Below are positions 1 to 49,488 of a stretch of DNA of 49,488 nt, one piece after another. Position 1 is the first letter of the stretch. Each line of letters opens with the position of its first letter. Below the pieces are notes generated by a model, which was not told the origin of the DNA, made no database searches, and saw only the letters and a program-made list of their open reading frames with translations. Made by a program: the position numbers and the translations under genes. Source of the DNA: Lachnospiraceae bacterium (lineage in GTDB: Bacteria; Bacillota; Clostridia; Lachnospirales; Lachnospiraceae); the NCBI GenBank assembly GCA_017458765.1, contig JAFSZZ010000005.1:1-49488 (forward strand), in the 5' to 3' direction.

Positions 1-97
1 TCTTAAATCCGTTTTTAATAGCGGTCTCTATATATTCTCTTTCCGTACCGGATGCGTGCATGCACCTTACGGTATGTGTATGGTAATTTGCTTTCAT
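1..97 (-). CDS. Histidinol-phosphatase, PHP family (5' end only)
   Basis: This is the N-terminal 32 codons of a leftward gene cut by the window edge. The reverse strand from base 97 reads an ATG preceded by a good AAAGGA ribosome binding site. The peptide starts MKANYHTHTVRCMHASGT and continues with EREYIETAIKNGF. The HTH metal-binding motif (H6, H8) and the later H14 and GT are hallmarks of the PHP-fold histidinol phosphatases (HisK/HisJ type), which hydrolyse L-histidinol phosphate in histidine synthesis using a metal cluster. The family call rests on the N-terminal motif only. Another PHP-domain phosphoesterase is possible, but the conserved spacing after HTH favours histidinol phosphatase. 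Confidence 0.75.
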   Translation of the reverse strand, partial: MKANYHTHTVRCMHASGTEREYIETAIKNGFK

Positions 98-123
98 TTA
101 TTTTCCTTTCTGCTGCAGGGATG

Positions 124-152
124 ATTATAGCACGAATGCCCCGATCCTGCCA
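124..152 (-). promoter_or_regulatory. Candidate promoter of the leftward PHP gene
   Basis: On the reverse strand a perfect TATAAT (bases 129 to 124) is preceded by TG one base upstream, an extended -10 element. A TGGCAG -35-like hexamer lies 17 bases further upstream. Transcription would start near base 117, about 20 bases before the start codon at 97. Inferred from sequence only. Confidence 0.5.
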
Positions 153-258
153 CAGATGCCCGGACAGCCGCCGGGCGGCAGGTTTGATTAAAGCCTGTAT
201 CTGTGTTAGATTATTATAGGATTTATGAAAACTGTCTGTTATCAGCGGAGACTTTAAA

Positions 259-1527
259 ATGTCCGGAAAGAACGAAAGTAAAACAATACCATATGACTGT
301 ATAGTGATCGGGGCAGGTCCGTCCGGTCTGATGGCTGCTGTTACCGCGGCAAGGGCGGGAGCGGATGTGCTTGTGCTCGAACACAGGGATAAGCCTCTTA
401 AGAAGCTGTATGCCACGGGAAACGGAAGATGCAACTTCACCAACATGCATATGGATGAAAATGTTTACAGGGGGAGCGATCCTTCCTTTGCCTATGAGGC
501 ACTTAAGGTGTTCGGAAGGGATGAACTTCTTGACTTCATGCACGGCCTCGGCCTGATGACCAGGGATATAGACGGCTATGTATATCCGCATAATGAACAG
601 GCCAGAGCTGTTGCGGATGCATTGCTGCTTGAGTGCAGGAAGCTTGGCATCGAGATAAGATGCAGCGAAGATGTGGTTGACATAACTAAGAATGAAAGAT
701 TTGCCGTTTCGACACGTTCACATGTTTTCAGAAGTAAAAAGCTTATCATTGCAGCAGGCGGTAAGGCGGCTCCGACACATGGGAGCGACGGCAGCACGAA
801 CAGGTTCATACGTGCTTTCGGTCACGAGATGGTCTTACAATACCCGGCCCTTGTTCCGCTGAAAGTGGCGGACAGAAAGCTTTCCGGGCTTGGCGGCGTG
901 CGGGTAAAATGCGGCATATCCCTTACGGTGGATGGTAAGATCGTATCAAAAGAGCAGGGTGAGATCATTTTCAATAAGGACAATATAAGCGGAATACCGG
1001 TGATGCAGGTCAGCAGATATGCGGTACGTGCCGTTTCGGAAGGGAAGGATGCAGCCTTATGTATCGATCTGTTCCCGGACCGTGATACGGATGAGCTTGC
1101 GGAAGAACTTGAGACAGCATTCGATATTTCGGGGAATGAGCGAAGGAACAGGGATATGAAGAAGGACCGTACGGCACTTGAAGCACTTTCGCTCTGCATC
1201 AATGATAAGCTCGCAGCATACTGTCTTAAAGAAGCCGGGATAACGCCAATGTCGCTTGCGGGCAGTTGCTCGAAGGAGAAGACAGGCAGGCTTGCGGCTT
1301 ACCTTAAGAATATGGAGTACAGCATTATCGGGAGTGAAGGCTTTGACAGGGCGCAGGTCACTTCGGGCGGCGTGAACGTTTCGGAACTTACGCAGGATAT
1401 GGAATCCCGCATAGTTCCGGGGTTATACTTAGTCGGAGAACTGTGCGATATAGACGGGACATGCGGAGGTTATAACCTCCAGTGGGCATTTACTTCAGGA
1501 TATATCGCAGGATCAAATATCCGCTGA
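259..1527 (+). CDS. NAD(P)/FAD-dependent oxidoreductase, BaiN/HI0933 family
   Basis: A 422-residue soluble flavoprotein. An N-terminal dinucleotide-binding fold shows GAGPSGLMAA at about residues 18-27. It is followed by KKLYATGNGRCNFTN, the conserved signature of the HI0933/BaiN family (usual length about 400-420), and the C-terminal FAD motif GELCDIDGTCGGYNLQWAF is complete. Members are annotated as aminoacetone oxidase family proteins or, in bile-acid clostridia, as the BaiN reductase. The physiological substrate is usually unknown and is not shown by context here. The ATG at 259 follows GGAG at 247-250. It stands alone, divergent from the PHP gene, and is followed by a weak AU-rich terminator. 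Confidence 0.88.
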   Translation: MSGKNESKTIPYDCIVIGAGPSGLMAAVTAARAGADVLVLEHRDKPLKKLYATGNGRCNFTNMHMDENVYRGSDPSFAYEALKVFGRDELLDFMHGLGLMTRDIDGYVYPHNEQARAVADALLLECRKLGIEIRCSEDVVDITKNERFAVSTRSHVFRSKKLIIAAGGKAAPTHGSDGSTNRFIRAFGHEMVLQYPALVPLKVADRKLSGLGGVRVKCGISLTVDGKIVSKEQGEIIFNKDNISGIPVMQVSRYAVRAVSEGKDAALCIDLFPDRDTDELAEELETAFDISGNERRNRDMKKDRTALEALSLCINDKLAAYCLKEAGITPMSLAGSCSKEKTGRLAAYLKNMEYSIIGSEGFDRAQVTSGGVNVSELTQDMESRIVPGLYLVGELCDIDGTCGGYNLQWAFTSGYIAGSNIR

Positions 1528-1540
1528 TGATATTTTTTTG
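1515..1540 (+). terminator. Weak candidate terminator after flavoprotein gene
   Basis: AAATATC (1515-1521) can pair with GATATTT (1529-1535), and a run of seven T follows. The stem is AU-rich and overlaps the stop codon at 1525-1527, so its strength is doubtful. Confidence 0.35.
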
Positions 1541-1659
1541 CTAATATTCTAAAGAATTATGCCGATATAGATAATAAGCCGAAGATTCCGAATGGATCCG
1601 GGGAAGGATCTGATCTTTGGTGATAAAGGATTGACAGCGCAGCCACGGAGGGTGAACAT

Positions 1660-2802
1660 ATGAGGATACAGAGCAGCCTTTCTGATCCGTTCAATTCAAT
1701 AAATTCCCGTATGATGAACAAAAACATGATGCGCGCGGGTTCTGCCGTAAATAATTCAGGCAGGATAAACGGCAGCGTCCCCGGGATGGGAACTGTGATA
1801 CCCGGGGCATCCGATGGCGACGTAAAGACTTCCGTAAGAAAACAGATGCAGGATCAGCTGCGAAACCTGTTTGAAAAAGAACGTGCCAAAACATCCCCGT
1901 TTCTTGCCGAGAACAACGATCAGGTAAACGGTACGGATAAGGAGGAAGAAGAGAAGAAGGATAAGCTGCTCGAGAGCGGTAAAGTATATAATTTCAAGGA
2001 AGTATCGAATAAGATAATGAGGGCCAAGACCTCGATAAGCGCGGGACAGGCGGTCGTTGCGGCCAAGAGGAAGGTGAGCGAGTTAAAGCGCAAGCTGGCT
2101 GCCTCGGGCGGTGATGACGAACTGCAGATGGCTCTTACTCATGCACGTAAGATGGAAGTGGTAGCAGAGCGCAAGAAGAACAACCTAACGCTTGAGGAGA
2201 TGGTCAAAAATACGCAGAAACGGGATAAACTTCTCGAAAAGATGGAGAAGAAGGGGGAGTCCCCCGAAACACAGATGCTCGAGGAACTGAAGGATAAGGT
2301 TATGGACCGCCAGCTTGAGCATATAGATGAGCAGGCCGACATACAGCGTGAAGAGGCTGAGAGGATGCAGGAGAAGATGCAGGAGGAAATGGCAGAGAAG
2401 ATCGAAGCATCCGAAGAAGAGATGATGGAACAGATGAGTTCGTTCGTGGAAGAGATGAGTGACGAGGAAAGCGAGATGCTGCGTGAGATGTCGGAAATGC
2501 TCGATGCCATGGAAACTGTCGATCCCCATATGAGTGAGGAGGCGCTGGACAAGCTTAAGTTAAAGCACAGGCTGTCGGAGCAGAAGTCACTCATGAAGGC
2601 GGACATGGAATATCTTAAGGATATGTACAAACATATTGACGGAAGGAATGCTGCATCCATGCCGGGTGTGAATCCTTCGGGTGCTTCGTTTGGTCCGATG
2701 TCTTCATTCGGATCCATGATGCCGTCGGTCGGAAGTATGATGCCGTCGGTCGATGCGGGAATGAGTACGGCACCGGAACCGTCGGTTGATGTTGCTCTGT
2801 GA
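1660..2802 (+). CDS. Hypothetical Met/Glu-rich coiled-coil protein
   Basis: I do not recognise a named family. The 380-residue product has no signal peptide or membrane segment. It starts with an Asn/Met/Gly-rich, probably disordered region (1-60). A basic-hydrophobic segment follows around residues 110-145 (YNFKEVSNKIMRAKTSISAG, then AKRKVSELKRKL), which is the most conserved-looking part. Residues about 180-310 are an extremely charged Glu/Met/Lys coiled coil with runs such as EEMMEQMSSFVEEMSDEE. The tail is a Ser/Met/Pro-rich repeat in which SMMPSV occurs twice in tandem. The start is supported by GGAGGG seven bases upstream. A structural or scaffolding role is only a guess. Confidence 0.75.
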   Translation: MRIQSSLSDPFNSINSRMMNKNMMRAGSAVNNSGRINGSVPGMGTVIPGASDGDVKTSVRKQMQDQLRNLFEKERAKTSPFLAENNDQVNGTDKEEEEKKDKLLESGKVYNFKEVSNKIMRAKTSISAGQAVVAAKRKVSELKRKLAASGGDDELQMALTHARKMEVVAERKKNNLTLEEMVKNTQKRDKLLEKMEKKGESPETQMLEELKDKVMDRQLEHIDEQADIQREEAERMQEKMQEEMAEKIEASEEEMMEQMSSFVEEMSDEESEMLREMSEMLDAMETVDPHMSEEALDKLKLKHRLSEQKSLMKADMEYLKDMYKHIDGRNAASMPGVNPSGASFGPMSSFGSMMPSVGSMMPSVDAGMSTAPEPSVDVAL

Positions 2803-2816
2803 GTAATTAATAATAT

Positions 2817-2845
2817 TTGACGTGGACTCCTGTTTGTTTTATAAT
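2817..2845 (+). promoter_or_regulatory. Promoter of the cobalamin operon
   Basis: TTGACG (2817-2822) and TATAAT (2840-2845) are separated by exactly 17 bases, a near-consensus housekeeping promoter. Transcription would start near 2852, ten bases before the riboswitch P1 helix, so the leader RNA consists almost entirely of the aptamer and expression platform. Confidence 0.8.
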
Positions 2846-2861
2846 CCTTAATGTTTCAATA

Positions 2862-3001
2862 TTACATACATCAAGGAATCCGGTGTAAGTCCGGAGCGAT
2901 GCCGTCACCGTAACTTCGGAGCGGATACGCAGTGCCACTGAGCAGGTCTTGGGAAGGCGCGTATCGGTGATGATGAAGAGCCGGGATATTTGAGTATGTA
3001 A
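2862..3001 (+). promoter_or_regulatory. Cobalamin riboswitch aptamer
   Basis: The closing P1 helix is visible as TTACATAC (2862-2869) pairing with GTATGTAA (2994-3001). Inside are the conserved cobalamin-aptamer blocks in order: the AAGGAATCCGGTGTAAGTCC segment, then GCCACTG, then TGGGAAGGCGC, then GAAGAGCCGGGA near the 3' side, corresponding to the B12 box in divergent form. It lies between a consensus promoter and a terminator in front of a cobalamin synthesis operon. Binding of a cobalamin would be expected to reduce expression of the downstream operon. Confidence 0.9.
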
Positions 3002-3083
3002 CGGGCTTGGCCTCTACGGTCCATAGAGGGAGTCTGAATAAAGTTTTTGAAGGCCGGATATATCCGGTCTGTATATTTGCGTG

Positions 3084-3115
3084 AAAAAGGACCTTTAAAC
3101 CGGTCCTTATTTTAT
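3084..3115 (+). terminator. Riboswitch-controlled intrinsic terminator
   Basis: AAGGACC (3087-3093) pairs with GGTCCTT (3102-3108), followed by a T-rich run to 3115. It sits between the aptamer and the ribosome binding site AAGGAGAGG (3121-3129) of the first gene, as expected for the OFF-state hairpin of a transcription-terminating riboswitch. Upstream, GGTCC (3018-3022) in the loop of the 3011-3029 hairpin is complementary to the terminator 5' arm and may take part in an alternative structure (inference). Confidence 0.75.
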
Positions 3116-3134
3116 TGAAAGAAGGAGAGGAAAA

Positions 3135-4802
3135 ATGAAGAAAAAGATAGCAGTAACGATCCTGGGTGTTTCCATGGCAGCCCTTTTGCTTGCAGGCTGC
3201 AGTGGAGTGAATGTTAACATCAACACGAACGGTACACAGCCGGAAGCACAGACAGGCGAAGGAACAGCAGATGAAGGAGCGTCAGACGAAGGAGATGCAG
3301 TGGAGATGAGTGATCTTGACAGGGCAAATGAGGTCGCAGCACTTATCGATGCCATATATGTCCAGGAGAGGACGGATGAAACGGATGCACAGTGCAGTGC
3401 AGCCAAAGAGGCATGGGATGCACTTACCGATGAGCAGAAGGAACTTGTTGAAGGTGAGTTCGCAGATCCCGATTACTTCGGAAGGGATACGGGAGACGCA
3501 TCCAAGGATGATCCGCTAAACGGTGATGATATAGGAGAGGATGAGATCCTGGTGGTAAGCTTCGGCACATCCTTTAACGATAGCCGTACAGAGGATATAG
3601 GCGGTGTTGAGAAGGCTATTGCAAAGGCGAACCCCGACTGGTCCGTAAGGCGTGCTTTTACCGCACAGATAATAATCAACCATGTGCAGGCAAGAGATAA
3701 TGAGAAGATCGATAATATGACGCAGGCACTTGACAGGGCAGTCGAAAACGGAGTTAAGAGGCTTGTCGTTCAGCCCACGCATCTTATGCACGGTGCGGAG
3801 TATGATGAGATGATGGATGCTCTTGCCGGTTATGCGGATAAGATCGGGGAGATCAGGGTTGCGGAGCCGCTCCTTGGTGAAGTCGGAAATGATGCAAGCG
3901 TAATAAACGAGGATAAGAAGGCTGTTTCCGAATATGTTGCGGCTGCAGCGGCAGCAGATGCAGGCTTTGACGGTGTTGACGCTGCGGCGGATGGCGGAAC
4001 GGCATTAGTGCTTATGGGCCATGGTACGGCACATACGGCCAAGGTAACTTATGACCAGATGCAGACACAGATGGAAGATCTTGGATATAAGAACGTATTT
4101 ATAGGAACCGTGGAAGGTGAGCCTGAGGATACGGCCTGCGAAGCAGTGATGGATAAGGTCGCAGAGGCAGGTTATAAGAAGGTGATCCTGCGCCCTCTCA
4201 TGGTAGTTGCGGGAGATCATGCCAACAATGATATGGCAGGTGATGAAGATGATTCATGGAAGTCAATGTTTACCGCTTCGGGTAAGTTTGATTCCGTTGA
4301 TACACAGATAGCCGGACTTGGACGTATCGAGGGAGTACAGGAAATTTATGTAAACCACACAAAGACTGCGATGGATTCGGAGGCTATAAATAATGCGGAT
4401 GCTTCTGCTGCATCCAAGGGGGATGCCGCGATCGAAGACGGAACATATGAGGCGGTGTTTACAACAGACAGCAGCATGTTCCATGTTAACGAGGCAAATG
4501 ACGACAAGGGCGTGCTCACTGTAAAGGACGGACAGATGACGATACATGTAAGCCTTGCGGGCGACGGGATTGTTAACCTGTTCGCAGGAACAGCAGAGGA
4601 TGCGCAGAAGGATGGAGCAGTCCTTCTTGAGCCTACCGAGGATGAGGTGACTTACTCGGACGGGACAACAGAGAAGGTCGCAGGCTTTGATATCCCCGTA
4701 CCTGCGCTTGATGAGGAATTCGATGTTGCGCTTATAGGCACCAAGGGCAAATGGTACGATCATAAGGTAAAGGTTACGAGCGACCTTAAGAAGGCAGAAT
4801 AA
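3135..4802 (+). CDS. cbiK: Surface lipoprotein sirohydrochlorin cobaltochelatase (CbiK type)
   Basis: CbiK inserts a divalent metal (cobalt in corrin synthesis) into sirohydrochlorin. Here the 555-residue protein carries a lipoprotein signal (lipobox LAGC, Cys22), so it should act outside the membrane, unlike the cytosolic Salmonella enzyme of about 260 residues. After an acidic linker and a short helical region (about 55-110), the chelatase domain spans about 135-400. It contains SFGTSFNDSR, PTHLMHG (H216) and GHGTAH (H296). H216 and H296 match the two metal/substrate histidines of the family. A C-terminal beta domain (about 430-552; DGTYEAVF, LTVKDGQM, FDIPVPALDEEF) resembles the one in the next gene's product. 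Periplasmic CbiK is known in Desulfovibrio. It is first gene after the B12 riboswitch. Confidence 0.88.
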   Translation: MKKKIAVTILGVSMAALLLAGCSGVNVNINTNGTQPEAQTGEGTADEGASDEGDAVEMSDLDRANEVAALIDAIYVQERTDETDAQCSAAKEAWDALTDEQKELVEGEFADPDYFGRDTGDASKDDPLNGDDIGEDEILVVSFGTSFNDSRTEDIGGVEKAIAKANPDWSVRRAFTAQIIINHVQARDNEKIDNMTQALDRAVENGVKRLVVQPTHLMHGAEYDEMMDALAGYADKIGEIRVAEPLLGEVGNDASVINEDKKAVSEYVAAAAAADAGFDGVDAAADGGTALVLMGHGTAHTAKVTYDQMQTQMEDLGYKNVFIGTVEGEPEDTACEAVMDKVAEAGYKKVILRPLMVVAGDHANNDMAGDEDDSWKSMFTASGKFDSVDTQIAGLGRIEGVQEIYVNHTKTAMDSEAINNADASAASKGDAAIEDGTYEAVFTTDSSMFHVNEANDDKGVLTVKDGQMTIHVSLAGDGIVNLFAGTAEDAQKDGAVLLEPTEDEVTYSDGTTEKVAGFDIPVPALDEEFDVALIGTKGKWYDHKVKVTSDLKKAE

Positions 4803-4816
4803 GACCGATGATCCTG

Positions 4817-4850
4817 AGGCCCTGCGTATTTACACAGGGCCTTTATTTTG
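4817..4850 (+). terminator. Intercistronic terminator between cbiK and importer gene
   Basis: AGGCCCTG (4817-4824) and CAGGGCCT (4835-4842) form a perfect 8-bp GC-rich stem with a ten-base loop, followed by TTATTTTG. It lies only 15 bases after the cbiK stop and ends just before the next start codon. It may partially terminate, so that cbiK is made in excess over the rest of the operon. Confidence 0.6.
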
Positions 4851-4855
4851 TGATA

Positions 4856-6634
4856 ATGAAAAACATGAGAAGAATAAGTATACTGTTATGCATTTTAATA
4901 ATGTGCATGTTTGCGGAAGGCTGCAGCGTTCCGGGAAGTGCTGTAAGCGGCAATGCCGTACGGGACAGTGAGAGCGGGGCAGAAAGCGGCATTGAGGGCC
5001 ATATCGGGGACGGCACATACAAAGTTGATGTAGGCCTTAGCGGAGGCAGCGGAAAGGCATCGGTAACTTCGCCTGCAACCCTTACTGTTACTGACGGTAA
5101 GATGACAGCCGAGATCGTATGGAGCAGCGATAAATACGACTACATGCTTGTCGATGGTGAGAAGTATTTAAGGCTTAATGAGGAGCTTGGTATCGAAGGA
5201 GATTCGGTCTTCAGGATACCGGTATCCGAACTTGATAAAGATATCACGGTCATCGCGGATACGACTGCCATGAGCGTACCGCACGAGATAGAATATACGC
5301 TGCGTTTTAAACTGCAGGGGACTGAAGATGAAGGCAGCGGATACGGAACGGACGAAGAGCATAAGAGGGTAAACAGCAGGATATCCGGATCGAATGTGCT
5401 TAAGGGTATCAGGACGGATATTGCCGCGGACGGTACATACATACCGGTAAATATTGCGGGAGATGACGGTAGAGCGATCGGTTTTGATAATACGGTAAAC
5501 AGACGTTATGCCGATATGTTTACGATAGCATATTCGGATGACGGGTATTACTATATCCATATTGAACAGACGGGAGATATCATCATCGTACCGGAGGGGA
5601 AGAGTGTAAGTATTCTTAACACGGACAGTGAAGATGATGTTTATGATAAGAGCAGCGGGGATGAAGAGAGTGATGAAGCCGGCGATAATGAAGACAGTGA
5701 TAAAGAGAACGAAGCCGTAGTGTTATGTAAACCATTCGAGAACATCTATCTTGTATCGACTGCCGCAATGGACGTATTTGCCGCGATCGATGAGGAACTT
5801 TCCGATATACGTTTCTGTTCGCTTGACAGGAAGGAATGGTATGTTGAGGAAGCCGCAGCAGCCTTCGATGCGGGTACGCTTGAATACGCGGGAAAGTATT
5901 CCGCACCTGACTACGAACGCCTGCTTGCGGGTGACTGTGATCTTGCGATCGAGAACACCATGATCTATCACAAGCCGGAGGTGATAGATAAGCTGGATTC
6001 GCTTGGCATACCGGTGATCGTTGAAGCATCGAGTTATGAATCACATCCGTTTGGAAGGATCGAGTGGATCAAGCTCTACGGTGCCCTTACGGACAGGCTC
6101 ACAGAAGCGGAAGAGATATTTGATGAGAGGCTTAGAGAAGTTGAGCCGCTGGTCACGGAATATGAGAAAAACAGTACTGCAGGCAGTGAGGAAACCGGTA
6201 AAAAGAAGAGCGTAGCGTTTTTTTACGTGACATCAAACGGAGCGGTCAACGTCAGGAAGAGTAATGATTATGTGAGCAGGATGATAGAGATAGCAGGCGG
6301 TGAGTATGTTCCGGGCATGCCGGAGGATGACGGAAATGCACTGTCTACGGTCAATATGCAGATGGAATCATTCTATGCAGAGGCCGGGGATGCTGATATA
6401 CTTATATATAACGGCACTATAGCAGGCGGGATAGACAGTATCGGAGAACTGCTTGACAAGGACAGACTGTTTGCGGATTTCAAGGCCGTGAAAACAGGGG
6501 AAGTCTATTCAACAGATAAGAATATGTATCAGGAGACGATGAGCATACCCATGATGGTAATGGATATGAACAGGATACTCAAGGATGATAAAGTGTCCGA
6601 TAAAGAACTCATTTTTCTAAAAAGGATCGAATGA
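4856..6634 (+). CDS. ABC transporter substrate-binding lipoprotein with NEAT-like domain
   Basis: This is the extracellular receptor of a FecCD-type importer. I choose ATG 4856 over the in-frame ATG 4808 because the latter lies upstream of the terminator stem and would put charged residues before the signal peptide. From 4856 the protein is 592 residues with a hydrophobic signal and lipobox-like AEGC. Residues about 52-155 form a beta domain (DGTYKVDVGLSG, LTVTDGKMTAEI, then VIADTTAMSVPHEIEYTLRF) like the CbiK C-terminus and resembling NEAT/iron-transport-associated domains. A middle segment and a very acidic linker follow. About 285-590 is a class III periplasmic-binding domain of the FepB/BtuF kind. 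The ligand (siderophore, haem, corrinoid or cobalt chelate) is not determined. The B12-operon context favours a corrinoid or tetrapyrrole. Confidence 0.8.
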   Translation: MKNMRRISILLCILIMCMFAEGCSVPGSAVSGNAVRDSESGAESGIEGHIGDGTYKVDVGLSGGSGKASVTSPATLTVTDGKMTAEIVWSSDKYDYMLVDGEKYLRLNEELGIEGDSVFRIPVSELDKDITVIADTTAMSVPHEIEYTLRFKLQGTEDEGSGYGTDEEHKRVNSRISGSNVLKGIRTDIAADGTYIPVNIAGDDGRAIGFDNTVNRRYADMFTIAYSDDGYYYIHIEQTGDIIIVPEGKSVSILNTDSEDDVYDKSSGDEESDEAGDNEDSDKENEAVVLCKPFENIYLVSTAAMDVFAAIDEELSDIRFCSLDRKEWYVEEAAAAFDAGTLEYAGKYSAPDYERLLAGDCDLAIENTMIYHKPEVIDKLDSLGIPVIVEASSYESHPFGRIEWIKLYGALTDRLTEAEEIFDERLREVEPLVTEYEKNSTAGSEETGKKKSVAFFYVTSNGAVNVRKSNDYVSRMIEIAGGEYVPGMPEDDGNALSTVNMQMESFYAEAGDADILIYNGTIAGGIDSIGELLDKDRLFADFKAVKTGEVYSTDKNMYQETMSIPMMVMDMNRILKDDKVSDKELIFLKRIE

Positions 6635-6653
6635 TATAAAGGATGCACGGGGC

Positions 6654-7700
6654 TTGATCAACATGGCGCGATCTTACGGAGAAGGAACGGAAGAAAGAAG
6701 GGCGGGAAGATACACAGTTGCTTTTATCTGTGTCATCATCCTGCTTTTTATGCTGTTTTTATTGAACATCTGTATGGGCAGCGTGAATATACCGGCCGGT
6801 GACGTGCTTTCTTCGTTATTCGGAGGAGATACCGGTGAAGTCAGCATGAAGATAGTAACGGATATAAGACTGCCGAGGGCGGTTGCCGCATTGCTGCTCG
6901 GAGGGGCTCTGTCCGTATCCGGGTTCTTTCTGCAGACCTTTTTTCATAACCCCATTGCAGGACCGTTTATACTGGGTATTTCTTCGGGAGCGAAGCTTAC
7001 CGTTTCGCTTGCGATGGTATTTTCACTTAGCATCGGAAGCCGGCTCGGATCGTTTTCGATGATCGCCGCGGCGTTTATTGGAGCTATGATCTCGATGGGA
7101 TTCGTCCTTATGCTGTCGAATAAGGTCAGGAGGATGTCGGTGCTCATAATATGCGGAGTGATGATCGGCTATATATGTTCGGCGATAACCGATTTTGTCA
7201 TAACCTTTGCCGACGATTCAAATATCGTTAATCTGCACGGCTGGTCCTTAGGGAGCTTCTCCGGGATGGGACATGAGCACGTGAGGGCAGCGGCATTCAT
7301 CGTGATCATATCGGTATGTGCGGCTTTTTTCCTGTCAAAGCCTGTTTCGGCATATCAGATGGGAGATGTGTATGCCGAAAACGCAGGAGTCAACTTAAGG
7401 GCATTAAGGGCGGCTCTTATACTTATCTCAAGTATCCTTTCGGCTACGGTGACTGCGTTTGCAGGTCCCATATCTTTCGTGGGAGTCGCCGTGCCGCATC
7501 TTATAAAAACCCTGTTTAAGACATCAAGACCGATCATACTGATCCCGGGATGTTTCCTGGGCGGTGCGGTGTTCTGCCTTATCTGCGATCTGATGGCAAG
7601 GACACTTTTTGCTCCGACGGAACTCAGTATAAGTACGGTGACAGCTGTGTTCGGAGCACCGGTCGTGCTCCTGCTGATGCTGAGGATGTCCGGGGACTGA
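6654..7700 (+). CDS. FecCD-family ABC transporter permease
   Basis: A 348-residue polytopic membrane protein of the iron-siderophore/cobalamin uptake family (BtuC, FecD, FhuB). It would form the homodimeric channel for the preceding binding protein. Family motifs include DIRLPRAVAALLLGGALSVS near residue 63, FFHNPIAGPFILGISSGAK, and the late FVGVAVPHLIKTLF that contacts the ATPase. About nine to ten hydrophobic segments and a normal length suggest it is intact. The start is TTG at 6654 or ATG at 6663, and both have plausible purine-rich sequence upstream. It is cotranscribed with the binding protein (19-base gap) and the ATPase fusion. Confidence 0.9.
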   Translation: MINMARSYGEGTEERRAGRYTVAFICVIILLFMLFLLNICMGSVNIPAGDVLSSLFGGDTGEVSMKIVTDIRLPRAVAALLLGGALSVSGFFLQTFFHNPIAGPFILGISSGAKLTVSLAMVFSLSIGSRLGSFSMIAAAFIGAMISMGFVLMLSNKVRRMSVLIICGVMIGYICSAITDFVITFADDSNIVNLHGWSLGSFSGMGHEHVRAAAFIVIISVCAAFFLSKPVSAYQMGDVYAENAGVNLRALRAALILISSILSATVTAFAGPISFVGVAVPHLIKTLFKTSRPIILIPGCFLGGAVFCLICDLMARTLFAPTELSISTVTAVFGAPVVLLLMLRMSGD

Positions 7701-7746
7701 TCGTAAGTGATATACGCCGGGACTAAGCGGGAGGATCCGGATCACC

Positions 7747-9753
7747 ATGAAGAACGGTAATATTTCAGAAAACGGACTGCATACAGAAAATATGGCGGTG
7801 GGCTATGACAGAAGCATACTCATCGACGGGATAGATATTGCCGTAAATCCGGGCGAGATCCTTACGCTGATAGGTCCGAACGGATCGGGAAAATCAACGG
7901 TATTAAGGAGCATCATAGGGCAGCTTAAGCTTATAAAGGGAGCCGTGTTTTTTGGTGATACGGACCGTAAGGATATCGACAGAAACGAGCTGGCGAAAAA
8001 GCTGTCGGTCCTTATGACGGACCGGGTAAAGACCGAGCTCATGACCTGTTTTGATGTGGTCGCGACGGCGAGATATCCGTATACAGGGAGGTTAGGAATA
8101 TTAAGCGATCATGACAGGCAGGCAGTAACGGATGCTCTTGCAACGGTGGGCGCATCGGATCTGGCAGACCGGGATTTTAACAATATCTCGGACGGTCAGA
8201 GACAGAGGATAATGCTTGCAAGATGCATCGCACAGGAGCCCGAGATCATTGTACTTGACGAGCCCCTGTCCTATCTTGATATCAAATACAAGCTTGAATT
8301 CATACGCATCCTAAAGGACCTGTGCAGAGACAGGAATGTCGCGGTCATAATGTCTGTGCATGAGATAGAACTTGCGGGGCAGATATCAGACCGGGTGGTC
8401 TGCATAGGCAGAAACGGTATAGACAGAACAGGCACAAGAGATGAGATATTTAACCCCGATTATATCTGCAGTCTGTTTGACATATCAAAAGAAGATTATC
8501 TTAGATTATATCCGGTATCTTTTGCCGGGGGATATAAAACGGATACAGGAAACGCGGGATATGTTGCGAAGGGCGGAAAGCTGTTAAGAAAGGGTATAAC
8601 CACTGGAACTTGCGCCGCTGCAGCTGCTTATGCGGCAGCATTACAGGTATTTGATGAAAGTGCCGGAGAAACGGTATCCGTACGCACGCCGTCGGGTGAA
8701 ACGGTAAGTGTTCCCGTATTTATTGATGACAGCAGTGTGGATTCTTCATTTTATGTGATAAAAGACAGCGGAGACGATCCGGATGTTACGAACGGGGCCG
8801 GGGTTTATGTGAGTGTCCGAAGGATTACGGATGCAAAGGCAGGGGGTGCGCAGGATCGCAGCTCCGGAATTTTCACGGATGAGGATCATCCGGGGATATG
8901 TCTTGCAGGCGGAGAAGGAGTCGGTACCGTGACAAAGGAAGGGCTTGAGCAGCCCGTGGGTTATCCTGCCATAAATAAGGTGCCCCGTGCCATGATCTTT
9001 AAGGCGGTCGACAGCGTAAGGGCAAAATACGATCCACAGTGTCCTCTCATGGTAACGGTATCGGTTGAAGGAGGAGTCGGGCTTGCCGCAAAGACCTTTA
9101 ATCCGGAACTTGGGATAGAGGGCGGCATTTCGATCCTTGGAACAGGCGGGATACTGGAGCCTATGAGCGATAAGGCTATAGTTGATACGATAGAGACTTC
9201 GATAAAACAGCAGACCGCGACCGGACATAAGGCTCTCCTTGTAACTCCCGGGCAGTACGGACAGGGTTATGTGAAGAATGAGCTTAAGATAGAGACGGAA
9301 GGATCCGTAAAATGCAGCAATTTTATCGGAGAAGCGATAGATCTTGCGGGGGTGTACGGATGCACCAATGTACTGCTCGTTGGTAACCTCGGGAAGCTTG
9401 TAAAGCTTGCGGCGGGGATAATGAATACCCATTCTGCGGTCGCGGATGGAAGGATGGATATAATGTGTGCCCACCTTGCACTTTGCGGCGGCAGCAGGGA
9501 TATGGTGAGCGAGATGTATGAGTGCATAAACACGGATACGGCACTTGATAAGCTTAAGCAGTGGGGACTGTATGAGGATGTCATAAACAGTCTGATCGCT
9601 GCGATAGATAAGAGGATAAAGAAAAGGGCAGGAGACAGGCTTAATGCAGGTGTGATGCTCTTTTCCGAGAAATACGGATATCTTGGAGAAACCTCCGGGG
9701 CGGCACAGGCACTTAAAGCATACATATCGGAGAACGATAAAAAGGAGATATAA
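7747..9753 (+). CDS. cbiD: Fusion: FecE/BtuD-like ABC ATPase - CbiD methyltransferase
   Basis: One 668-residue reading frame joins two activities that are normally separate. Residues about 10-265 are an ABC ATPase with Walker A (GPNGSGKST), signature variant ISDGQRQR and Walker B (IIVLDEPLSYLD). It is the energiser for the FecCD permease just upstream. From about residue 277 the sequence is CbiD, cobalt-precorrin-5B C1-methyltransferase, with KGITTGTCAAAAA, GGEGVGTVTKEGL, AINKVPRAMI and the conserved C-terminal NTHSAVADGRMD. CbiD uses S-adenosylmethionine in the anaerobic ring-contraction branch. No in-frame ATG, GTG or TTG lies in the linker just before the CbiD part, so separate initiation there looks unlikely. 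The ATG at 7747 is the first residue. Confidence 0.9.
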   Translation: MKNGNISENGLHTENMAVGYDRSILIDGIDIAVNPGEILTLIGPNGSGKSTVLRSIIGQLKLIKGAVFFGDTDRKDIDRNELAKKLSVLMTDRVKTELMTCFDVVATARYPYTGRLGILSDHDRQAVTDALATVGASDLADRDFNNISDGQRQRIMLARCIAQEPEIIVLDEPLSYLDIKYKLEFIRILKDLCRDRNVAVIMSVHEIELAGQISDRVVCIGRNGIDRTGTRDEIFNPDYICSLFDISKEDYLRLYPVSFAGGYKTDTGNAGYVAKGGKLLRKGITTGTCAAAAAYAAALQVFDESAGETVSVRTPSGETVSVPVFIDDSSVDSSFYVIKDSGDDPDVTNGAGVYVSVRRITDAKAGGAQDRSSGIFTDEDHPGICLAGGEGVGTVTKEGLEQPVGYPAINKVPRAMIFKAVDSVRAKYDPQCPLMVTVSVEGGVGLAAKTFNPELGIEGGISILGTGGILEPMSDKAIVDTIETSIKQQTATGHKALLVTPGQYGQGYVKNELKIETEGSVKCSNFIGEAIDLAGVYGCTNVLLVGNLGKLVKLAAGIMNTHSAVADGRMDIMCAHLALCGGSRDMVSEMYECINTDTALDKLKQWGLYEDVINSLIAAIDKRIKKRAGDRLNAGVMLFSEKYGYLGETSGAAQALKAYISENDKKEI

Positions 9754-10512
9754 ATGGTACACTTTGTAGGAGCGGGATCCGGGGCGGTCGATCTTATAAC
9801 TGTAAGGGGAGCGGGACTGCTTGAAAAGGCGGACGTGATAATATACGCGGGTTCTTTAGTCAATCCGGGGCTTCTTGAATATGCACATAAGGATTGCAGG
9901 ATATACGACAGTGCATTGATGGATCTTGGAGAGATAATGGATGTGATAAGGGAAAATGCGGATAGGGAAGTGGTGCGTCTGCATACCGGAGATCCTTCGA
10001 TATACGGAGCGATAAAGGAACAGATGGATATACTTGAAAATGAGGGAATACCTTATGATGTATGTCCCGGTGTAAGTTCGATGTCGGGAGCCGCGGCTTC
10101 CCTTAAGGCAGAATATACACTTCCGGGAGTATCCCAGAGCGTGATAATAACCAGGGCAGAGGGAAGGACGGCAGTGCCTGAGGGACAGGGACTCAGTGAA
10201 CTTGCAAAACACGGCTCGACAATGGTCATTTTTTTATCGGCGGGACTTTCAGATAAGGTAAGCGCCGAACTTATGGAAGGCGGATATGCGCAGGACACTC
10301 CCGCTGCTGTAGTGTATAAGGCTACCTGGCCGCAGGAGAAGATAATACGAACGACACTTGGCAGGCTCCCGCAGGCGATGAAGGAGGAAAGAATAGATAA
10401 AACGGCTCTTATCATAGTCGGAGATGTGCTTGATACGGATTATGAACTCTCAAGGCTGTATGATAAGGATTTTTCCACGGGTTTCAGGAACGCCGGGAAT
10501 AACCGGGAATAA
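9754..10512 (+). CDS. cbiF: Cobalt-precorrin-4 C11-methyltransferase
   Basis: CbiF/CobM methylates C11 of cobalt-precorrin-4. The 252-residue protein is a full tetrapyrrole methylase. The N-terminal HFVGAGSGAVDLITVRG is the SAM-site glycine loop. YAGSLVNPGLLEY is the CbiF-specific motif, followed by RLHTGDPSIYGAIKEQMD and CPGVSSMSGAAASL. The gene starts directly after the TAA of the ATPase-CbiD gene (zero spacing), which implies translational coupling. The C-terminal codons and stop lie in a 10-base direct repeat. Confidence 0.95.
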   Translation: MVHFVGAGSGAVDLITVRGAGLLEKADVIIYAGSLVNPGLLEYAHKDCRIYDSALMDLGEIMDVIRENADREVVRLHTGDPSIYGAIKEQMDILENEGIPYDVCPGVSSMSGAAASLKAEYTLPGVSQSVIITRAEGRTAVPEGQGLSELAKHGSTMVIFLSAGLSDKVSAELMEGGYAQDTPAAVVYKATWPQEKIIRTTLGRLPQAMKEERIDKTALIIVGDVLDTDYELSRLYDKDFSTGFRNAGNNRE

Positions 10513-10520
10513 CCCGGGAA
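10493..10520 (+). repeat. 10-base tandem repeat at the cbiF-cbiG junction
   Basis: CCGGGAATAA occurs twice in tandem (10493-10502 and 10503-10512), and a partial third copy CCCGGGAAG follows. The second copy supplies the cbiF stop codon. It appears to be a recent slippage duplication that extended the cbiF C-terminus by a few residues. Confidence 0.75.
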
Positions 10521-10551
10521 GTGAGGACAGGTAAGAGGGAGACATTAAGCT

Positions 10552-11712
10552 TTGAAGACAGCGTTGTTTGCGGTAAGCTGCGCGGGTATGGAAGCGGCAG
10601 TCAGGATACATAAGGGATTATGCGAAGAAGGGTATGAGGATCCGGACATACAGGTTTACATAAAGTTCGGAGATCAAGACGGGAACGCTCTGTCCGGTGA
10701 CGGCATGGATCCTGTTTTACTCGGGAAGGAAGATGACCTTAAGGAGTATGTTAGCCGTGCTTTTGAAGAAGCGGAGGCTCTTATCTTCATATGTGCCTGC
10801 GGTATAGCCGTGCGCCTCATTGCCCCGTTCATAGTACATAAAGCCAAGGATCCCGCGGTGATCGTTATTGATGAAAAGCTTAAGCACTGCATCCCTGTTC
10901 TGTCGGGACATCTGGGAGGTGCAAACGCACTTGCGTTAAGGATCGCATCATTTACCGGAGCGGAAGCGGTAATAACGACGGCATCCGATATAAACGGCAT
11001 GACCGCGGTCGATATGTTTGCAAAAGACAACGGGTTTGCCATAACGGATCTTGAGAAGGCGAAGGAATATACGGCGGCTCTGTTAAGCGGTGAGACACTG
11101 TATGTGATAAACGATGCGAAGGATGTTACGGGAGAAATGATCCTGCCCGAAGGATATGCTTTCACTGGTGAACCGGATGGTATGGATAGTCGCAGCGGAA
11201 TGGATGATCGCAATGGTATGGATGGTTGCAATATTACTGACGATCGCTGTGTTATAAGGATAACTTATAAAAGAAGCGCTCATGCGGATGCTTGCGATCG
11301 TGAGCTTATACTCATACCGCGCTGCCTGAAACTCGGTATAGGCTGCAGGAAGGGAGTATCAAAGGAGAGGATAGAAGAAGCCGCAGTAAAATGCTTTGAG
11401 AAACACGGTCTTTATCTTGATGCTGTAAGTCAGGTGTGCAGCATCGATCTTAAGAAGGACGAGGAAGGTATATCGGAATTCAGCCTGGACAGAGGTATCG
11501 GATTTACGGTTTATCCTGCGGATGAACTCAATGCATTGGAGGGTGACTTTTCCCGGTCGGACTTTGTTAAGGATCATACAGGGGTTGATAATGTGTGCGA
11601 ACGCAGTGCTTTGATGGAGGGCGGAAGGCTTCTGGTCGGCAAGGAAAAATACGACGGCATAACACTTGCAGTGGCTGCTGTGGCAAGGCCTGTTACGGGA
11701 CAGATCTACTGA
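10552..11712 (+). CDS. cbiG: Cobalt-precorrin-5A hydrolase
   Basis: CbiG opens the delta-lactone of cobalt-precorrin-5A and releases acetaldehyde. The protein has 386 residues. The N- and central domains show ICACGIAVRLIAPFI, DPAVIVIDEK and PVLSGHLGGANALA, the family signature, and ITTASDINGMTAVD. The C-terminal domain has LGIGCRKGVSKERIEEA and the conserved SIDLKKDE. The start is TTG at 10552 with AAGAGGGA upstream (10533-10540), and no in-frame ATG lies nearby. Residues 210-227 are an in-frame triplicated hexapeptide (GMDSRS, GMDDRN, GMDGCN) in the linker between domains, not a family feature. Confidence 0.93.
   Translation: MKTALFAVSCAGMEAAVRIHKGLCEEGYEDPDIQVYIKFGDQDGNALSGDGMDPVLLGKEDDLKEYVSRAFEEAEALIFICACGIAVRLIAPFIVHKAKDPAVIVIDEKLKHCIPVLSGHLGGANALALRIASFTGAEAVITTASDINGMTAVDMFAKDNGFAITDLEKAKEYTAALLSGETLYVINDAKDVTGEMILPEGYAFTGEPDGMDSRSGMDDRNGMDGCNITDDRCVIRITYKRSAHADACDRELILIPRCLKLGIGCRKGVSKERIEEAAVKCFEKHGLYLDAVSQVCSIDLKKDEEGISEFSLDRGIGFTVYPADELNALEGDFSRSDFVKDHTGVDNVCERSALMEGGRLLVGKEKYDGITLAVAAVARPVTGQIY
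11179..11232 (+). repeat. In-frame 18-base triplication inside cbiG
   Basis: Three adjacent 18-base units (11179-11196, 11197-11214, 11215-11232), each starting GGWATGGAT, encode GMDxxx. The length is a multiple of three, so the frame is kept. It falls in the variable linker before the CbiG C-terminal domain. Confidence 0.8.
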
Positions 11713-11807
11713 GAGGATGCAGGAAAGATCAGCTGAAAGGATGCGGGGACAGATCAACTGAAAGAATACAGTGTCAGATTTTCTGAAAGTATATGGGGAC
11801 TGAGCGG
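11709..11807 (+). repeat. Four decayed 25-base tandem repeats between cbiG and cbiH
   Basis: Units begin at 11709, 11733, 11758 and 11783, each starting CTGARAG. The first is 24 bases and the others 25. They begin in the last sense codon of cbiG, whose TGA stop lies in unit 1, and end exactly one base before the preferred cbiH ATG at 11808. Units 2 and 4 contain GGGGAC, which in unit 4 could serve as the cbiH ribosome binding site. Confidence 0.75.
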
Positions 11808-12542
11808 ATGGGAATATTGTATGTGGCAGGTATAGGACCGGGAAATGAAGACGGGATGACGGTAAAGGTCAGAAGGATACTTGACGAATGCCCGGTCATA
11901 GCAGGATATAAAACATATATCGAACTTGTAAAGCCCATTCTCGGCGCGGATAAGAAATATGTGGATACCGGGATGCGAATGGAGAAGGAACGGTGCAGGA
12001 TGGCGCTTGAAGAAGCCTGTGGGGACGATGCAAAAGTATGCATGATCTGCAGCGGGGATGCATCGGTTTACGGAATGGCGGGACTGGTGCTTGAGATGGC
12101 GGAAGAATACCCCGAGGTCAGGGTGGAAGTTATCCCGGGTGTGACTGCTGCGTTGTCGGGATCCGCAGTGCTCGGTGCAGCTGTGGGGCATGACTGTGCG
12201 CTTATAAGTCTGAGCGATCTGCTGACGCCGCGGGAGGTGATAGATAAGAGACTCAGTGCCGCCGCGGAGGGGGATTTTGTTATCTGTTTATATAACCCGG
12301 AGAGCAGGACGAGGAAGGGTTATCTTAAGCATGCATGTGAGATCATATTAAAATACAGGGATAAGGATACGGTCTGCGGGGCCGTAAGGAATATAGGGCG
12401 TGACGGCGAGCAGTATGAGCTTATGACTCTTGAGGAACTTACGGGATATGAAGCGGATATGTTCACTACCGTTTTCATCGGCAGCCGCCGAACCGTGGCA
12501 GCAGGCGGAAGGATGGTCACGCCCAGGGGGTATGAACTGTGA
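11808..12542 (+). CDS. cbiH: Cobalt-precorrin-3B C17-methyltransferase
   Basis: CbiH/CobJ methylates C17 and drives ring contraction in the anaerobic pathway. From ATG 11808 the protein has 244 residues and opens MGILYVAGIGPGNEDGMT, the normal N-terminus of the family. An in-frame ATG at 11793 would add five residues but has a poorer ribosome binding site. Other motifs are GYKTYIELV, ICSGDASVYGMAGLV, VIPGVTAALSGSAVLGA, DFVICLYNPESRTR and TTVFIGSRRT. It has no fused ferredoxin-like domain. The stop overlaps the start of the next gene (GTGA). Confidence 0.93.
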   Translation: MGILYVAGIGPGNEDGMTVKVRRILDECPVIAGYKTYIELVKPILGADKKYVDTGMRMEKERCRMALEEACGDDAKVCMICSGDASVYGMAGLVLEMAEEYPEVRVEVIPGVTAALSGSAVLGAAVGHDCALISLSDLLTPREVIDKRLSAAAEGDFVICLYNPESRTRKGYLKHACEIILKYRDKDTVCGAVRNIGRDGEQYELMTLEELTGYEADMFTTVFIGSRRTVAAGGRMVTPRGYEL

Positions 12543-13969
12543 AAGTGCTTTTGTTTGGCGGAACGATAGAAGGAAGGAAGCTTGCGGAAGCCATAGCGGT
12601 TCACCTTCGATCTGAAGAAAGCAAAGATAAGGGAATAGAGTATTGCCATGTATGTGTGGCTACGCAGTACGGGGCATCCCTTCTTCCTCATGATGAGCGG
12701 CTCATAATACATCATGACAGGATGGATGAGGGTGAGATGGAGGAACTTATCGCAGGGACCGGTTTTGATGTGTGCATAGATGCCACCCATCCCTATGCCG
12801 TCATTGTGTCTGAGAATATAAAAATGGCCTGTGAAAACCGCGGGATTAAGCTGTATCGTCTGCTCAGAGAGGAAGAGTCCGGTAAATTGGACAGTATGAT
12901 GAACGGACAGAGAGTCACATGTTTTGACAACGTGCACGATGCCGTGGATCATCTTAAGAATACAAAGGGCAATATCCTTACGACTACGGGATCCAAGGAA
13001 CTTAAGGAATTCACACGGATAGAGGATTACGGGACAAGAGTGTATGCCCGTGTGCTGCCTGTGAGCGATGTGTTAAAGACCTGTGAGGAACTTAAGTTCC
13101 CGGCAGGGAATCTGTACTGCATGCAGGGGCCGTTCAGTACCGAGATGAATATTGCGATGATAAATGCTTCTCATGCAGGATACCTTGTTACAAAATCTTC
13201 CGGAAGTGCGGGAGGTTTTGATGAAAAGTACGAAGCTGCCATGCAGACCGGGGCTGAACTTGTCGTGATCGGAAGACCAAAGGAGATCCGGGACCGTGTA
13301 TACAGTTACGAGGAGATACTTGATATCCTGGGGCTTAAGGATGTAAGAGGTACCCGCAGGGCTTACGTTATCAGCGCGGGCTGTGGGAACATAGGACAGC
13401 TGACCGTGGATGCAAAAAGAGCGATAGAGGAAAGCGAATGCCTGATAGGAGCCGGCCGTATCCTGGATGGACTCGGTGTTATGTCGACCTCAAAGAAGAC
13501 TTTTTCAGGTTACAGACCTGATGAGATAAGCGGATTTCTGGCCGATAATATGCCTGAAACCGTGGCTTTGCTGTATTCGGGAGACATAGGTTTTTATTCG
13601 GGGGCATCAGGGATAGCGGACGTGCTTAAGGATTATGAGATCATACGTGTTCCGGGCATTTCATCCGCAACGTACTTCTGCGACAGGCTTGGGATACCAT
13701 GGCAGGACGTAAGATTTTTAAGCTGCCACGGGCGTCCGGTGGATATAAGTAAAGAGGTTGGGGAGGGAGCAAAGCTTCTTATCCTCATGGGTGAAACGGA
13801 AGATGCCGGCAGGATATGTACTGAATTATGTAAACTAAATTTTGAAAAGGCCCGTGTATGTATCGGAGAGAGACTGTCTTATCCGGAGGAGAAGATAACC
13901 GAAGGAACAGCGGAAGAACTTAAATGTGTGACTATCGATCCGCTGTCGGTGATGTTGATATTATGTTAA
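12539..13969 (+). CDS. cbiJ: Fusion: cobalt-precorrin-6A reductase (CbiJ) - cobalt-precorrin-7 C5-methyltransferase (CbiE)
   Basis: A 476-residue bifunctional protein. Residues 1-262 are CbiJ (LLFGGTIEGRKLAEA, DATHPYA, LTTTGSKELKEF and MQGPFSTEMN), the pyridine-nucleotide-dependent reductase of the corrin ring. Residues about 275-470 are CbiE, a tetrapyrrole methylase (VISAGCGNIGQLT, LIGAGR, YSGDIGFYSGAS and VPGISSATYFCDRLGIPW). CbiE is more usually fused to the decarboxylating methyltransferase CbiT (CobL/CbiET). Here the CbiT part is absent and CbiJ takes its place. The start is GTG 12539, overlapping the cbiH stop. The 3' end overlaps the preferred cbiA start by seven bases. Confidence 0.92.
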   Translation: MKVLLFGGTIEGRKLAEAIAVHLRSEESKDKGIEYCHVCVATQYGASLLPHDERLIIHHDRMDEGEMEELIAGTGFDVCIDATHPYAVIVSENIKMACENRGIKLYRLLREEESGKLDSMMNGQRVTCFDNVHDAVDHLKNTKGNILTTTGSKELKEFTRIEDYGTRVYARVLPVSDVLKTCEELKFPAGNLYCMQGPFSTEMNIAMINASHAGYLVTKSSGSAGGFDEKYEAAMQTGAELVVIGRPKEIRDRVYSYEEILDILGLKDVRGTRRAYVISAGCGNIGQLTVDAKRAIEESECLIGAGRILDGLGVMSTSKKTFSGYRPDEISGFLADNMPETVALLYSGDIGFYSGASGIADVLKDYEIIRVPGISSATYFCDRLGIPWQDVRFLSCHGRPVDISKEVGEGAKLLILMGETEDAGRICTELCKLNFEKARVCIGERLSYPEEKITEGTAEELKCVTIDPLSVMLILC

Positions 13970-15363
13970 CCAATAAAGAAGCGAAGATAAACAGGATACT
14001 GATAGCGGCACCAAAGAGCGGGAGCGGGAAGACGATGATAACCTGCGCTCTTATACGTGCGCTTAAAATACGGGGACTTAAGGTGGGTGCCCGCAAATGC
14101 GGTCCGGACTACATCGATCCGATGTTCCACAGGAAGGCGCTTGACGTTGAGAGTGGCAATCTGGATCCGTATTTTACGGATGAGGAGATGCTTAAATATC
14201 TTCTTGTATCAGGCTGCCGTGATAATGATATGACCGTGATCGAAGGCGTCATGGGATATTACGACGGCATTGGCGGAACGACTGTTGAAGCAAGTACCTA
14301 TGATGTTGCGGTAAAGACCGGCACACCGGCCATCCTTGTCGTAGATGCGAAGGGTGTCAGTGTAACTCTGTCGGCTCTCATTAAGGGAATGCTTGATTAC
14401 AGGAAGGATAACAATATTGCCGGAGTGATCCTTAACAGGACATCCGAAGGCTTTTATGAGAGGATTGCAAAGGTTATCCGCGAAGAATGCGGTATCGAAG
14501 TCTTCGGTTTTATGCCGGAACTTCGTGACCTTGATATAGGATCGAGACATCTTGGACTGATGCAGCCTGATGAAGTGGAAGGGCTTGATGTAAAGCTTGA
14601 TATGCTGGCAGGACAGATAGAGAGAACTGTCGACATTGACGGGATAATACGGACAGCAAAAGGGGCACCGGAACTTAGCGAAGTAAGGCCTGCAGAGCTT
14701 GATGGATTGCCTGGTTCGGTTGACGCACTTAAGGTAAGAGAAGCAAAGCCGGTGATAGCGGTCGCAAGGGATGAGGCTTTCGGATTCTTTTATGATGATA
14801 ATATAAGGCTGCTTATGGAACTGGGGGCTGAGCCGGTATATTTTTCTCCCCTTCATGATGCGGCCCTTCCGGAAGGGACAGACGGTATTATACTGTATGG
14901 CGGATATCCGGAAGAACATGCCGCAGAACTTGAAGGAAACGTATCAATGAAAAGATCGATCCTTGAAGCATACAAAAAGGGTATCCCGATAATAGCGGAA
15001 TGCGGCGGCTTTATGTATCTTCAGAAGGAACTTGAAACAAAGGACGGTCATATATATGAAATGTGCGGAGTGATACCGGGAAGAGCCTTTTTTGCAAACA
15101 GGCTCGTGCGCTTCGGGTATATGGAAGCAAAGGCCCAAAAGCCAGGTCTGTACGGTGATAAGGGACTTGTATTCAGAGGCCATGAATTCCACTACTGGGA
15201 CTGCAGCATAAACGGGAACGATTTTAAGGCCGTAAAGCCGGGGAGCGTGGTTTCTTACGAGTGTATGATACATGAAAGCGCGATGGCGGCAGGTTTTGCA
15301 CATATATATGCTTACGGGAATCCTAAGATGTATCTTGAATTCCTTAAAAAGGCGGTGGGATGA
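13963..15363 (+). CDS. cbiA: Cobyrinate a,c-diamide synthase
   Basis: CbiA amidates the a and c side chains of cob(II)yrinate using glutamine and ATP. I prefer ATG 13963 (466 residues) to the in-frame ATG 13924, because the family N-terminus begins a few residues before the P-loop and 13963 overlaps the upstream stop in the usual coupled manner. The P-loop is SGSGKT (to T24). CGPDYIDPMFH and DGIGGTT are typical of the synthetase domain. The C-terminal class I glutaminase-like domain has LYGGYPEEHA, ECGGFMYLQ with nucleophile C347, and a late FRGHEFHYW. The length is normal. Confidence 0.95.
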   Translation: MLTNKEAKINRILIAAPKSGSGKTMITCALIRALKIRGLKVGARKCGPDYIDPMFHRKALDVESGNLDPYFTDEEMLKYLLVSGCRDNDMTVIEGVMGYYDGIGGTTVEASTYDVAVKTGTPAILVVDAKGVSVTLSALIKGMLDYRKDNNIAGVILNRTSEGFYERIAKVIREECGIEVFGFMPELRDLDIGSRHLGLMQPDEVEGLDVKLDMLAGQIERTVDIDGIIRTAKGAPELSEVRPAELDGLPGSVDALKVREAKPVIAVARDEAFGFFYDDNIRLLMELGAEPVYFSPLHDAALPEGTDGIILYGGYPEEHAAELEGNVSMKRSILEAYKKGIPIIAECGGFMYLQKELETKDGHIYEMCGVIPGRAFFANRLVRFGYMEAKAQKPGLYGDKGLVFRGHEFHYWDCSINGNDFKAVKPGSVVSYECMIHESAMAAGFAHIYAYGNPKMYLEFLKKAVG

Positions 15364-15962
15364 TGGGCCTGTTTCTTATAACCGGAGGTTCCGCCTGCGG
15401 AAAATCGCAGTACGGTGAGAGCGCTGCATGTAAGCTTGGAGAACAAAATAAAAACGGCAGGCTTTACTATGCGGCAGCCATGTATCCTTACGATGATGAG
15501 AGCAGGGACAGGATAAGACGCCATCAAAGGATGAGGGACGGCAAGGGGTTTGAGACGATCGAGTGCTATACGGATATAGGGAGACTAAAAGATATCATCC
15601 CTGCAGGAAGCACGGTCCTTATAGAGTGCATGTCAAACCTGCTTGCAAACGAACTCTATCTTAAACAGGGTGCGCTTAATGATATAGTGACCGCAGGAGA
15701 TCTCAGGGAAGAGAATTCCGGTATGATTTGGGAAAGGATCGATAAATGCATAACGGATCCGGTAATAAGACTGTCGGAGCATGCCGGTTCCTGTATCGTT
15801 ATAACGAACGATGTGTTTTCGGACGGGAATGTCTATCCGTCTGAGACAGAAGAGTATATAAGATTGCTTGGTTATGTAAACCAAAAAATGTCGGACAGTG
15901 CAGAGCGGGTTGTGCGGGTCGTAAGCTCGATACCTGTAGTGCTTAAGGCAAAGGATGCTTAA
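15360..15962 (+). CDS. cobU: Adenosylcobinamide kinase / adenosylcobinamide-phosphate guanylyltransferase
   Basis: CobU phosphorylates adenosylcobinamide and transfers GMP to it, activating the lower-ligand arm. The 200-residue protein has the P-loop GGSACGKSQ, and RIRRHQRMR in which H55 matches the guanylylated histidine of Salmonella CobU (His46). It also has LIECMSNLLANEL and the C-terminal ETEEYIRLLGYVNQKM followed by SSIPVVLK, all in family order. The ATG overlaps the cbiA stop by four bases. A second, shortened paralogue lies two genes downstream. Confidence 0.92.
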   Translation: MMGLFLITGGSACGKSQYGESAACKLGEQNKNGRLYYAAAMYPYDDESRDRIRRHQRMRDGKGFETIECYTDIGRLKDIIPAGSTVLIECMSNLLANELYLKQGALNDIVTAGDLREENSGMIWERIDKCITDPVIRLSEHAGSCIVITNDVFSDGNVYPSETEEYIRLLGYVNQKMSDSAERVVRVVSSIPVVLKAKDA

Positions 15963-15992
15963 CCGGATAATATAAAAGGAGCAAAAGGGAAG

Positions 15993-16775
15993 ATGGGATT
16001 GCTAAGGAGCATTGCGGCAGCATTTTCATTATATTCACGGATACCGATGCCCTCGTTTGAGTGGAAGGATGAGGACATGCGGTTCTGCATGTGTGCATTT
16101 CCTCTTGTGGGAGTGATCGAGGCGGTTCTGGCAGTTCTGGTATTTGAACTGTTAGGATACTTTGACATTGGTATCCTGTTCAGTGCCGCGATCATGACGG
16201 CACTTCCCGTACTTTATACCGGCGGGATTCATATGGACGGTTTATTGGACACTTATGACGCACTGTGTTCCTACGGTGATAAGGATAAAAAGCTTGAGAT
16301 CTTAAAGGATCCGCATATCGGAGGATTTGCGGTGATCCGTACGATAGTATATGTTCTTATCGCCTTCGGGTGTTTTGGTGAACTGACGGAGAGAACGGTA
16401 AGTTACGGTGCGGATACATACATCATATACGCAGTTGCCGGAGGGTATATCGTTTCAAGGATACTCTCGGCGATATCGGTGATAAGGTTCAGGAAGGCAA
16501 AGGATGAGGGAATGGTGAGCGCGATATCGGAAAGCAATGACAGGAAGTGCTTTGCAATCCTTATCGTAATACTCATAACGGTCATTGCAGCGGGGGCGTT
16601 ACTGCTTGGAAGATATGCTTTTGTGTGGCTTGCCGCCCTTCCGGTGTTTGCGTATTACAGATACAGATCATACAGAGATTTCGGCGGTATTACCGGAGAT
16701 CTTGCGGGCTGGTTTTTGCAGCTGTGTGAGCTGGCGTTCCTTATTACGGCAACGGTATTTTCAATATTCTGGTGA
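15993..16775 (+). CDS. cobS: Adenosylcobinamide-GDP ribazoletransferase (cobalamin synthase)
   Basis: CobS joins adenosylcobinamide-GDP with alpha-ribazole (or its phosphate) in the membrane to make cobalamin. The 260-residue polytopic protein has the conserved N-terminal SLYSRIPMP and the metal-binding motif GGIHMDGLLDTYDAL, followed by KLEILKDPHIGGFAV. The late PVFAYYRYRSYRDFGGITGD leads into the last hydrophobic helices. Its normal length and motif set indicate an intact enzyme. ATG 15993 follows a purine-rich AAGGGAAG. The partner enzyme CobT, which makes alpha-ribazole phosphate, is not in the window. Confidence 0.95.
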   Translation: MGLLRSIAAAFSLYSRIPMPSFEWKDEDMRFCMCAFPLVGVIEAVLAVLVFELLGYFDIGILFSAAIMTALPVLYTGGIHMDGLLDTYDALCSYGDKDKKLEILKDPHIGGFAVIRTIVYVLIAFGCFGELTERTVSYGADTYIIYAVAGGYIVSRILSAISVIRFRKAKDEGMVSAISESNDRKCFAILIVILITVIAAGALLLGRYAFVWLAALPVFAYYRYRSYRDFGGITGDLAGWFLQLCELAFLITATVFSIFW

Positions 16776-16778
16776 ACA

Positions 16779-17174
16779 ATGAGCAGGATATTTATTACGG
16801 GCGGAAAGGCCCAGGGAAAAACGGAATATTCAAAAAAATATATTTCCGGGGGATATCACGTGATTGATGATATCTGTGAGACTGTAAGGGAATATGTCTT
16901 TGATGAAAAAATGTCGGGAAACGGTACGGGAGAAGGAATCGCTTCGGAAGCCGACCGTATGGCAGATAAGATCATGTCACGGCTTATGACGGGGGCAGAA
17001 GACCATAAGGATATCGTATTTATCGGGACGGAGACGGGCTGCGGGATCGTTCCCTCAGACAGTACGGAGAGGCTTTTCAGGGAAGTGAACGGACGTCTTA
17101 ACTGTCTTCTTGCGGCATCGGCCGATACCGTAATACTCTTAAACTGCGGAATAGCGCAGGTCATAAAAGGGTAG
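16779..17174 (+). CDS. Shortened CobU-like P-loop protein
   Basis: A 131-residue protein related to CobU at both ends. The N-terminus has FITGGKAQGKTEYSKKY with an intact P-loop (GGKAQGKT, residues 8-15). The C-terminus has TETGCGIVPSDSTERLFREVNGRLN, then ILLNCGIAQVIKG, which matches the end of classical CobU (the VGxGIVPxxxxxRxFRDxxGRxNQ block). The middle, including the guanylylated-His region, is missing, and no HxxR motif is present. It could retain kinase-type ATP/GTP binding but not the classical guanylyl transfer. It begins three bases after cobS. It may be a degenerating duplicate or a dedicated short subfamily. There is no frameshift or internal stop. Confidence 0.8.
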   Translation: MSRIFITGGKAQGKTEYSKKYISGGYHVIDDICETVREYVFDEKMSGNGTGEGIASEADRMADKIMSRLMTGAEDHKDIVFIGTETGCGIVPSDSTERLFREVNGRLNCLLAASADTVILLNCGIAQVIKG

Positions 17175-17225
17175 AGATACCGGGCACTATATGATATAAT
17201 CAAAAAGGGACTGAAACGGAAGGGT

Positions 17226-18221
17226 ATGTTTGCAGGTGTGAGGCTTAGAGCGTTTATACTTTCTGCGGCGTTTATCCTTGATCTTATCATAGGGGATCCG
17301 GGATGGTGGCCGCATCCGGTTGTATATATTGGGAAGCTTATAAAGGCCGTCGAAGACGGCCTTTTTCACATGTTTTCTTTAGGCGGCGGTCAGGAGGAAG
17401 ACAAGGGCAGGAAGCTGTTTGCCGGAGCGCTCCTGTGGCTCTTTACGGCGGCGGTAAGCACTGCGATACCATGGCTGGCTGTATTTATTCTGCGCAGGCT
17501 GAATAAATGGGCGGGACTTGCACTTGAGATACTGCTTTGTTCCCAGCTGCTGGCTGCAAGATCCCTGTTTGCGGAGAGCATGAAAGTATATAGGGCGCTT
17601 AAGTCGGGAGACAGGGAAGCGGCGCGCCTTGCGGTATCGATGATAGTGGGACGTGATACCGACAGGCTTGATGAAGAAGGGATGATACGTGCAACGGTCG
17701 AGACGGTTGCCGAGAACACATCGGACGGAGTCACCGCCCCGATCTTCTGGTATGTGCTTTTCGGGCTTCCGGGGATCTTTCTCTACAAGGCAGCCAATAC
17801 CCTTGATTCGATGGTCGGATACAGGAATGAGAGATATCTGTATTTTGGCAGAGTGAGCGCCCGTATAGACGATCTGCTTAACTTCATACCCGCAAGGATA
17901 ACGGGGTTTCTGATGGGATTTGCGGCAGGTGCGGCGGGTTTTGATATGAGAAAGAGCCTTAGGATCTTTATACGGGACCGTAAGAACCATGCAAGTCCGA
18001 ACTCCGCACACACGGAGGCTGCGATGGCGGGTGCGCTCGGCATAAGGCTCGGCGGGGATGCATGGTATTTCGGCAGGCTGTATAAGAAGCCGGTGATAGG
18101 TGATGATCTGAGACCGCCTGTGGCAGAGGATATAAGGAATGCAAATAAGATAATGCTCACAACGGCAGTGATATCATGGCTTATCGGAGTGCTTGCGCTG
18201 CTCATGGCATTTTATGTTTGA
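17226..18221 (+). CDS. cbiB: Adenosylcobinamide-phosphate synthase
   Basis: CbiB attaches aminopropanol phosphate to adenosylcobyric acid in the membrane. The 331-residue polytopic protein has the canonical N-terminus (LDLIIGDPGWWPHPVVYIGK), then RDTDRLDEEGMIRATVETVAENTSDG split over the next helices, and FWYVLFGLPG. Next come KAANTLDSMVGYRNERY and the loop RDRKNHASPNSAHTEAAMAG, followed by LGIRLGGD and YFGRLYKKPVIGD. Everything expected is present, so the enzyme looks functional. An unusual feature is a perfect terminator-like hairpin inside codons 39-47. The ATG at 17226 has GGAAGGG upstream. Confidence 0.95.
   Translation: MFAGVRLRAFILSAAFILDLIIGDPGWWPHPVVYIGKLIKAVEDGLFHMFSLGGGQEEDKGRKLFAGALLWLFTAAVSTAIPWLAVFILRRLNKWAGLALEILLCSQLLAARSLFAESMKVYRALKSGDREAARLAVSMIVGRDTDRLDEEGMIRATVETVAENTSDGVTAPIFWYVLFGLPGIFLYKAANTLDSMVGYRNERYLYFGRVSARIDDLLNFIPARITGFLMGFAAGAAGFDMRKSLRIFIRDRKNHASPNSAHTEAAMAGALGIRLGGDAWYFGRLYKKPVIGDDLRPPVAEDIRNANKIMLTTAVISWLIGVLALLMAFYV
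17342..17366 (+). terminator. Terminator-like hairpin inside the cbiB coding sequence
   Basis: AAAGGCCGTC (17342-17351), loop GAA, GACGGCCTTT (17355-17364), followed by two more T. This is a perfect 10-bp stem with a T tract, the geometry of an intrinsic terminator. It is read in sense direction about 115 bases into cbiB and encodes KAVEDGLF. Whether it terminates when ribosomes do not cover it is not known. Confidence 0.5.
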
Positions 18222-18247
18222 TATAAGGATTTTCATATAAGGATTTT
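18221..18247 (+). repeat. 14-base tandem repeat between cbiB and cobD
   Basis: ATATAAGGATTTT occurs at 18221-18233 and 18235-18247, separated by one C. It starts at the last base of the cbiB stop codon and fills half of the 58-base gap before cobD. Probably a replication-slippage duplication. Confidence 0.7.
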
Positions 18248-18279
18248 ATATACCGAAATCAGCGGATCGGAGACAGTAT

Positions 18280-19323
18280 ATGAGGATACACGGAGGAGAA
18301 AAAAGGGATATGGCACTTGACTTTTCGGTCAGTGTAAATCCGTTCGGAATGCCGGCGGCATGCCGCAGGGCGATAGCGGATTCCATACAGGAATGCTTAA
18401 GATATCCCGAGACCGAATGCGCGGCGCTTAAGGAGAAACTGTCGAAAATAAACGGCGGTGCCGGGATCATTTTGGGCAGCGGCGCATCGGAACTCATATA
18501 TGCAATCTGCCACTATATGTCACGCAGATATAAGGAGTATACGGCGCTTACCATAGCTCCGACCTTCATGGAATATGAGTATGCCATCAAGGCTTCGGGC
18601 GGCTGGGTGCGGGTATGCAGTGCGCAGGAGAACAGGGATTTTGACGTGACGGAAGAAATATGCGCATACGTCGACACGGATGTGAAGGTCGTTTTCATAT
18701 GCAATCCCAATAATCCCACCGGACAGCTTATCGACAGGAGCATCATAGAGAGTCTTGCGGAAAAATGTGCCGTGGCAGACACCGTACTTGTGGTCGATGA
18801 ATGCTTCTTAAGGTTCAGTGAAGAGTATGCCGGATATTCGATGACATCCTGCCTTGATAAGTATCCGGGAGTCATAGTTCTTGATGATTTTGCCAAGTTC
18901 TACGGAATGCCCGGACTGCGCCTCGGATACGGACTGTGCCGTGACGGAGAGCTGCTTGATGCGATAAGGCTGCAGATACAGCCGTGGAATATCACGGCAC
19001 CTGCGATGGAAGCCGGGATAAAGGCTCTTGAAGATCCGGCGTTTGAGAGGGAAACGGTAAGGTTAATATCAAGAGAGAGGAAGGATCTTATCGCAGGTCT
19101 TAAAGAATGCGGATACAGGATCGTCGGAGAGCCCGCTGCGAATTTTATAATGTTTGCCGGCCCGGAAGGGCTGCGCGGGAAACTTAATGAGCGGGGGATA
19201 GATCTAAGGGACTGCTCCGATATGATGAAATATCATGATACGCGCGACCGCTATTACAGGACGGCGGTGGATACGCATGAAAAAAACGAACGCCTGATAA
19301 GGGCACTTAAGGAAATAGGATAG
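18280..19323 (+). CDS. cobD: L-threonine-O-3-phosphate decarboxylase (CobD-like PLP enzyme)
   Basis: CobD makes (R)-1-amino-2-propanol O-2-phosphate, the linker that CbiB attaches. The 347-residue protein is a class I/II aminotransferase-fold enzyme beginning MRIHGG, with LDFSVSVNPFG (the LDFSxNxNPxG motif), FICNPNNPTGQ and VVDECFLRF. DDFAKFYGMPGLRLGYG carries the pyridoxal-phosphate lysine (K206). A histidinol-phosphate aminotransferase would look similar. Position between cbiB and cbiP makes CobD by far the better choice. The N-terminal zinc or iron-sulfur extension seen in some CobD proteins is absent. Confidence 0.9.
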   Translation: MRIHGGEKRDMALDFSVSVNPFGMPAACRRAIADSIQECLRYPETECAALKEKLSKINGGAGIILGSGASELIYAICHYMSRRYKEYTALTIAPTFMEYEYAIKASGGWVRVCSAQENRDFDVTEEICAYVDTDVKVVFICNPNNPTGQLIDRSIIESLAEKCAVADTVLVVDECFLRFSEEYAGYSMTSCLDKYPGVIVLDDFAKFYGMPGLRLGYGLCRDGELLDAIRLQIQPWNITAPAMEAGIKALEDPAFERETVRLISRERKDLIAGLKECGYRIVGEPAANFIMFAGPEGLRGKLNERGIDLRDCSDMMKYHDTRDRYYRTAVDTHEKNERLIRALKEIG

Positions 19324-20847
19324 ATGGCTAAGGCATTGATGATACAGGGTACAATGAGCAGTGTCGGAAAGAGCCTGATAACAGCCGGATTATGCAGGGT
19401 GTTCAGTCAGGACGGTTACCTGGCCGCGCCGTTTAAATCCCAGAACATGGCTCTTAATTCGTTCATAACCGCGGAAGGTCTTGAGATGGGACGCGCGCAG
19501 GCGGTACAGGCGGAAGCGGCAGGTAAGGCTCCGGATGTGAGAATGAACCCGATCCTTTTAAAACCGACATCCGAAAGCGGATCGCAGGTCATCCTCATGG
19601 GGAAGTCGTGCGGCAACATGAAGGCCAGGGAATATTTTGACAAAAAACCGGAATATATACCGCTTATCATGGATGCCTATAACAGCCTTGCTGATGAAAA
19701 CGACATCATCGTGATAGAGGGTGCGGGCTCTCCCGTAGAGATAAACCTTAAGAAGAATGATATTGTAAACATGGGCATGGCAAAGATGGCAGATGCCCGG
19801 GTACTGCTTGTCGGTGATATCGACAGGGGCGGCGTGTTCGCACAGCTTCTCGGGACCATGGAACTGCTTGAACCCGATGAACGTGACAGGGTGGAAGGCC
19901 TCATCATAAACAAGTTCAGAGGCGATCGGACGATACTCGAGCCGGGCCTTAAGATGTTGGAAGGAAAGTGCAAAAAGCCTGTTTTCGGTGTGGTGCCATG
20001 GTCTGATGTAAAACTTGAGGATGAGGATTCGCTGTCGGACGGACTGTTAAAAAAGGGTAACGGAACCGGGATCGACATAGCCGTGATAAGGCTTAAGTGG
20101 ATATCGAATTTTACCGATACTGATGCCTTCGGCATTGATGAAGATGTGAGTGTAAGATATGTTGAACGTCCCGATGATCTGGGTGACCCGGACATGGTGC
20201 TGATCCCGGGCAGCAAGAATACGATAGCCGATATGAAGTTGCTTAGGGAAAACGGGATGGAGGCATCGATCCGAAGACTTGCCGCCAGGGAAACGGTCAT
20301 ATTCGGGATCTGCGGCGGTTATCAGATAATGGGACGGAGTATTGATGACGGAGCCTGTACGGAAGGCGGAGGGGAGATCGCCGGCATGGGCCTTCTCTCT
20401 GTGGATACCGTGTTTGAGAAGGACAAGAAAACGATACAGGTACAGGGCAGGACATGTAAACTGTCCCATGGATTTGAAGCGATATCGGACAGGCATTTTA
20501 CCGGATATGAGATACACATGGGCAGAAGCACGTATCTTAAGGAAGAGCCCTCCTGTTTTACGCAGGTTTACATAACAAACACGGATGGGACCGGTGAAAC
20601 AGTGCCGGTCATGGAAGGATGTGTGGAAGGAAGCTGCATAGGGACCTATATCCACGGTATATTTGATGACACGGACTTCAGGGAAGCACTGATAGATATG
20701 CTGTATGAGCGCAGGGGTATCGTAAGGGACAGGAAGAACAGGGGATCGTATCTTGAGTACAGGCAGGAGCAGTATGACAGGCTTGCCGGTATACTGCGTG
20801 AGAGCATGGATATTGATAAGATATACAGGATGATGAAAATACGATGA
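19324..20847 (+). CDS. cbiP: Cobyric acid synthase (glutamine-hydrolysing)
   Basis: CbiP/CobQ amidates the b, d, e and g side chains of adenosylcobyrinate diamide. The 507-residue protein has the N-terminal P-loop region MIQGTMSSVGKSLITAGLCR, FKSQNMALNSF and the ASP-box-like VIEGAGSPVEINLKKNDIVN. DIDRGGVFAQLLGT and IPGSKNTIADM follow. The glutaminase domain has IFGICGGYQIMG with nucleophile C330, and GYEIHMGRS. A late GTYIHGIFDD supplies the catalytic histidine. It begins immediately after the cobD stop and overlaps cbiC by four bases. Confidence 0.96.
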   Translation: MAKALMIQGTMSSVGKSLITAGLCRVFSQDGYLAAPFKSQNMALNSFITAEGLEMGRAQAVQAEAAGKAPDVRMNPILLKPTSESGSQVILMGKSCGNMKAREYFDKKPEYIPLIMDAYNSLADENDIIVIEGAGSPVEINLKKNDIVNMGMAKMADARVLLVGDIDRGGVFAQLLGTMELLEPDERDRVEGLIINKFRGDRTILEPGLKMLEGKCKKPVFGVVPWSDVKLEDEDSLSDGLLKKGNGTGIDIAVIRLKWISNFTDTDAFGIDEDVSVRYVERPDDLGDPDMVLIPGSKNTIADMKLLRENGMEASIRRLAARETVIFGICGGYQIMGRSIDDGACTEGGGEIAGMGLLSVDTVFEKDKKTIQVQGRTCKLSHGFEAISDRHFTGYEIHMGRSTYLKEEPSCFTQVYITNTDGTGETVPVMEGCVEGSCIGTYIHGIFDDTDFREALIDMLYERRGIVRDRKNRGSYLEYRQEQYDRLAGILRESMDIDKIYRMMKIR

Positions 20848-21479
20848 AGGAATTGCCGTATAAGGATCTTAAGCCTGATGAAATAGAAAAAAAGAGCATG
20901 GAGATCATCGGGGAGGAACTTGCCGGGATGGGTATCCTGCTTGATGATGAGATCTCTGCCGTTGTAAAACGTGCGATACATACGACGGCGGATTTTGATT
21001 ATGCGCATAATCTGTGCTTTTCCGATGACGCGGTAAGTCTTATGAAGGAAGCGATACGCGGCGGCGCATGTATCGTGACAGATACACAGATGGCAAAGGC
21101 CGGTATCAACAGGAAGATACTTGGCGGTTTCGGCGGCGATATTTTCTGCTTCATGTCGGATGAGGATATCGCGAAGGAGTCAAAGCGTACGGGAAAAACA
21201 CGGGCATCCCTTAGCATGGACAAGGCGGCGGAGCTTATGAAGGATACCGTATTTGCGATAGGGAATGCACCGACTGCGCTGATAAGGCTGCATGAACTTG
21301 TACTTGACGGGATCCTTAAGCCCAAGGGGATCATAGCGGTCCCGGTAGGTTTTGTGAACGTCGTTGAAGCAAAGGAACTGATAACGGAGCTGCCGTGTCC
21401 GTACATTGTGGCCAGGGGACGTAAGGGAGGCAGCACGGTGGCGGCTGCCATAGTAAACGCACTGCTGTATTCCATGTGA
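20844..21479 (+). CDS. cbiC: Cobalt-precorrin-8 methylmutase
   Basis: CbiC moves the methyl group from C11 to C12 to give cobyrinate. The 211-residue protein has IEKKSMEIIGEEL, VKRAIHTTADFDYAHNL with the catalytic histidine, IVTDTQMAKAGI, and AIGNAPTALIRLHELV. The C-terminus has VGFVNVVEAKELI and YIVARGRKGGSTVAAAIVNALL, all typical. It overlaps cbiP by four bases and its stop overlaps the GTG alternative start of cbiL, so the three are translationally coupled. Confidence 0.96.
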   Translation: MKELPYKDLKPDEIEKKSMEIIGEELAGMGILLDDEISAVVKRAIHTTADFDYAHNLCFSDDAVSLMKEAIRGGACIVTDTQMAKAGINRKILGGFGGDIFCFMSDEDIAKESKRTGKTRASLSMDKAAELMKDTVFAIGNAPTALIRLHELVLDGILKPKGIIAVPVGFVNVVEAKELITELPCPYIVARGRKGGSTVAAAIVNALLYSM

Positions 21480-21511
21480 GTAAGAGGATGGAAACGGATT
21501 TGGGAGAGATC

Positions 21512-22201
21512 ATGGCAAAAGGAAGATTCACGGGCACCGGGGTAGGACCGGGTGATCCGGAACTTATGACACTTAAGGCGATAAGAGCGATAGAAGAGGC
21601 AGATGTACTGATACTTCCGGCATCGGATAAGGATAAATGCAGGGCATACAAAATAGCGGAACAGGTAGTGGCTCTTGAAGGCAAGGAGTGCATTTTCGAA
21701 CCTTTTCCCATGAGCATGGACAGGGAAGAACTTAAGGATTTTCACAAAAGAGTGGCGGATAAGACCGCCGCTGTGCTTGATGAAGGCAGGAATGTCGTTT
21801 TCCTCACGATAGGCGATCCGTCTGTGTATTCAACCCTTGATTATATTGCGCTCATTCTCAGTGAGGCGGGATATGAGACCGAGCGTATCGGAGGGGTGAC
21901 TTCGTTCTGTGCAGCGGCCGACAGGCTCGGCATTTCGCTCGGGGAGAACAGTGAAACGATACATATCATTCCGGGCAGTGCGGATGTTGAAGAGGCACTT
22001 AAACTGGTCGGGACAAAGGTGTTCATGAAGAGCGGGAAAAGGCTTGCGGCACTTAAGGAGCGCCTTATCAGGTATGAAGAAGAAAAAGGATGCAGGGTGT
22101 ACGGAGTCCTCAATTGCGGCTTGAGCGATGAAAAGACCGCATACAGTGCATCGGAAATACCCGATGACTGGGGATATATGGCAGTCATCATCGTAAAATG
22201 A
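21512..22201 (+). CDS. cbiL: Cobalt-precorrin-2 C20-methyltransferase
   Basis: CbiL/CobI is the first methylase after cobalt insertion. From ATG 21512, preceded by GGGAGAG, the protein has 229 residues and opens MAKGRFTGTGVGPGDPELMT, the usual family N-terminus. GTG 21476 (overlapping the cbiC stop) or ATG 21488 are possible upstream starts that add 12 or 8 residues. Motifs include VLILPASDKDKCRAYKIAE, VVFLTIGDPSVYST and IGGVTSFCAAADRLG, and late VLNCGLSDE. It is the last recognisable cobalamin gene. Placing the first methylase at the operon end is the reverse of pathway order. Confidence 0.93.
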   Translation: MAKGRFTGTGVGPGDPELMTLKAIRAIEEADVLILPASDKDKCRAYKIAEQVVALEGKECIFEPFPMSMDREELKDFHKRVADKTAAVLDEGRNVVFLTIGDPSVYSTLDYIALILSEAGYETERIGGVTSFCAAADRLGISLGENSETIHIIPGSADVEEALKLVGTKVFMKSGKRLAALKERLIRYEEEKGCRVYGVLNCGLSDEKTAYSASEIPDDWGYMAVIIVK

Positions 22202-22213
22202 GAGTTCTGGCGT

Positions 22214-23059
22214 ATGGAAGATAACGAGAACATCAAGAAAGTCATTATCCTTGATGAAAAGAAAAAGAATAATGAGCCTGCGGAAGAAGAGGCGCAGGAA
22301 CTGCTTGAGGAACTTAACCGTTATGCTGACGGTGAGGATGACGGTGAAGAGCGTGTCGTTACCGAAAGGACACGTATCCGTATCAGGCGTCGCAGGAAGC
22401 TTACAAAGCTCCATAAGCATATCATGATCCTCGGCGCATCCCTTATCGTGCTTATCGCAGTTGCAGCGGCTGCCGTTTTGGGCGCCGGGAACAATTACCG
22501 GGTTCCGGTATCCGTTTATGAGGAATTCCTTAACAGCCCCGGTTATGACGGTGAGGAGTTAAGCTATGCTTACGGGAACGGACTGGCTGAACGCCGTTTC
22601 AGAAAATTAAGGCAGATACTCAGGGAAACGGATGATACTTATATCAACGGGCTGAATGAGACTGTCGTAAGAAGCCGGGATGAATACGAGGATAACCGCA
22701 AGCGTTACGGTGACGATTTTAAATATACCGTACACATTGACAGTATGGTACCGCTTAACCGTTATGAAATTTTAAGCCTTACCAATGATTTTTCTGGTAT
22801 AATACGGGATATAAACAATTCATCTTTTGTAAGGTCGGACAGCGGAGATCTTACAATGGCGGTCATCGATGTTACTTCGGTGCTTGAGAATGCCAGAATA
22901 ACAAAAGGATATCATCTGTACTGCACGCAGAATGTTACGGGCTCGAAGGACGACGGCCCCGTATCGGAGATGGACAGATGCGAGTTTACGGTGGTAAAGC
23001 TTGGCGGCAGATGGATAATGTGGGATAAGATCTATGATATCCTGAGGCTTTCTTATTGA
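22214..23059 (+). CDS. Hypothetical single-pass membrane protein
   Basis: I do not recognise the family. The 281-residue product has an acidic and then strongly basic cytoplasmic N-terminus (ending with RIRIRRRRKLTKLHKH at about residues 52-68). One transmembrane helix follows at about 72-92 (IMILGASLIVLIAVAAAAVL), and then an extracellular domain of about 185 residues rich in Tyr, Asp and Arg. Positive-inside topology puts the C-terminal part outside. It starts 12 bases after cbiL and could be on the same transcript, but nothing in its sequence ties it to cobalamin. The stop codon overlaps a 14-base perfect palindrome. Confidence 0.75.
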   Translation: MEDNENIKKVIILDEKKKNNEPAEEEAQELLEELNRYADGEDDGEERVVTERTRIRIRRRRKLTKLHKHIMILGASLIVLIAVAAAAVLGAGNNYRVPVSVYEEFLNSPGYDGEELSYAYGNGLAERRFRKLRQILRETDDTYINGLNETVVRSRDEYEDNRKRYGDDFKYTVHIDSMVPLNRYEILSLTNDFSGIIRDINNSSFVRSDSGDLTMAVIDVTSVLENARITKGYHLYCTQNVTGSKDDGPVSEMDRCEFTVVKLGGRWIMWDKIYDILRLSY

Positions 23060-23071
23060 TCCCCGGGGATC
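23058..23071. promoter_or_regulatory. Perfect 14-base palindrome upstream of potA
   Basis: GATCCCCGGGGATC is a perfect palindrome without spacer, overlapping the end of the preceding gene and about 56 bases before potA. It could be an operator or simply a fortuitous GC-rich symmetric site. No consensus promoter is obvious beside it. Confidence 0.35.
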
Positions 23072-23127
23072 CATATCAGAATAAGACGGTTTGCGGATTT
23101 CGAAAATATAAAGCTGGAGGTTAGAGG

Positions 23128-24576
23128 ATGAGTGAGGCTAAAACGATAATAAGGCTTACGGACGTAAAAAAGACATATGACGGAAAGACGTATGTCATAG
23201 AGGATCTGAGCCTTGACATAAATGAAGGAGAGTTTGTCACGCTGCTCGGACCTTCGGGCTGCGGTAAGACTACGATCCTCAGGATGATAGGCGGATTTGA
23301 CAAACCCACATCGGGAGAGATACTGCTTGACGGCAGCGATATTTCGGCACTTCCTCCTAACGAGCGGCCGGTAAATACGGTATTCCAGAAGTATGCTCTT
23401 TTTCCGCACCTTAATGTTTACGATAATATCGCCTTCGGGCTTAAACTTCAGAATCTGTCCAGGGAAGAGACTGACAAAAAGGTAAAGGAAGTGCTCGAAC
23501 TTGTTGATCTTGAGGGCTTTGAGAAGCGCAGCGTGACTACGCTTTCGGGTGGACAGCAGCAGCGTATCGCGATAGCGAGGGCAGTAGTAAACGAGCCGCG
23601 GGTCCTTCTGCTTGATGAGCCTTTAAGTGCGCTTGATTACAAGATGCGCAAGGAGATGCAGCTTGAACTTAAGAACATGCATAAGCGTCTCGGGATCACA
23701 TTTATTTTTGTGACTCATGATCAGGAGGAGGCACTTACCATGTCCGACAAGGTCGTTGTCATGGCGGATGGTAAGGTTCAGCAGGTGGGTACTCCGGAAG
23801 AGATATACAATGAGCCGGCAAATGTCTTCGTGGCCGATTTTATCGGTGAGAGTAATATCTTCAACGGTGTTATGACCGGGAAGATGAAGGCTAATTTTGC
23901 CGGGGCTGAGTTTGAGTGTGTTGATGATTACGAACAGGGCAAGAAGATCGAAGCCGTGATACGTCCCGAGGATGTGGTCGTGGTAAAGCCGGGTGAAGGA
24001 CAGCTTACCGGTGAGGTCACAAGTGCCGATTTCAAGGGTACGTTTTATATAACGTTCGTGCAGTGCGGACAGTACGAGATGGAGGTCCACTGCCTGGATC
24101 ATTACAAGCCCGGAACAACGGTGGGTCTTTCGGTGATGCCGGATAATATACATATCATACCTTACGATATGACCATCAACAACTTCCATGGTATCATCGA
24201 CGGCTTTGTCGACGGCAAGGGAATTTATCTTGTATTTGACGATTTCTCGATCTTTGTGGATGCCCATAAGTTATATCCGTTTTCGAATGTTTCAAAGGGC
24301 AGGCTTGTGGATGAGAACGGAGAGCATATAGACATTCACGGGAAGGAAGTGGTCGCATTTTTCCAGCCCGAGGACGGCGATATGTCCGATGATGAGAAGG
24401 CCGGAGATGTTGTGGGCCGGATCGTTTCGTTTTACTATATCGGCGATCATTACAGCTATACCATCAGGTCGGATCATGAGATAGATTATGTTGTCGATGA
24501 TGAGGATCTGTGGAACCAGGGTGACAAGGTCAGCGTGCTCCTTCCGAAAAACAGGATGAAGTACAGGCTGGTATGA
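23128..24576 (+). CDS. potA: Spermidine/putrescine ABC transporter ATP-binding protein
   Basis: PotA energises polyamine import. The 482-residue protein has Walker A (GPSGCGKTT), the Q-loop FQKYALFPHLNVYDN, signature LSGGQQQR and Walker B (LLLDEPLSALD). The switch histidine is in VTHDQEEALTMSD, and the typical EEIYNEPANVFVADFIGESN leads into the regulatory TOBE region. It is about 100-130 residues longer than standard PotA. The extra C-terminal part (about 345-482; acidic, Tyr/Phe-rich) looks like a second TOBE-type module. The ribosome binding site is GGAGG before ATG 23128. The four pot genes overlap by four bases each. Confidence 0.93.
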   Translation: MSEAKTIIRLTDVKKTYDGKTYVIEDLSLDINEGEFVTLLGPSGCGKTTILRMIGGFDKPTSGEILLDGSDISALPPNERPVNTVFQKYALFPHLNVYDNIAFGLKLQNLSREETDKKVKEVLELVDLEGFEKRSVTTLSGGQQQRIAIARAVVNEPRVLLLDEPLSALDYKMRKEMQLELKNMHKRLGITFIFVTHDQEEALTMSDKVVVMADGKVQQVGTPEEIYNEPANVFVADFIGESNIFNGVMTGKMKANFAGAEFECVDDYEQGKKIEAVIRPEDVVVVKPGEGQLTGEVTSADFKGTFYITFVQCGQYEMEVHCLDHYKPGTTVGLSVMPDNIHIIPYDMTINNFHGIIDGFVDGKGIYLVFDDFSIFVDAHKLYPFSNVSKGRLVDENGEHIDIHGKEVVAFFQPEDGDMSDDEKAGDVVGRIVSFYYIGDHYSYTIRSDHEIDYVVDDEDLWNQGDKVSVLLPKNRMKYRLV

Positions 24577-25385
24577 CGGAGGGCGTGACATTGAAAAAAT
24601 ACAGATTTGACAGGAACCAGCTTGTCATCCCATATCTTATATATCTTCTGCTTTTTGTGGTCATGCCGCTGCTTGTCGTGATCTATTACGGATTTACCGA
24701 CGATAAGGGCAGGATTTCGTTTGCCAATTTTGCGGCTTTTTTCACGAACAGTAAAATGATGGGCACACTTGTCTACTCGCTGATAATAGCGATCACGGTC
24801 ACGGTCATATGCCTGCTGCTTGCATATCCCGTAGCCTATATCCTGGCGAAGGGAGAGTATGCAAGGAAACATGCTTTTCTTATGGTCTTCGTGCTTCCGA
24901 TGTGGATAAACTTTACCCTGCGCATAACGGCCCTTAAGGAGATACTGACGCTGCTTGAAGGCAACCTCGCATATCATCCGTTCATGAACACCGTGATCTG
25001 TATGGTTTACGATTTCCTTCCGTTCATGATCATGCCGCTGTTCAATTCACTGACCAAGCTCGATCAGTCGATGATAGAAGCGGGTTACGATCTGGGAGCA
25101 TCATTTAAGCAGGTCCTTTTTAAGATAATACTTCCGTTGTCGGTACCCGGCATAATCAGCGGAGTCACCATGGTCTTCCTTCCCGCGATGACCAATTATG
25201 TGGTGCTTGACATGATATACAACAGTACATATATCATGGGAAGCCTGATCGGAAGCTATTTCAATTCCTACGACTGGAACAACGGATCGATAATATCCGC
25301 GATACTGCTGATGCTGATCGGCCTGGTGACGATATTTACGGATAAGATATTATCAAGAAATGAAAACAGGGAGGTACGCATATGA
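24573..25385 (+). CDS. potB: Polyamine ABC transporter permease PotB
   Basis: A 270-residue permease with about six membrane segments, the first of two different channel subunits. It has the family N-terminal helix LVIPYLIYLLLFVVMPL. The cytoplasmic EAA-type loop IEAGYDLGASFKQVLFKIILPLSVPG docks on PotA. The start overlaps the potA stop (ATGA). The C-terminus EVRI plus stop is encoded by the same GGAGGTACGCATATGA sequence that provides the ribosome binding site and start of potC. Confidence 0.92.
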   Translation: MTEGVTLKKYRFDRNQLVIPYLIYLLLFVVMPLLVVIYYGFTDDKGRISFANFAAFFTNSKMMGTLVYSLIIAITVTVICLLLAYPVAYILAKGEYARKHAFLMVFVLPMWINFTLRITALKEILTLLEGNLAYHPFMNTVICMVYDFLPFMIMPLFNSLTKLDQSMIEAGYDLGASFKQVLFKIILPLSVPGIISGVTMVFLPAMTNYVVLDMIYNSTYIMGSLIGSYFNSYDWNNGSIISAILLMLIGLVTIFTDKILSRNENREVRI

Positions 25386-26179
25386 GAAAATACGGACAGC
25401 ATACCATTATATGGATCGTGCTTGCCTTTATGTACCTTCCGATACTGATACTCACATTCTACAGCTTTACGAGTTCGACCATGATAGGTTCCGTGCGAGA
25501 ATTTTCCGTGGATAATTATATAACGCTGTTTACGGAACCGGCACTTCGCTCGATGATGTTCGGAACGGTTTCCCTGGCCATTATGGTGGCCATGTTATCG
25601 GTCCTTCTTGGCAGCATGGGTGCTATCGGCGCGTTTTATTCAAAAAAGGGAATGCGAAGAACGGTTGAGTTCATAAATGAAGTCCCGGTGGTCAATGCAG
25701 ATGTTGTTACGGGTTTTTCGGTGTGCATCTTTATGATAGTGCTGCTGCATATGGATAAGGATACATATATCCCGCTGGTGATAGCCCAGACGGCTCTGTG
25801 TACACCGTTTGTCTATCTGTCGGTACTTCCGAGGCTCAAGCAGATGGATGATTCGCTGTATGAGGCGGCCCTTGACCTTGGATGCACTCCCGCACAGGCA
25901 CTCTGGAAGGTTGTGATACCGCAGATAAGACCGGGTATAGTCTCGGGATTCATGACTGCGATAACCTTATCGCTTGACGATTATTTCATAGCAACATATA
26001 CCAAACCGGCAACCTTTGATACCATAAGCACATATGTCGTAAATGCGACACGCGGTGCGCAGACCAATATCAAAACAGCACTGTGGGCTCTGTCGGCGGT
26101 GATGTTTGTGATCGTAGTCGCCGTTGTTACCGTTGCAAACATTAAGAGCAATAATACAGCAGAGGAGGTACGCATATGA
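25382..26179 (+). CDS. potC: Polyamine ABC transporter permease PotC
   Basis: A 265-residue second permease, with WIVLAFMYLPILILTFYSF at the N-terminus. The EAA loop is YEAALDLGCTPAQALWKVVIPQIRPGI, followed by the PotC-type ITLSLDDYFIATYT. Six hydrophobic segments are visible. It starts within the potB stop (ATGA) with a strong ribosome binding site. Its own C-terminus again reads EEVRI plus stop from a copy of the same junction sequence. Confidence 0.92.
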   Translation: MRKYGQHTIIWIVLAFMYLPILILTFYSFTSSTMIGSVREFSVDNYITLFTEPALRSMMFGTVSLAIMVAMLSVLLGSMGAIGAFYSKKGMRRTVEFINEVPVVNADVVTGFSVCIFMIVLLHMDKDTYIPLVIAQTALCTPFVYLSVLPRLKQMDDSLYEAALDLGCTPAQALWKVVIPQIRPGIVSGFMTAITLSLDDYFIATYTKPATFDTISTYVVNATRGAQTNIKTALWALSAVMFVIVVAVVTVANIKSNNTAEEVRI

Positions 26180-27594
26180 TCGTTTTAAGAAGAATGAGCG
26201 TTGCCGTCCTGCTTGCGGCAGCGGTACTTCCGGTACTCCTTACAGGCTGCGGTAATGAGGAGTCCGATGAGATCGTCCTCCGTGTCTGTAACTGGGAAGA
26301 ATATATCGATGAGGGTGACTGGGGAGAGGATGAGCTCATAGAACTTGATGACGGGTCCCGGATCATTGGTGAGAACAACATGATACAGGATTTTGAGGAC
26401 TGGTATTATGAGGAATACGGTGAGAAGGTGGAGGTGAGATATTCGACCTTCGGAACGAATGAGGAACTGTATAACCAGATAACCATAGGCGATGTTTATG
26501 ATCTTGCCTGTCCCTCCGAGTACATGATAATGAAGATGATGCGCGAGGGAATGCTCGTTCCGTTTTCGGAAGGGTTCAAGAATGCTTCCGCTGAAAACAA
26601 TTATTACAGTAACGGATTATCACCTTACATAAGTTCCGTATTTAACAGTCTGTCTATAGACGGTGAGCCGCTTGGAAAATACGCAGCCGGATATATGTGG
26701 GGAACAAACGGGCTTCTGTATAATCCGGAGGAAGTATCGGATGAGGAAGCGGCACATTGGGATATGCTCTTAAACAAGGATTATTTCAGAAGGATCACTA
26801 TAAAAGACAGTGTGAGGGAGTCTTATTTTGTTGCTGCGGCAATGTACTATTATGACGAGATCACGGATCCTGACTTCAAAAATTCTCCGGATTATCATGA
26901 AAGGCTGACAGAGATGATCAACAGAACGGATCCGGAAACGGTAAAAGCGGTTGAAGATATCCTGGTAGAAGTCAAGGATAATGTGTATTCTTTTGAGACC
27001 GATGCCGGAAAGGCAGATATGGTGACCGGCAAGGTGGTGGCCAATGTGCAGTGGTCGGGTGATGCGGTATACTCGATGGATCAGGCAGACGAAGACGGGC
27101 TCAGTCTGTGTTATTCTAATCCCGAGGAGGGTACGAATCTCTGGTTTGACGGATGGGTGATGTTAAAAAATGGACTGGAACAGGATGAAAGGAAGCAGAG
27201 AGCCGCGGAAGCCTTCGTCAATTTCTTAAGCCGTCCCGATAATGCGATCCGGAATATGTACTATATCGGGTACACCTCCGTTATTTCCGGAGGAGACAGC
27301 GGGCTTATATATGACTATATCAATTATAACTACGGAGCCGATGAAGAAGAGGATTCGGTGGAATACAACGATATAGGATATTTCTTTGAAAACGATACGG
27401 ATGAGGCAAATGAGAGATATACCGTCATTACGACGCAGGATCAGACGAAGCGCCAGCTGTATGCCCAGTATCCGCCGAAGTCGGTAGTGGACCGGTCGGT
27501 GGTAATGGCATGTTTTGATGATGAGAGCAACGAACGTATAAACCGCTCATGGACGAATGTGAGATGTTTCGATCTTGAAAAGTTGTTTAAATAG
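26176..27594 (+). CDS. potD: Spermidine/putrescine-binding lipoprotein
   Basis: The extracellular receptor of the polyamine importer. The 472-residue protein has a lipoprotein signal ending LLTGC. The mature part begins with the PotD hallmark VLRVCNWEEYID and later GDVYDLACPSEYMIMKM, KYAAGYMWGTNGLLYNP and LWFDGWVMLKNG, with NFLSRPDNA near the end of the binding fold. It is about 100 residues longer than typical PotD, with additional acidic segments near the N-terminus and in the late YNYGADEEEDSVEYNDIGYF region. It overlaps potC by four bases. The exact polyamine cannot be read from the sequence. Confidence 0.9.
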   Translation: MIVLRRMSVAVLLAAAVLPVLLTGCGNEESDEIVLRVCNWEEYIDEGDWGEDELIELDDGSRIIGENNMIQDFEDWYYEEYGEKVEVRYSTFGTNEELYNQITIGDVYDLACPSEYMIMKMMREGMLVPFSEGFKNASAENNYYSNGLSPYISSVFNSLSIDGEPLGKYAAGYMWGTNGLLYNPEEVSDEEAAHWDMLLNKDYFRRITIKDSVRESYFVAAAMYYYDEITDPDFKNSPDYHERLTEMINRTDPETVKAVEDILVEVKDNVYSFETDAGKADMVTGKVVANVQWSGDAVYSMDQADEDGLSLCYSNPEEGTNLWFDGWVMLKNGLEQDERKQRAAEAFVNFLSRPDNAIRNMYYIGYTSVISGGDSGLIYDYINYNYGADEEEDSVEYNDIGYFFENDTDEANERYTVITTQDQTKRQLYAQYPPKSVVDRSVVMACFDDESNERINRSWTNVRCFDLEKLFK

Positions 27595-27637
27595 AACGGG
27601 AAAATATATTATAATGAGATGAAGGTTATTTTTTTCA

Positions 27638-27658
27638 ATGCCAAAAGTATTTCGGCAT
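27638..27658 (+). promoter_or_regulatory. Leader of the signalling operon: small hairpin before the ribosome binding site
   Basis: ATGCC (27638-27642) pairs with GGCAT (27654-27658), directly before the GGGTGGG ribosome binding site. Upstream, a TATAAT at 27610-27615 is a candidate -10 element without a convincing -35 at normal spacing. The 77-base gap after potD therefore may hold a promoter for the signalling operon, possibly one needing an activator. Confidence 0.35.
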
Positions 27659-27671
27659 ATGGGTGGGAAAA

Positions 27672-30062
27672 ATGTTTACATGGAATTTTCAGTACATTTC
27701 TAAGGCAAGACTGGCCGAAACATTCAGCCAGCTTATGCTCAATCCTCAAAAGGGAGATATCCTGATAAGGATACACACTGCAATACATACCGAAAAGGAG
27801 GCCGTTGATCTGGCACGGTTCATAAAGAGCCTGGTGCCGGCAGCAGGCATCATGGGTATAAGTACACCGGCGCCGGTAGGCAGCGGAAGCAGCAGGGTCA
27901 TGTACAATCAGTGCTCCATATCGGTGAGCCAGATGTCACAGGGACATGTCAGGACATCAATGCTTCTGCCTGATATTTCGGGCGAGGGCATAAAGGAGGC
28001 TTTTCCGAATGATGATCTGAGATTGCTGCTTGCTTTCTTTGCGGGAAGCTTCAGGGAAGCCGAAAGGTTTGCGGGCATTGTCAATGATGAACTGCCCGGA
28101 GTATGCCTGGCAGGCGGACTGGCCGACATTTCCGTTAATGCATATCATAAGGATTCAAAAGAGGGATTTGTTTTTAATGAAGCGGGGTGTTCAAACCACG
28201 GAATACTGGTAGCTGCGTTTGACGGCAAGAGTTTTTGCGTAACGGGCGGATATGCGACAGGTATCCATGAGGTTGATATCAAGGATCATGACAGGGATAC
28301 CTTTGCGGAAGAACTGAAGAAACTTAAAGAACTGCCTGATGTCCTTCATCTTACGGATGACGGCAAGCGGCTGTTAAACGTTTCGGATATTGATGATATC
28401 GGGGACTGTAAGATGGCCTTTGTTCATGATGAAGGTATCATATCGGATGACAGAAAGCTGTTTCACATGGTTGAAGGATTCTCAATGACTGAGACGATCC
28501 TTTGCTATATCTGTTCATCGAGGGCTAAAATGTATCCCGGATGTACCGAATGGGAATTGTCTGTATATGAGAATTCCAATATATGCGGCTGCGTTATGAA
28601 CGGTGTGTTTGCTGTGGAAAACGGAAAGAATCTGCTGACAGACTGGGCATTTTCGCTGACAGTGGCGGGTGAGGAACACAGGATGCAGAGGTTCAATCCC
28701 TATGTTTTCTCATATACGGAGGCACTTTCCGAGGATAATAACAGGCTTTTGAGCCATCTCGTACATATAGTGAGAGAATGTCAGGAGAAGGGACAGGATA
28801 TACCTGAGAGCGTGCATGGCTTTGTGCGTGAATGCGAGAATAAGCTGTTAAGGACAGCCGAAGACGGACTGCCGAATGAAGCGGCCCTCATCCTGGATAT
28901 GAAGATAAAGGGTTATGACAGGGTATGCATGATAAATGTCCTTGATGCAAGCGGTATAACTGCGGTTTTCCCGGAAGGTATGATCAGGATGACCAAGAAT
29001 ACCTATATCGGTAGATGCCGCTCTTATGCACACAGGAAGAATTATCATACATACAAATTGGATAAATGGATGGTCGCGGTTGCGGCTCCCGCATATCTCG
29101 TGAAACTCTCCGACTTTATAAGTGATATGGAAGAACTTCAGCGTTCGCTGTTCAGAACGGTTGAGGGATCTGCAGCCATAGTTCCGACATTCTGTATACT
29201 GGATGACTGCGACCCGGAATACCTGAGGGATAATTACAATGCCGCATGCAATCGCATGAAACAGAAGAATCTCCAGTTTTACGTATATGATTCCGATCTG
29301 GACAGACCGGATGTGGAGAGCATTCGCGAGCGATACCGCATGGTCGATGTCATCAACAGTGCGATCGAGGGTGACAGAGTGTTCCCTTATTTCCAGGGTA
29401 TCTATGATAACAGGAAGGGGAAGATAACTCATTATGAAGCTTTGATGAGGATAGCCGATGAGACGGGAAGGATATATTATCCTGCCGAGTTTCTTGATGT
29501 GGCTCATTCATACGGGCTTTTGTATGACACCCTGTCCATGACCATGATCCGCAAGGTTTTCGACAGGTTCAGGGATTATAAGGATAAGGAAGTAAGCATC
29601 AATCTGAGCATGCGTGACATAAAGAACAGGGAACTGGTCGAGTTCATCTGCAGCTTCCTTGCGACAGCTTCCTATCCCGGTAATTTTGTGTTTGAGATAC
29701 TGGAAAATGAGGACGTGGATGATTACGAATATGTCCTCTCATTTGTGGACAGGATACATAGTCTCGGAGGATGTATATCCATTGACGATTTCGGCAGCGG
29801 ATATTCGAACCTTATGCATGTAATAAATATACATGCAGACTATATCAAGATCGACGGATCCATCGTGCGAAGATGCAGCGAGGACAAGGAATCGGAACAT
29901 GTTATCGCGATGATATCGGGCTGGAGAGCACTCAGCAACAGACAAATAGGTATTGTTGCGGAGTTTGTTGAGAATGATGATATCCAGAAAATGATAGAGA
30001 AGTATGGTATAGATTTTTCGCAGGGATATCTGTTTGCAAAACCTGCTCCGGATATAGAGTAA
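27672..30062 (+). CDS. FIST sensor domain - EAL c-di-GMP phosphodiesterase
   Basis: A cytoplasmic protein of 796 residues from ATG 27672 (799 from GTG 27663). The N-terminal FIST_N and FIST_C domains (about 1-370) are predicted small-ligand sensors, possibly for amino acids. ISTPAPVGSGSS and GVCLAGGLADI fit that family. A linker domain follows, and the C-terminal EAL domain spans about 565-796. Catalytic residues look intact: EALMR (E589), INLSMRD, FEILENED, IDDFGSGYSN (D705, D706), KIDGSI, AEFVEN and QGYLFAKP. It should hydrolyse cyclic di-GMP to pGpG. No GGDEF domain is present. It is the first gene of a four-gene signalling operon, with 15 bases to the next gene. Confidence 0.88.
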   Translation: MFTWNFQYISKARLAETFSQLMLNPQKGDILIRIHTAIHTEKEAVDLARFIKSLVPAAGIMGISTPAPVGSGSSRVMYNQCSISVSQMSQGHVRTSMLLPDISGEGIKEAFPNDDLRLLLAFFAGSFREAERFAGIVNDELPGVCLAGGLADISVNAYHKDSKEGFVFNEAGCSNHGILVAAFDGKSFCVTGGYATGIHEVDIKDHDRDTFAEELKKLKELPDVLHLTDDGKRLLNVSDIDDIGDCKMAFVHDEGIISDDRKLFHMVEGFSMTETILCYICSSRAKMYPGCTEWELSVYENSNICGCVMNGVFAVENGKNLLTDWAFSLTVAGEEHRMQRFNPYVFSYTEALSEDNNRLLSHLVHIVRECQEKGQDIPESVHGFVRECENKLLRTAEDGLPNEAALILDMKIKGYDRVCMINVLDASGITAVFPEGMIRMTKNTYIGRCRSYAHRKNYHTYKLDKWMVAVAAPAYLVKLSDFISDMEELQRSLFRTVEGSAAIVPTFCILDDCDPEYLRDNYNAACNRMKQKNLQFYVYDSDLDRPDVESIRERYRMVDVINSAIEGDRVFPYFQGIYDNRKGKITHYEALMRIADETGRIYYPAEFLDVAHSYGLLYDTLSMTMIRKVFDRFRDYKDKEVSINLSMRDIKNRELVEFICSFLATASYPGNFVFEILENEDVDDYEYVLSFVDRIHSLGGCISIDDFGSGYSNLMHVINIHADYIKIDGSIVRRCSEDKESEHVIAMISGWRALSNRQIGIVAEFVENDDIQKMIEKYGIDFSQGYLFAKPAPDIE

Positions 30063-30077
30063 GAAAGAGGAAAAAGG

Positions 30078-31841
30078 ATGCTTCCTGATCATATGCGAAG
30101 GGAAGGTAAGACCCTTCGGAATGACAAGTGCATAATAGGGCTGGTCATAGAGGACATCGGATCGACATATGCAAGGGATCTTATCAGGGATACGATGGAT
30201 TCAATCCCCGAGGGTGACGCGATACGGCTTGTGGTACTGGCAGGAAAATATGACGAGCCCGGGATAGATCTTCACGAATACAGGCAGGTGTATAATCTGA
30301 TACATCATCTGGAGGAGATATGCGAATTTGACGGATTCATAGTATCCTGCGCACCGTTTGCGGATATTATGAAACGTGCGGCTTCCGATGAAAACGGCAG
30401 ACATTTCCTTGATATACCCAAGGTGTATGTGGGTGATGGTCCCCGAGATGGGACCATAGTCAAGTGCGATAATGAGATCGGGATACGCTCCGGCATTGAT
30501 TTCCTCATCAATATAAACGGCTGCAGAAAGTTATGCATGCTTGGCGGAAGAGATGATCTGTATGACGCGATAAAGAGGAAAGAGGTGTTCATTCAGGGTC
30601 TTGCCGATAACGGTATCGAGTTTAAGGAACAGTATTTTGTAGGTACCGATATGTCGGAGAACTGTATTGCGGAAGCGGAGCATCTGCTCGATCTTAATCC
30701 GGATATGGATGCTGTGTTCTGCGTGAATGATTCATCTGCGGTCGGTATGTATGCGGCGATGAAAAAGAGGGGGATCGTTCCGGGAAGAGATATCCAGGTC
30801 TTCGGATTTGATAATACACGTGAAGCCGGTACGATGGAACCTCCGCTGTCTTCCGTGGGAACCGAAGGTGCAACTGCCGGCAGCAAGACGGTCGAGCTCC
30901 TTTTAAGAAAGCTTGCCGGGGAGCAGACAGAGACAGTCATACTTCCGACAAGGCTGTACGGAAGAGAATCACTGAAATATACAGCATACGATTACACAAT
31001 GAAGGATCTTGAACTGCCTGATACGGCAGTGCTTGACCGAATGTTTGACGACTGCTTCTACAGGTACAGGAATGAAAAATACTCGCGTGAAAATGTTGAC
31101 TTAAGACGTCTTTTCCATGCCTTCATGACGAGACTGCTGAGTGCGGCCCAGAGGCGGTATATGAGTGAAGGAGAATTTCAGGAGGCGCTGAGACTTGTAG
31201 ATATCTTTATCGAGAACGGAGCACTCGAATACACAGACATACGTAAGCTTATGAAGAGTATCAGCCGTCTTCAGGATGCGATCAATAAGGAAAAGGGTTC
31301 GATATCCGTCAATTCAATGATAAACAGGGCATTTCTGCGTATTAAGGATAAGGTGATCGAGGAACTCGCAAAGCAGAGGGAACTCGACCAGATCAAGAGA
31401 AACGACAGCAGGGAGAAACTTGAAGAATTCTGCCTTCGGGCAACCGATCATTTGGGGAGTTCCGGGGATGGTTTTGACAGGATAATACGGAACCTTGGCG
31501 AGCTGGGATTAAAGGATGCCGCCTTCTTCGGGTTTGAGAAGCCGGTCGTATATGAGCATGACAAGACGGTCGATTTTCCTGAGAATATCAGGCTTTATTG
31601 TGTGGTCAAGGAAAGCATGTTCTACGTGATATCCGAGAACAGGCAGAGCGTTTCGGTAAAGACTATGCTTTCAAGAGCGGAGCTTGCCGGTATGAATTCC
31701 GGGATACTTCTGCTGCCTGTATTGTGCGGTTCCTGTTTGTACGGGTTTCTGGCGTACGGTATCACCGAGGATATATTTGACAGGGGTCTGATAATAGCAA
31801 CAGAGCTTGGCAGGGCATTATACTTAAACGATCTGTTATAG
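30078..31841 (+). CDS. LacI-like periplasmic-binding-fold sensor without DNA-binding domain
   Basis: A 587-residue protein with no signal peptide, helix-turn-helix or membrane helix. Residues about 17-310 are a type I periplasmic-binding fold as in LacI/GalR effector domains. Supporting motifs are IGLVIEDIGSTYARDLI, FDGFIVSC, the paired KLCMLGGRDDLYDAIKR and DAVFCVNDSSAVGMYAAMKKRG, and VFGFDNTREAGTMEPPLSSV. A helical, partly coiled-coil region follows (about 330-450). The last 140 residues look like a GAF-type domain (DAAFFGFEKPVVYEHD to LLPVLCGSCLYGFLAYG). In clostridia such modules are often joined to GGDEF or kinase domains. Here the output is probably the kinase encoded next. Ligand unknown, perhaps a sugar. 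Confidence 0.75.
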   Translation: MLPDHMRREGKTLRNDKCIIGLVIEDIGSTYARDLIRDTMDSIPEGDAIRLVVLAGKYDEPGIDLHEYRQVYNLIHHLEEICEFDGFIVSCAPFADIMKRAASDENGRHFLDIPKVYVGDGPRDGTIVKCDNEIGIRSGIDFLININGCRKLCMLGGRDDLYDAIKRKEVFIQGLADNGIEFKEQYFVGTDMSENCIAEAEHLLDLNPDMDAVFCVNDSSAVGMYAAMKKRGIVPGRDIQVFGFDNTREAGTMEPPLSSVGTEGATAGSKTVELLLRKLAGEQTETVILPTRLYGRESLKYTAYDYTMKDLELPDTAVLDRMFDDCFYRYRNEKYSRENVDLRRLFHAFMTRLLSAAQRRYMSEGEFQEALRLVDIFIENGALEYTDIRKLMKSISRLQDAINKEKGSISVNSMINRAFLRIKDKVIEELAKQRELDQIKRNDSREKLEEFCLRATDHLGSSGDGFDRIIRNLGELGLKDAAFFGFEKPVVYEHDKTVDFPENIRLYCVVKESMFYVISENRQSVSVKTMLSRAELAGMNSGILLLPVLCGSCLYGFLAYGITEDIFDRGLIIATELGRALYLNDLL

Positions 31842-31856
31842 AAGTTTGGGGGTCTT

Positions 31857-33956
31857 ATGGATGGATTTGGAGGCAGACAGCCGAACTTTTCGGGAGAACT
31901 CGAGAACGATATACTGAACGTCCATCTGGTAATGGTACTGGTCGCTACTCTGGGTGGTCTCGGACTTATTGCGGAGGGTATCCTTCTTAAGTGGGAGTTC
32001 TGGGTACTTCCGATAATACTTTTTGGTATCGCCTTCATCTGGATAGTTTACATAACACGACATTATACTGATGATATAAGAGAGGGGATATATGTCGCGT
32101 TTATAATGTTTGCCGGAATATTCCACGGTGTTCATCAGACCAGCATGTTTGATATTTCGTTGATGACAGTGCTGATCATGATAACATTTGTCGTGACCAA
32201 CAGGAAAAGATATCAGAACTATGCCCTTATAGAATTTTTCGCCCTTATATGTGCGCAGTGGTATCTGACAGCACAGAGCGGCGGTATCAAGATAGATGTT
32301 CTTACCGTATCCAGGATAATCTTACACATATCAACAGTTCTTATTGCATACAGCATCTGCAGGAATGTAGTGATCCGCGGTCATAAGAGTAACGAGATAA
32401 TAAAGAGTTATGTTTCGGAGGTCAAAAGGACTAACGAGGCCATGGAGGATTTTCTTGCAAACATATCACATGAATTCAGAACTCCGATAAATGTCGTTAC
32501 CGGTATGTCCTCGATAATCACGAAGGAAAACAAAAACGACAGGATAACTGCGATTAACGATGCCGGTTTGAGGCTGGCAGATCAGGTAGAGGACATACTT
32601 GATTATAACGAGATAATCAGTGACCGGCTGATCATTACGGATGAAGGATACATGATCACATCGGTGGTAAATGATGTGGTAGCGAAGTTCCGCCCTGTTG
32701 CGGCACAGAAAAAGCTGGAATTTATCATGGATCTGGATCCGAGGATGCCGCGGGTCATGAACGGCGATGTATCCAGAATAAAGAAGATACTCTTTCATCT
32801 TATCTCGAATGCTGTTAAGTTTACCGAGCAGGGCGGACTGTATGTGAAGATATCGACAGCGGAAAGAAAGTACGGAGCAAATCTGGATATAGAGATCACC
32901 GATACAGGAAAGGGAATGTCGCGTGCGGATATAGAACAGCTGTCGGACACGCTGTATCAGGCGGATAAGGGAAGAGACAGAAGTACGGGCGGTATAGGGC
33001 TGGGGCTTACGATAGTATATGGCTTTACACATGCAATGGGTGGATTTGTCCGGATAGAGAGTGAGGAAGGAAGGGGAACCACAGTGCTTGTGAGCATCCC
33101 CCAGACGGTGAACGACAGCATGCCGTGTCTGACTGTATCTCAGGGAACACAAAGATGCGTGGTTACATATATAAGACCGGAAAAATACAGGATACCTCAG
33201 ATACGTGATCACTATCATAAAATGATAGAGAATATGTCAAAGGGACTTAAGATCCCGGTTCACAGTGCAGGGACACCGGGTAATTTAAGGAACATGTGCG
33301 AGCATATGAATGTCACGCATATTTTTACCGGACAGTATGAATATGAGGCCGATAAGGAATATCTTACGGATCTGAGCCGTCGTATCTGCGTTGTTGTAAA
33401 TGTGGAAAACGGCTATGAGAAGGTCAGGAGGGGAAACATCCTGTATATCCTGAATCCCATATACGCAGTTCCTGCGGTGAGCATCCTGAATGCAGGTGAA
33501 GCCTATATGGATCTTCAGTTTGAGGACAGAGAGGAAAGGCCGGTCTTTACGGGTACCCGTGCTCTCATAGTGGATGATGAGATGATGAATCTCGTGGTGG
33601 CTTCCGGACTGTTCAAAGAATATGAGATGGTAACGGAAACAGCCGGAAGCGGAGCGGAAGCCATTGAAAAATACAGGGATGGTGAGTACGATATTATATT
33701 TATGGACCATATGATGCCCGGAATGGATGGCATTGAGGCCATGAAAAGGTTAAAAGAGATGGGACGGAAGAAAGGACGTAAGACTGTGATCGTCGCGCTT
33801 ACCGCAAATGCTGTGAGCGGGGCAAAGGAGATGTTTATGTCGGAAGGTTTTGACGGATTTATAGCAAAGCCGATAGAAACAGGTGAATTTGAGAGAGTCA
33901 TGCGCCGTGTACTTCCGCCCGAACTTATAAAGATCAGGGGAGGTGGAGATTCATGA
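31857..33956 (+). CDS. Membrane hybrid histidine kinase with receiver domain
   Basis: A 699-residue kinase. Residues about 20-170 contain five to six membrane helices with no large extracellular loop. HisKA has NISHEFRTPINV (phospho-acceptor H205). The ATPase domain has HLISNAVKFTEQG, ITDTGKGMS and GGIGLGLTIVYGF. The segment about 425-560 looks like a divergent inactive receiver (CVVTYIRPEKYR to ILYILNPIYAVPAV). It precedes the true receiver (ALIVDDEMMNLVV, MDHMMPGMDG with phospho-acceptor D617, LTANAVSG and KPIE). No DNA-binding output is present, so phosphate must pass elsewhere, plausibly to the Hpt domain of the next protein. It overlaps the next gene by four bases. Confidence 0.9.
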   Translation: MDGFGGRQPNFSGELENDILNVHLVMVLVATLGGLGLIAEGILLKWEFWVLPIILFGIAFIWIVYITRHYTDDIREGIYVAFIMFAGIFHGVHQTSMFDISLMTVLIMITFVVTNRKRYQNYALIEFFALICAQWYLTAQSGGIKIDVLTVSRIILHISTVLIAYSICRNVVIRGHKSNEIIKSYVSEVKRTNEAMEDFLANISHEFRTPINVVTGMSSIITKENKNDRITAINDAGLRLADQVEDILDYNEIISDRLIITDEGYMITSVVNDVVAKFRPVAAQKKLEFIMDLDPRMPRVMNGDVSRIKKILFHLISNAVKFTEQGGLYVKISTAERKYGANLDIEITDTGKGMSRADIEQLSDTLYQADKGRDRSTGGIGLGLTIVYGFTHAMGGFVRIESEEGRGTTVLVSIPQTVNDSMPCLTVSQGTQRCVVTYIRPEKYRIPQIRDHYHKMIENMSKGLKIPVHSAGTPGNLRNMCEHMNVTHIFTGQYEYEADKEYLTDLSRRICVVVNVENGYEKVRRGNILYILNPIYAVPAVSILNAGEAYMDLQFEDREERPVFTGTRALIVDDEMMNLVVASGLFKEYEMVTETAGSGAEAIEKYRDGEYDIIFMDHMMPGMDGIEAMKRLKEMGRKKGRKTVIVALTANAVSGAKEMFMSEGFDGFIAKPIETGEFERVMRRVLPPELIKIRGGGDS

Positions 33957-36900
33957 GCCTTCCGAAGAAATTCATTTCATTTTTAAAAGATCCGAGCGTT
34001 GATTTCCAGACAAGGATATTCACGCTGCTTACAACTATTGGTGTAACAGGTGTATTTACGGCATTTTTGGGTGATATTTTTCTGGGCGAGAGCATTATAG
34101 AGATAGTGGTCCTGGGATTATCGGTCCTTATCCTGCCGCTCATAACCTTTATTTCCATATCGCTTGATGCATTAAAGACGGGAACCGTTCTTATCTGCCT
34201 CGGGATAGTGGGAATAATCCTGCCGGTAAGCTTTTTCTATGGCGGAGGTCCGTATGGCGGCGCGATAATCTGGATGACTTTCTGTTATCTGTATATCGGT
34301 CTTGTGCTGACCGGTGCATGGCGTGTCATCATGCTTGTTTTGATGACGGTATTTATAGTGGCAGAATATCTGGCGGCATATTACAGACCGGATCATGTTT
34401 TTGAACATTCGCCCAGGATGTTCTTTATCGATTCGGCGATCTCGGTGATCCTCCTCGGATTTATAACCTGTATCGTTGTATGGTTCCAGAATCAGCTGTT
34501 CATGGATGAGAACAGGCGCGCCAGGGAAGAGGCTGAGAAGGTTGAAGAACTTAACAGGGCGCAGAACAGATTTTTCTCCAATATGAGTCATGAGATAAGG
34601 ACTCCCATCAATACGATCCTTGGACTGAATGAGGTGACACTGCGAAGAGGGGATCTGCCGGATGATGTTATATCGGATGCCAGGAGCATCGAGGGAGCGG
34701 GAAGTATGCTCCTTGCGATGGTCAATGATATCCTTGACATGAGCAGGCTTGAATCCGGGAGCATGGATATAGTTCCGGTAAGCTACAGTATAAATGATAT
34801 GCTTTCGGAGTTATGGAATATGATCCGGCCGAGAGCGCAGGCCAAAGGCCTTACGCTGAAAGTTGATGTGGATCCGTCCACGCCATCCGAACTGTTTGGG
34901 GATGAAGTGCGGATCAAACAGATACTGATAAACATTCTTACGAATGCGATAAAGTATACCAAAGAGGGTTCTGTCCGGCTCTATATAGAGAGTGAGCAGA
35001 CAGGCGACAATGAAGTTATGTTAACCTATGCCATAACGGATACCGGAATGGGTATAAAGAAAGAGGCCATGCCGCATCTGTTTGACGCATTCAAAAGGGT
35101 GGATGAGGAAAAGAACAGAAATATAGAGGGAACGGGTCTTGGGCTGTCGATAGTAAAGCAGCTTGTGGATCTTATGAACGGTGAGGTAATCGTAAACAGT
35201 GTTTATATGCAGGGATCCACTTTTGTGGTAAAGCTCCGCCAGGACATAGTAAATCCGGATCCTGTAGGCACCCTGAAGATAGGCGGACAGCCGGAGAGTG
35301 AGACCCACGGGGAATATAAGCAGAGCTTTGAAGCACCGGATGCAAGTATCCTTATCGTAGATGACAACGCGCTTAACATAAGGGTGGAAAGAAAACTGCT
35401 GGAGGCAACCAAAGTGCATTCCGATACGGCGCTGAGCGGTACCGAGGCATTGGGCAAGACTCTGAGAACGCAGTATGATGTCATCCTGATGGATCATCTG
35501 ATGCCGGAAATGGATGGTATAGAATGCCTTGCAAAGATAAGGGAGCAGGCGGGAGGACTCAATAAGGATACTCCGGTAATAGCACTTACGGCAAATGCGG
35601 GTTCCGAGAATCAGGAACTTTACAGGGCAAGCGGTTTTGATGATTACCTGTGTAAACCGGTATCGGGCAGCAAACTGGAAGAGATGCTTATGAAGCATAT
35701 CAAAAAGGAGAAGATCATAGTAACAGGATCTTCAGCGCCGGCTCCGGATCAATACGAGGCGGAAACGAATGATTTTACAAGAAAGAGTGCCCTGTCGATA
35801 ACCACCAGCAGCCTCTGCGATCTTCCGTCTGCGGCCATAAGATCCCTTGGTATAGGAATAATACCCATAAGCATAAAAACGCAGAGGGGTGTCTTCTGGG
35901 ACGGAGTAGAGACTGTTGCGGATGAAGTGGTCAGATACGTTGAGGAAACAGGTGAGTACGCAGGGACCGAGCCGCCGACGGTTGAGGAATTCGAGAACTT
36001 TTTTGCCGAGAAACTTGCCGAAACAAGACATATCATACATATAACGATATCTTCGGATTCGTCGGATGAATATGACAGGGCCCTGCAGGCAGCCAGTGCG
36101 TTCGGAAATGTCACGATCTTTGATTCCGGTCTGGTATCAAGCGCCATCGGTCTTGTTGTCCTCGCAGCCTGCCGAATGTCACAGCAGAATTATAATGTGC
36201 AGACAATAATAAGTGAACTTGAAAAATTCAAAAAGAGGATAGATGCGACCTTCATTATTGACAATACCGAATTCATGTGCAGATCCGGGAGGATGTCGGA
36301 GAGTCTTAATATGATCGCCGGTGCACTTTTACTCCATCCGATGATCAGACTGAAAGACGGAAAACTCAAGGTCTCGAAGCTATGGTTCGGACGCAGGGAG
36401 AAGGCGCGCAGGAATTATATCGCATATATGCTCAGGAACAAAAAGGATATCGATCCTGACATATTATTCATAACATATGTAGGACTCAGCGAATATGAAC
36501 TTGGCGCGATAGAGAAGGAGATAAGGCGGAGAGCGGATTTTAAGCGCATAATATTCCAAAAGGCTTCGGCCGCTGTTTCGGTCAATTCGGGGTCGGGTAC
36601 TTTTGGCGTACTGTATATGAAAAAGGCAGACAAAGCGTTTGACATTGCTTCGCTGATACCGGATGAGAACACCATTTTGGCGGAACAGTCCGATATACAG
36701 ACTGTGGAGGAAGATACAGCAGATCATGCGGAAGCATCACAGCGTATGATCATGGAGAATATCCTGGACGGGCTGAAAGGCATAGACGTTAAGAAAGGAA
36801 TGGAAAACTGCGGCTCGCTTGAAGCGTATAAGCCTGTACTTGACATATATTACACTAATATAGATGAGGAAGCGGACGAACTGATCGGTCTGTTTAACAA

Positions 36901-37108
36901 ACAGGACTGGAACGGATATATGGTGAAGGTACATGCGGTCAAGGGCACATCAAGACTGATCGGAGCGATGGAACTTGCGAACAGGGCACAGGAACTTGAA
37001 GATGCGGCAAGGAACAGGGACGAACGTTTCATTGTGCAGAATCACGAAGGGTTCATTATGGAATATCGCAGCTTTAAGAATGTACTCCGCCCGGTATGCA
37101 ATGGGTAG
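33953..37108 (+). CDS. Hybrid histidine kinase - receiver - DegV - Hpt protein
   Basis: A 1051-residue protein with an unusual domain string. Membrane helices occupy about 20-185. HisKA shows NMSHEIRTPINT (H213), and the ATPase domain NILTNAIKYTKEG, DTGMGIK and GTGLGLSIVKQL. The receiver has ILIVDDNALNIRV and LMDHLMPEMDG (D514). Then about 610-885 is a complete DegV-type fatty-acid-binding fold: SITTSSLCDLPSAAIRSLGI, IPISIKTQRGVFWDG, PPTVEEF, ITISSDSSDEYDRALQAA, IFDSGLVSSAIGL and RSGRMSES. The usual SSxLSGTY loop is altered to SSDSSDEY. The last 120 residues are an Hpt domain (KVHAVKGTSRLIGAMELA, H994). A lipid-responsive phosphorelay is inferred. A terminator follows at 37181. Confidence 0.88.
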   Translation: MSLPKKFISFLKDPSVDFQTRIFTLLTTIGVTGVFTAFLGDIFLGESIIEIVVLGLSVLILPLITFISISLDALKTGTVLICLGIVGIILPVSFFYGGGPYGGAIIWMTFCYLYIGLVLTGAWRVIMLVLMTVFIVAEYLAAYYRPDHVFEHSPRMFFIDSAISVILLGFITCIVVWFQNQLFMDENRRAREEAEKVEELNRAQNRFFSNMSHEIRTPINTILGLNEVTLRRGDLPDDVISDARSIEGAGSMLLAMVNDILDMSRLESGSMDIVPVSYSINDMLSELWNMIRPRAQAKGLTLKVDVDPSTPSELFGDEVRIKQILINILTNAIKYTKEGSVRLYIESEQTGDNEVMLTYAITDTGMGIKKEAMPHLFDAFKRVDEEKNRNIEGTGLGLSIVKQLVDLMNGEVIVNSVYMQGSTFVVKLRQDIVNPDPVGTLKIGGQPESETHGEYKQSFEAPDASILIVDDNALNIRVERKLLEATKVHSDTALSGTEALGKTLRTQYDVILMDHLMPEMDGIECLAKIREQAGGLNKDTPVIALTANAGSENQELYRASGFDDYLCKPVSGSKLEEMLMKHIKKEKIIVTGSSAPAPDQYEAETNDFTRKSALSITTSSLCDLPSAAIRSLGIGIIPISIKTQRGVFWDGVETVADEVVRYVEETGEYAGTEPPTVEEFENFFAEKLAETRHIIHITISSDSSDEYDRALQAASAFGNVTIFDSGLVSSAIGLVVLAACRMSQQNYNVQTIISELEKFKKRIDATFIIDNTEFMCRSGRMSESLNMIAGALLLHPMIRLKDGKLKVSKLWFGRREKARRNYIAYMLRNKKDIDPDILFITYVGLSEYELGAIEKEIRRRADFKRIIFQKASAAVSVNSGSGTFGVLYMKKADKAFDIASLIPDENTILAEQSDIQTVEEDTADHAEASQRMIMENILDGLKGIDVKKGMENCGSLEAYKPVLDIYYTNIDEEADELIGLFNKQDWNGYMVKVHAVKGTSRLIGAMELANRAQELEDAARNRDERFIVQNHEGFIMEYRSFKNVLRPVCNG

Positions 37109-37180
37109 ATCGAAACGGAAAACATGATGATGAGCAGGTTTAATGCATAGAATTTATAAAAATTTAATAATTAGATCTCA

Positions 37181-37220
37181 AAGAAGCAGGCATTACAAGA
37201 TGTAGTCTGCTTCTTCTTTT
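37181..37220 (+). terminator. Terminator of the signalling operon
   Basis: AAGAAGCAG (37181-37189) pairs with CTGCTTCTT (37207-37215), a perfect 9-bp stem with a 17-base loop, followed by CTTTTA. It lies 70 bases after the stop of the DegV-Hpt kinase gene. Confidence 0.65.
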
Positions 37221-37393
37221 ATGGCACAAAATGTTGGTATTATGTTACCCGAAATGGCACGAAAAAGACCGGGAACTTATCTGAACACAAGACCGGAAGA
37301 AGTTGGAGTACTGGAAAATATAAGGATTGTCTGATAGAATAATATTTGCGGTTATGGATAAAAGCAGGTTTACATAATTTGCAAATACCGCAG

Positions 37394-37435
37394 GCCGGAG
37401 CTTATTCCGGCGATGCATAGCGGTCTTACTATAAT
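37394..37435 (+). promoter_or_regulatory. Inverted repeat and -10 element before the LysM gene
   Basis: GCCGGA (37394-37399) and TCCGGC (37406-37411) form a perfect inverted repeat with a six-base spacer, occupying the expected -35 region of a TATAAT at 37430-37435. No good -35 hexamer is seen. The repeat may be a binding site for an activator or repressor that controls this promoter. Confidence 0.4.
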
Positions 37436-37464
37436 AAAGAAGAAACATAAGAGAGGGAATATAG

Positions 37465-38979
37465 ATGAATAAAACAGGATCATTATTTCTTAGGGGTACA
37501 GTCTTTATCATATCATTGATGTGTCTGTTCACTGTTTTAAAGTTAAGTGTATACGGAGCGGAGAAGAGTTCCGATACGGATAAGAACAACAGTTATGAAG
37601 GCAAGACTGTCATCTTAATGTCAGCCTCGGAAAAAGAAGATAAGAATATTGCCGAAAAGATAAAGGAGATCGCAAGCCAGTTTGAGAAATGGGGTGCCGA
37701 CGTCCTTTCGGTTGAACTGAATGTAGATAAAGACGGAGAGACAAATGTGGATGTCACAGGAGATTTCTCATCATTGTTATCTTTGGGAGGAAGTCTCGGA
37801 AGTCTGGGAAATATCGGAGATGCTTCGTCGATCGCCGATATAATCGCGGAAAAGGGCTTTTCGAATGTTAAGATAATCGTTGTTGATAAGGATACCGTAG
37901 TTGAGAAAGTGATCGAAGATTACCGTATCGATGATGGATCCAAGGCGGAAGAAGTAAAGGAAGAGATAAAAGAAGAAGCGAAGGAAGAAGTAAAGGAAGA
38001 AGTAAAAGAAGAGACAAAAGAGGAAGTAAAGGAAGAAACAGAAGAAGCTAAAGAGGAAGATAAAGAAGAAGCAGCAGAGAACGAGCCTGCTGAAGAAACC
38101 GTGGAAGAAACCGCAGGATCGGAGAGTAAATCCGACAATACGGATGGAGTGGAAGCCAAGGAAGAGGCAGCCGCAGAGGAAACAAATACGGAAGAAGTTA
38201 CTGCAGAAGAAGTAAATACAGAAGAAGCAGCTGCAGAAGAAGATAAGGAAAAGGCGGAAGCACAGGCAGAAGCTGATGAGATAATAGCAAATGCCAAAAA
38301 GGAAGCCGAAGAGATAGTGGCAGCGGCAAATAAGGAAGCCGATGACACGATAGCAAATGCCAGGGCAGAAGCTGATGAGATATTGGCAAATGCCAAGGCA
38401 GAAGCTGATGACACGATCGCAAATGCCAAAAAGGAAGCCGAAGATATCATAGCCAAGGTCAAGGAAGAAACCGCAAAGATGCTTGACGATGCTGATGCTG
38501 CGGCTGCAGAGATAGTTGAATCCGCAGGCGAGGAAGCAGAGAGCATAATAACCGAGGCCGGAGAACAGGCTTCAAAAACGATCGAAGCTGCCGAGACGAA
38601 GGCCGGAGAGATAACTGAAGAAGCGAATGCCAAAGCCGGGGAAACGGAAGAGGCAAAGGAAGAAACAAAGGAAGATAATGAAGCGGCAGCAGAGGATGAG
38701 GAAACCGCAAAAGAAGATACAGTAGAAGCGAAAGATAATAGCACCGAATCCGCAAAAGCGGATGCAGAGAAAAGTTCCGGCAGTATCCGGAACGCACAGA
38801 TACCCGCTGTGCCCGGAACCGCATATTCGGTAACGAAGGGTGACTGCCTGTGGAATATAGCACAGAGAGCATACGGCGACGGAAGCAGATGGGTTGAGAT
38901 ATATGCACTTAATGCCGGATCGATCTCAGATCCCGGTCTTATCAATATAGGGCAGGTTCTTGTGCTGCCCGCAGCCTGA
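37465..38979 (+). CDS. Exported coiled-coil protein with C-terminal LysM domain
   Basis: A 504-residue protein with an N-terminal membrane anchor or signal (about 12-30). A small folded region follows (about 43-155; VILMSASEKEDKNIAEKI to NVKIIVVDKDTVVEKVIEDY). Then come an extreme Lys/Glu repeat (KEEVKEE, KEEAKEE and similar, about 160-205), six exact 11-residue repeats of the type ADDTIANAKKE (residues 270-335) and more acidic linker. The last 50 residues are a LysM domain (YSVTKGDCLWNIAQRAYGDG, then YALNAGSISDPGLINIGQVL), expected to bind peptidoglycan. The 11-residue periodicity suggests a long extended coiled-coil stalk. A cell-surface or spore-envelope role is only inferred. ATG 37465 follows GAGAGGG. 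Confidence 0.8.
   Translation: MNKTGSLFLRGTVFIISLMCLFTVLKLSVYGAEKSSDTDKNNSYEGKTVILMSASEKEDKNIAEKIKEIASQFEKWGADVLSVELNVDKDGETNVDVTGDFSSLLSLGGSLGSLGNIGDASSIADIIAEKGFSNVKIIVVDKDTVVEKVIEDYRIDDGSKAEEVKEEIKEEAKEEVKEEVKEETKEEVKEETEEAKEEDKEEAAENEPAEETVEETAGSESKSDNTDGVEAKEEAAAEETNTEEVTAEEVNTEEAAAEEDKEKAEAQAEADEIIANAKKEAEEIVAAANKEADDTIANARAEADEILANAKAEADDTIANAKKEAEDIIAKVKEETAKMLDDADAAAAEIVESAGEEAESIITEAGEQASKTIEAAETKAGEITEEANAKAGETEEAKEETKEDNEAAAEDEETAKEDTVEAKDNSTESAKADAEKSSGSIRNAQIPAVPGTAYSVTKGDCLWNIAQRAYGDGSRWVEIYALNAGSISDPGLINIGQVLVLPAA
37940..38095 (+). repeat. Polypurine coding repeat (Lys/Glu)
   Basis: About 150 bases of almost uninterrupted A/G on the coding strand, made of degenerate GARGAAGTAAAG-like units that encode KEEVKEE-type repeats. 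Such tracts are prone to slippage. Confidence 0.7.
38272..38469 (+). repeat. Six 33-base in-frame repeats (11-residue coiled-coil unit)
   Basis: Six consecutive 33-base units encode ADEIIANAKKE, AEEIVAAANKE, ADDTIANARAE, ADEILANAKAE, ADDTIANAKKE and AEDIIAKVKEE. The GCAAATGCC core recurs almost exactly at DNA level. The hendecad period fits a right-handed or straight coiled coil. Confidence 0.85.
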
Positions 38980-39022
38980 TCAAAAAACTCCGGATCCTTA
39001 TAAAAGAACGCGCGGAACACAA

Positions 39023-39038
39023 ATCCGCATAAGCGGAT
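39023..39038 (-). terminator. Possible weak terminator between convergent genes
   Basis: ATCCGC (39023-39028) and GCGGAT (39033-39038) form a 6-bp stem with a four-base loop between the convergent LysM gene and the leftward gene. On the reverse strand it is followed by TTTGT, a poor T tract. Low certainty. Confidence 0.3.
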
Positions 39039-39070
39039 AGCACATATTTAAGGGAGAATATTGAGATGCA

Positions 39071-39727
39071 TCAGAAGTTCATACGCTTCTGTATCTCATC
39101 TGATACTTTGCGCCCCTTGAATATTATTATCCCTATCAGAGACACGAATGAGACCATGAGACAAATGGTCCATACAAGTCCTGCCTCGATACCTTTGATG
39201 CGAAGTGAGGCATAAACCACAAAGACAAGAAAAATATTTCCGAGAAGATATACGAGCGCATTTTCCGCCGTATCTATCATCGAGAATGTGAGATTCGCAA
39301 GCAGTGCGGCGCCGAGCATTATCGGTACGACTGTATAAGCGATGATATCAAAGAATCCGAACCAGTATCCGGTAAGGAGCAGCAGGAGCGCGGAATACAG
39401 GATGCCGAAGCTTACGGTGCGGGAGATCACAAATATCCTTCGCAGATTGCTGCGAAGCTGCAGCTCAAAAACGATAAGCCACAGTGCTATCACGAAGCTG
39501 TAATGTGTGCCGTTGTTAAGATCCAGCAGATAATCCAAAGATACCCCGACAGCTATCGCTGCAAGTACAACGAACAGCTGGAGCTTGTAAAGGAAAGCTT
39601 TGGCTTTGAGCCCCGAAGGCGAAGGCCAGTTGTTTGGCGATGCTTCTCCCGTAAGTGAATTCTGACACAGGGGACAGGTATCGATCCGGCCTCCTATCTC
39701 TATGTTACAATTAAGGCATTTCTTCAT
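39071..39727 (-). CDS. Zinc-ribbon polytopic membrane protein
   Basis: A 218-residue leftward gene product. The N-terminus MKKCLNCNIEIG followed by DTCPLCQNSLTG holds two CxxC knuckles, a small zinc ribbon. Then about six hydrophobic helices run from residue 48 to 205 and a short charged tail follows. It resembles the DUF6320 type of clostridial conserved membrane proteins (recognised by pattern, not searched). The start at 39727 has AAAGGT upstream. It follows the acyltransferase gene with 65 bases between them and is probably cotranscribed. A role in membrane lipid or glycoconjugate acylation would fit that partner but is unproven. Confidence 0.75.
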   Translation of the reverse strand: MKKCLNCNIEIGGRIDTCPLCQNSLTGEASPNNWPSPSGLKAKAFLYKLQLFVVLAAIAVGVSLDYLLDLNNGTHYSFVIALWLIVFELQLRSNLRRIFVISRTVSFGILYSALLLLLTGYWFGFFDIIAYTVVPIMLGAALLANLTFSMIDTAENALVYLLGNIFLVFVVYASLRIKGIEAGLVWTICLMVSFVSLIGIIIFKGRKVSDEIQKRMNF

Positions 39728-39792
39728 GATACGTGATCTACCTTTCGAAAAACCGCATTAGCGTTATGTGTGATCCGTGCAGACCGTATGAT

Positions 39793-41055
39793 CTAACGGA
39801 TTATCTCGGTGGCATACAGTGTTATACCGGTGCCGGTCTCCTTAAGTGAGTGCAGTAATCTTCTTATGACGCCGGTTCCCGAGTAGGCGGATGCTATCCC
39901 GAGTACCATCTCACTGCCGTAACTGGTGACCGTTATAAACAGATTGTCGGTACTGCAGAAATCCGTGAATCCCTTAATATACGGAAGTGTTTCACCGGGC
40001 ATGCTTATCGCACCCAGGTTTGAGAGTATGGCAGTAACGGTCCTGGTCTCCCTGGATGAAAACATCCGGACCACCGGCTGCTTAAGGAACAGCGGAACCA
40101 TCCTTGTCAAAAAGAACTGTTCTATGCTCTGGTATCTGTTCATCTGTTCCTTTATGAGTTCGGGAGCGATGCTTGATTTTAACTTCCGGTCAAATTCGGC
40201 GGCCAGGTTCTCGAGAGTCTCCGTCCCGTCAAATACATGCGATACATCCACGTTATTAAAGAAATTGCGGAGAGTGTCCGAAGGATAGTAGTTTCGCAGA
40301 TTGACAGGGATTGATATAGTGACCGGTTTCCTGCGCTGCCTGAACGGCATATCCGCCTGTATCGCGAGCATGAGCTGTGCACCCAGATAGCTTGTGAGGC
40401 TTACCTTGAGCTCCTTGCTCTTTTTGATGAGAGCGGAGGATTCAAGATGGACCTCCATATATCGTAACTGATTATAGGGGAGCTTGCGGCTCGGTATCTG
40501 GAATGCCGCCTTCTTCCTGTTGAGAATGGTCTTCGGTATCGGCCCGGCAGAGTCATCGTAAAAATGATCGTAACTGTTCTGCGACCGCTCATCGGATGAA
40601 GCGTCGTCCGGTAATGATACATCATCCATCTTACCGGGATATTTAAGCTTGAGATAATTGAGTATAAGAAGCTTGAGCAGGATAAATGCCCCCGTTCCGT
40701 CGCTTATGGCATGGGACATGTCGATGTTGATCCTGTTTCCGTAATAGGTAACGAGATAATGGAGAACGCCCTTGTAATTCCCGCCGTACAGGGGAGGACA
40801 GGGGCCCAGAGTCTCTTCGCACACAACCGGCTTTGCATCGGTATGCTCCAGATAATGCCAGAAAAAGCCGCGCCTTATGCGGACCTGAAACTGCGGACGC
40901 TGTCTGACCGTCATTTCAAGAGCCTGCTGTAAAATACCGGGATCGATATCCTCATTAAGTATGCAGCTTACCCTTATAGCACGGGGATTTCTTCTGTTGT
41001 GAGCTGCCAGGAATACCTTGGCAACATTGTCAAGCTTGTACCAGTCATTGTTCAT
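39793..41055 (-). CDS. Condensation-fold acyltransferase (alcohol acetyltransferase-like)
   Basis: A 420-residue protein of the chloramphenicol acetyltransferase/condensation superfamily. The catalytic HxxxDG motif reads MSHAISDGTGAF, near residue 120. The N-terminus NDWYKLDNVAKVFLAAHNRRN is typical of the clostridial PapA/alcohol-acetyltransferase-like group. A late VTAILSNLGAI supplies the conserved DFG-equivalent bridge region. It likely transfers an acyl group from a thioester to an unknown alcohol or amine. I prefer ATG 41055 by homology to the family start. GTG 41073 has a better ribosome binding site and would add six residues. It is divergent from uraA. Confidence 0.78.
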   Translation of the reverse strand: MNNDWYKLDNVAKVFLAAHNRRNPRAIRVSCILNEDIDPGILQQALEMTVRQRPQFQVRIRRGFFWHYLEHTDAKPVVCEETLGPCPPLYGGNYKGVLHYLVTYYGNRINIDMSHAISDGTGAFILLKLLILNYLKLKYPGKMDDVSLPDDASSDERSQNSYDHFYDDSAGPIPKTILNRKKAAFQIPSRKLPYNQLRYMEVHLESSALIKKSKELKVSLTSYLGAQLMLAIQADMPFRQRRKPVTISIPVNLRNYYPSDTLRNFFNNVDVSHVFDGTETLENLAAEFDRKLKSSIAPELIKEQMNRYQSIEQFFLTRMVPLFLKQPVVRMFSSRETRTVTAILSNLGAISMPGETLPYIKGFTDFCSTDNLFITVTSYGSEMVLGIASAYSGTGVIRRLLHSLKETGTGITLYATEIIR

Positions 41056-41141
41056 AATAAAACATACTATCACAAATCCTGTGGGTTTTAAATAATTTTA
41101 AGCGATTTTTGCGCAATATTTTGTGGGAGGAAATGGTTATG

Positions 41142-41185
41142 ATACAATATTTTGTATTGATAATCATCCGTACAGGGTTTACAAT
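41142..41185 (+). promoter_or_regulatory. uraA promoter with overlapping inverted repeat
   Basis: TTGATA (41157-41162) and TACAAT (41180-41185) are 17 bases apart, a good housekeeping promoter. The inverted repeat ATACAA-TATT-TTGTAT (41142-41157) abuts and overlaps the -35 by one base, and may be an operator. No PyrR attenuator motif was noticed in the 50-base leader. Confidence 0.6.
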
Positions 41186-41238
41186 AGGACAGATAGGAAA
41201 ATAATAACATGTTTGTGTGCATGTAGAGGGAGGTTGCT

Positions 41239-42669
41239 ATGGAACAAAAAGGAATGGAGCCCATCCGGGACGCCAAGTCACTTGGCAAGGGAAGGCTCCT
41301 GATACTGGGACTTCAGCATATGTTCGCGATGTTCGGGGCGACGGTGCTGGTACCGATCCTGGTGGGAGGATACTTTCAGGAGGCAACGGGAGAACCCGTA
41401 ACGCAGGGACTTACGGTGGCGGTAACCCTGTTCTGTGCCGGGTTTGGAACACTGGTATTTCATATCTGCTCCAAGTTTAAGGTTCCCGCATTTCTGGGAT
41501 CGTCTTTTGCTTTTCTCGGAGGATTTTACACGGTAGCCAATCTGAATATGGGAAAATACATATCAATGGGCGCCAATGATAAGGCGGCTTATGCATGCGG
41601 CGGTGTTGTTGCGGCCGGTTGCCTGTATTTTGTCCTCGCTATAATAATAAAGCTTGTCGGCATTCATAAGGTTATGAGGTTCCTGCCTCCGGTAGTTACC
41701 GGACCGATCATCATCTGCATAGGTCTGTCACTGGCAGGTTCGGCGATATCGAACGCATCGACCAACTGGTTCCTGGCTGTTATAGCGCTTGCCGTGATCA
41801 TCATATTTAATATCTGGGGCAAGGGTATGTTCAAGATAATCCCCATACTGATGGGCGTTATCATTTCCTATGTTGTTGCGGTGATCCTGAATGCTTTCGG
41901 GATGACGAATCCCGACGGGAGCGCTCTTATAGATTTTTCGTCTGTCGCAGGATCGGCTTTCATCGGTTTTCCGAAGTTCCAGATATGCAAGTTTGATGTG
42001 ACCGCGATCCTGGTAATGGCTCCCATAGCGATAGCTTCGATGATGGAGCATATCGGAGATATGTCTGCGATCTCGGCTACGGTCGGTGAGAACTTCATCG
42101 AAGATCCGGGACTGCACAGGACACTTACCGGTGACGGACTTGCCACAGCGCTTGCAGGCCTCGTAGGAGGACCGGCCAATACGACATACGGTGAGAATAC
42201 CGGAGTTCTGGAGTTGTCGAAGGTCTATGATCCGGTAGTCATAAGGATAGCCGCAGTAATGGCGATAATCCTTTCGTTTGTACCCAAGTTCTCGGCACTT
42301 ATTTCCACAATGCCTGCTGCGATAATAGGCGGTATCTCGTTCATGCTTTACGGAATGATCTCAGCCATCGGTGTAAGGAATATCGTAGAGAACAGGGTTG
42401 ACCTTACAAAGTCGAGGAACCTGATAATCGCCGGCGTCATATTTGTCTGCGGGCTCGGTTTCAGCGACGGGCTTACCTTTACGATAGGAGGAACATCGAT
42501 AACACTGACGGCACTTGCGATCGCAGCCATCGCAGGTATCATACTCAATGCGATACTTCCCGGAAATGATTACAGATTCGGAAGCAATCCGAAGGGTGAC
42601 ATGAGCCGCGGCGTATTTATAACAAGTTCGGATAATGACAGCACTGACAAAGACAGTGAGGAAAAATAA
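41239..42669 (+). CDS. uraA: Uracil permease (NCS2 family)
   Basis: A uracil:proton symporter of 476 residues. The N-terminal [20 protein letters not shown] is the family signature, followed by [39 protein letters not shown] and the substrate-site helix region [41 protein letters not shown] includes the conserved GENTG. It has about 12-14 membrane segments, normal for the family. AGGGAGG precedes ATG 41239. It is followed by upp, so imported uracil is directly salvaged to UMP. Confidence 0.95.
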
Positions 42670-42670
42670 G

Positions 42671-42688
42671 ATGTTTACAGGTAAACAT
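42671..42688 (+). promoter_or_regulatory. Perfect inverted repeat between uraA and upp
   Basis: ATGTTTAC-AG-GTAAACAT (42671-42688), two 8-base arms with a two-base spacer, starts one base after the uraA stop. It could be an operator or a small RNA-processing hairpin. No T tract follows, so it is unlikely to be a terminator. Confidence 0.45.
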
Positions 42689-42707
42689 ACAGTTTTTGGA
42701 GGAAGAT

Positions 42708-43352
42708 ATGAGTTACGGAAATATTGAGAATATAACTATTTCAAAGCATCCCCTGATACAGCATAAGATATCGATGCTCAGGGACAAGAATACGGGAACG
42801 AACGAGTTCCGTAAGCTTGTCGAAGAAATAGCAATGCTCGAGGGATTCGAAGCTCTCTCGGATCTTCCGATGGAGGAAGTTGAAGTCGAGACTCCCATCG
42901 AGAAGTGCATGACACCGATGATAGCGGGACGTAAGCTTGCCCTGGTGCCTATATTAAGGGCCGGACTTGGCATGGTGAGCGGCGTACTGGCTCTTGTTCC
43001 CACCGCAAAGGTCGGACATATCGGTATGTATCGTGATGAGACCACTCATGAACCTCAGGAGTATTATTGCAAGCTCCCGAGCCCGATCGAGCAGCGTACC
43101 ATTGTGGTAATGGATCCCATGCTCGCAACGGGCGGATCGGCAGTGGATGCAATAAACCAGATAAAGATGCATGGAGGGGTGAATATCAAGTTCATGTGCA
43201 TAATCGCTGCACCGGAGGGCCTTGAGAGACTTAATAAGGCACATCCCGATGTTCAGATATATGTGGGTCATCTTGACAGGGAACTTAACTCGGATGCGTA
43301 TATCTGTCCGGGACTCGGAGATGCCGGAGACAGGATATTCGGTACAAAATAA
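42708..43352 (+). CDS. upp: Uracil phosphoribosyltransferase
   Basis: Upp converts uracil and PRPP to UMP. From ATG 42708 (GGAGGA at 42698-42703) the protein has 214 residues, close to the family norm of about 209. The upstream in-frame TTG at 42696 overlaps the ribosome binding site and is rejected. Motifs are [39 protein letters not shown] and the PRPP loop [17 protein letters not shown]. The C-terminus has [13 protein letters not shown]. It is cotranscribed with uraA. Confidence 0.96.
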
Positions 43353-43362
43353 AGGTGAAAAT

Positions 43363-45972
43363 ATGAAACAGTATAATGTGACGGGTATGAGCTGTGCAGC
43401 CTGTCAGGCGCGGGTAGAGAAAGCAGTGGGTGCCGTAGAAGGCGTTACTGCATGTTCGGTTAACTTGCTTACAAATTCGATGGGAGTCGAAGGCAGCGCC
43501 GATGATGCACAGATAATAGAGGCAGTAAGAAATGCAGGATACGGGGCGTCACCTAAGGGTGGCGCCGCTTCTGATAAAGCGGGTAAGGATCCGGGATATG
43601 AGGAGGAACTGAGCAGGCTTGAGAACAGCGGTATTAAGGAACTTAAGCTCAGGCTTTTTATATCGCTTGGGTTTCTGCTTGTTCTCATGTATTTTTCAAT
43701 GGGTCATACCATGCTCGCTCTTCCGCTTCCTTCGATGATAGGGCACGCTCCCGTGAGGGTGGCTGTAATACAGATGCTTCTGTGCATTGCGGTCATGATC
43801 GTAAATCAGAGGTTCTTTATAAGCGGGTTTAAGAGCGTTGTCCACGGCTCGCCGAATATGGATACCCTGGTCGCCATGGGCAGCGGAGTATCCTTCCTGT
43901 ACAGTACGGGAGTGCTTCTTGTGATGACGGATCTTCATGATCTGTATTTTGAATCGGCAGCAATGATACTTACTCTCATTACGGTAGGTAAGCTGTTGGA
44001 GGCAAGGTCAAAGGGTAAGACGACCGATGCGCTTAAGAGCCTTATGCGCCTGGCGCCCAAGACTGCCAGGATCATACAGGACGGTGAGGAAAAAGAGGTC
44101 CCCGTGGATCAGGTCGGTGTAGGGGATATATTTGTGATAAGACCCGGAGACAGCATACCTGTTGACGGCGTGGTGACGGAAGGTATTTCCGCCGTTGATG
44201 AATCGTCACTTACGGGTGAGAGCATTCCCGTGGATAAGACAGTCGGATCACGGGTATCGGCCGCGACTATCAACAGTTCGGGATTCCTTAAATGTAAGGC
44301 GGTAAGGGTAGGAGAGGATACCACACTTTCGCAGATAATACGTATGGTAAATGACGCTGCATCGACCAAGGCTCCCATAGCCAAGATCGCCGACAGGGTA
44401 TCGGGAGTATTTGTTCCCGTGGTAATCGGGATTGCGGTATTTACCTTTATCATATGGATGGTCATGGGACAGACAGCGGGATTTGCGGTAGCAAGGGCCA
44501 TTTCGGTACTCGTTATAAGCTGCCCGTGTGCTCTCGGACTTGCAACGCCCGTAGCGATAATGGTAGGAAACGGCGTTGGAGCAAGGAACGGCATACTGTT
44601 TAAAACCGCAGTATCGCTCGAACAGACGGGTAAGGCCGACATAGTGGTATTTGATAAGACGGGGACCATAACAAACGGCACTCCCGTTGTAACCGATATC
44701 ATCCCTATGTTTAAAGAGGACACATCCCTGCCTGCCGGTATGTCACCGGATACGGACAGTGAAGAGACCGTATTGCTTAAGATCGCGGGAGCGCTCGAAT
44801 CAAAGAGTGAGCATCCTCTTTCAAGGGCAGTGATCGGGGAATGCGAAGAAAGGAAAATAGATATCACGAAGGAAAACGTTGATTTTTCCGCAATACCGGG
44901 CAGGGGTCTTACGGCATCCCTGTCGGGACAGAAGATATACGGGGGCAATATATCATATATAAAAGAGGTCTGCTCGGATGAGGAGGGACTTCTGGAAGCA
45001 GGGAAGCGGGCGGAGGATCTTTCGGAACAGGGTAAGACACCTCTTATTTTTGCGCTTGGCAAAAGCATGCTCGGTATAATAGCCGTTGCCGACACCTTAA
45101 AGGATGACAGTACAGAGGCTGTATCACAGCTTAAGAAAATGGGCATGCATGTTGTTATGTTAACCGGAGACAATGAGCGTACCGCAGCTGCGATAGGGTC
45201 TGACGCAGGAGTTGACGAGGTCATAGCGGGAGTCTTCCCGGATGCCAAGGCAAGGGAGATCGAGAGGCTTAAGGAGCACGGACGGGTAGTTATGACAGGT
45301 GACGGCATTAACGATGCGCCGGCTCTTACCACGGCAGATATGGGTATTGCCATAGGAGCAGGGACTGATGTTGCGATAGATGCGGCCGATGTCGTGCTCA
45401 TGAAGAGCAGTATCATTGATGTACCGGCAGCCATAAGACTGTCGAGGGCAACCCTCAGGAATATCCATGAGAACCTGTTCTGGGCCTTTTTCTATAATAT
45501 GATAGGGATACCTCTGGCTGCGGGAGCATTTTACCGCTTCGGGATAAAGTTAAGTCCGATGTTCGGGGCGGCGGCGATGAGCCTTTCAAGCTTCTGCGTG
45601 GTAAGCAATGCATTAAGGCTGAATCTCTGTAAACTCTATGATCCTTCAAAGGATAAGCCGCGCAGAGGGAGACGGTACGGCCACGGGAAATGCGCCGGAC
45701 AGGCAGATGATAAAACGAAAGAAAATAAAAGTGAAGAAAATAAACCGGAAGGAGAAAAAAACATGACAAAGACGATGAGTATTGAGGGAATGATGTGTGC
45801 CCACTGCGAGGCAACGGTAAAAAAAGCACTTGAGGCTTTGGAGGGAGTAAGTTCGGCCGAGGTGAGCCATGAGAAAAACAATGCTGTTGTGACTCTGAGT
45901 GCGGATATGGCGGATGAAGTGCTTAAGAAAGCTGTAGAAGATAAGGACTATAAAGTGACGGAGATAAAATGA
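43363..45972 (+). CDS. copA: Copper-translocating P-type ATPase with N- and C-terminal heavy-metal domains
   Basis: CopA exports Cu(I). I choose ATG 43363 (AAAGGTGA upstream), giving 869 residues. Earlier in-frame ATGs overlap upp in another frame. The N-terminal metal-binding domain has GMSCAACQ (C11, C14). The pump core has LTGES, SCPCALGLATPV with the CPC site (C387, C389), VVFDKTGTITNG (phosphorylated D431), KSEHPLSRAV and MTGDGINDAPAL. After the core, a basic then acidic low-complexity linker (about 755-800) joins a second metal-binding domain with GMMCAHCEA (C812, C815). That last domain has its own ribosome binding site and ATG (separate entry). The stop overlaps the epimerase start. 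Confidence 0.95.
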   Translation: MKQYNVTGMSCAACQARVEKAVGAVEGVTACSVNLLTNSMGVEGSADDAQIIEAVRNAGYGASPKGGAASDKAGKDPGYEEELSRLENSGIKELKLRLFISLGFLLVLMYFSMGHTMLALPLPSMIGHAPVRVAVIQMLLCIAVMIVNQRFFISGFKSVVHGSPNMDTLVAMGSGVSFLYSTGVLLVMTDLHDLYFESAAMILTLITVGKLLEARSKGKTTDALKSLMRLAPKTARIIQDGEEKEVPVDQVGVGDIFVIRPGDSIPVDGVVTEGISAVDESSLTGESIPVDKTVGSRVSAATINSSGFLKCKAVRVGEDTTLSQIIRMVNDAASTKAPIAKIADRVSGVFVPVVIGIAVFTFIIWMVMGQTAGFAVARAISVLVISCPCALGLATPVAIMVGNGVGARNGILFKTAVSLEQTGKADIVVFDKTGTITNGTPVVTDIIPMFKEDTSLPAGMSPDTDSEETVLLKIAGALESKSEHPLSRAVIGECEERKIDITKENVDFSAIPGRGLTASLSGQKIYGGNISYIKEVCSDEEGLLEAGKRAEDLSEQGKTPLIFALGKSMLGIIAVADTLKDDSTEAVSQLKKMGMHVVMLTGDNERTAAAIGSDAGVDEVIAGVFPDAKAREIERLKEHGRVVMTGDGINDAPALTTADMGIAIGAGTDVAIDAADVVLMKSSIIDVPAAIRLSRATLRNIHENLFWAFFYNMIGIPLAAGAFYRFGIKLSPMFGAAAMSLSSFCVVSNALRLNLCKLYDPSKDKPRRGRRYGHGKCAGQADDKTKENKSEENKPEGEKNMTKTMSIEGMMCAHCEATVKKALEALEGVSSAEVSHEKNNAVVTLSADMADEVLKKAVEDKDYKVTEIK
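45763..45972 (+). CDS. Possible internally initiated CopZ-like copper chaperone (within copA)
   Basis: Inside copA and in the same frame, AAGGAG (45749-45754) lies eight bases before ATG 45763, an ideal initiation site. Translation from there gives exactly 69 residues (MTKTMSIEGMMCAHCEATVK onward), the size of free CopZ chaperones, with the CxxC copper site. The preceding codons encode only a Lys/Glu-rich linker. A free chaperone could therefore be produced from copA mRNA in addition to the fused domain. This is inference from the sequence. Confidence 0.55.
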   Translation: MTKTMSIEGMMCAHCEATVKKALEALEGVSSAEVSHEKNNAVVTLSADMADEVLKKAVEDKDYKVTEIK

Positions 45973-46928
45973 AGATCCTGGTTATCGGCGGAAGTTACTT
46001 CCTTGGAAGATGGTTCGTGCAGCTTGCCCATAAAGAACATGATATAACCGTGTTAAACCGCGGGAATATACCGGTCGGTCTTGACGGAGTGAAAGAGATC
46101 GCTGCCGACAGACACAATGATGATGAGTTATGTAAACTAGAAAGCTGCGGCGGCTTCGATGCTGTCGTGGATTTCTGCGCATATGGCAGGGGCGAAATAG
46201 GACAGATACTTAAGCATTTAAGCGGTCCCATGCCTTCAAGATATATCTATGTGAGTACGGTGGATGTATACAAAAAGGGCACCGGAGCCGCATGCGACGA
46301 GACATCTGAACTTACGGACATAACGGAAGGCCGGGATGAAGAGAAGGAAAGTGATGGAACAGGTGTCTTTTCGCCGGAGACAGAATATATCATCGGTAAA
46401 ACAGAACTTGAGCATGAACTTATATCGGAATGCACGTCATACGGGATAAAGGGCGTGTCGGTGCGGCCTGTGATCCTGTACGGTCCCGGGAATTATGCTC
46501 CGAGAGAAAGCGTATATCTTGAATGGATAAGAACAGCAGGTCAGATAATACATCCGGTCGATGCGGACGGATATTTTCAGATGCTGTATGTGGCGGATGC
46601 CGCAAGGGGACTTATAAGGCTGTGCGAGGCAAAGGCCGGTGAACTTAAAGACGCATATAACTTCTGTACCGATGAGATCCTTACGTATGACAGTTTCGAA
46701 AGGGCGCTTGCCGGGGCATATTGCCTGTATGAACTGGGAATTACCGAAGATAATGCTTTCACCCGCGTGGATGTAACGGTCGAAACGGTAACCGGCCGGA
46801 ACATACCTCTGCCGTTCCCCCTTACCAAAGCTGAGTCAGAAGAATATTCGGGGAAGAGATTTGCCGGGCTCGGCATACCGGTCACGCCGCTTAAAGAGGG
46901 ACTTTTTGCATGTTTCAGGGTGGGATGA
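45969..46928 (+). CDS. NAD-dependent epimerase/dehydratase family protein
   Basis: A 319-residue short-chain extended reductase. The N-terminal nucleotide loop is ILVIGGSYFLGRWFVQLA. VVDFCAYGRGEI and YVSTVDVYKKG follow, and the catalytic pair is in YIIGK (YxxxK). VRPVILYGPGNYAPRESVYLEW and MLYVADAARGLIRL are typical of the family. The substrate is not evident. Such enzymes usually act on nucleotide sugars, but this GGSxFLGR subgroup also includes reductases of unknown role. It starts within the copA stop codon (ATGA), although no functional link with copper is apparent. Confidence 0.85.
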   Translation: MKILVIGGSYFLGRWFVQLAHKEHDITVLNRGNIPVGLDGVKEIAADRHNDDELCKLESCGGFDAVVDFCAYGRGEIGQILKHLSGPMPSRYIYVSTVDVYKKGTGAACDETSELTDITEGRDEEKESDGTGVFSPETEYIIGKTELEHELISECTSYGIKGVSVRPVILYGPGNYAPRESVYLEWIRTAGQIIHPVDADGYFQMLYVADAARGLIRLCEAKAGELKDAYNFCTDEILTYDSFERALAGAYCLYELGITEDNAFTRVDVTVETVTGRNIPLPFPLTKAESEEYSGKRFAGLGIPVTPLKEGLFACFRVG

Positions 46929-46967
46929 GATTTCCTTTCATATTTTTGCTTCATGCATAAGTTTCCG

Positions 46968-46997
46968 TTGACTTACATTATTAAAAGATATTACAAT
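46968..46997 (+). promoter_or_regulatory. Promoter of paaK
   Basis: TTGACT (46968-46973) and TACAAT (46992-46997) separated by 18 bases, about 36 bases before the paaK start. The 104-base gap shows no convincing terminator for the preceding operon. Confidence 0.6.
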
Positions 46998-47032
46998 AAT
47001 CTGTGTAAAAATGCTTAAAGGAGAGACATAAA

Positions 47033-48337
47033 ATGTCACAGTATTTTCAGCCGGAGATTGAGACGGCTTCAAGGGAAGAGATAATCAGGATACAGAATGA
47101 GAAGATAGTAAAGCAGGTAAGGCACGTTTACGACAAGGTAGAGTATTACAGAAACCTGATGGATAAGAGGGGAATCAAGCCCGAAGATATAAAGGGCGTG
47201 GAGGATATCCACAAGCTTCCTTTTCTTAAGAAGGATGATCTGAGAGAGTGTTATCCATACGGTCTTCTGGCTACGGATCTTAAGAACTGCGTCAGGATAC
47301 ATTCGACGTCCGGCACCACGGGCAAGAGGGTGGTCGCATTCTATACGCAGCATGATATAGATCTGTGGGAAGAATGCTGCGCGAGGGCTATAGTGGCAGC
47401 AGGCGGTACGGATGAAGATGTTGTTCAGGTCTGCTACGGATACGGTCTGTTCACGGGTGGTTCGGGACTGCACGGCGGAGCGCATAAGTTAGGCGCACTC
47501 ACACTTCCGATGTCGTCCGGAAATACGGAGAGGCAGATACAGTTCATGATGGACCTTCAGTCCACGATACTGTGCTGTACACCCAGTTATGCGGCGTTTA
47601 TAGCGGAATCGCTTAAGGACAGGGGATATTCTCCTTCGGATAATAAGTTAAAGGCAGGTATATTCGGCGCGGAACCATGGACAGAGGAGATGCGCAAGTC
47701 GATAGAGGAAGGTCTTGGGATCAAGGCTTATGATATATACGGGCTGACCGAGACGAGCGGTCCGGGAGTTGCGTTTGAGTGCTCCGAGCAGACCGGCATG
47801 CATATCAATGAAGATCATTTCTATGCGGAGATAATAGATCCCGATACGGGTGAGGTACTTCCGGAGGGCGAGAAGGGTGAGCTTGTGTTCACTTCTCTTG
47901 ATAAGGAAGCGTTCCCGCTCCTTCGGTACAGGACGAGGGATATATGTGTTCTCACGAGGGGCAAATGCTCATGCGGAAGGACTCATGTCAAGATGTGCAA
48001 GCCGATGGGCAGGAGCGATGACATGATGATAATCCGCGGTGTAAATGTTTTCCCGAGCCAGATAGAGACTGTTCTCCTTAATGAAGGTTATACACCGAAT
48101 TACATGATCTATGTTGACCGCAAGAATAATACGGATACGCTTGACATAGATGTGGAGCTTACGCCCGAGCAGTTCTCGGATAATGTTGCCGACATGCAGG
48201 CGAAGGAGAAGTCGCTTGCGGCAGCCATGCGTACCATGCTTGGCATCGGACCCAAGATTCATCTTGTTCCTCCCAAGACGATACAGAGGAGCGAGGGTAA
48301 GGCGGTAAGGGTGATTGATAACAGGAAGCTGCATTAG
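47033..48337 (+). CDS. Phenylacetate-CoA ligase (PaaK family)
   Basis: An acyl-adenylate-forming CoA ligase of 434 residues, the usual PaaK size. It has the N-terminal YYRNLMDKRGIKPEDI, the ATP loop STSGTTGKRVVAFYT, then GYGLFTGGSGLHGGAHKLG and AYDIYGLTETSGPGVAFEC. The RYRTRDI hinge, a CSCGRTH zinc-type segment and IRGVNVFPSQIE complete the family pattern. It would activate phenylacetate, or an indoleacetate- or aryl-acetate-like acid, to its CoA ester. In anaerobes it commonly accompanies indolepyruvate:ferredoxin oxidoreductase, which is not in this window. It is followed by an ACT-domain gene. AAAGGAGAG precedes ATG 47033. Confidence 0.92.
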   Translation: MSQYFQPEIETASREEIIRIQNEKIVKQVRHVYDKVEYYRNLMDKRGIKPEDIKGVEDIHKLPFLKKDDLRECYPYGLLATDLKNCVRIHSTSGTTGKRVVAFYTQHDIDLWEECCARAIVAAGGTDEDVVQVCYGYGLFTGGSGLHGGAHKLGALTLPMSSGNTERQIQFMMDLQSTILCCTPSYAAFIAESLKDRGYSPSDNKLKAGIFGAEPWTEEMRKSIEEGLGIKAYDIYGLTETSGPGVAFECSEQTGMHINEDHFYAEIIDPDTGEVLPEGEKGELVFTSLDKEAFPLLRYRTRDICVLTRGKCSCGRTHVKMCKPMGRSDDMMIIRGVNVFPSQIETVLLNEGYTPNYMIYVDRKNNTDTLDIDVELTPEQFSDNVADMQAKEKSLAAAMRTMLGIGPKIHLVPPKTIQRSEGKAVRVIDNRKLH

Positions 48338-48374
48338 TTGCAGGGGACATCAAAGACACGGAGGAGGTAAGCAA

Positions 48375-48800
48375 ATGGCAGTAAATCAGTTATCGGTATT
48401 TATTGAAAACAAGCACGGAAGGTTGTCGGAAGCAATAAAGGGAATATCGGAATCGGACATAAATATAAGGGCTCTCAGCATAGGTGATTCGCAGGATTTC
48501 GGAATTGTCAGGATGATAGTATCGGATCTTGACAAGGCCAGGGAACTCCTGGGTGAGGATTTTATATATAAGGTAACTCCGGTCATCGCGGTCAAGATGG
48601 ATGACAGGGGCGGAGCGCTTTATAAGATATTAAGGACACTTGAGGAGAGCGAGATAAACGTAAAATACACGTATGCTTTTACTTCAAACAAGGAATTCGG
48701 AGCCTACGTTGTATTAAGGGTGGATGATGTTACGGCTACCGAGAAAATATTATCGGATAAGGGGTTCAGACTGGCGACCGATGAAGAGATAAGCGGTTGA
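48375..48800 (+). CDS. Tandem ACT-domain protein
   Basis: A 141-residue protein made of two ACT domains. The first (about 3-70) starts QLSVFIENKHGRLSEAIKGI and the second (about 71-138) starts PVIAVKMDDRGGALYKILRTL. Both show the ligand-binding G(R/G)L/AL turn. ACT domains bind amino acids, and this stand-alone pair is regularly found next to PaaK in clostridia and archaea, so it may sense an aromatic amino acid and modulate the pathway. I prefer ATG 48375 with GGAGGTAA eight bases upstream. The frame is also open upstream but overlaps paaK. Confidence 0.88.
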   Translation: MAVNQLSVFIENKHGRLSEAIKGISESDINIRALSIGDSQDFGIVRMIVSDLDKARELLGEDFIYKVTPVIAVKMDDRGGALYKILRTLEESEINVKYTYAFTSNKEFGAYVVLRVDDVTATEKILSDKGFRLATDEEISG

Positions 48801-48827
48801 GTATAAATATGATAAGGGGATGAGGAT

Positions 48828-49488
48828 ATGGGATTATTTAATGTATTTAAAAAAGGGAAGAAATCCGATCTTAGCGAAGAGGAATTAAATGCCCTCCAGA
48901 AGAGCCTGCTTGATGATGAGAGCGGGATAGTCGGCGAGGTAGAGCACGGCGGACCTTCGGAGGCGGCAGTCACGGAACCCGAGGAAGAAGAGAAGCCCGT
49001 TAATGTTAAGAGATGCTCGTTTGTTATGGGCATACTTAATGTTACACCTATCGCAGGATCCGAGAATATAAAAGTTACGGGTATCCTTAAGGGTAATGCG
49101 GAAGCCAATATGATCATCACCGCGATCAATTTCGGTGACGACAACAGGGAACCGATGATGACCACGGTCCTTGGAGTTGAGGTAAACGATGCTTTTGCTT
49201 CTTCGGCCACCGACTGCAAGGCTTCGCTCATAATAGAAGCAGGTCCCGACTGCAGGATAGGTATCGGAACGGTGCTCTACACAAGGGATATGGGCGAGAC
49301 CAATGTTCATGATGCATATATAAGTGCTCTCGGAGACGTATATGTCAAGGAGAGAGGACTTGATATATCGGAGGAGGAACTCGGGAATCTGAGCATGACG
49401 GACTGTGCGGAGATCTGGCGCCTCAACGGCTGGTATATGAGCCATGCGGGCAAGGATGAGAGCGATGATGCCAAGGCTGACAGGAAGA
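48828..49488 (+). CDS. Hypothetical protein, 3' end outside window
   Basis: An open frame from ATG 48828 (TGAGGAT upstream) to the window end, at least 220 codons. I do not recognise a family with confidence. The N-terminus is charged (GLFNVFKKGKKSDLSEEEL) and is followed by an acidic linker. A beta-rich domain then spans about 64-165 (CSFVMGILNVTPIAG, KVTGILKGNAEANMIIT, and later GIGTVLYTRD), which superficially resembles the beta-barrel domain 2 of translation GTPases. A tail contains EIWRLNGWYMSH. It follows the ACT gene by 27 bases and may be cotranscribed. Confidence 0.7.
   Translation, partial: MGLFNVFKKGKKSDLSEEELNALQKSLLDDESGIVGEVEHGGPSEAAVTEPEEEEKPVNVKRCSFVMGILNVTPIAGSENIKVTGILKGNAEANMIITAINFGDDNREPMMTTVLGVEVNDAFASSATDCKASLIIEAGPDCRIGIGTVLYTRDMGETNVHDAYISALGDVYVKERGLDISEEELGNLSMTDCAEIWRLNGWYMSHAGKDESDDAKADRK

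Follow-up and report, generated by a model that had tools for sequence, protein, structure and literature searches.

The DNA analysed here, called the window, is a stretch of 49,488 nucleotides from a Lachnospiraceae bacterium (contig JAFSZZ010000005.1 of assembly GCA_017458765.1). Four closely spaced genes on its forward strand probably form a single operon, as judged from the distances between them. The most upstream (27663..30062) encodes a FIST sensor domain fused to EAL, a probable c-di-GMP phosphodiesterase. It is followed after 15 nt by a gene for a 587-aa protein with a LacI-type periplasmic-binding-like domain (30078..31841), in which no DNA-binding domain was recognised and the C-terminal ~290 aa have no Pfam match. 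Another 15 nt downstream lies the gene of a hybrid kinase, HK1 (31857..33956), consisting of a membrane segment, HisKA, HATPase, an unassigned stretch that may be read as a pseudo-receiver, and a receiver, with no Hpt. The HK1 stop and the start of the fourth gene overlap as ATGA. A scan for promoters and terminators stayed near the shuffled level and was uninformative.

The fourth gene (33953..37108, forward strand) is an uninterrupted open reading frame with an ATG start and encodes DegV-HK2 (HK2 below), a 1051-aa hybrid histidine kinase with an embedded DegV domain and a C-terminal Hpt. A simple hydropathy scan finds five hydrophobic stretches in the membrane segment of HK2 (residues 1–190, 33953..34522), which matches no Pfam family and probably lacks an extracytoplasmic domain because its loops are short. 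Behind it, Pfam recognised HisKA with the phospho-acceptor His213 (residues 203–269, 34559..34759, E 2.6e-15), HATPase_c (residues 316–430, 34898..35242, E 3.8e-26), a receiver (Response_reg) with Asp514 (residues 466–579, 35348..35689, E 2.8e-21), DegV (residues 615–890, 35795..36622, E 2.1e-46, profile positions 3–279 of 280) and Hpt with His994 (residues 962–1023, 36836..37021, E 1.2e-7). The initial annotation had placed a complete DegV fold between the receiver and the Hpt, and both the domain order and the near-full profile coverage bear this out. The DegV domain also scored 177.6 bits against NCBIfam TIGR00762, for which the cut-off is 99.7, and the DegV profile A3 matched structure 1pzx over chain residues 3–285 of 289 (E 1.7e-35). 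The phosphorelay residues, including H213, D514 and H994, were intact at all six sites in 81 of 81 rows. HK2 carries the HisKA His, receiver Asp and Hpt His of a tripartite hybrid histidine kinase, and phosphotransfer is predicted.

Relatives of HK2 were collected by a scan of one genome per species across 84,980 species, from which the best 80 of 579 candidates were kept, so that the sample is biased to full-length matches of the TM-HK-REC-DegV-Hpt architecture. These 80 match over nearly the full length with 43–99% identity over the best segment. The architecture search suggested at the outset recovered the same domain order in all of these best 80 of 579, as read with profiles built from the relatives themselves. 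Most are labelled Lachnospiraceae or Butyrivibrio and many come from ruminants; the others are labelled Oscillospiraceae (L010, L013, L037), Clostridiaceae (L064), Clostridia (L046) or only "bacterium" (L022). HK1 lies directly upstream in 77 of the best 80, and in the remaining three the fusion begins within ~215 bases of the contig start, where the position of HK1 is cut off. Of 397 genomes sampled from the same GTDB family, 67 contain an open frame of at least 724 aa with a close DegV match, a count of frame length in which kinase domains were checked at the subset of loci taken on for study. The statement that DegV proteins are normally stand-alone is true for most, and these long frames qualify it. 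No fusion outside the family was found at E <= 1e-55 among 146 genomes of the order and 398 of the phylum, samples that contain some genomes of the family itself; the matches from other families lay in frames of 284–397 aa. With no more than 6 candidates per genome scored in the phylum search, weaker fusions could be missed. Judged from these genomes, one family of gut and rumen bacteria, Lachnospiraceae, has taken DegV into a two-kinase signalling cassette. The first reading of the locus was right on the embedding, the completeness and the altered loop of the DegV domain, but overlooked both the partner HK1 and how widely the cassette occurs in the family.

The placement of Hpt in the cassette follows an either-or pattern. 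Where the DegV protein carries an Hpt, HK1 has none (84 of 84 cases, made up of 77 relatives together with L113, L161, L162, L166, L156, L164 and L177). Where the DegV protein is of the type TM-HK-REC-DegV without Hpt, the upstream gene carries one in 35 of 39 cases; among the 35, only part of HK1 is visible in L111, L117, L163 and L176, and the upstream kinase of L160 is only distantly HK1-like. The exceptions are L183, in whose 818-aa HK1 no Hpt was detected, the second tandem copy of L160, and L110 and L174, both at a contig edge. All four free-standing DegVs behind HK1 have the Hpt upstream. Expressed as 39/42 versus 0/84, the complementarity has a Fisher p of ~2e-29 with kinship among loci ignored, and a recount of Hpt placement agreed with it. 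This pattern is the strongest evidence that both kinases act in one relay. The phosphorelay with a DegV component that had been proposed earlier is well supported by the conserved gene pairing and the complementary Hpt placement. A comparison of 88 Hpt domains of DegV proteins found 86 closer to the Hpt of other kinases in these loci, one closer to that of HK1 and one to neither. A transfer of the Hpt from HK1 to HK2 is not supported by this count of 86 versus 1. As the Hpt of the fused type resembles those of other kinases more than that of HK1, it was probably captured from another kinase, the Hpt of HK1 being lost afterwards.

The contexts of 58 genome loci, picked by hand from the hit lists, reveal a DegV domain shuffled around a constant HK1. 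Free-standing DegV lies behind an HK1 with Hpt at four loci (L150, L151, L153, L154). At L152, HK2 and DegV occupy separate frames. A DegV-Hpt protein without HK2 is present at L156 and L164, and DegV forms the N-terminus of a kinase at L159, L165 and L177. Loci L149, L155, L157 and L158 are truncated by contig ends. At L125 (3933–6560) and L126 (3281–5875) an HK1-like kinase without receiver is fused to DegV and has no HK1 beside it; its phospho-acceptor region is read as degenerate, with the His motif apparently missing, which would make these two proteins pseudo-kinases. A tandem pair of DegV-HK2 genes occurs at L160 (3778–9167, coding orientation). In two sets of upstream kinases, the phospho-acceptor His was present in 73/74 and 47/48, with gaps otherwise, and the receiver Asp in 74/74 and 48/48, the set of 48 including L152 and L160, where the upstream gene is HK2. 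The genome from which the window comes has three HK-linked DegVs, namely that of the window locus, one on contig C96 that lacks Hpt and an incomplete one on C59, in addition to two stand-alone DegVs in tandem. Both Hpt placements are found in this one genome, C96 carrying HK1-Hpt followed by HK2-DegV.

In a maximum-likelihood tree of 87 DegV domains, the HK-linked domains form one lineage apart from the canonical ones (support 100/99). The free-standing HK-linked DegVs branch first (L152 excepted), followed by the Hpt-less fusions. Nested within the latter are two groups, one of the Hpt-bearing type (98/84) and one that joins the N-terminal and DegV-Hpt types (98/95). Support for the basal order of the HK-linked DegVs is weak (80/52), and rooting on the canonical side is an assumption. 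The series from a separate DegV gene to a fused protein, together with the either-or Hpt, provides a natural experiment on the rebuilding of a phosphorelay.

DegV proteins are fatty-acid carriers for lipid synthesis. A study of FakB1 (PMC8892158) describes a carboxylate network of Thr62, Ser95, Ser171 and His270, a latch and catalytic residue, Arg173, that is required for phosphorylation, and a docking residue for FakA and the membrane, Arg205. The HK2 equivalents are T672 (T62), S704 (S95), S778 (S171), R780 (R173), F812 (R205) and N878 (H270). The window DegV has kept Thr62, Ser95, Ser171 and Arg173 and lacks His270 and Arg205; the head-group network of FakB1 is incomplete in it, with T672, S704 and S778 present and N878 in place of His270. 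Residues were counted after the removal of five near-duplicates (95% identity) and of the artefact fragments A_L005x and A_L087x, which earlier residue counts and an earlier DegV tree still contain. The final rows comprised 106 fused DegVs (82 Hpt-bearing, 22 Hpt-less and 2 pseudo-kinase) and 34 separate DegVs. Position 270 is Asn in 99 of the 106 fused rows (76/82 Hpt-bearing, 21/22 Hpt-less, 2/2 pseudo-kinase) and His in 32 of the 34 separate ones, the two with Asn being genes behind HK1. Arg205 is present in 2/106 fused rows, where the replacements are mostly hydrophobic, versus 30/34 separate ones. One of the separate DegVs that lack Arg205 stands alone in the genome that the window comes from, so this loss is not diagnostic by itself. 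Arg173 is kept in 15/82 Hpt-bearing, 12/22 Hpt-less and 33/34 separate DegVs, and Ser95 in 78/82, 13/22 and 33/34, respectively.

The loop SSDSSDEY, which had been reported in place of the usual head-group loop, is indeed read at HK2 residues 700–707. The change is real, but the Ser of the carboxylate network (Ser95 in FakB1) is retained as Ser704 and it is the pair after this Ser that differs. An acid (D/E) occupies FakB1 position 97 in 81/82 Hpt-bearing rows and in none of the other groups, so the loop change is a family trait. Tunnel positions 121, 162, 191 and 271 (FakB1 numbering) have similar residues in HK-linked and canonical DegVs, and at position 158 the HK-linked ones mostly carry Cys in place of Ala. 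These residue identities are suggestive of an acyl tunnel that has been retained in the HK-linked DegVs. A simple FakB function was rejected on the loss of Arg205 and the change of His270 to Asn, and the same two changes, Phe812 and Asn878 in HK2, weaken the acyl-phosphate role that had been considered in the initial annotation. FakB-type work appears unlikely for the HK-linked DegVs, and a dedicated sensor role appears likely. FakA and stand-alone DegVs are also encoded in the genome and may take care of the ordinary FakB function. Fatty-acid responsiveness of the putative sensor is plausible because the acyl tunnel appears to be kept. A plain fatty-acid carboxylate would fit poorly as the ligand, given the acid beside the head-group Ser and the scarcity of Arg173 in the Hpt-bearing type.

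Genes with GGDEF, EAL or HD-GYP domains were found within 3.5 kb of 34/80 relatives and of 25/58 cassettes, and 62 of 63 such genes are on the same strand as the cassette. Over half of the cassettes lack a c-di-GMP gene within the visible flanks. The control consisted of 18 stand-alone, canonical DegV loci of the same family with ~4 kb on each side where the contig allows, hand-picked before their neighbours were seen (20 were taken, minus two that were found behind HK1). c-di-GMP genes are present at three of these 18 (L188, L189, L202), which exceeds the estimate from own-genome density (EAL excluded). The comparison of cassettes with canonical loci gave a Fisher p of ~0.03, and that of directly adjacent c-di-GMP genes (36/138 versus 1/18) a Fisher p of ~0.04, with kinship ignored in both as in all the other counts; the enrichment near the cassettes is modest. 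An HK1-like hybrid kinase was found at none of the 18 canonical loci within the ~4 kb flanks; L191 carries a kinase–regulator pair of the ordinary kind, and L190 and L195 have a receiver protein. In a weaker control of 13 distinct canonical loci, most of them from other families and all with flanks of at most 1.5 kb, no kinase was found and one receiver protein was present (L104). At L188, c-di-GMP enzymes (5161–6891 and 1147–3177, coding orientation) flank the canonical stand-alone DegV on both sides.

Nine of ten annotated neighbours that were chosen for having a receiver combine REC with GGDEF, EAL or HD domains, and on contig C96 a REC-GGDEF-REC-HD protein overlaps HK1. BLAST grouping placed a gene for a ~255-aa REC protein downstream of the cassette in 21/80 relatives and similar genes upstream in 9. 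This protein (L007:8599–9390, L166:6275–7057) has one recognised receiver, in its C-terminal half, and is a candidate relay partner. The same type of grouping, with one member of each group annotated, placed a sodium:alanine symporter cluster, which is no lipid gene, near 24/80 relatives and a DUF6976 neighbour in 8/80. Directly upstream of HK1, L011 encodes (222–3398, forward strand) a hybrid kinase with N-terminal ferredoxin and iron-hydrogenase-like domains, possibly a redox or hydrogen sensor. The N-terminal part of this kinase is shared, at 79–84% identity, by seven other upstream genes (L018, L030, L031, L041, L044, L055, L079).

The HK2-type DegV is related to the FakB/DegV family (PF02645, TIGR00762) by a full-length domain match, by its tunnel positions and usually by Ser95. 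It differs in being fused to or paired with hybrid kinases, in having its own branch of the tree, and in the residue changes at positions 270, 205 and, for most of the Hpt-bearing type, 173. HK2 shares the HisKA, receiver and Hpt residues of the hybrid sensor kinases BarA, TorS and EvgS, which are named here from NCBIfam matches far below the cut-off, but it has DegV between REC and Hpt, a conserved pairing with a second hybrid kinase and an alternating Hpt. RetS is the partner kinase of GacS in Pseudomonas aeruginosa. HK1 and HK2 resemble GacS and RetS as two sensor kinases thought to act together, but their genes are adjacent and share one Hpt, and their interaction is predicted from genomes only. 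GacS of Pseudomonas aeruginosa is reported to belong to an interacting sensor-kinase pair (PMC5992135). None of the matches listed in the literature searched, whose reach left out most subscription papers, described a fusion between DegV and a histidine kinase.

We give about an even chance to the proposal that DegV is the cytosolic acyl-chain sensor of a two-kinase phosphorelay cassette in which HK1 and HK2 share one Hpt. The two proteins would be neighbouring membrane hybrid kinases with the single Hpt on one or the other, and DegV would be fixed to a membrane-bound kinase as a cytosolic sensor. Its acyl tunnel would take up a ligand with an acyl chain, either from the cytosol or from the inner leaflet, and with both the head-group site and the site that docks to FakA and the membrane rebuilt, the ligand may be read rather than phosphorylated. 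Occupancy by the ligand would shift the arrangement of receiver and Hpt and hence the flow of phosphate to REC partners, which in some cassettes may be enzymes of c-di-GMP turnover. The tunnel is the one feature that points to an acyl ligand, and the changes at the head-group site may indicate a different head group. The sodium:alanine symporter cluster near many relatives and the LacI-type binding domain in the window operon, neither of them a lipid gene, count against the acyl-sensor reading. A more far-reaching version is offered tentatively, as a possibility with the odds somewhat against it: a so far undescribed class of lipid-sensing phosphorelay, with DegV as an acyl-binding subunit that first stood beside a hybrid kinase and was later fused to its partner, and with cytosolic or inner-leaflet acyl species setting an output, partly through c-di-GMP, in rumen and gut Lachnospiraceae. 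If this is true, the DegVs that joined phosphorelays would make up a new class of sensory domain, and common gut bacteria would have a direct route from acyl-chain status to signalling.

A serious rival, if on balance an unlikely one, is that DegV is a docking or dimerisation module with lipid as at most a structural filler, joining HK1 and HK2 or recruiting a response regulator, perhaps in the manner of the C-terminal DegV-type domain of FakA. The drift of the head-group residues favours such a role, as does a DegV that is C-terminal, internal, N-terminal or free-standing, yet stays beside HK1; FakA itself ends in a DegV domain (PMC10146087). The conserved tunnel-lining positions and the specific replacement of His by Asn are what would be expected of a working pocket and speak against this rival. 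It is distinctly improbable, in our estimate, that the fatty-acid idea is wrong in detail and DegV binds another ligand with a neutral or cationic head, such as an acyl amide, an amino lipid, an alcohol or a non-lipid. Asn at position 270, the acid at position 97 and the frequent loss of Arg173 in the Hpt-bearing type would suit such a ligand, but Thr/Ser62 and Ser95 are mostly kept and the window protein also keeps Ser171 and Arg173.

The location of DegV between the receiver and the Hpt in the window protein also invites the idea that the phosphorelay is a fatty-acid kinase, with phosphate moving in either direction between the receiver or Hpt and an acyl group bound by DegV. In the Fak system, acyl groups are phosphorylated while bound to FakB (PMC9136124). 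This reading is very improbable, because Arg173, which is essential for the Fak reaction, is mostly lost in the Hpt-bearing type, Arg205 is lost, and in other cassettes DegV lies elsewhere than between the receiver and the Hpt. A chance fusion or an assembly artefact without function has a negligible probability, with nothing found in its favour, and was ruled out, since the same architecture recurs in the 80 relatives (the best 80 of 579) down to 43% identity.

Cobalamin genes at 3135–15360 of the window include one for a CbiK protein with an unassigned N-terminus, one in which CbiD is fused behind an ABC ATPase (7747–9753) and one for a CbiA-type amidotransferase (13924–15363). Downstream of HK2, the segment 37465–38979 encodes a predicted protein with long, acidic, Lys- and Ala-rich repeats and a C-terminal LysM.
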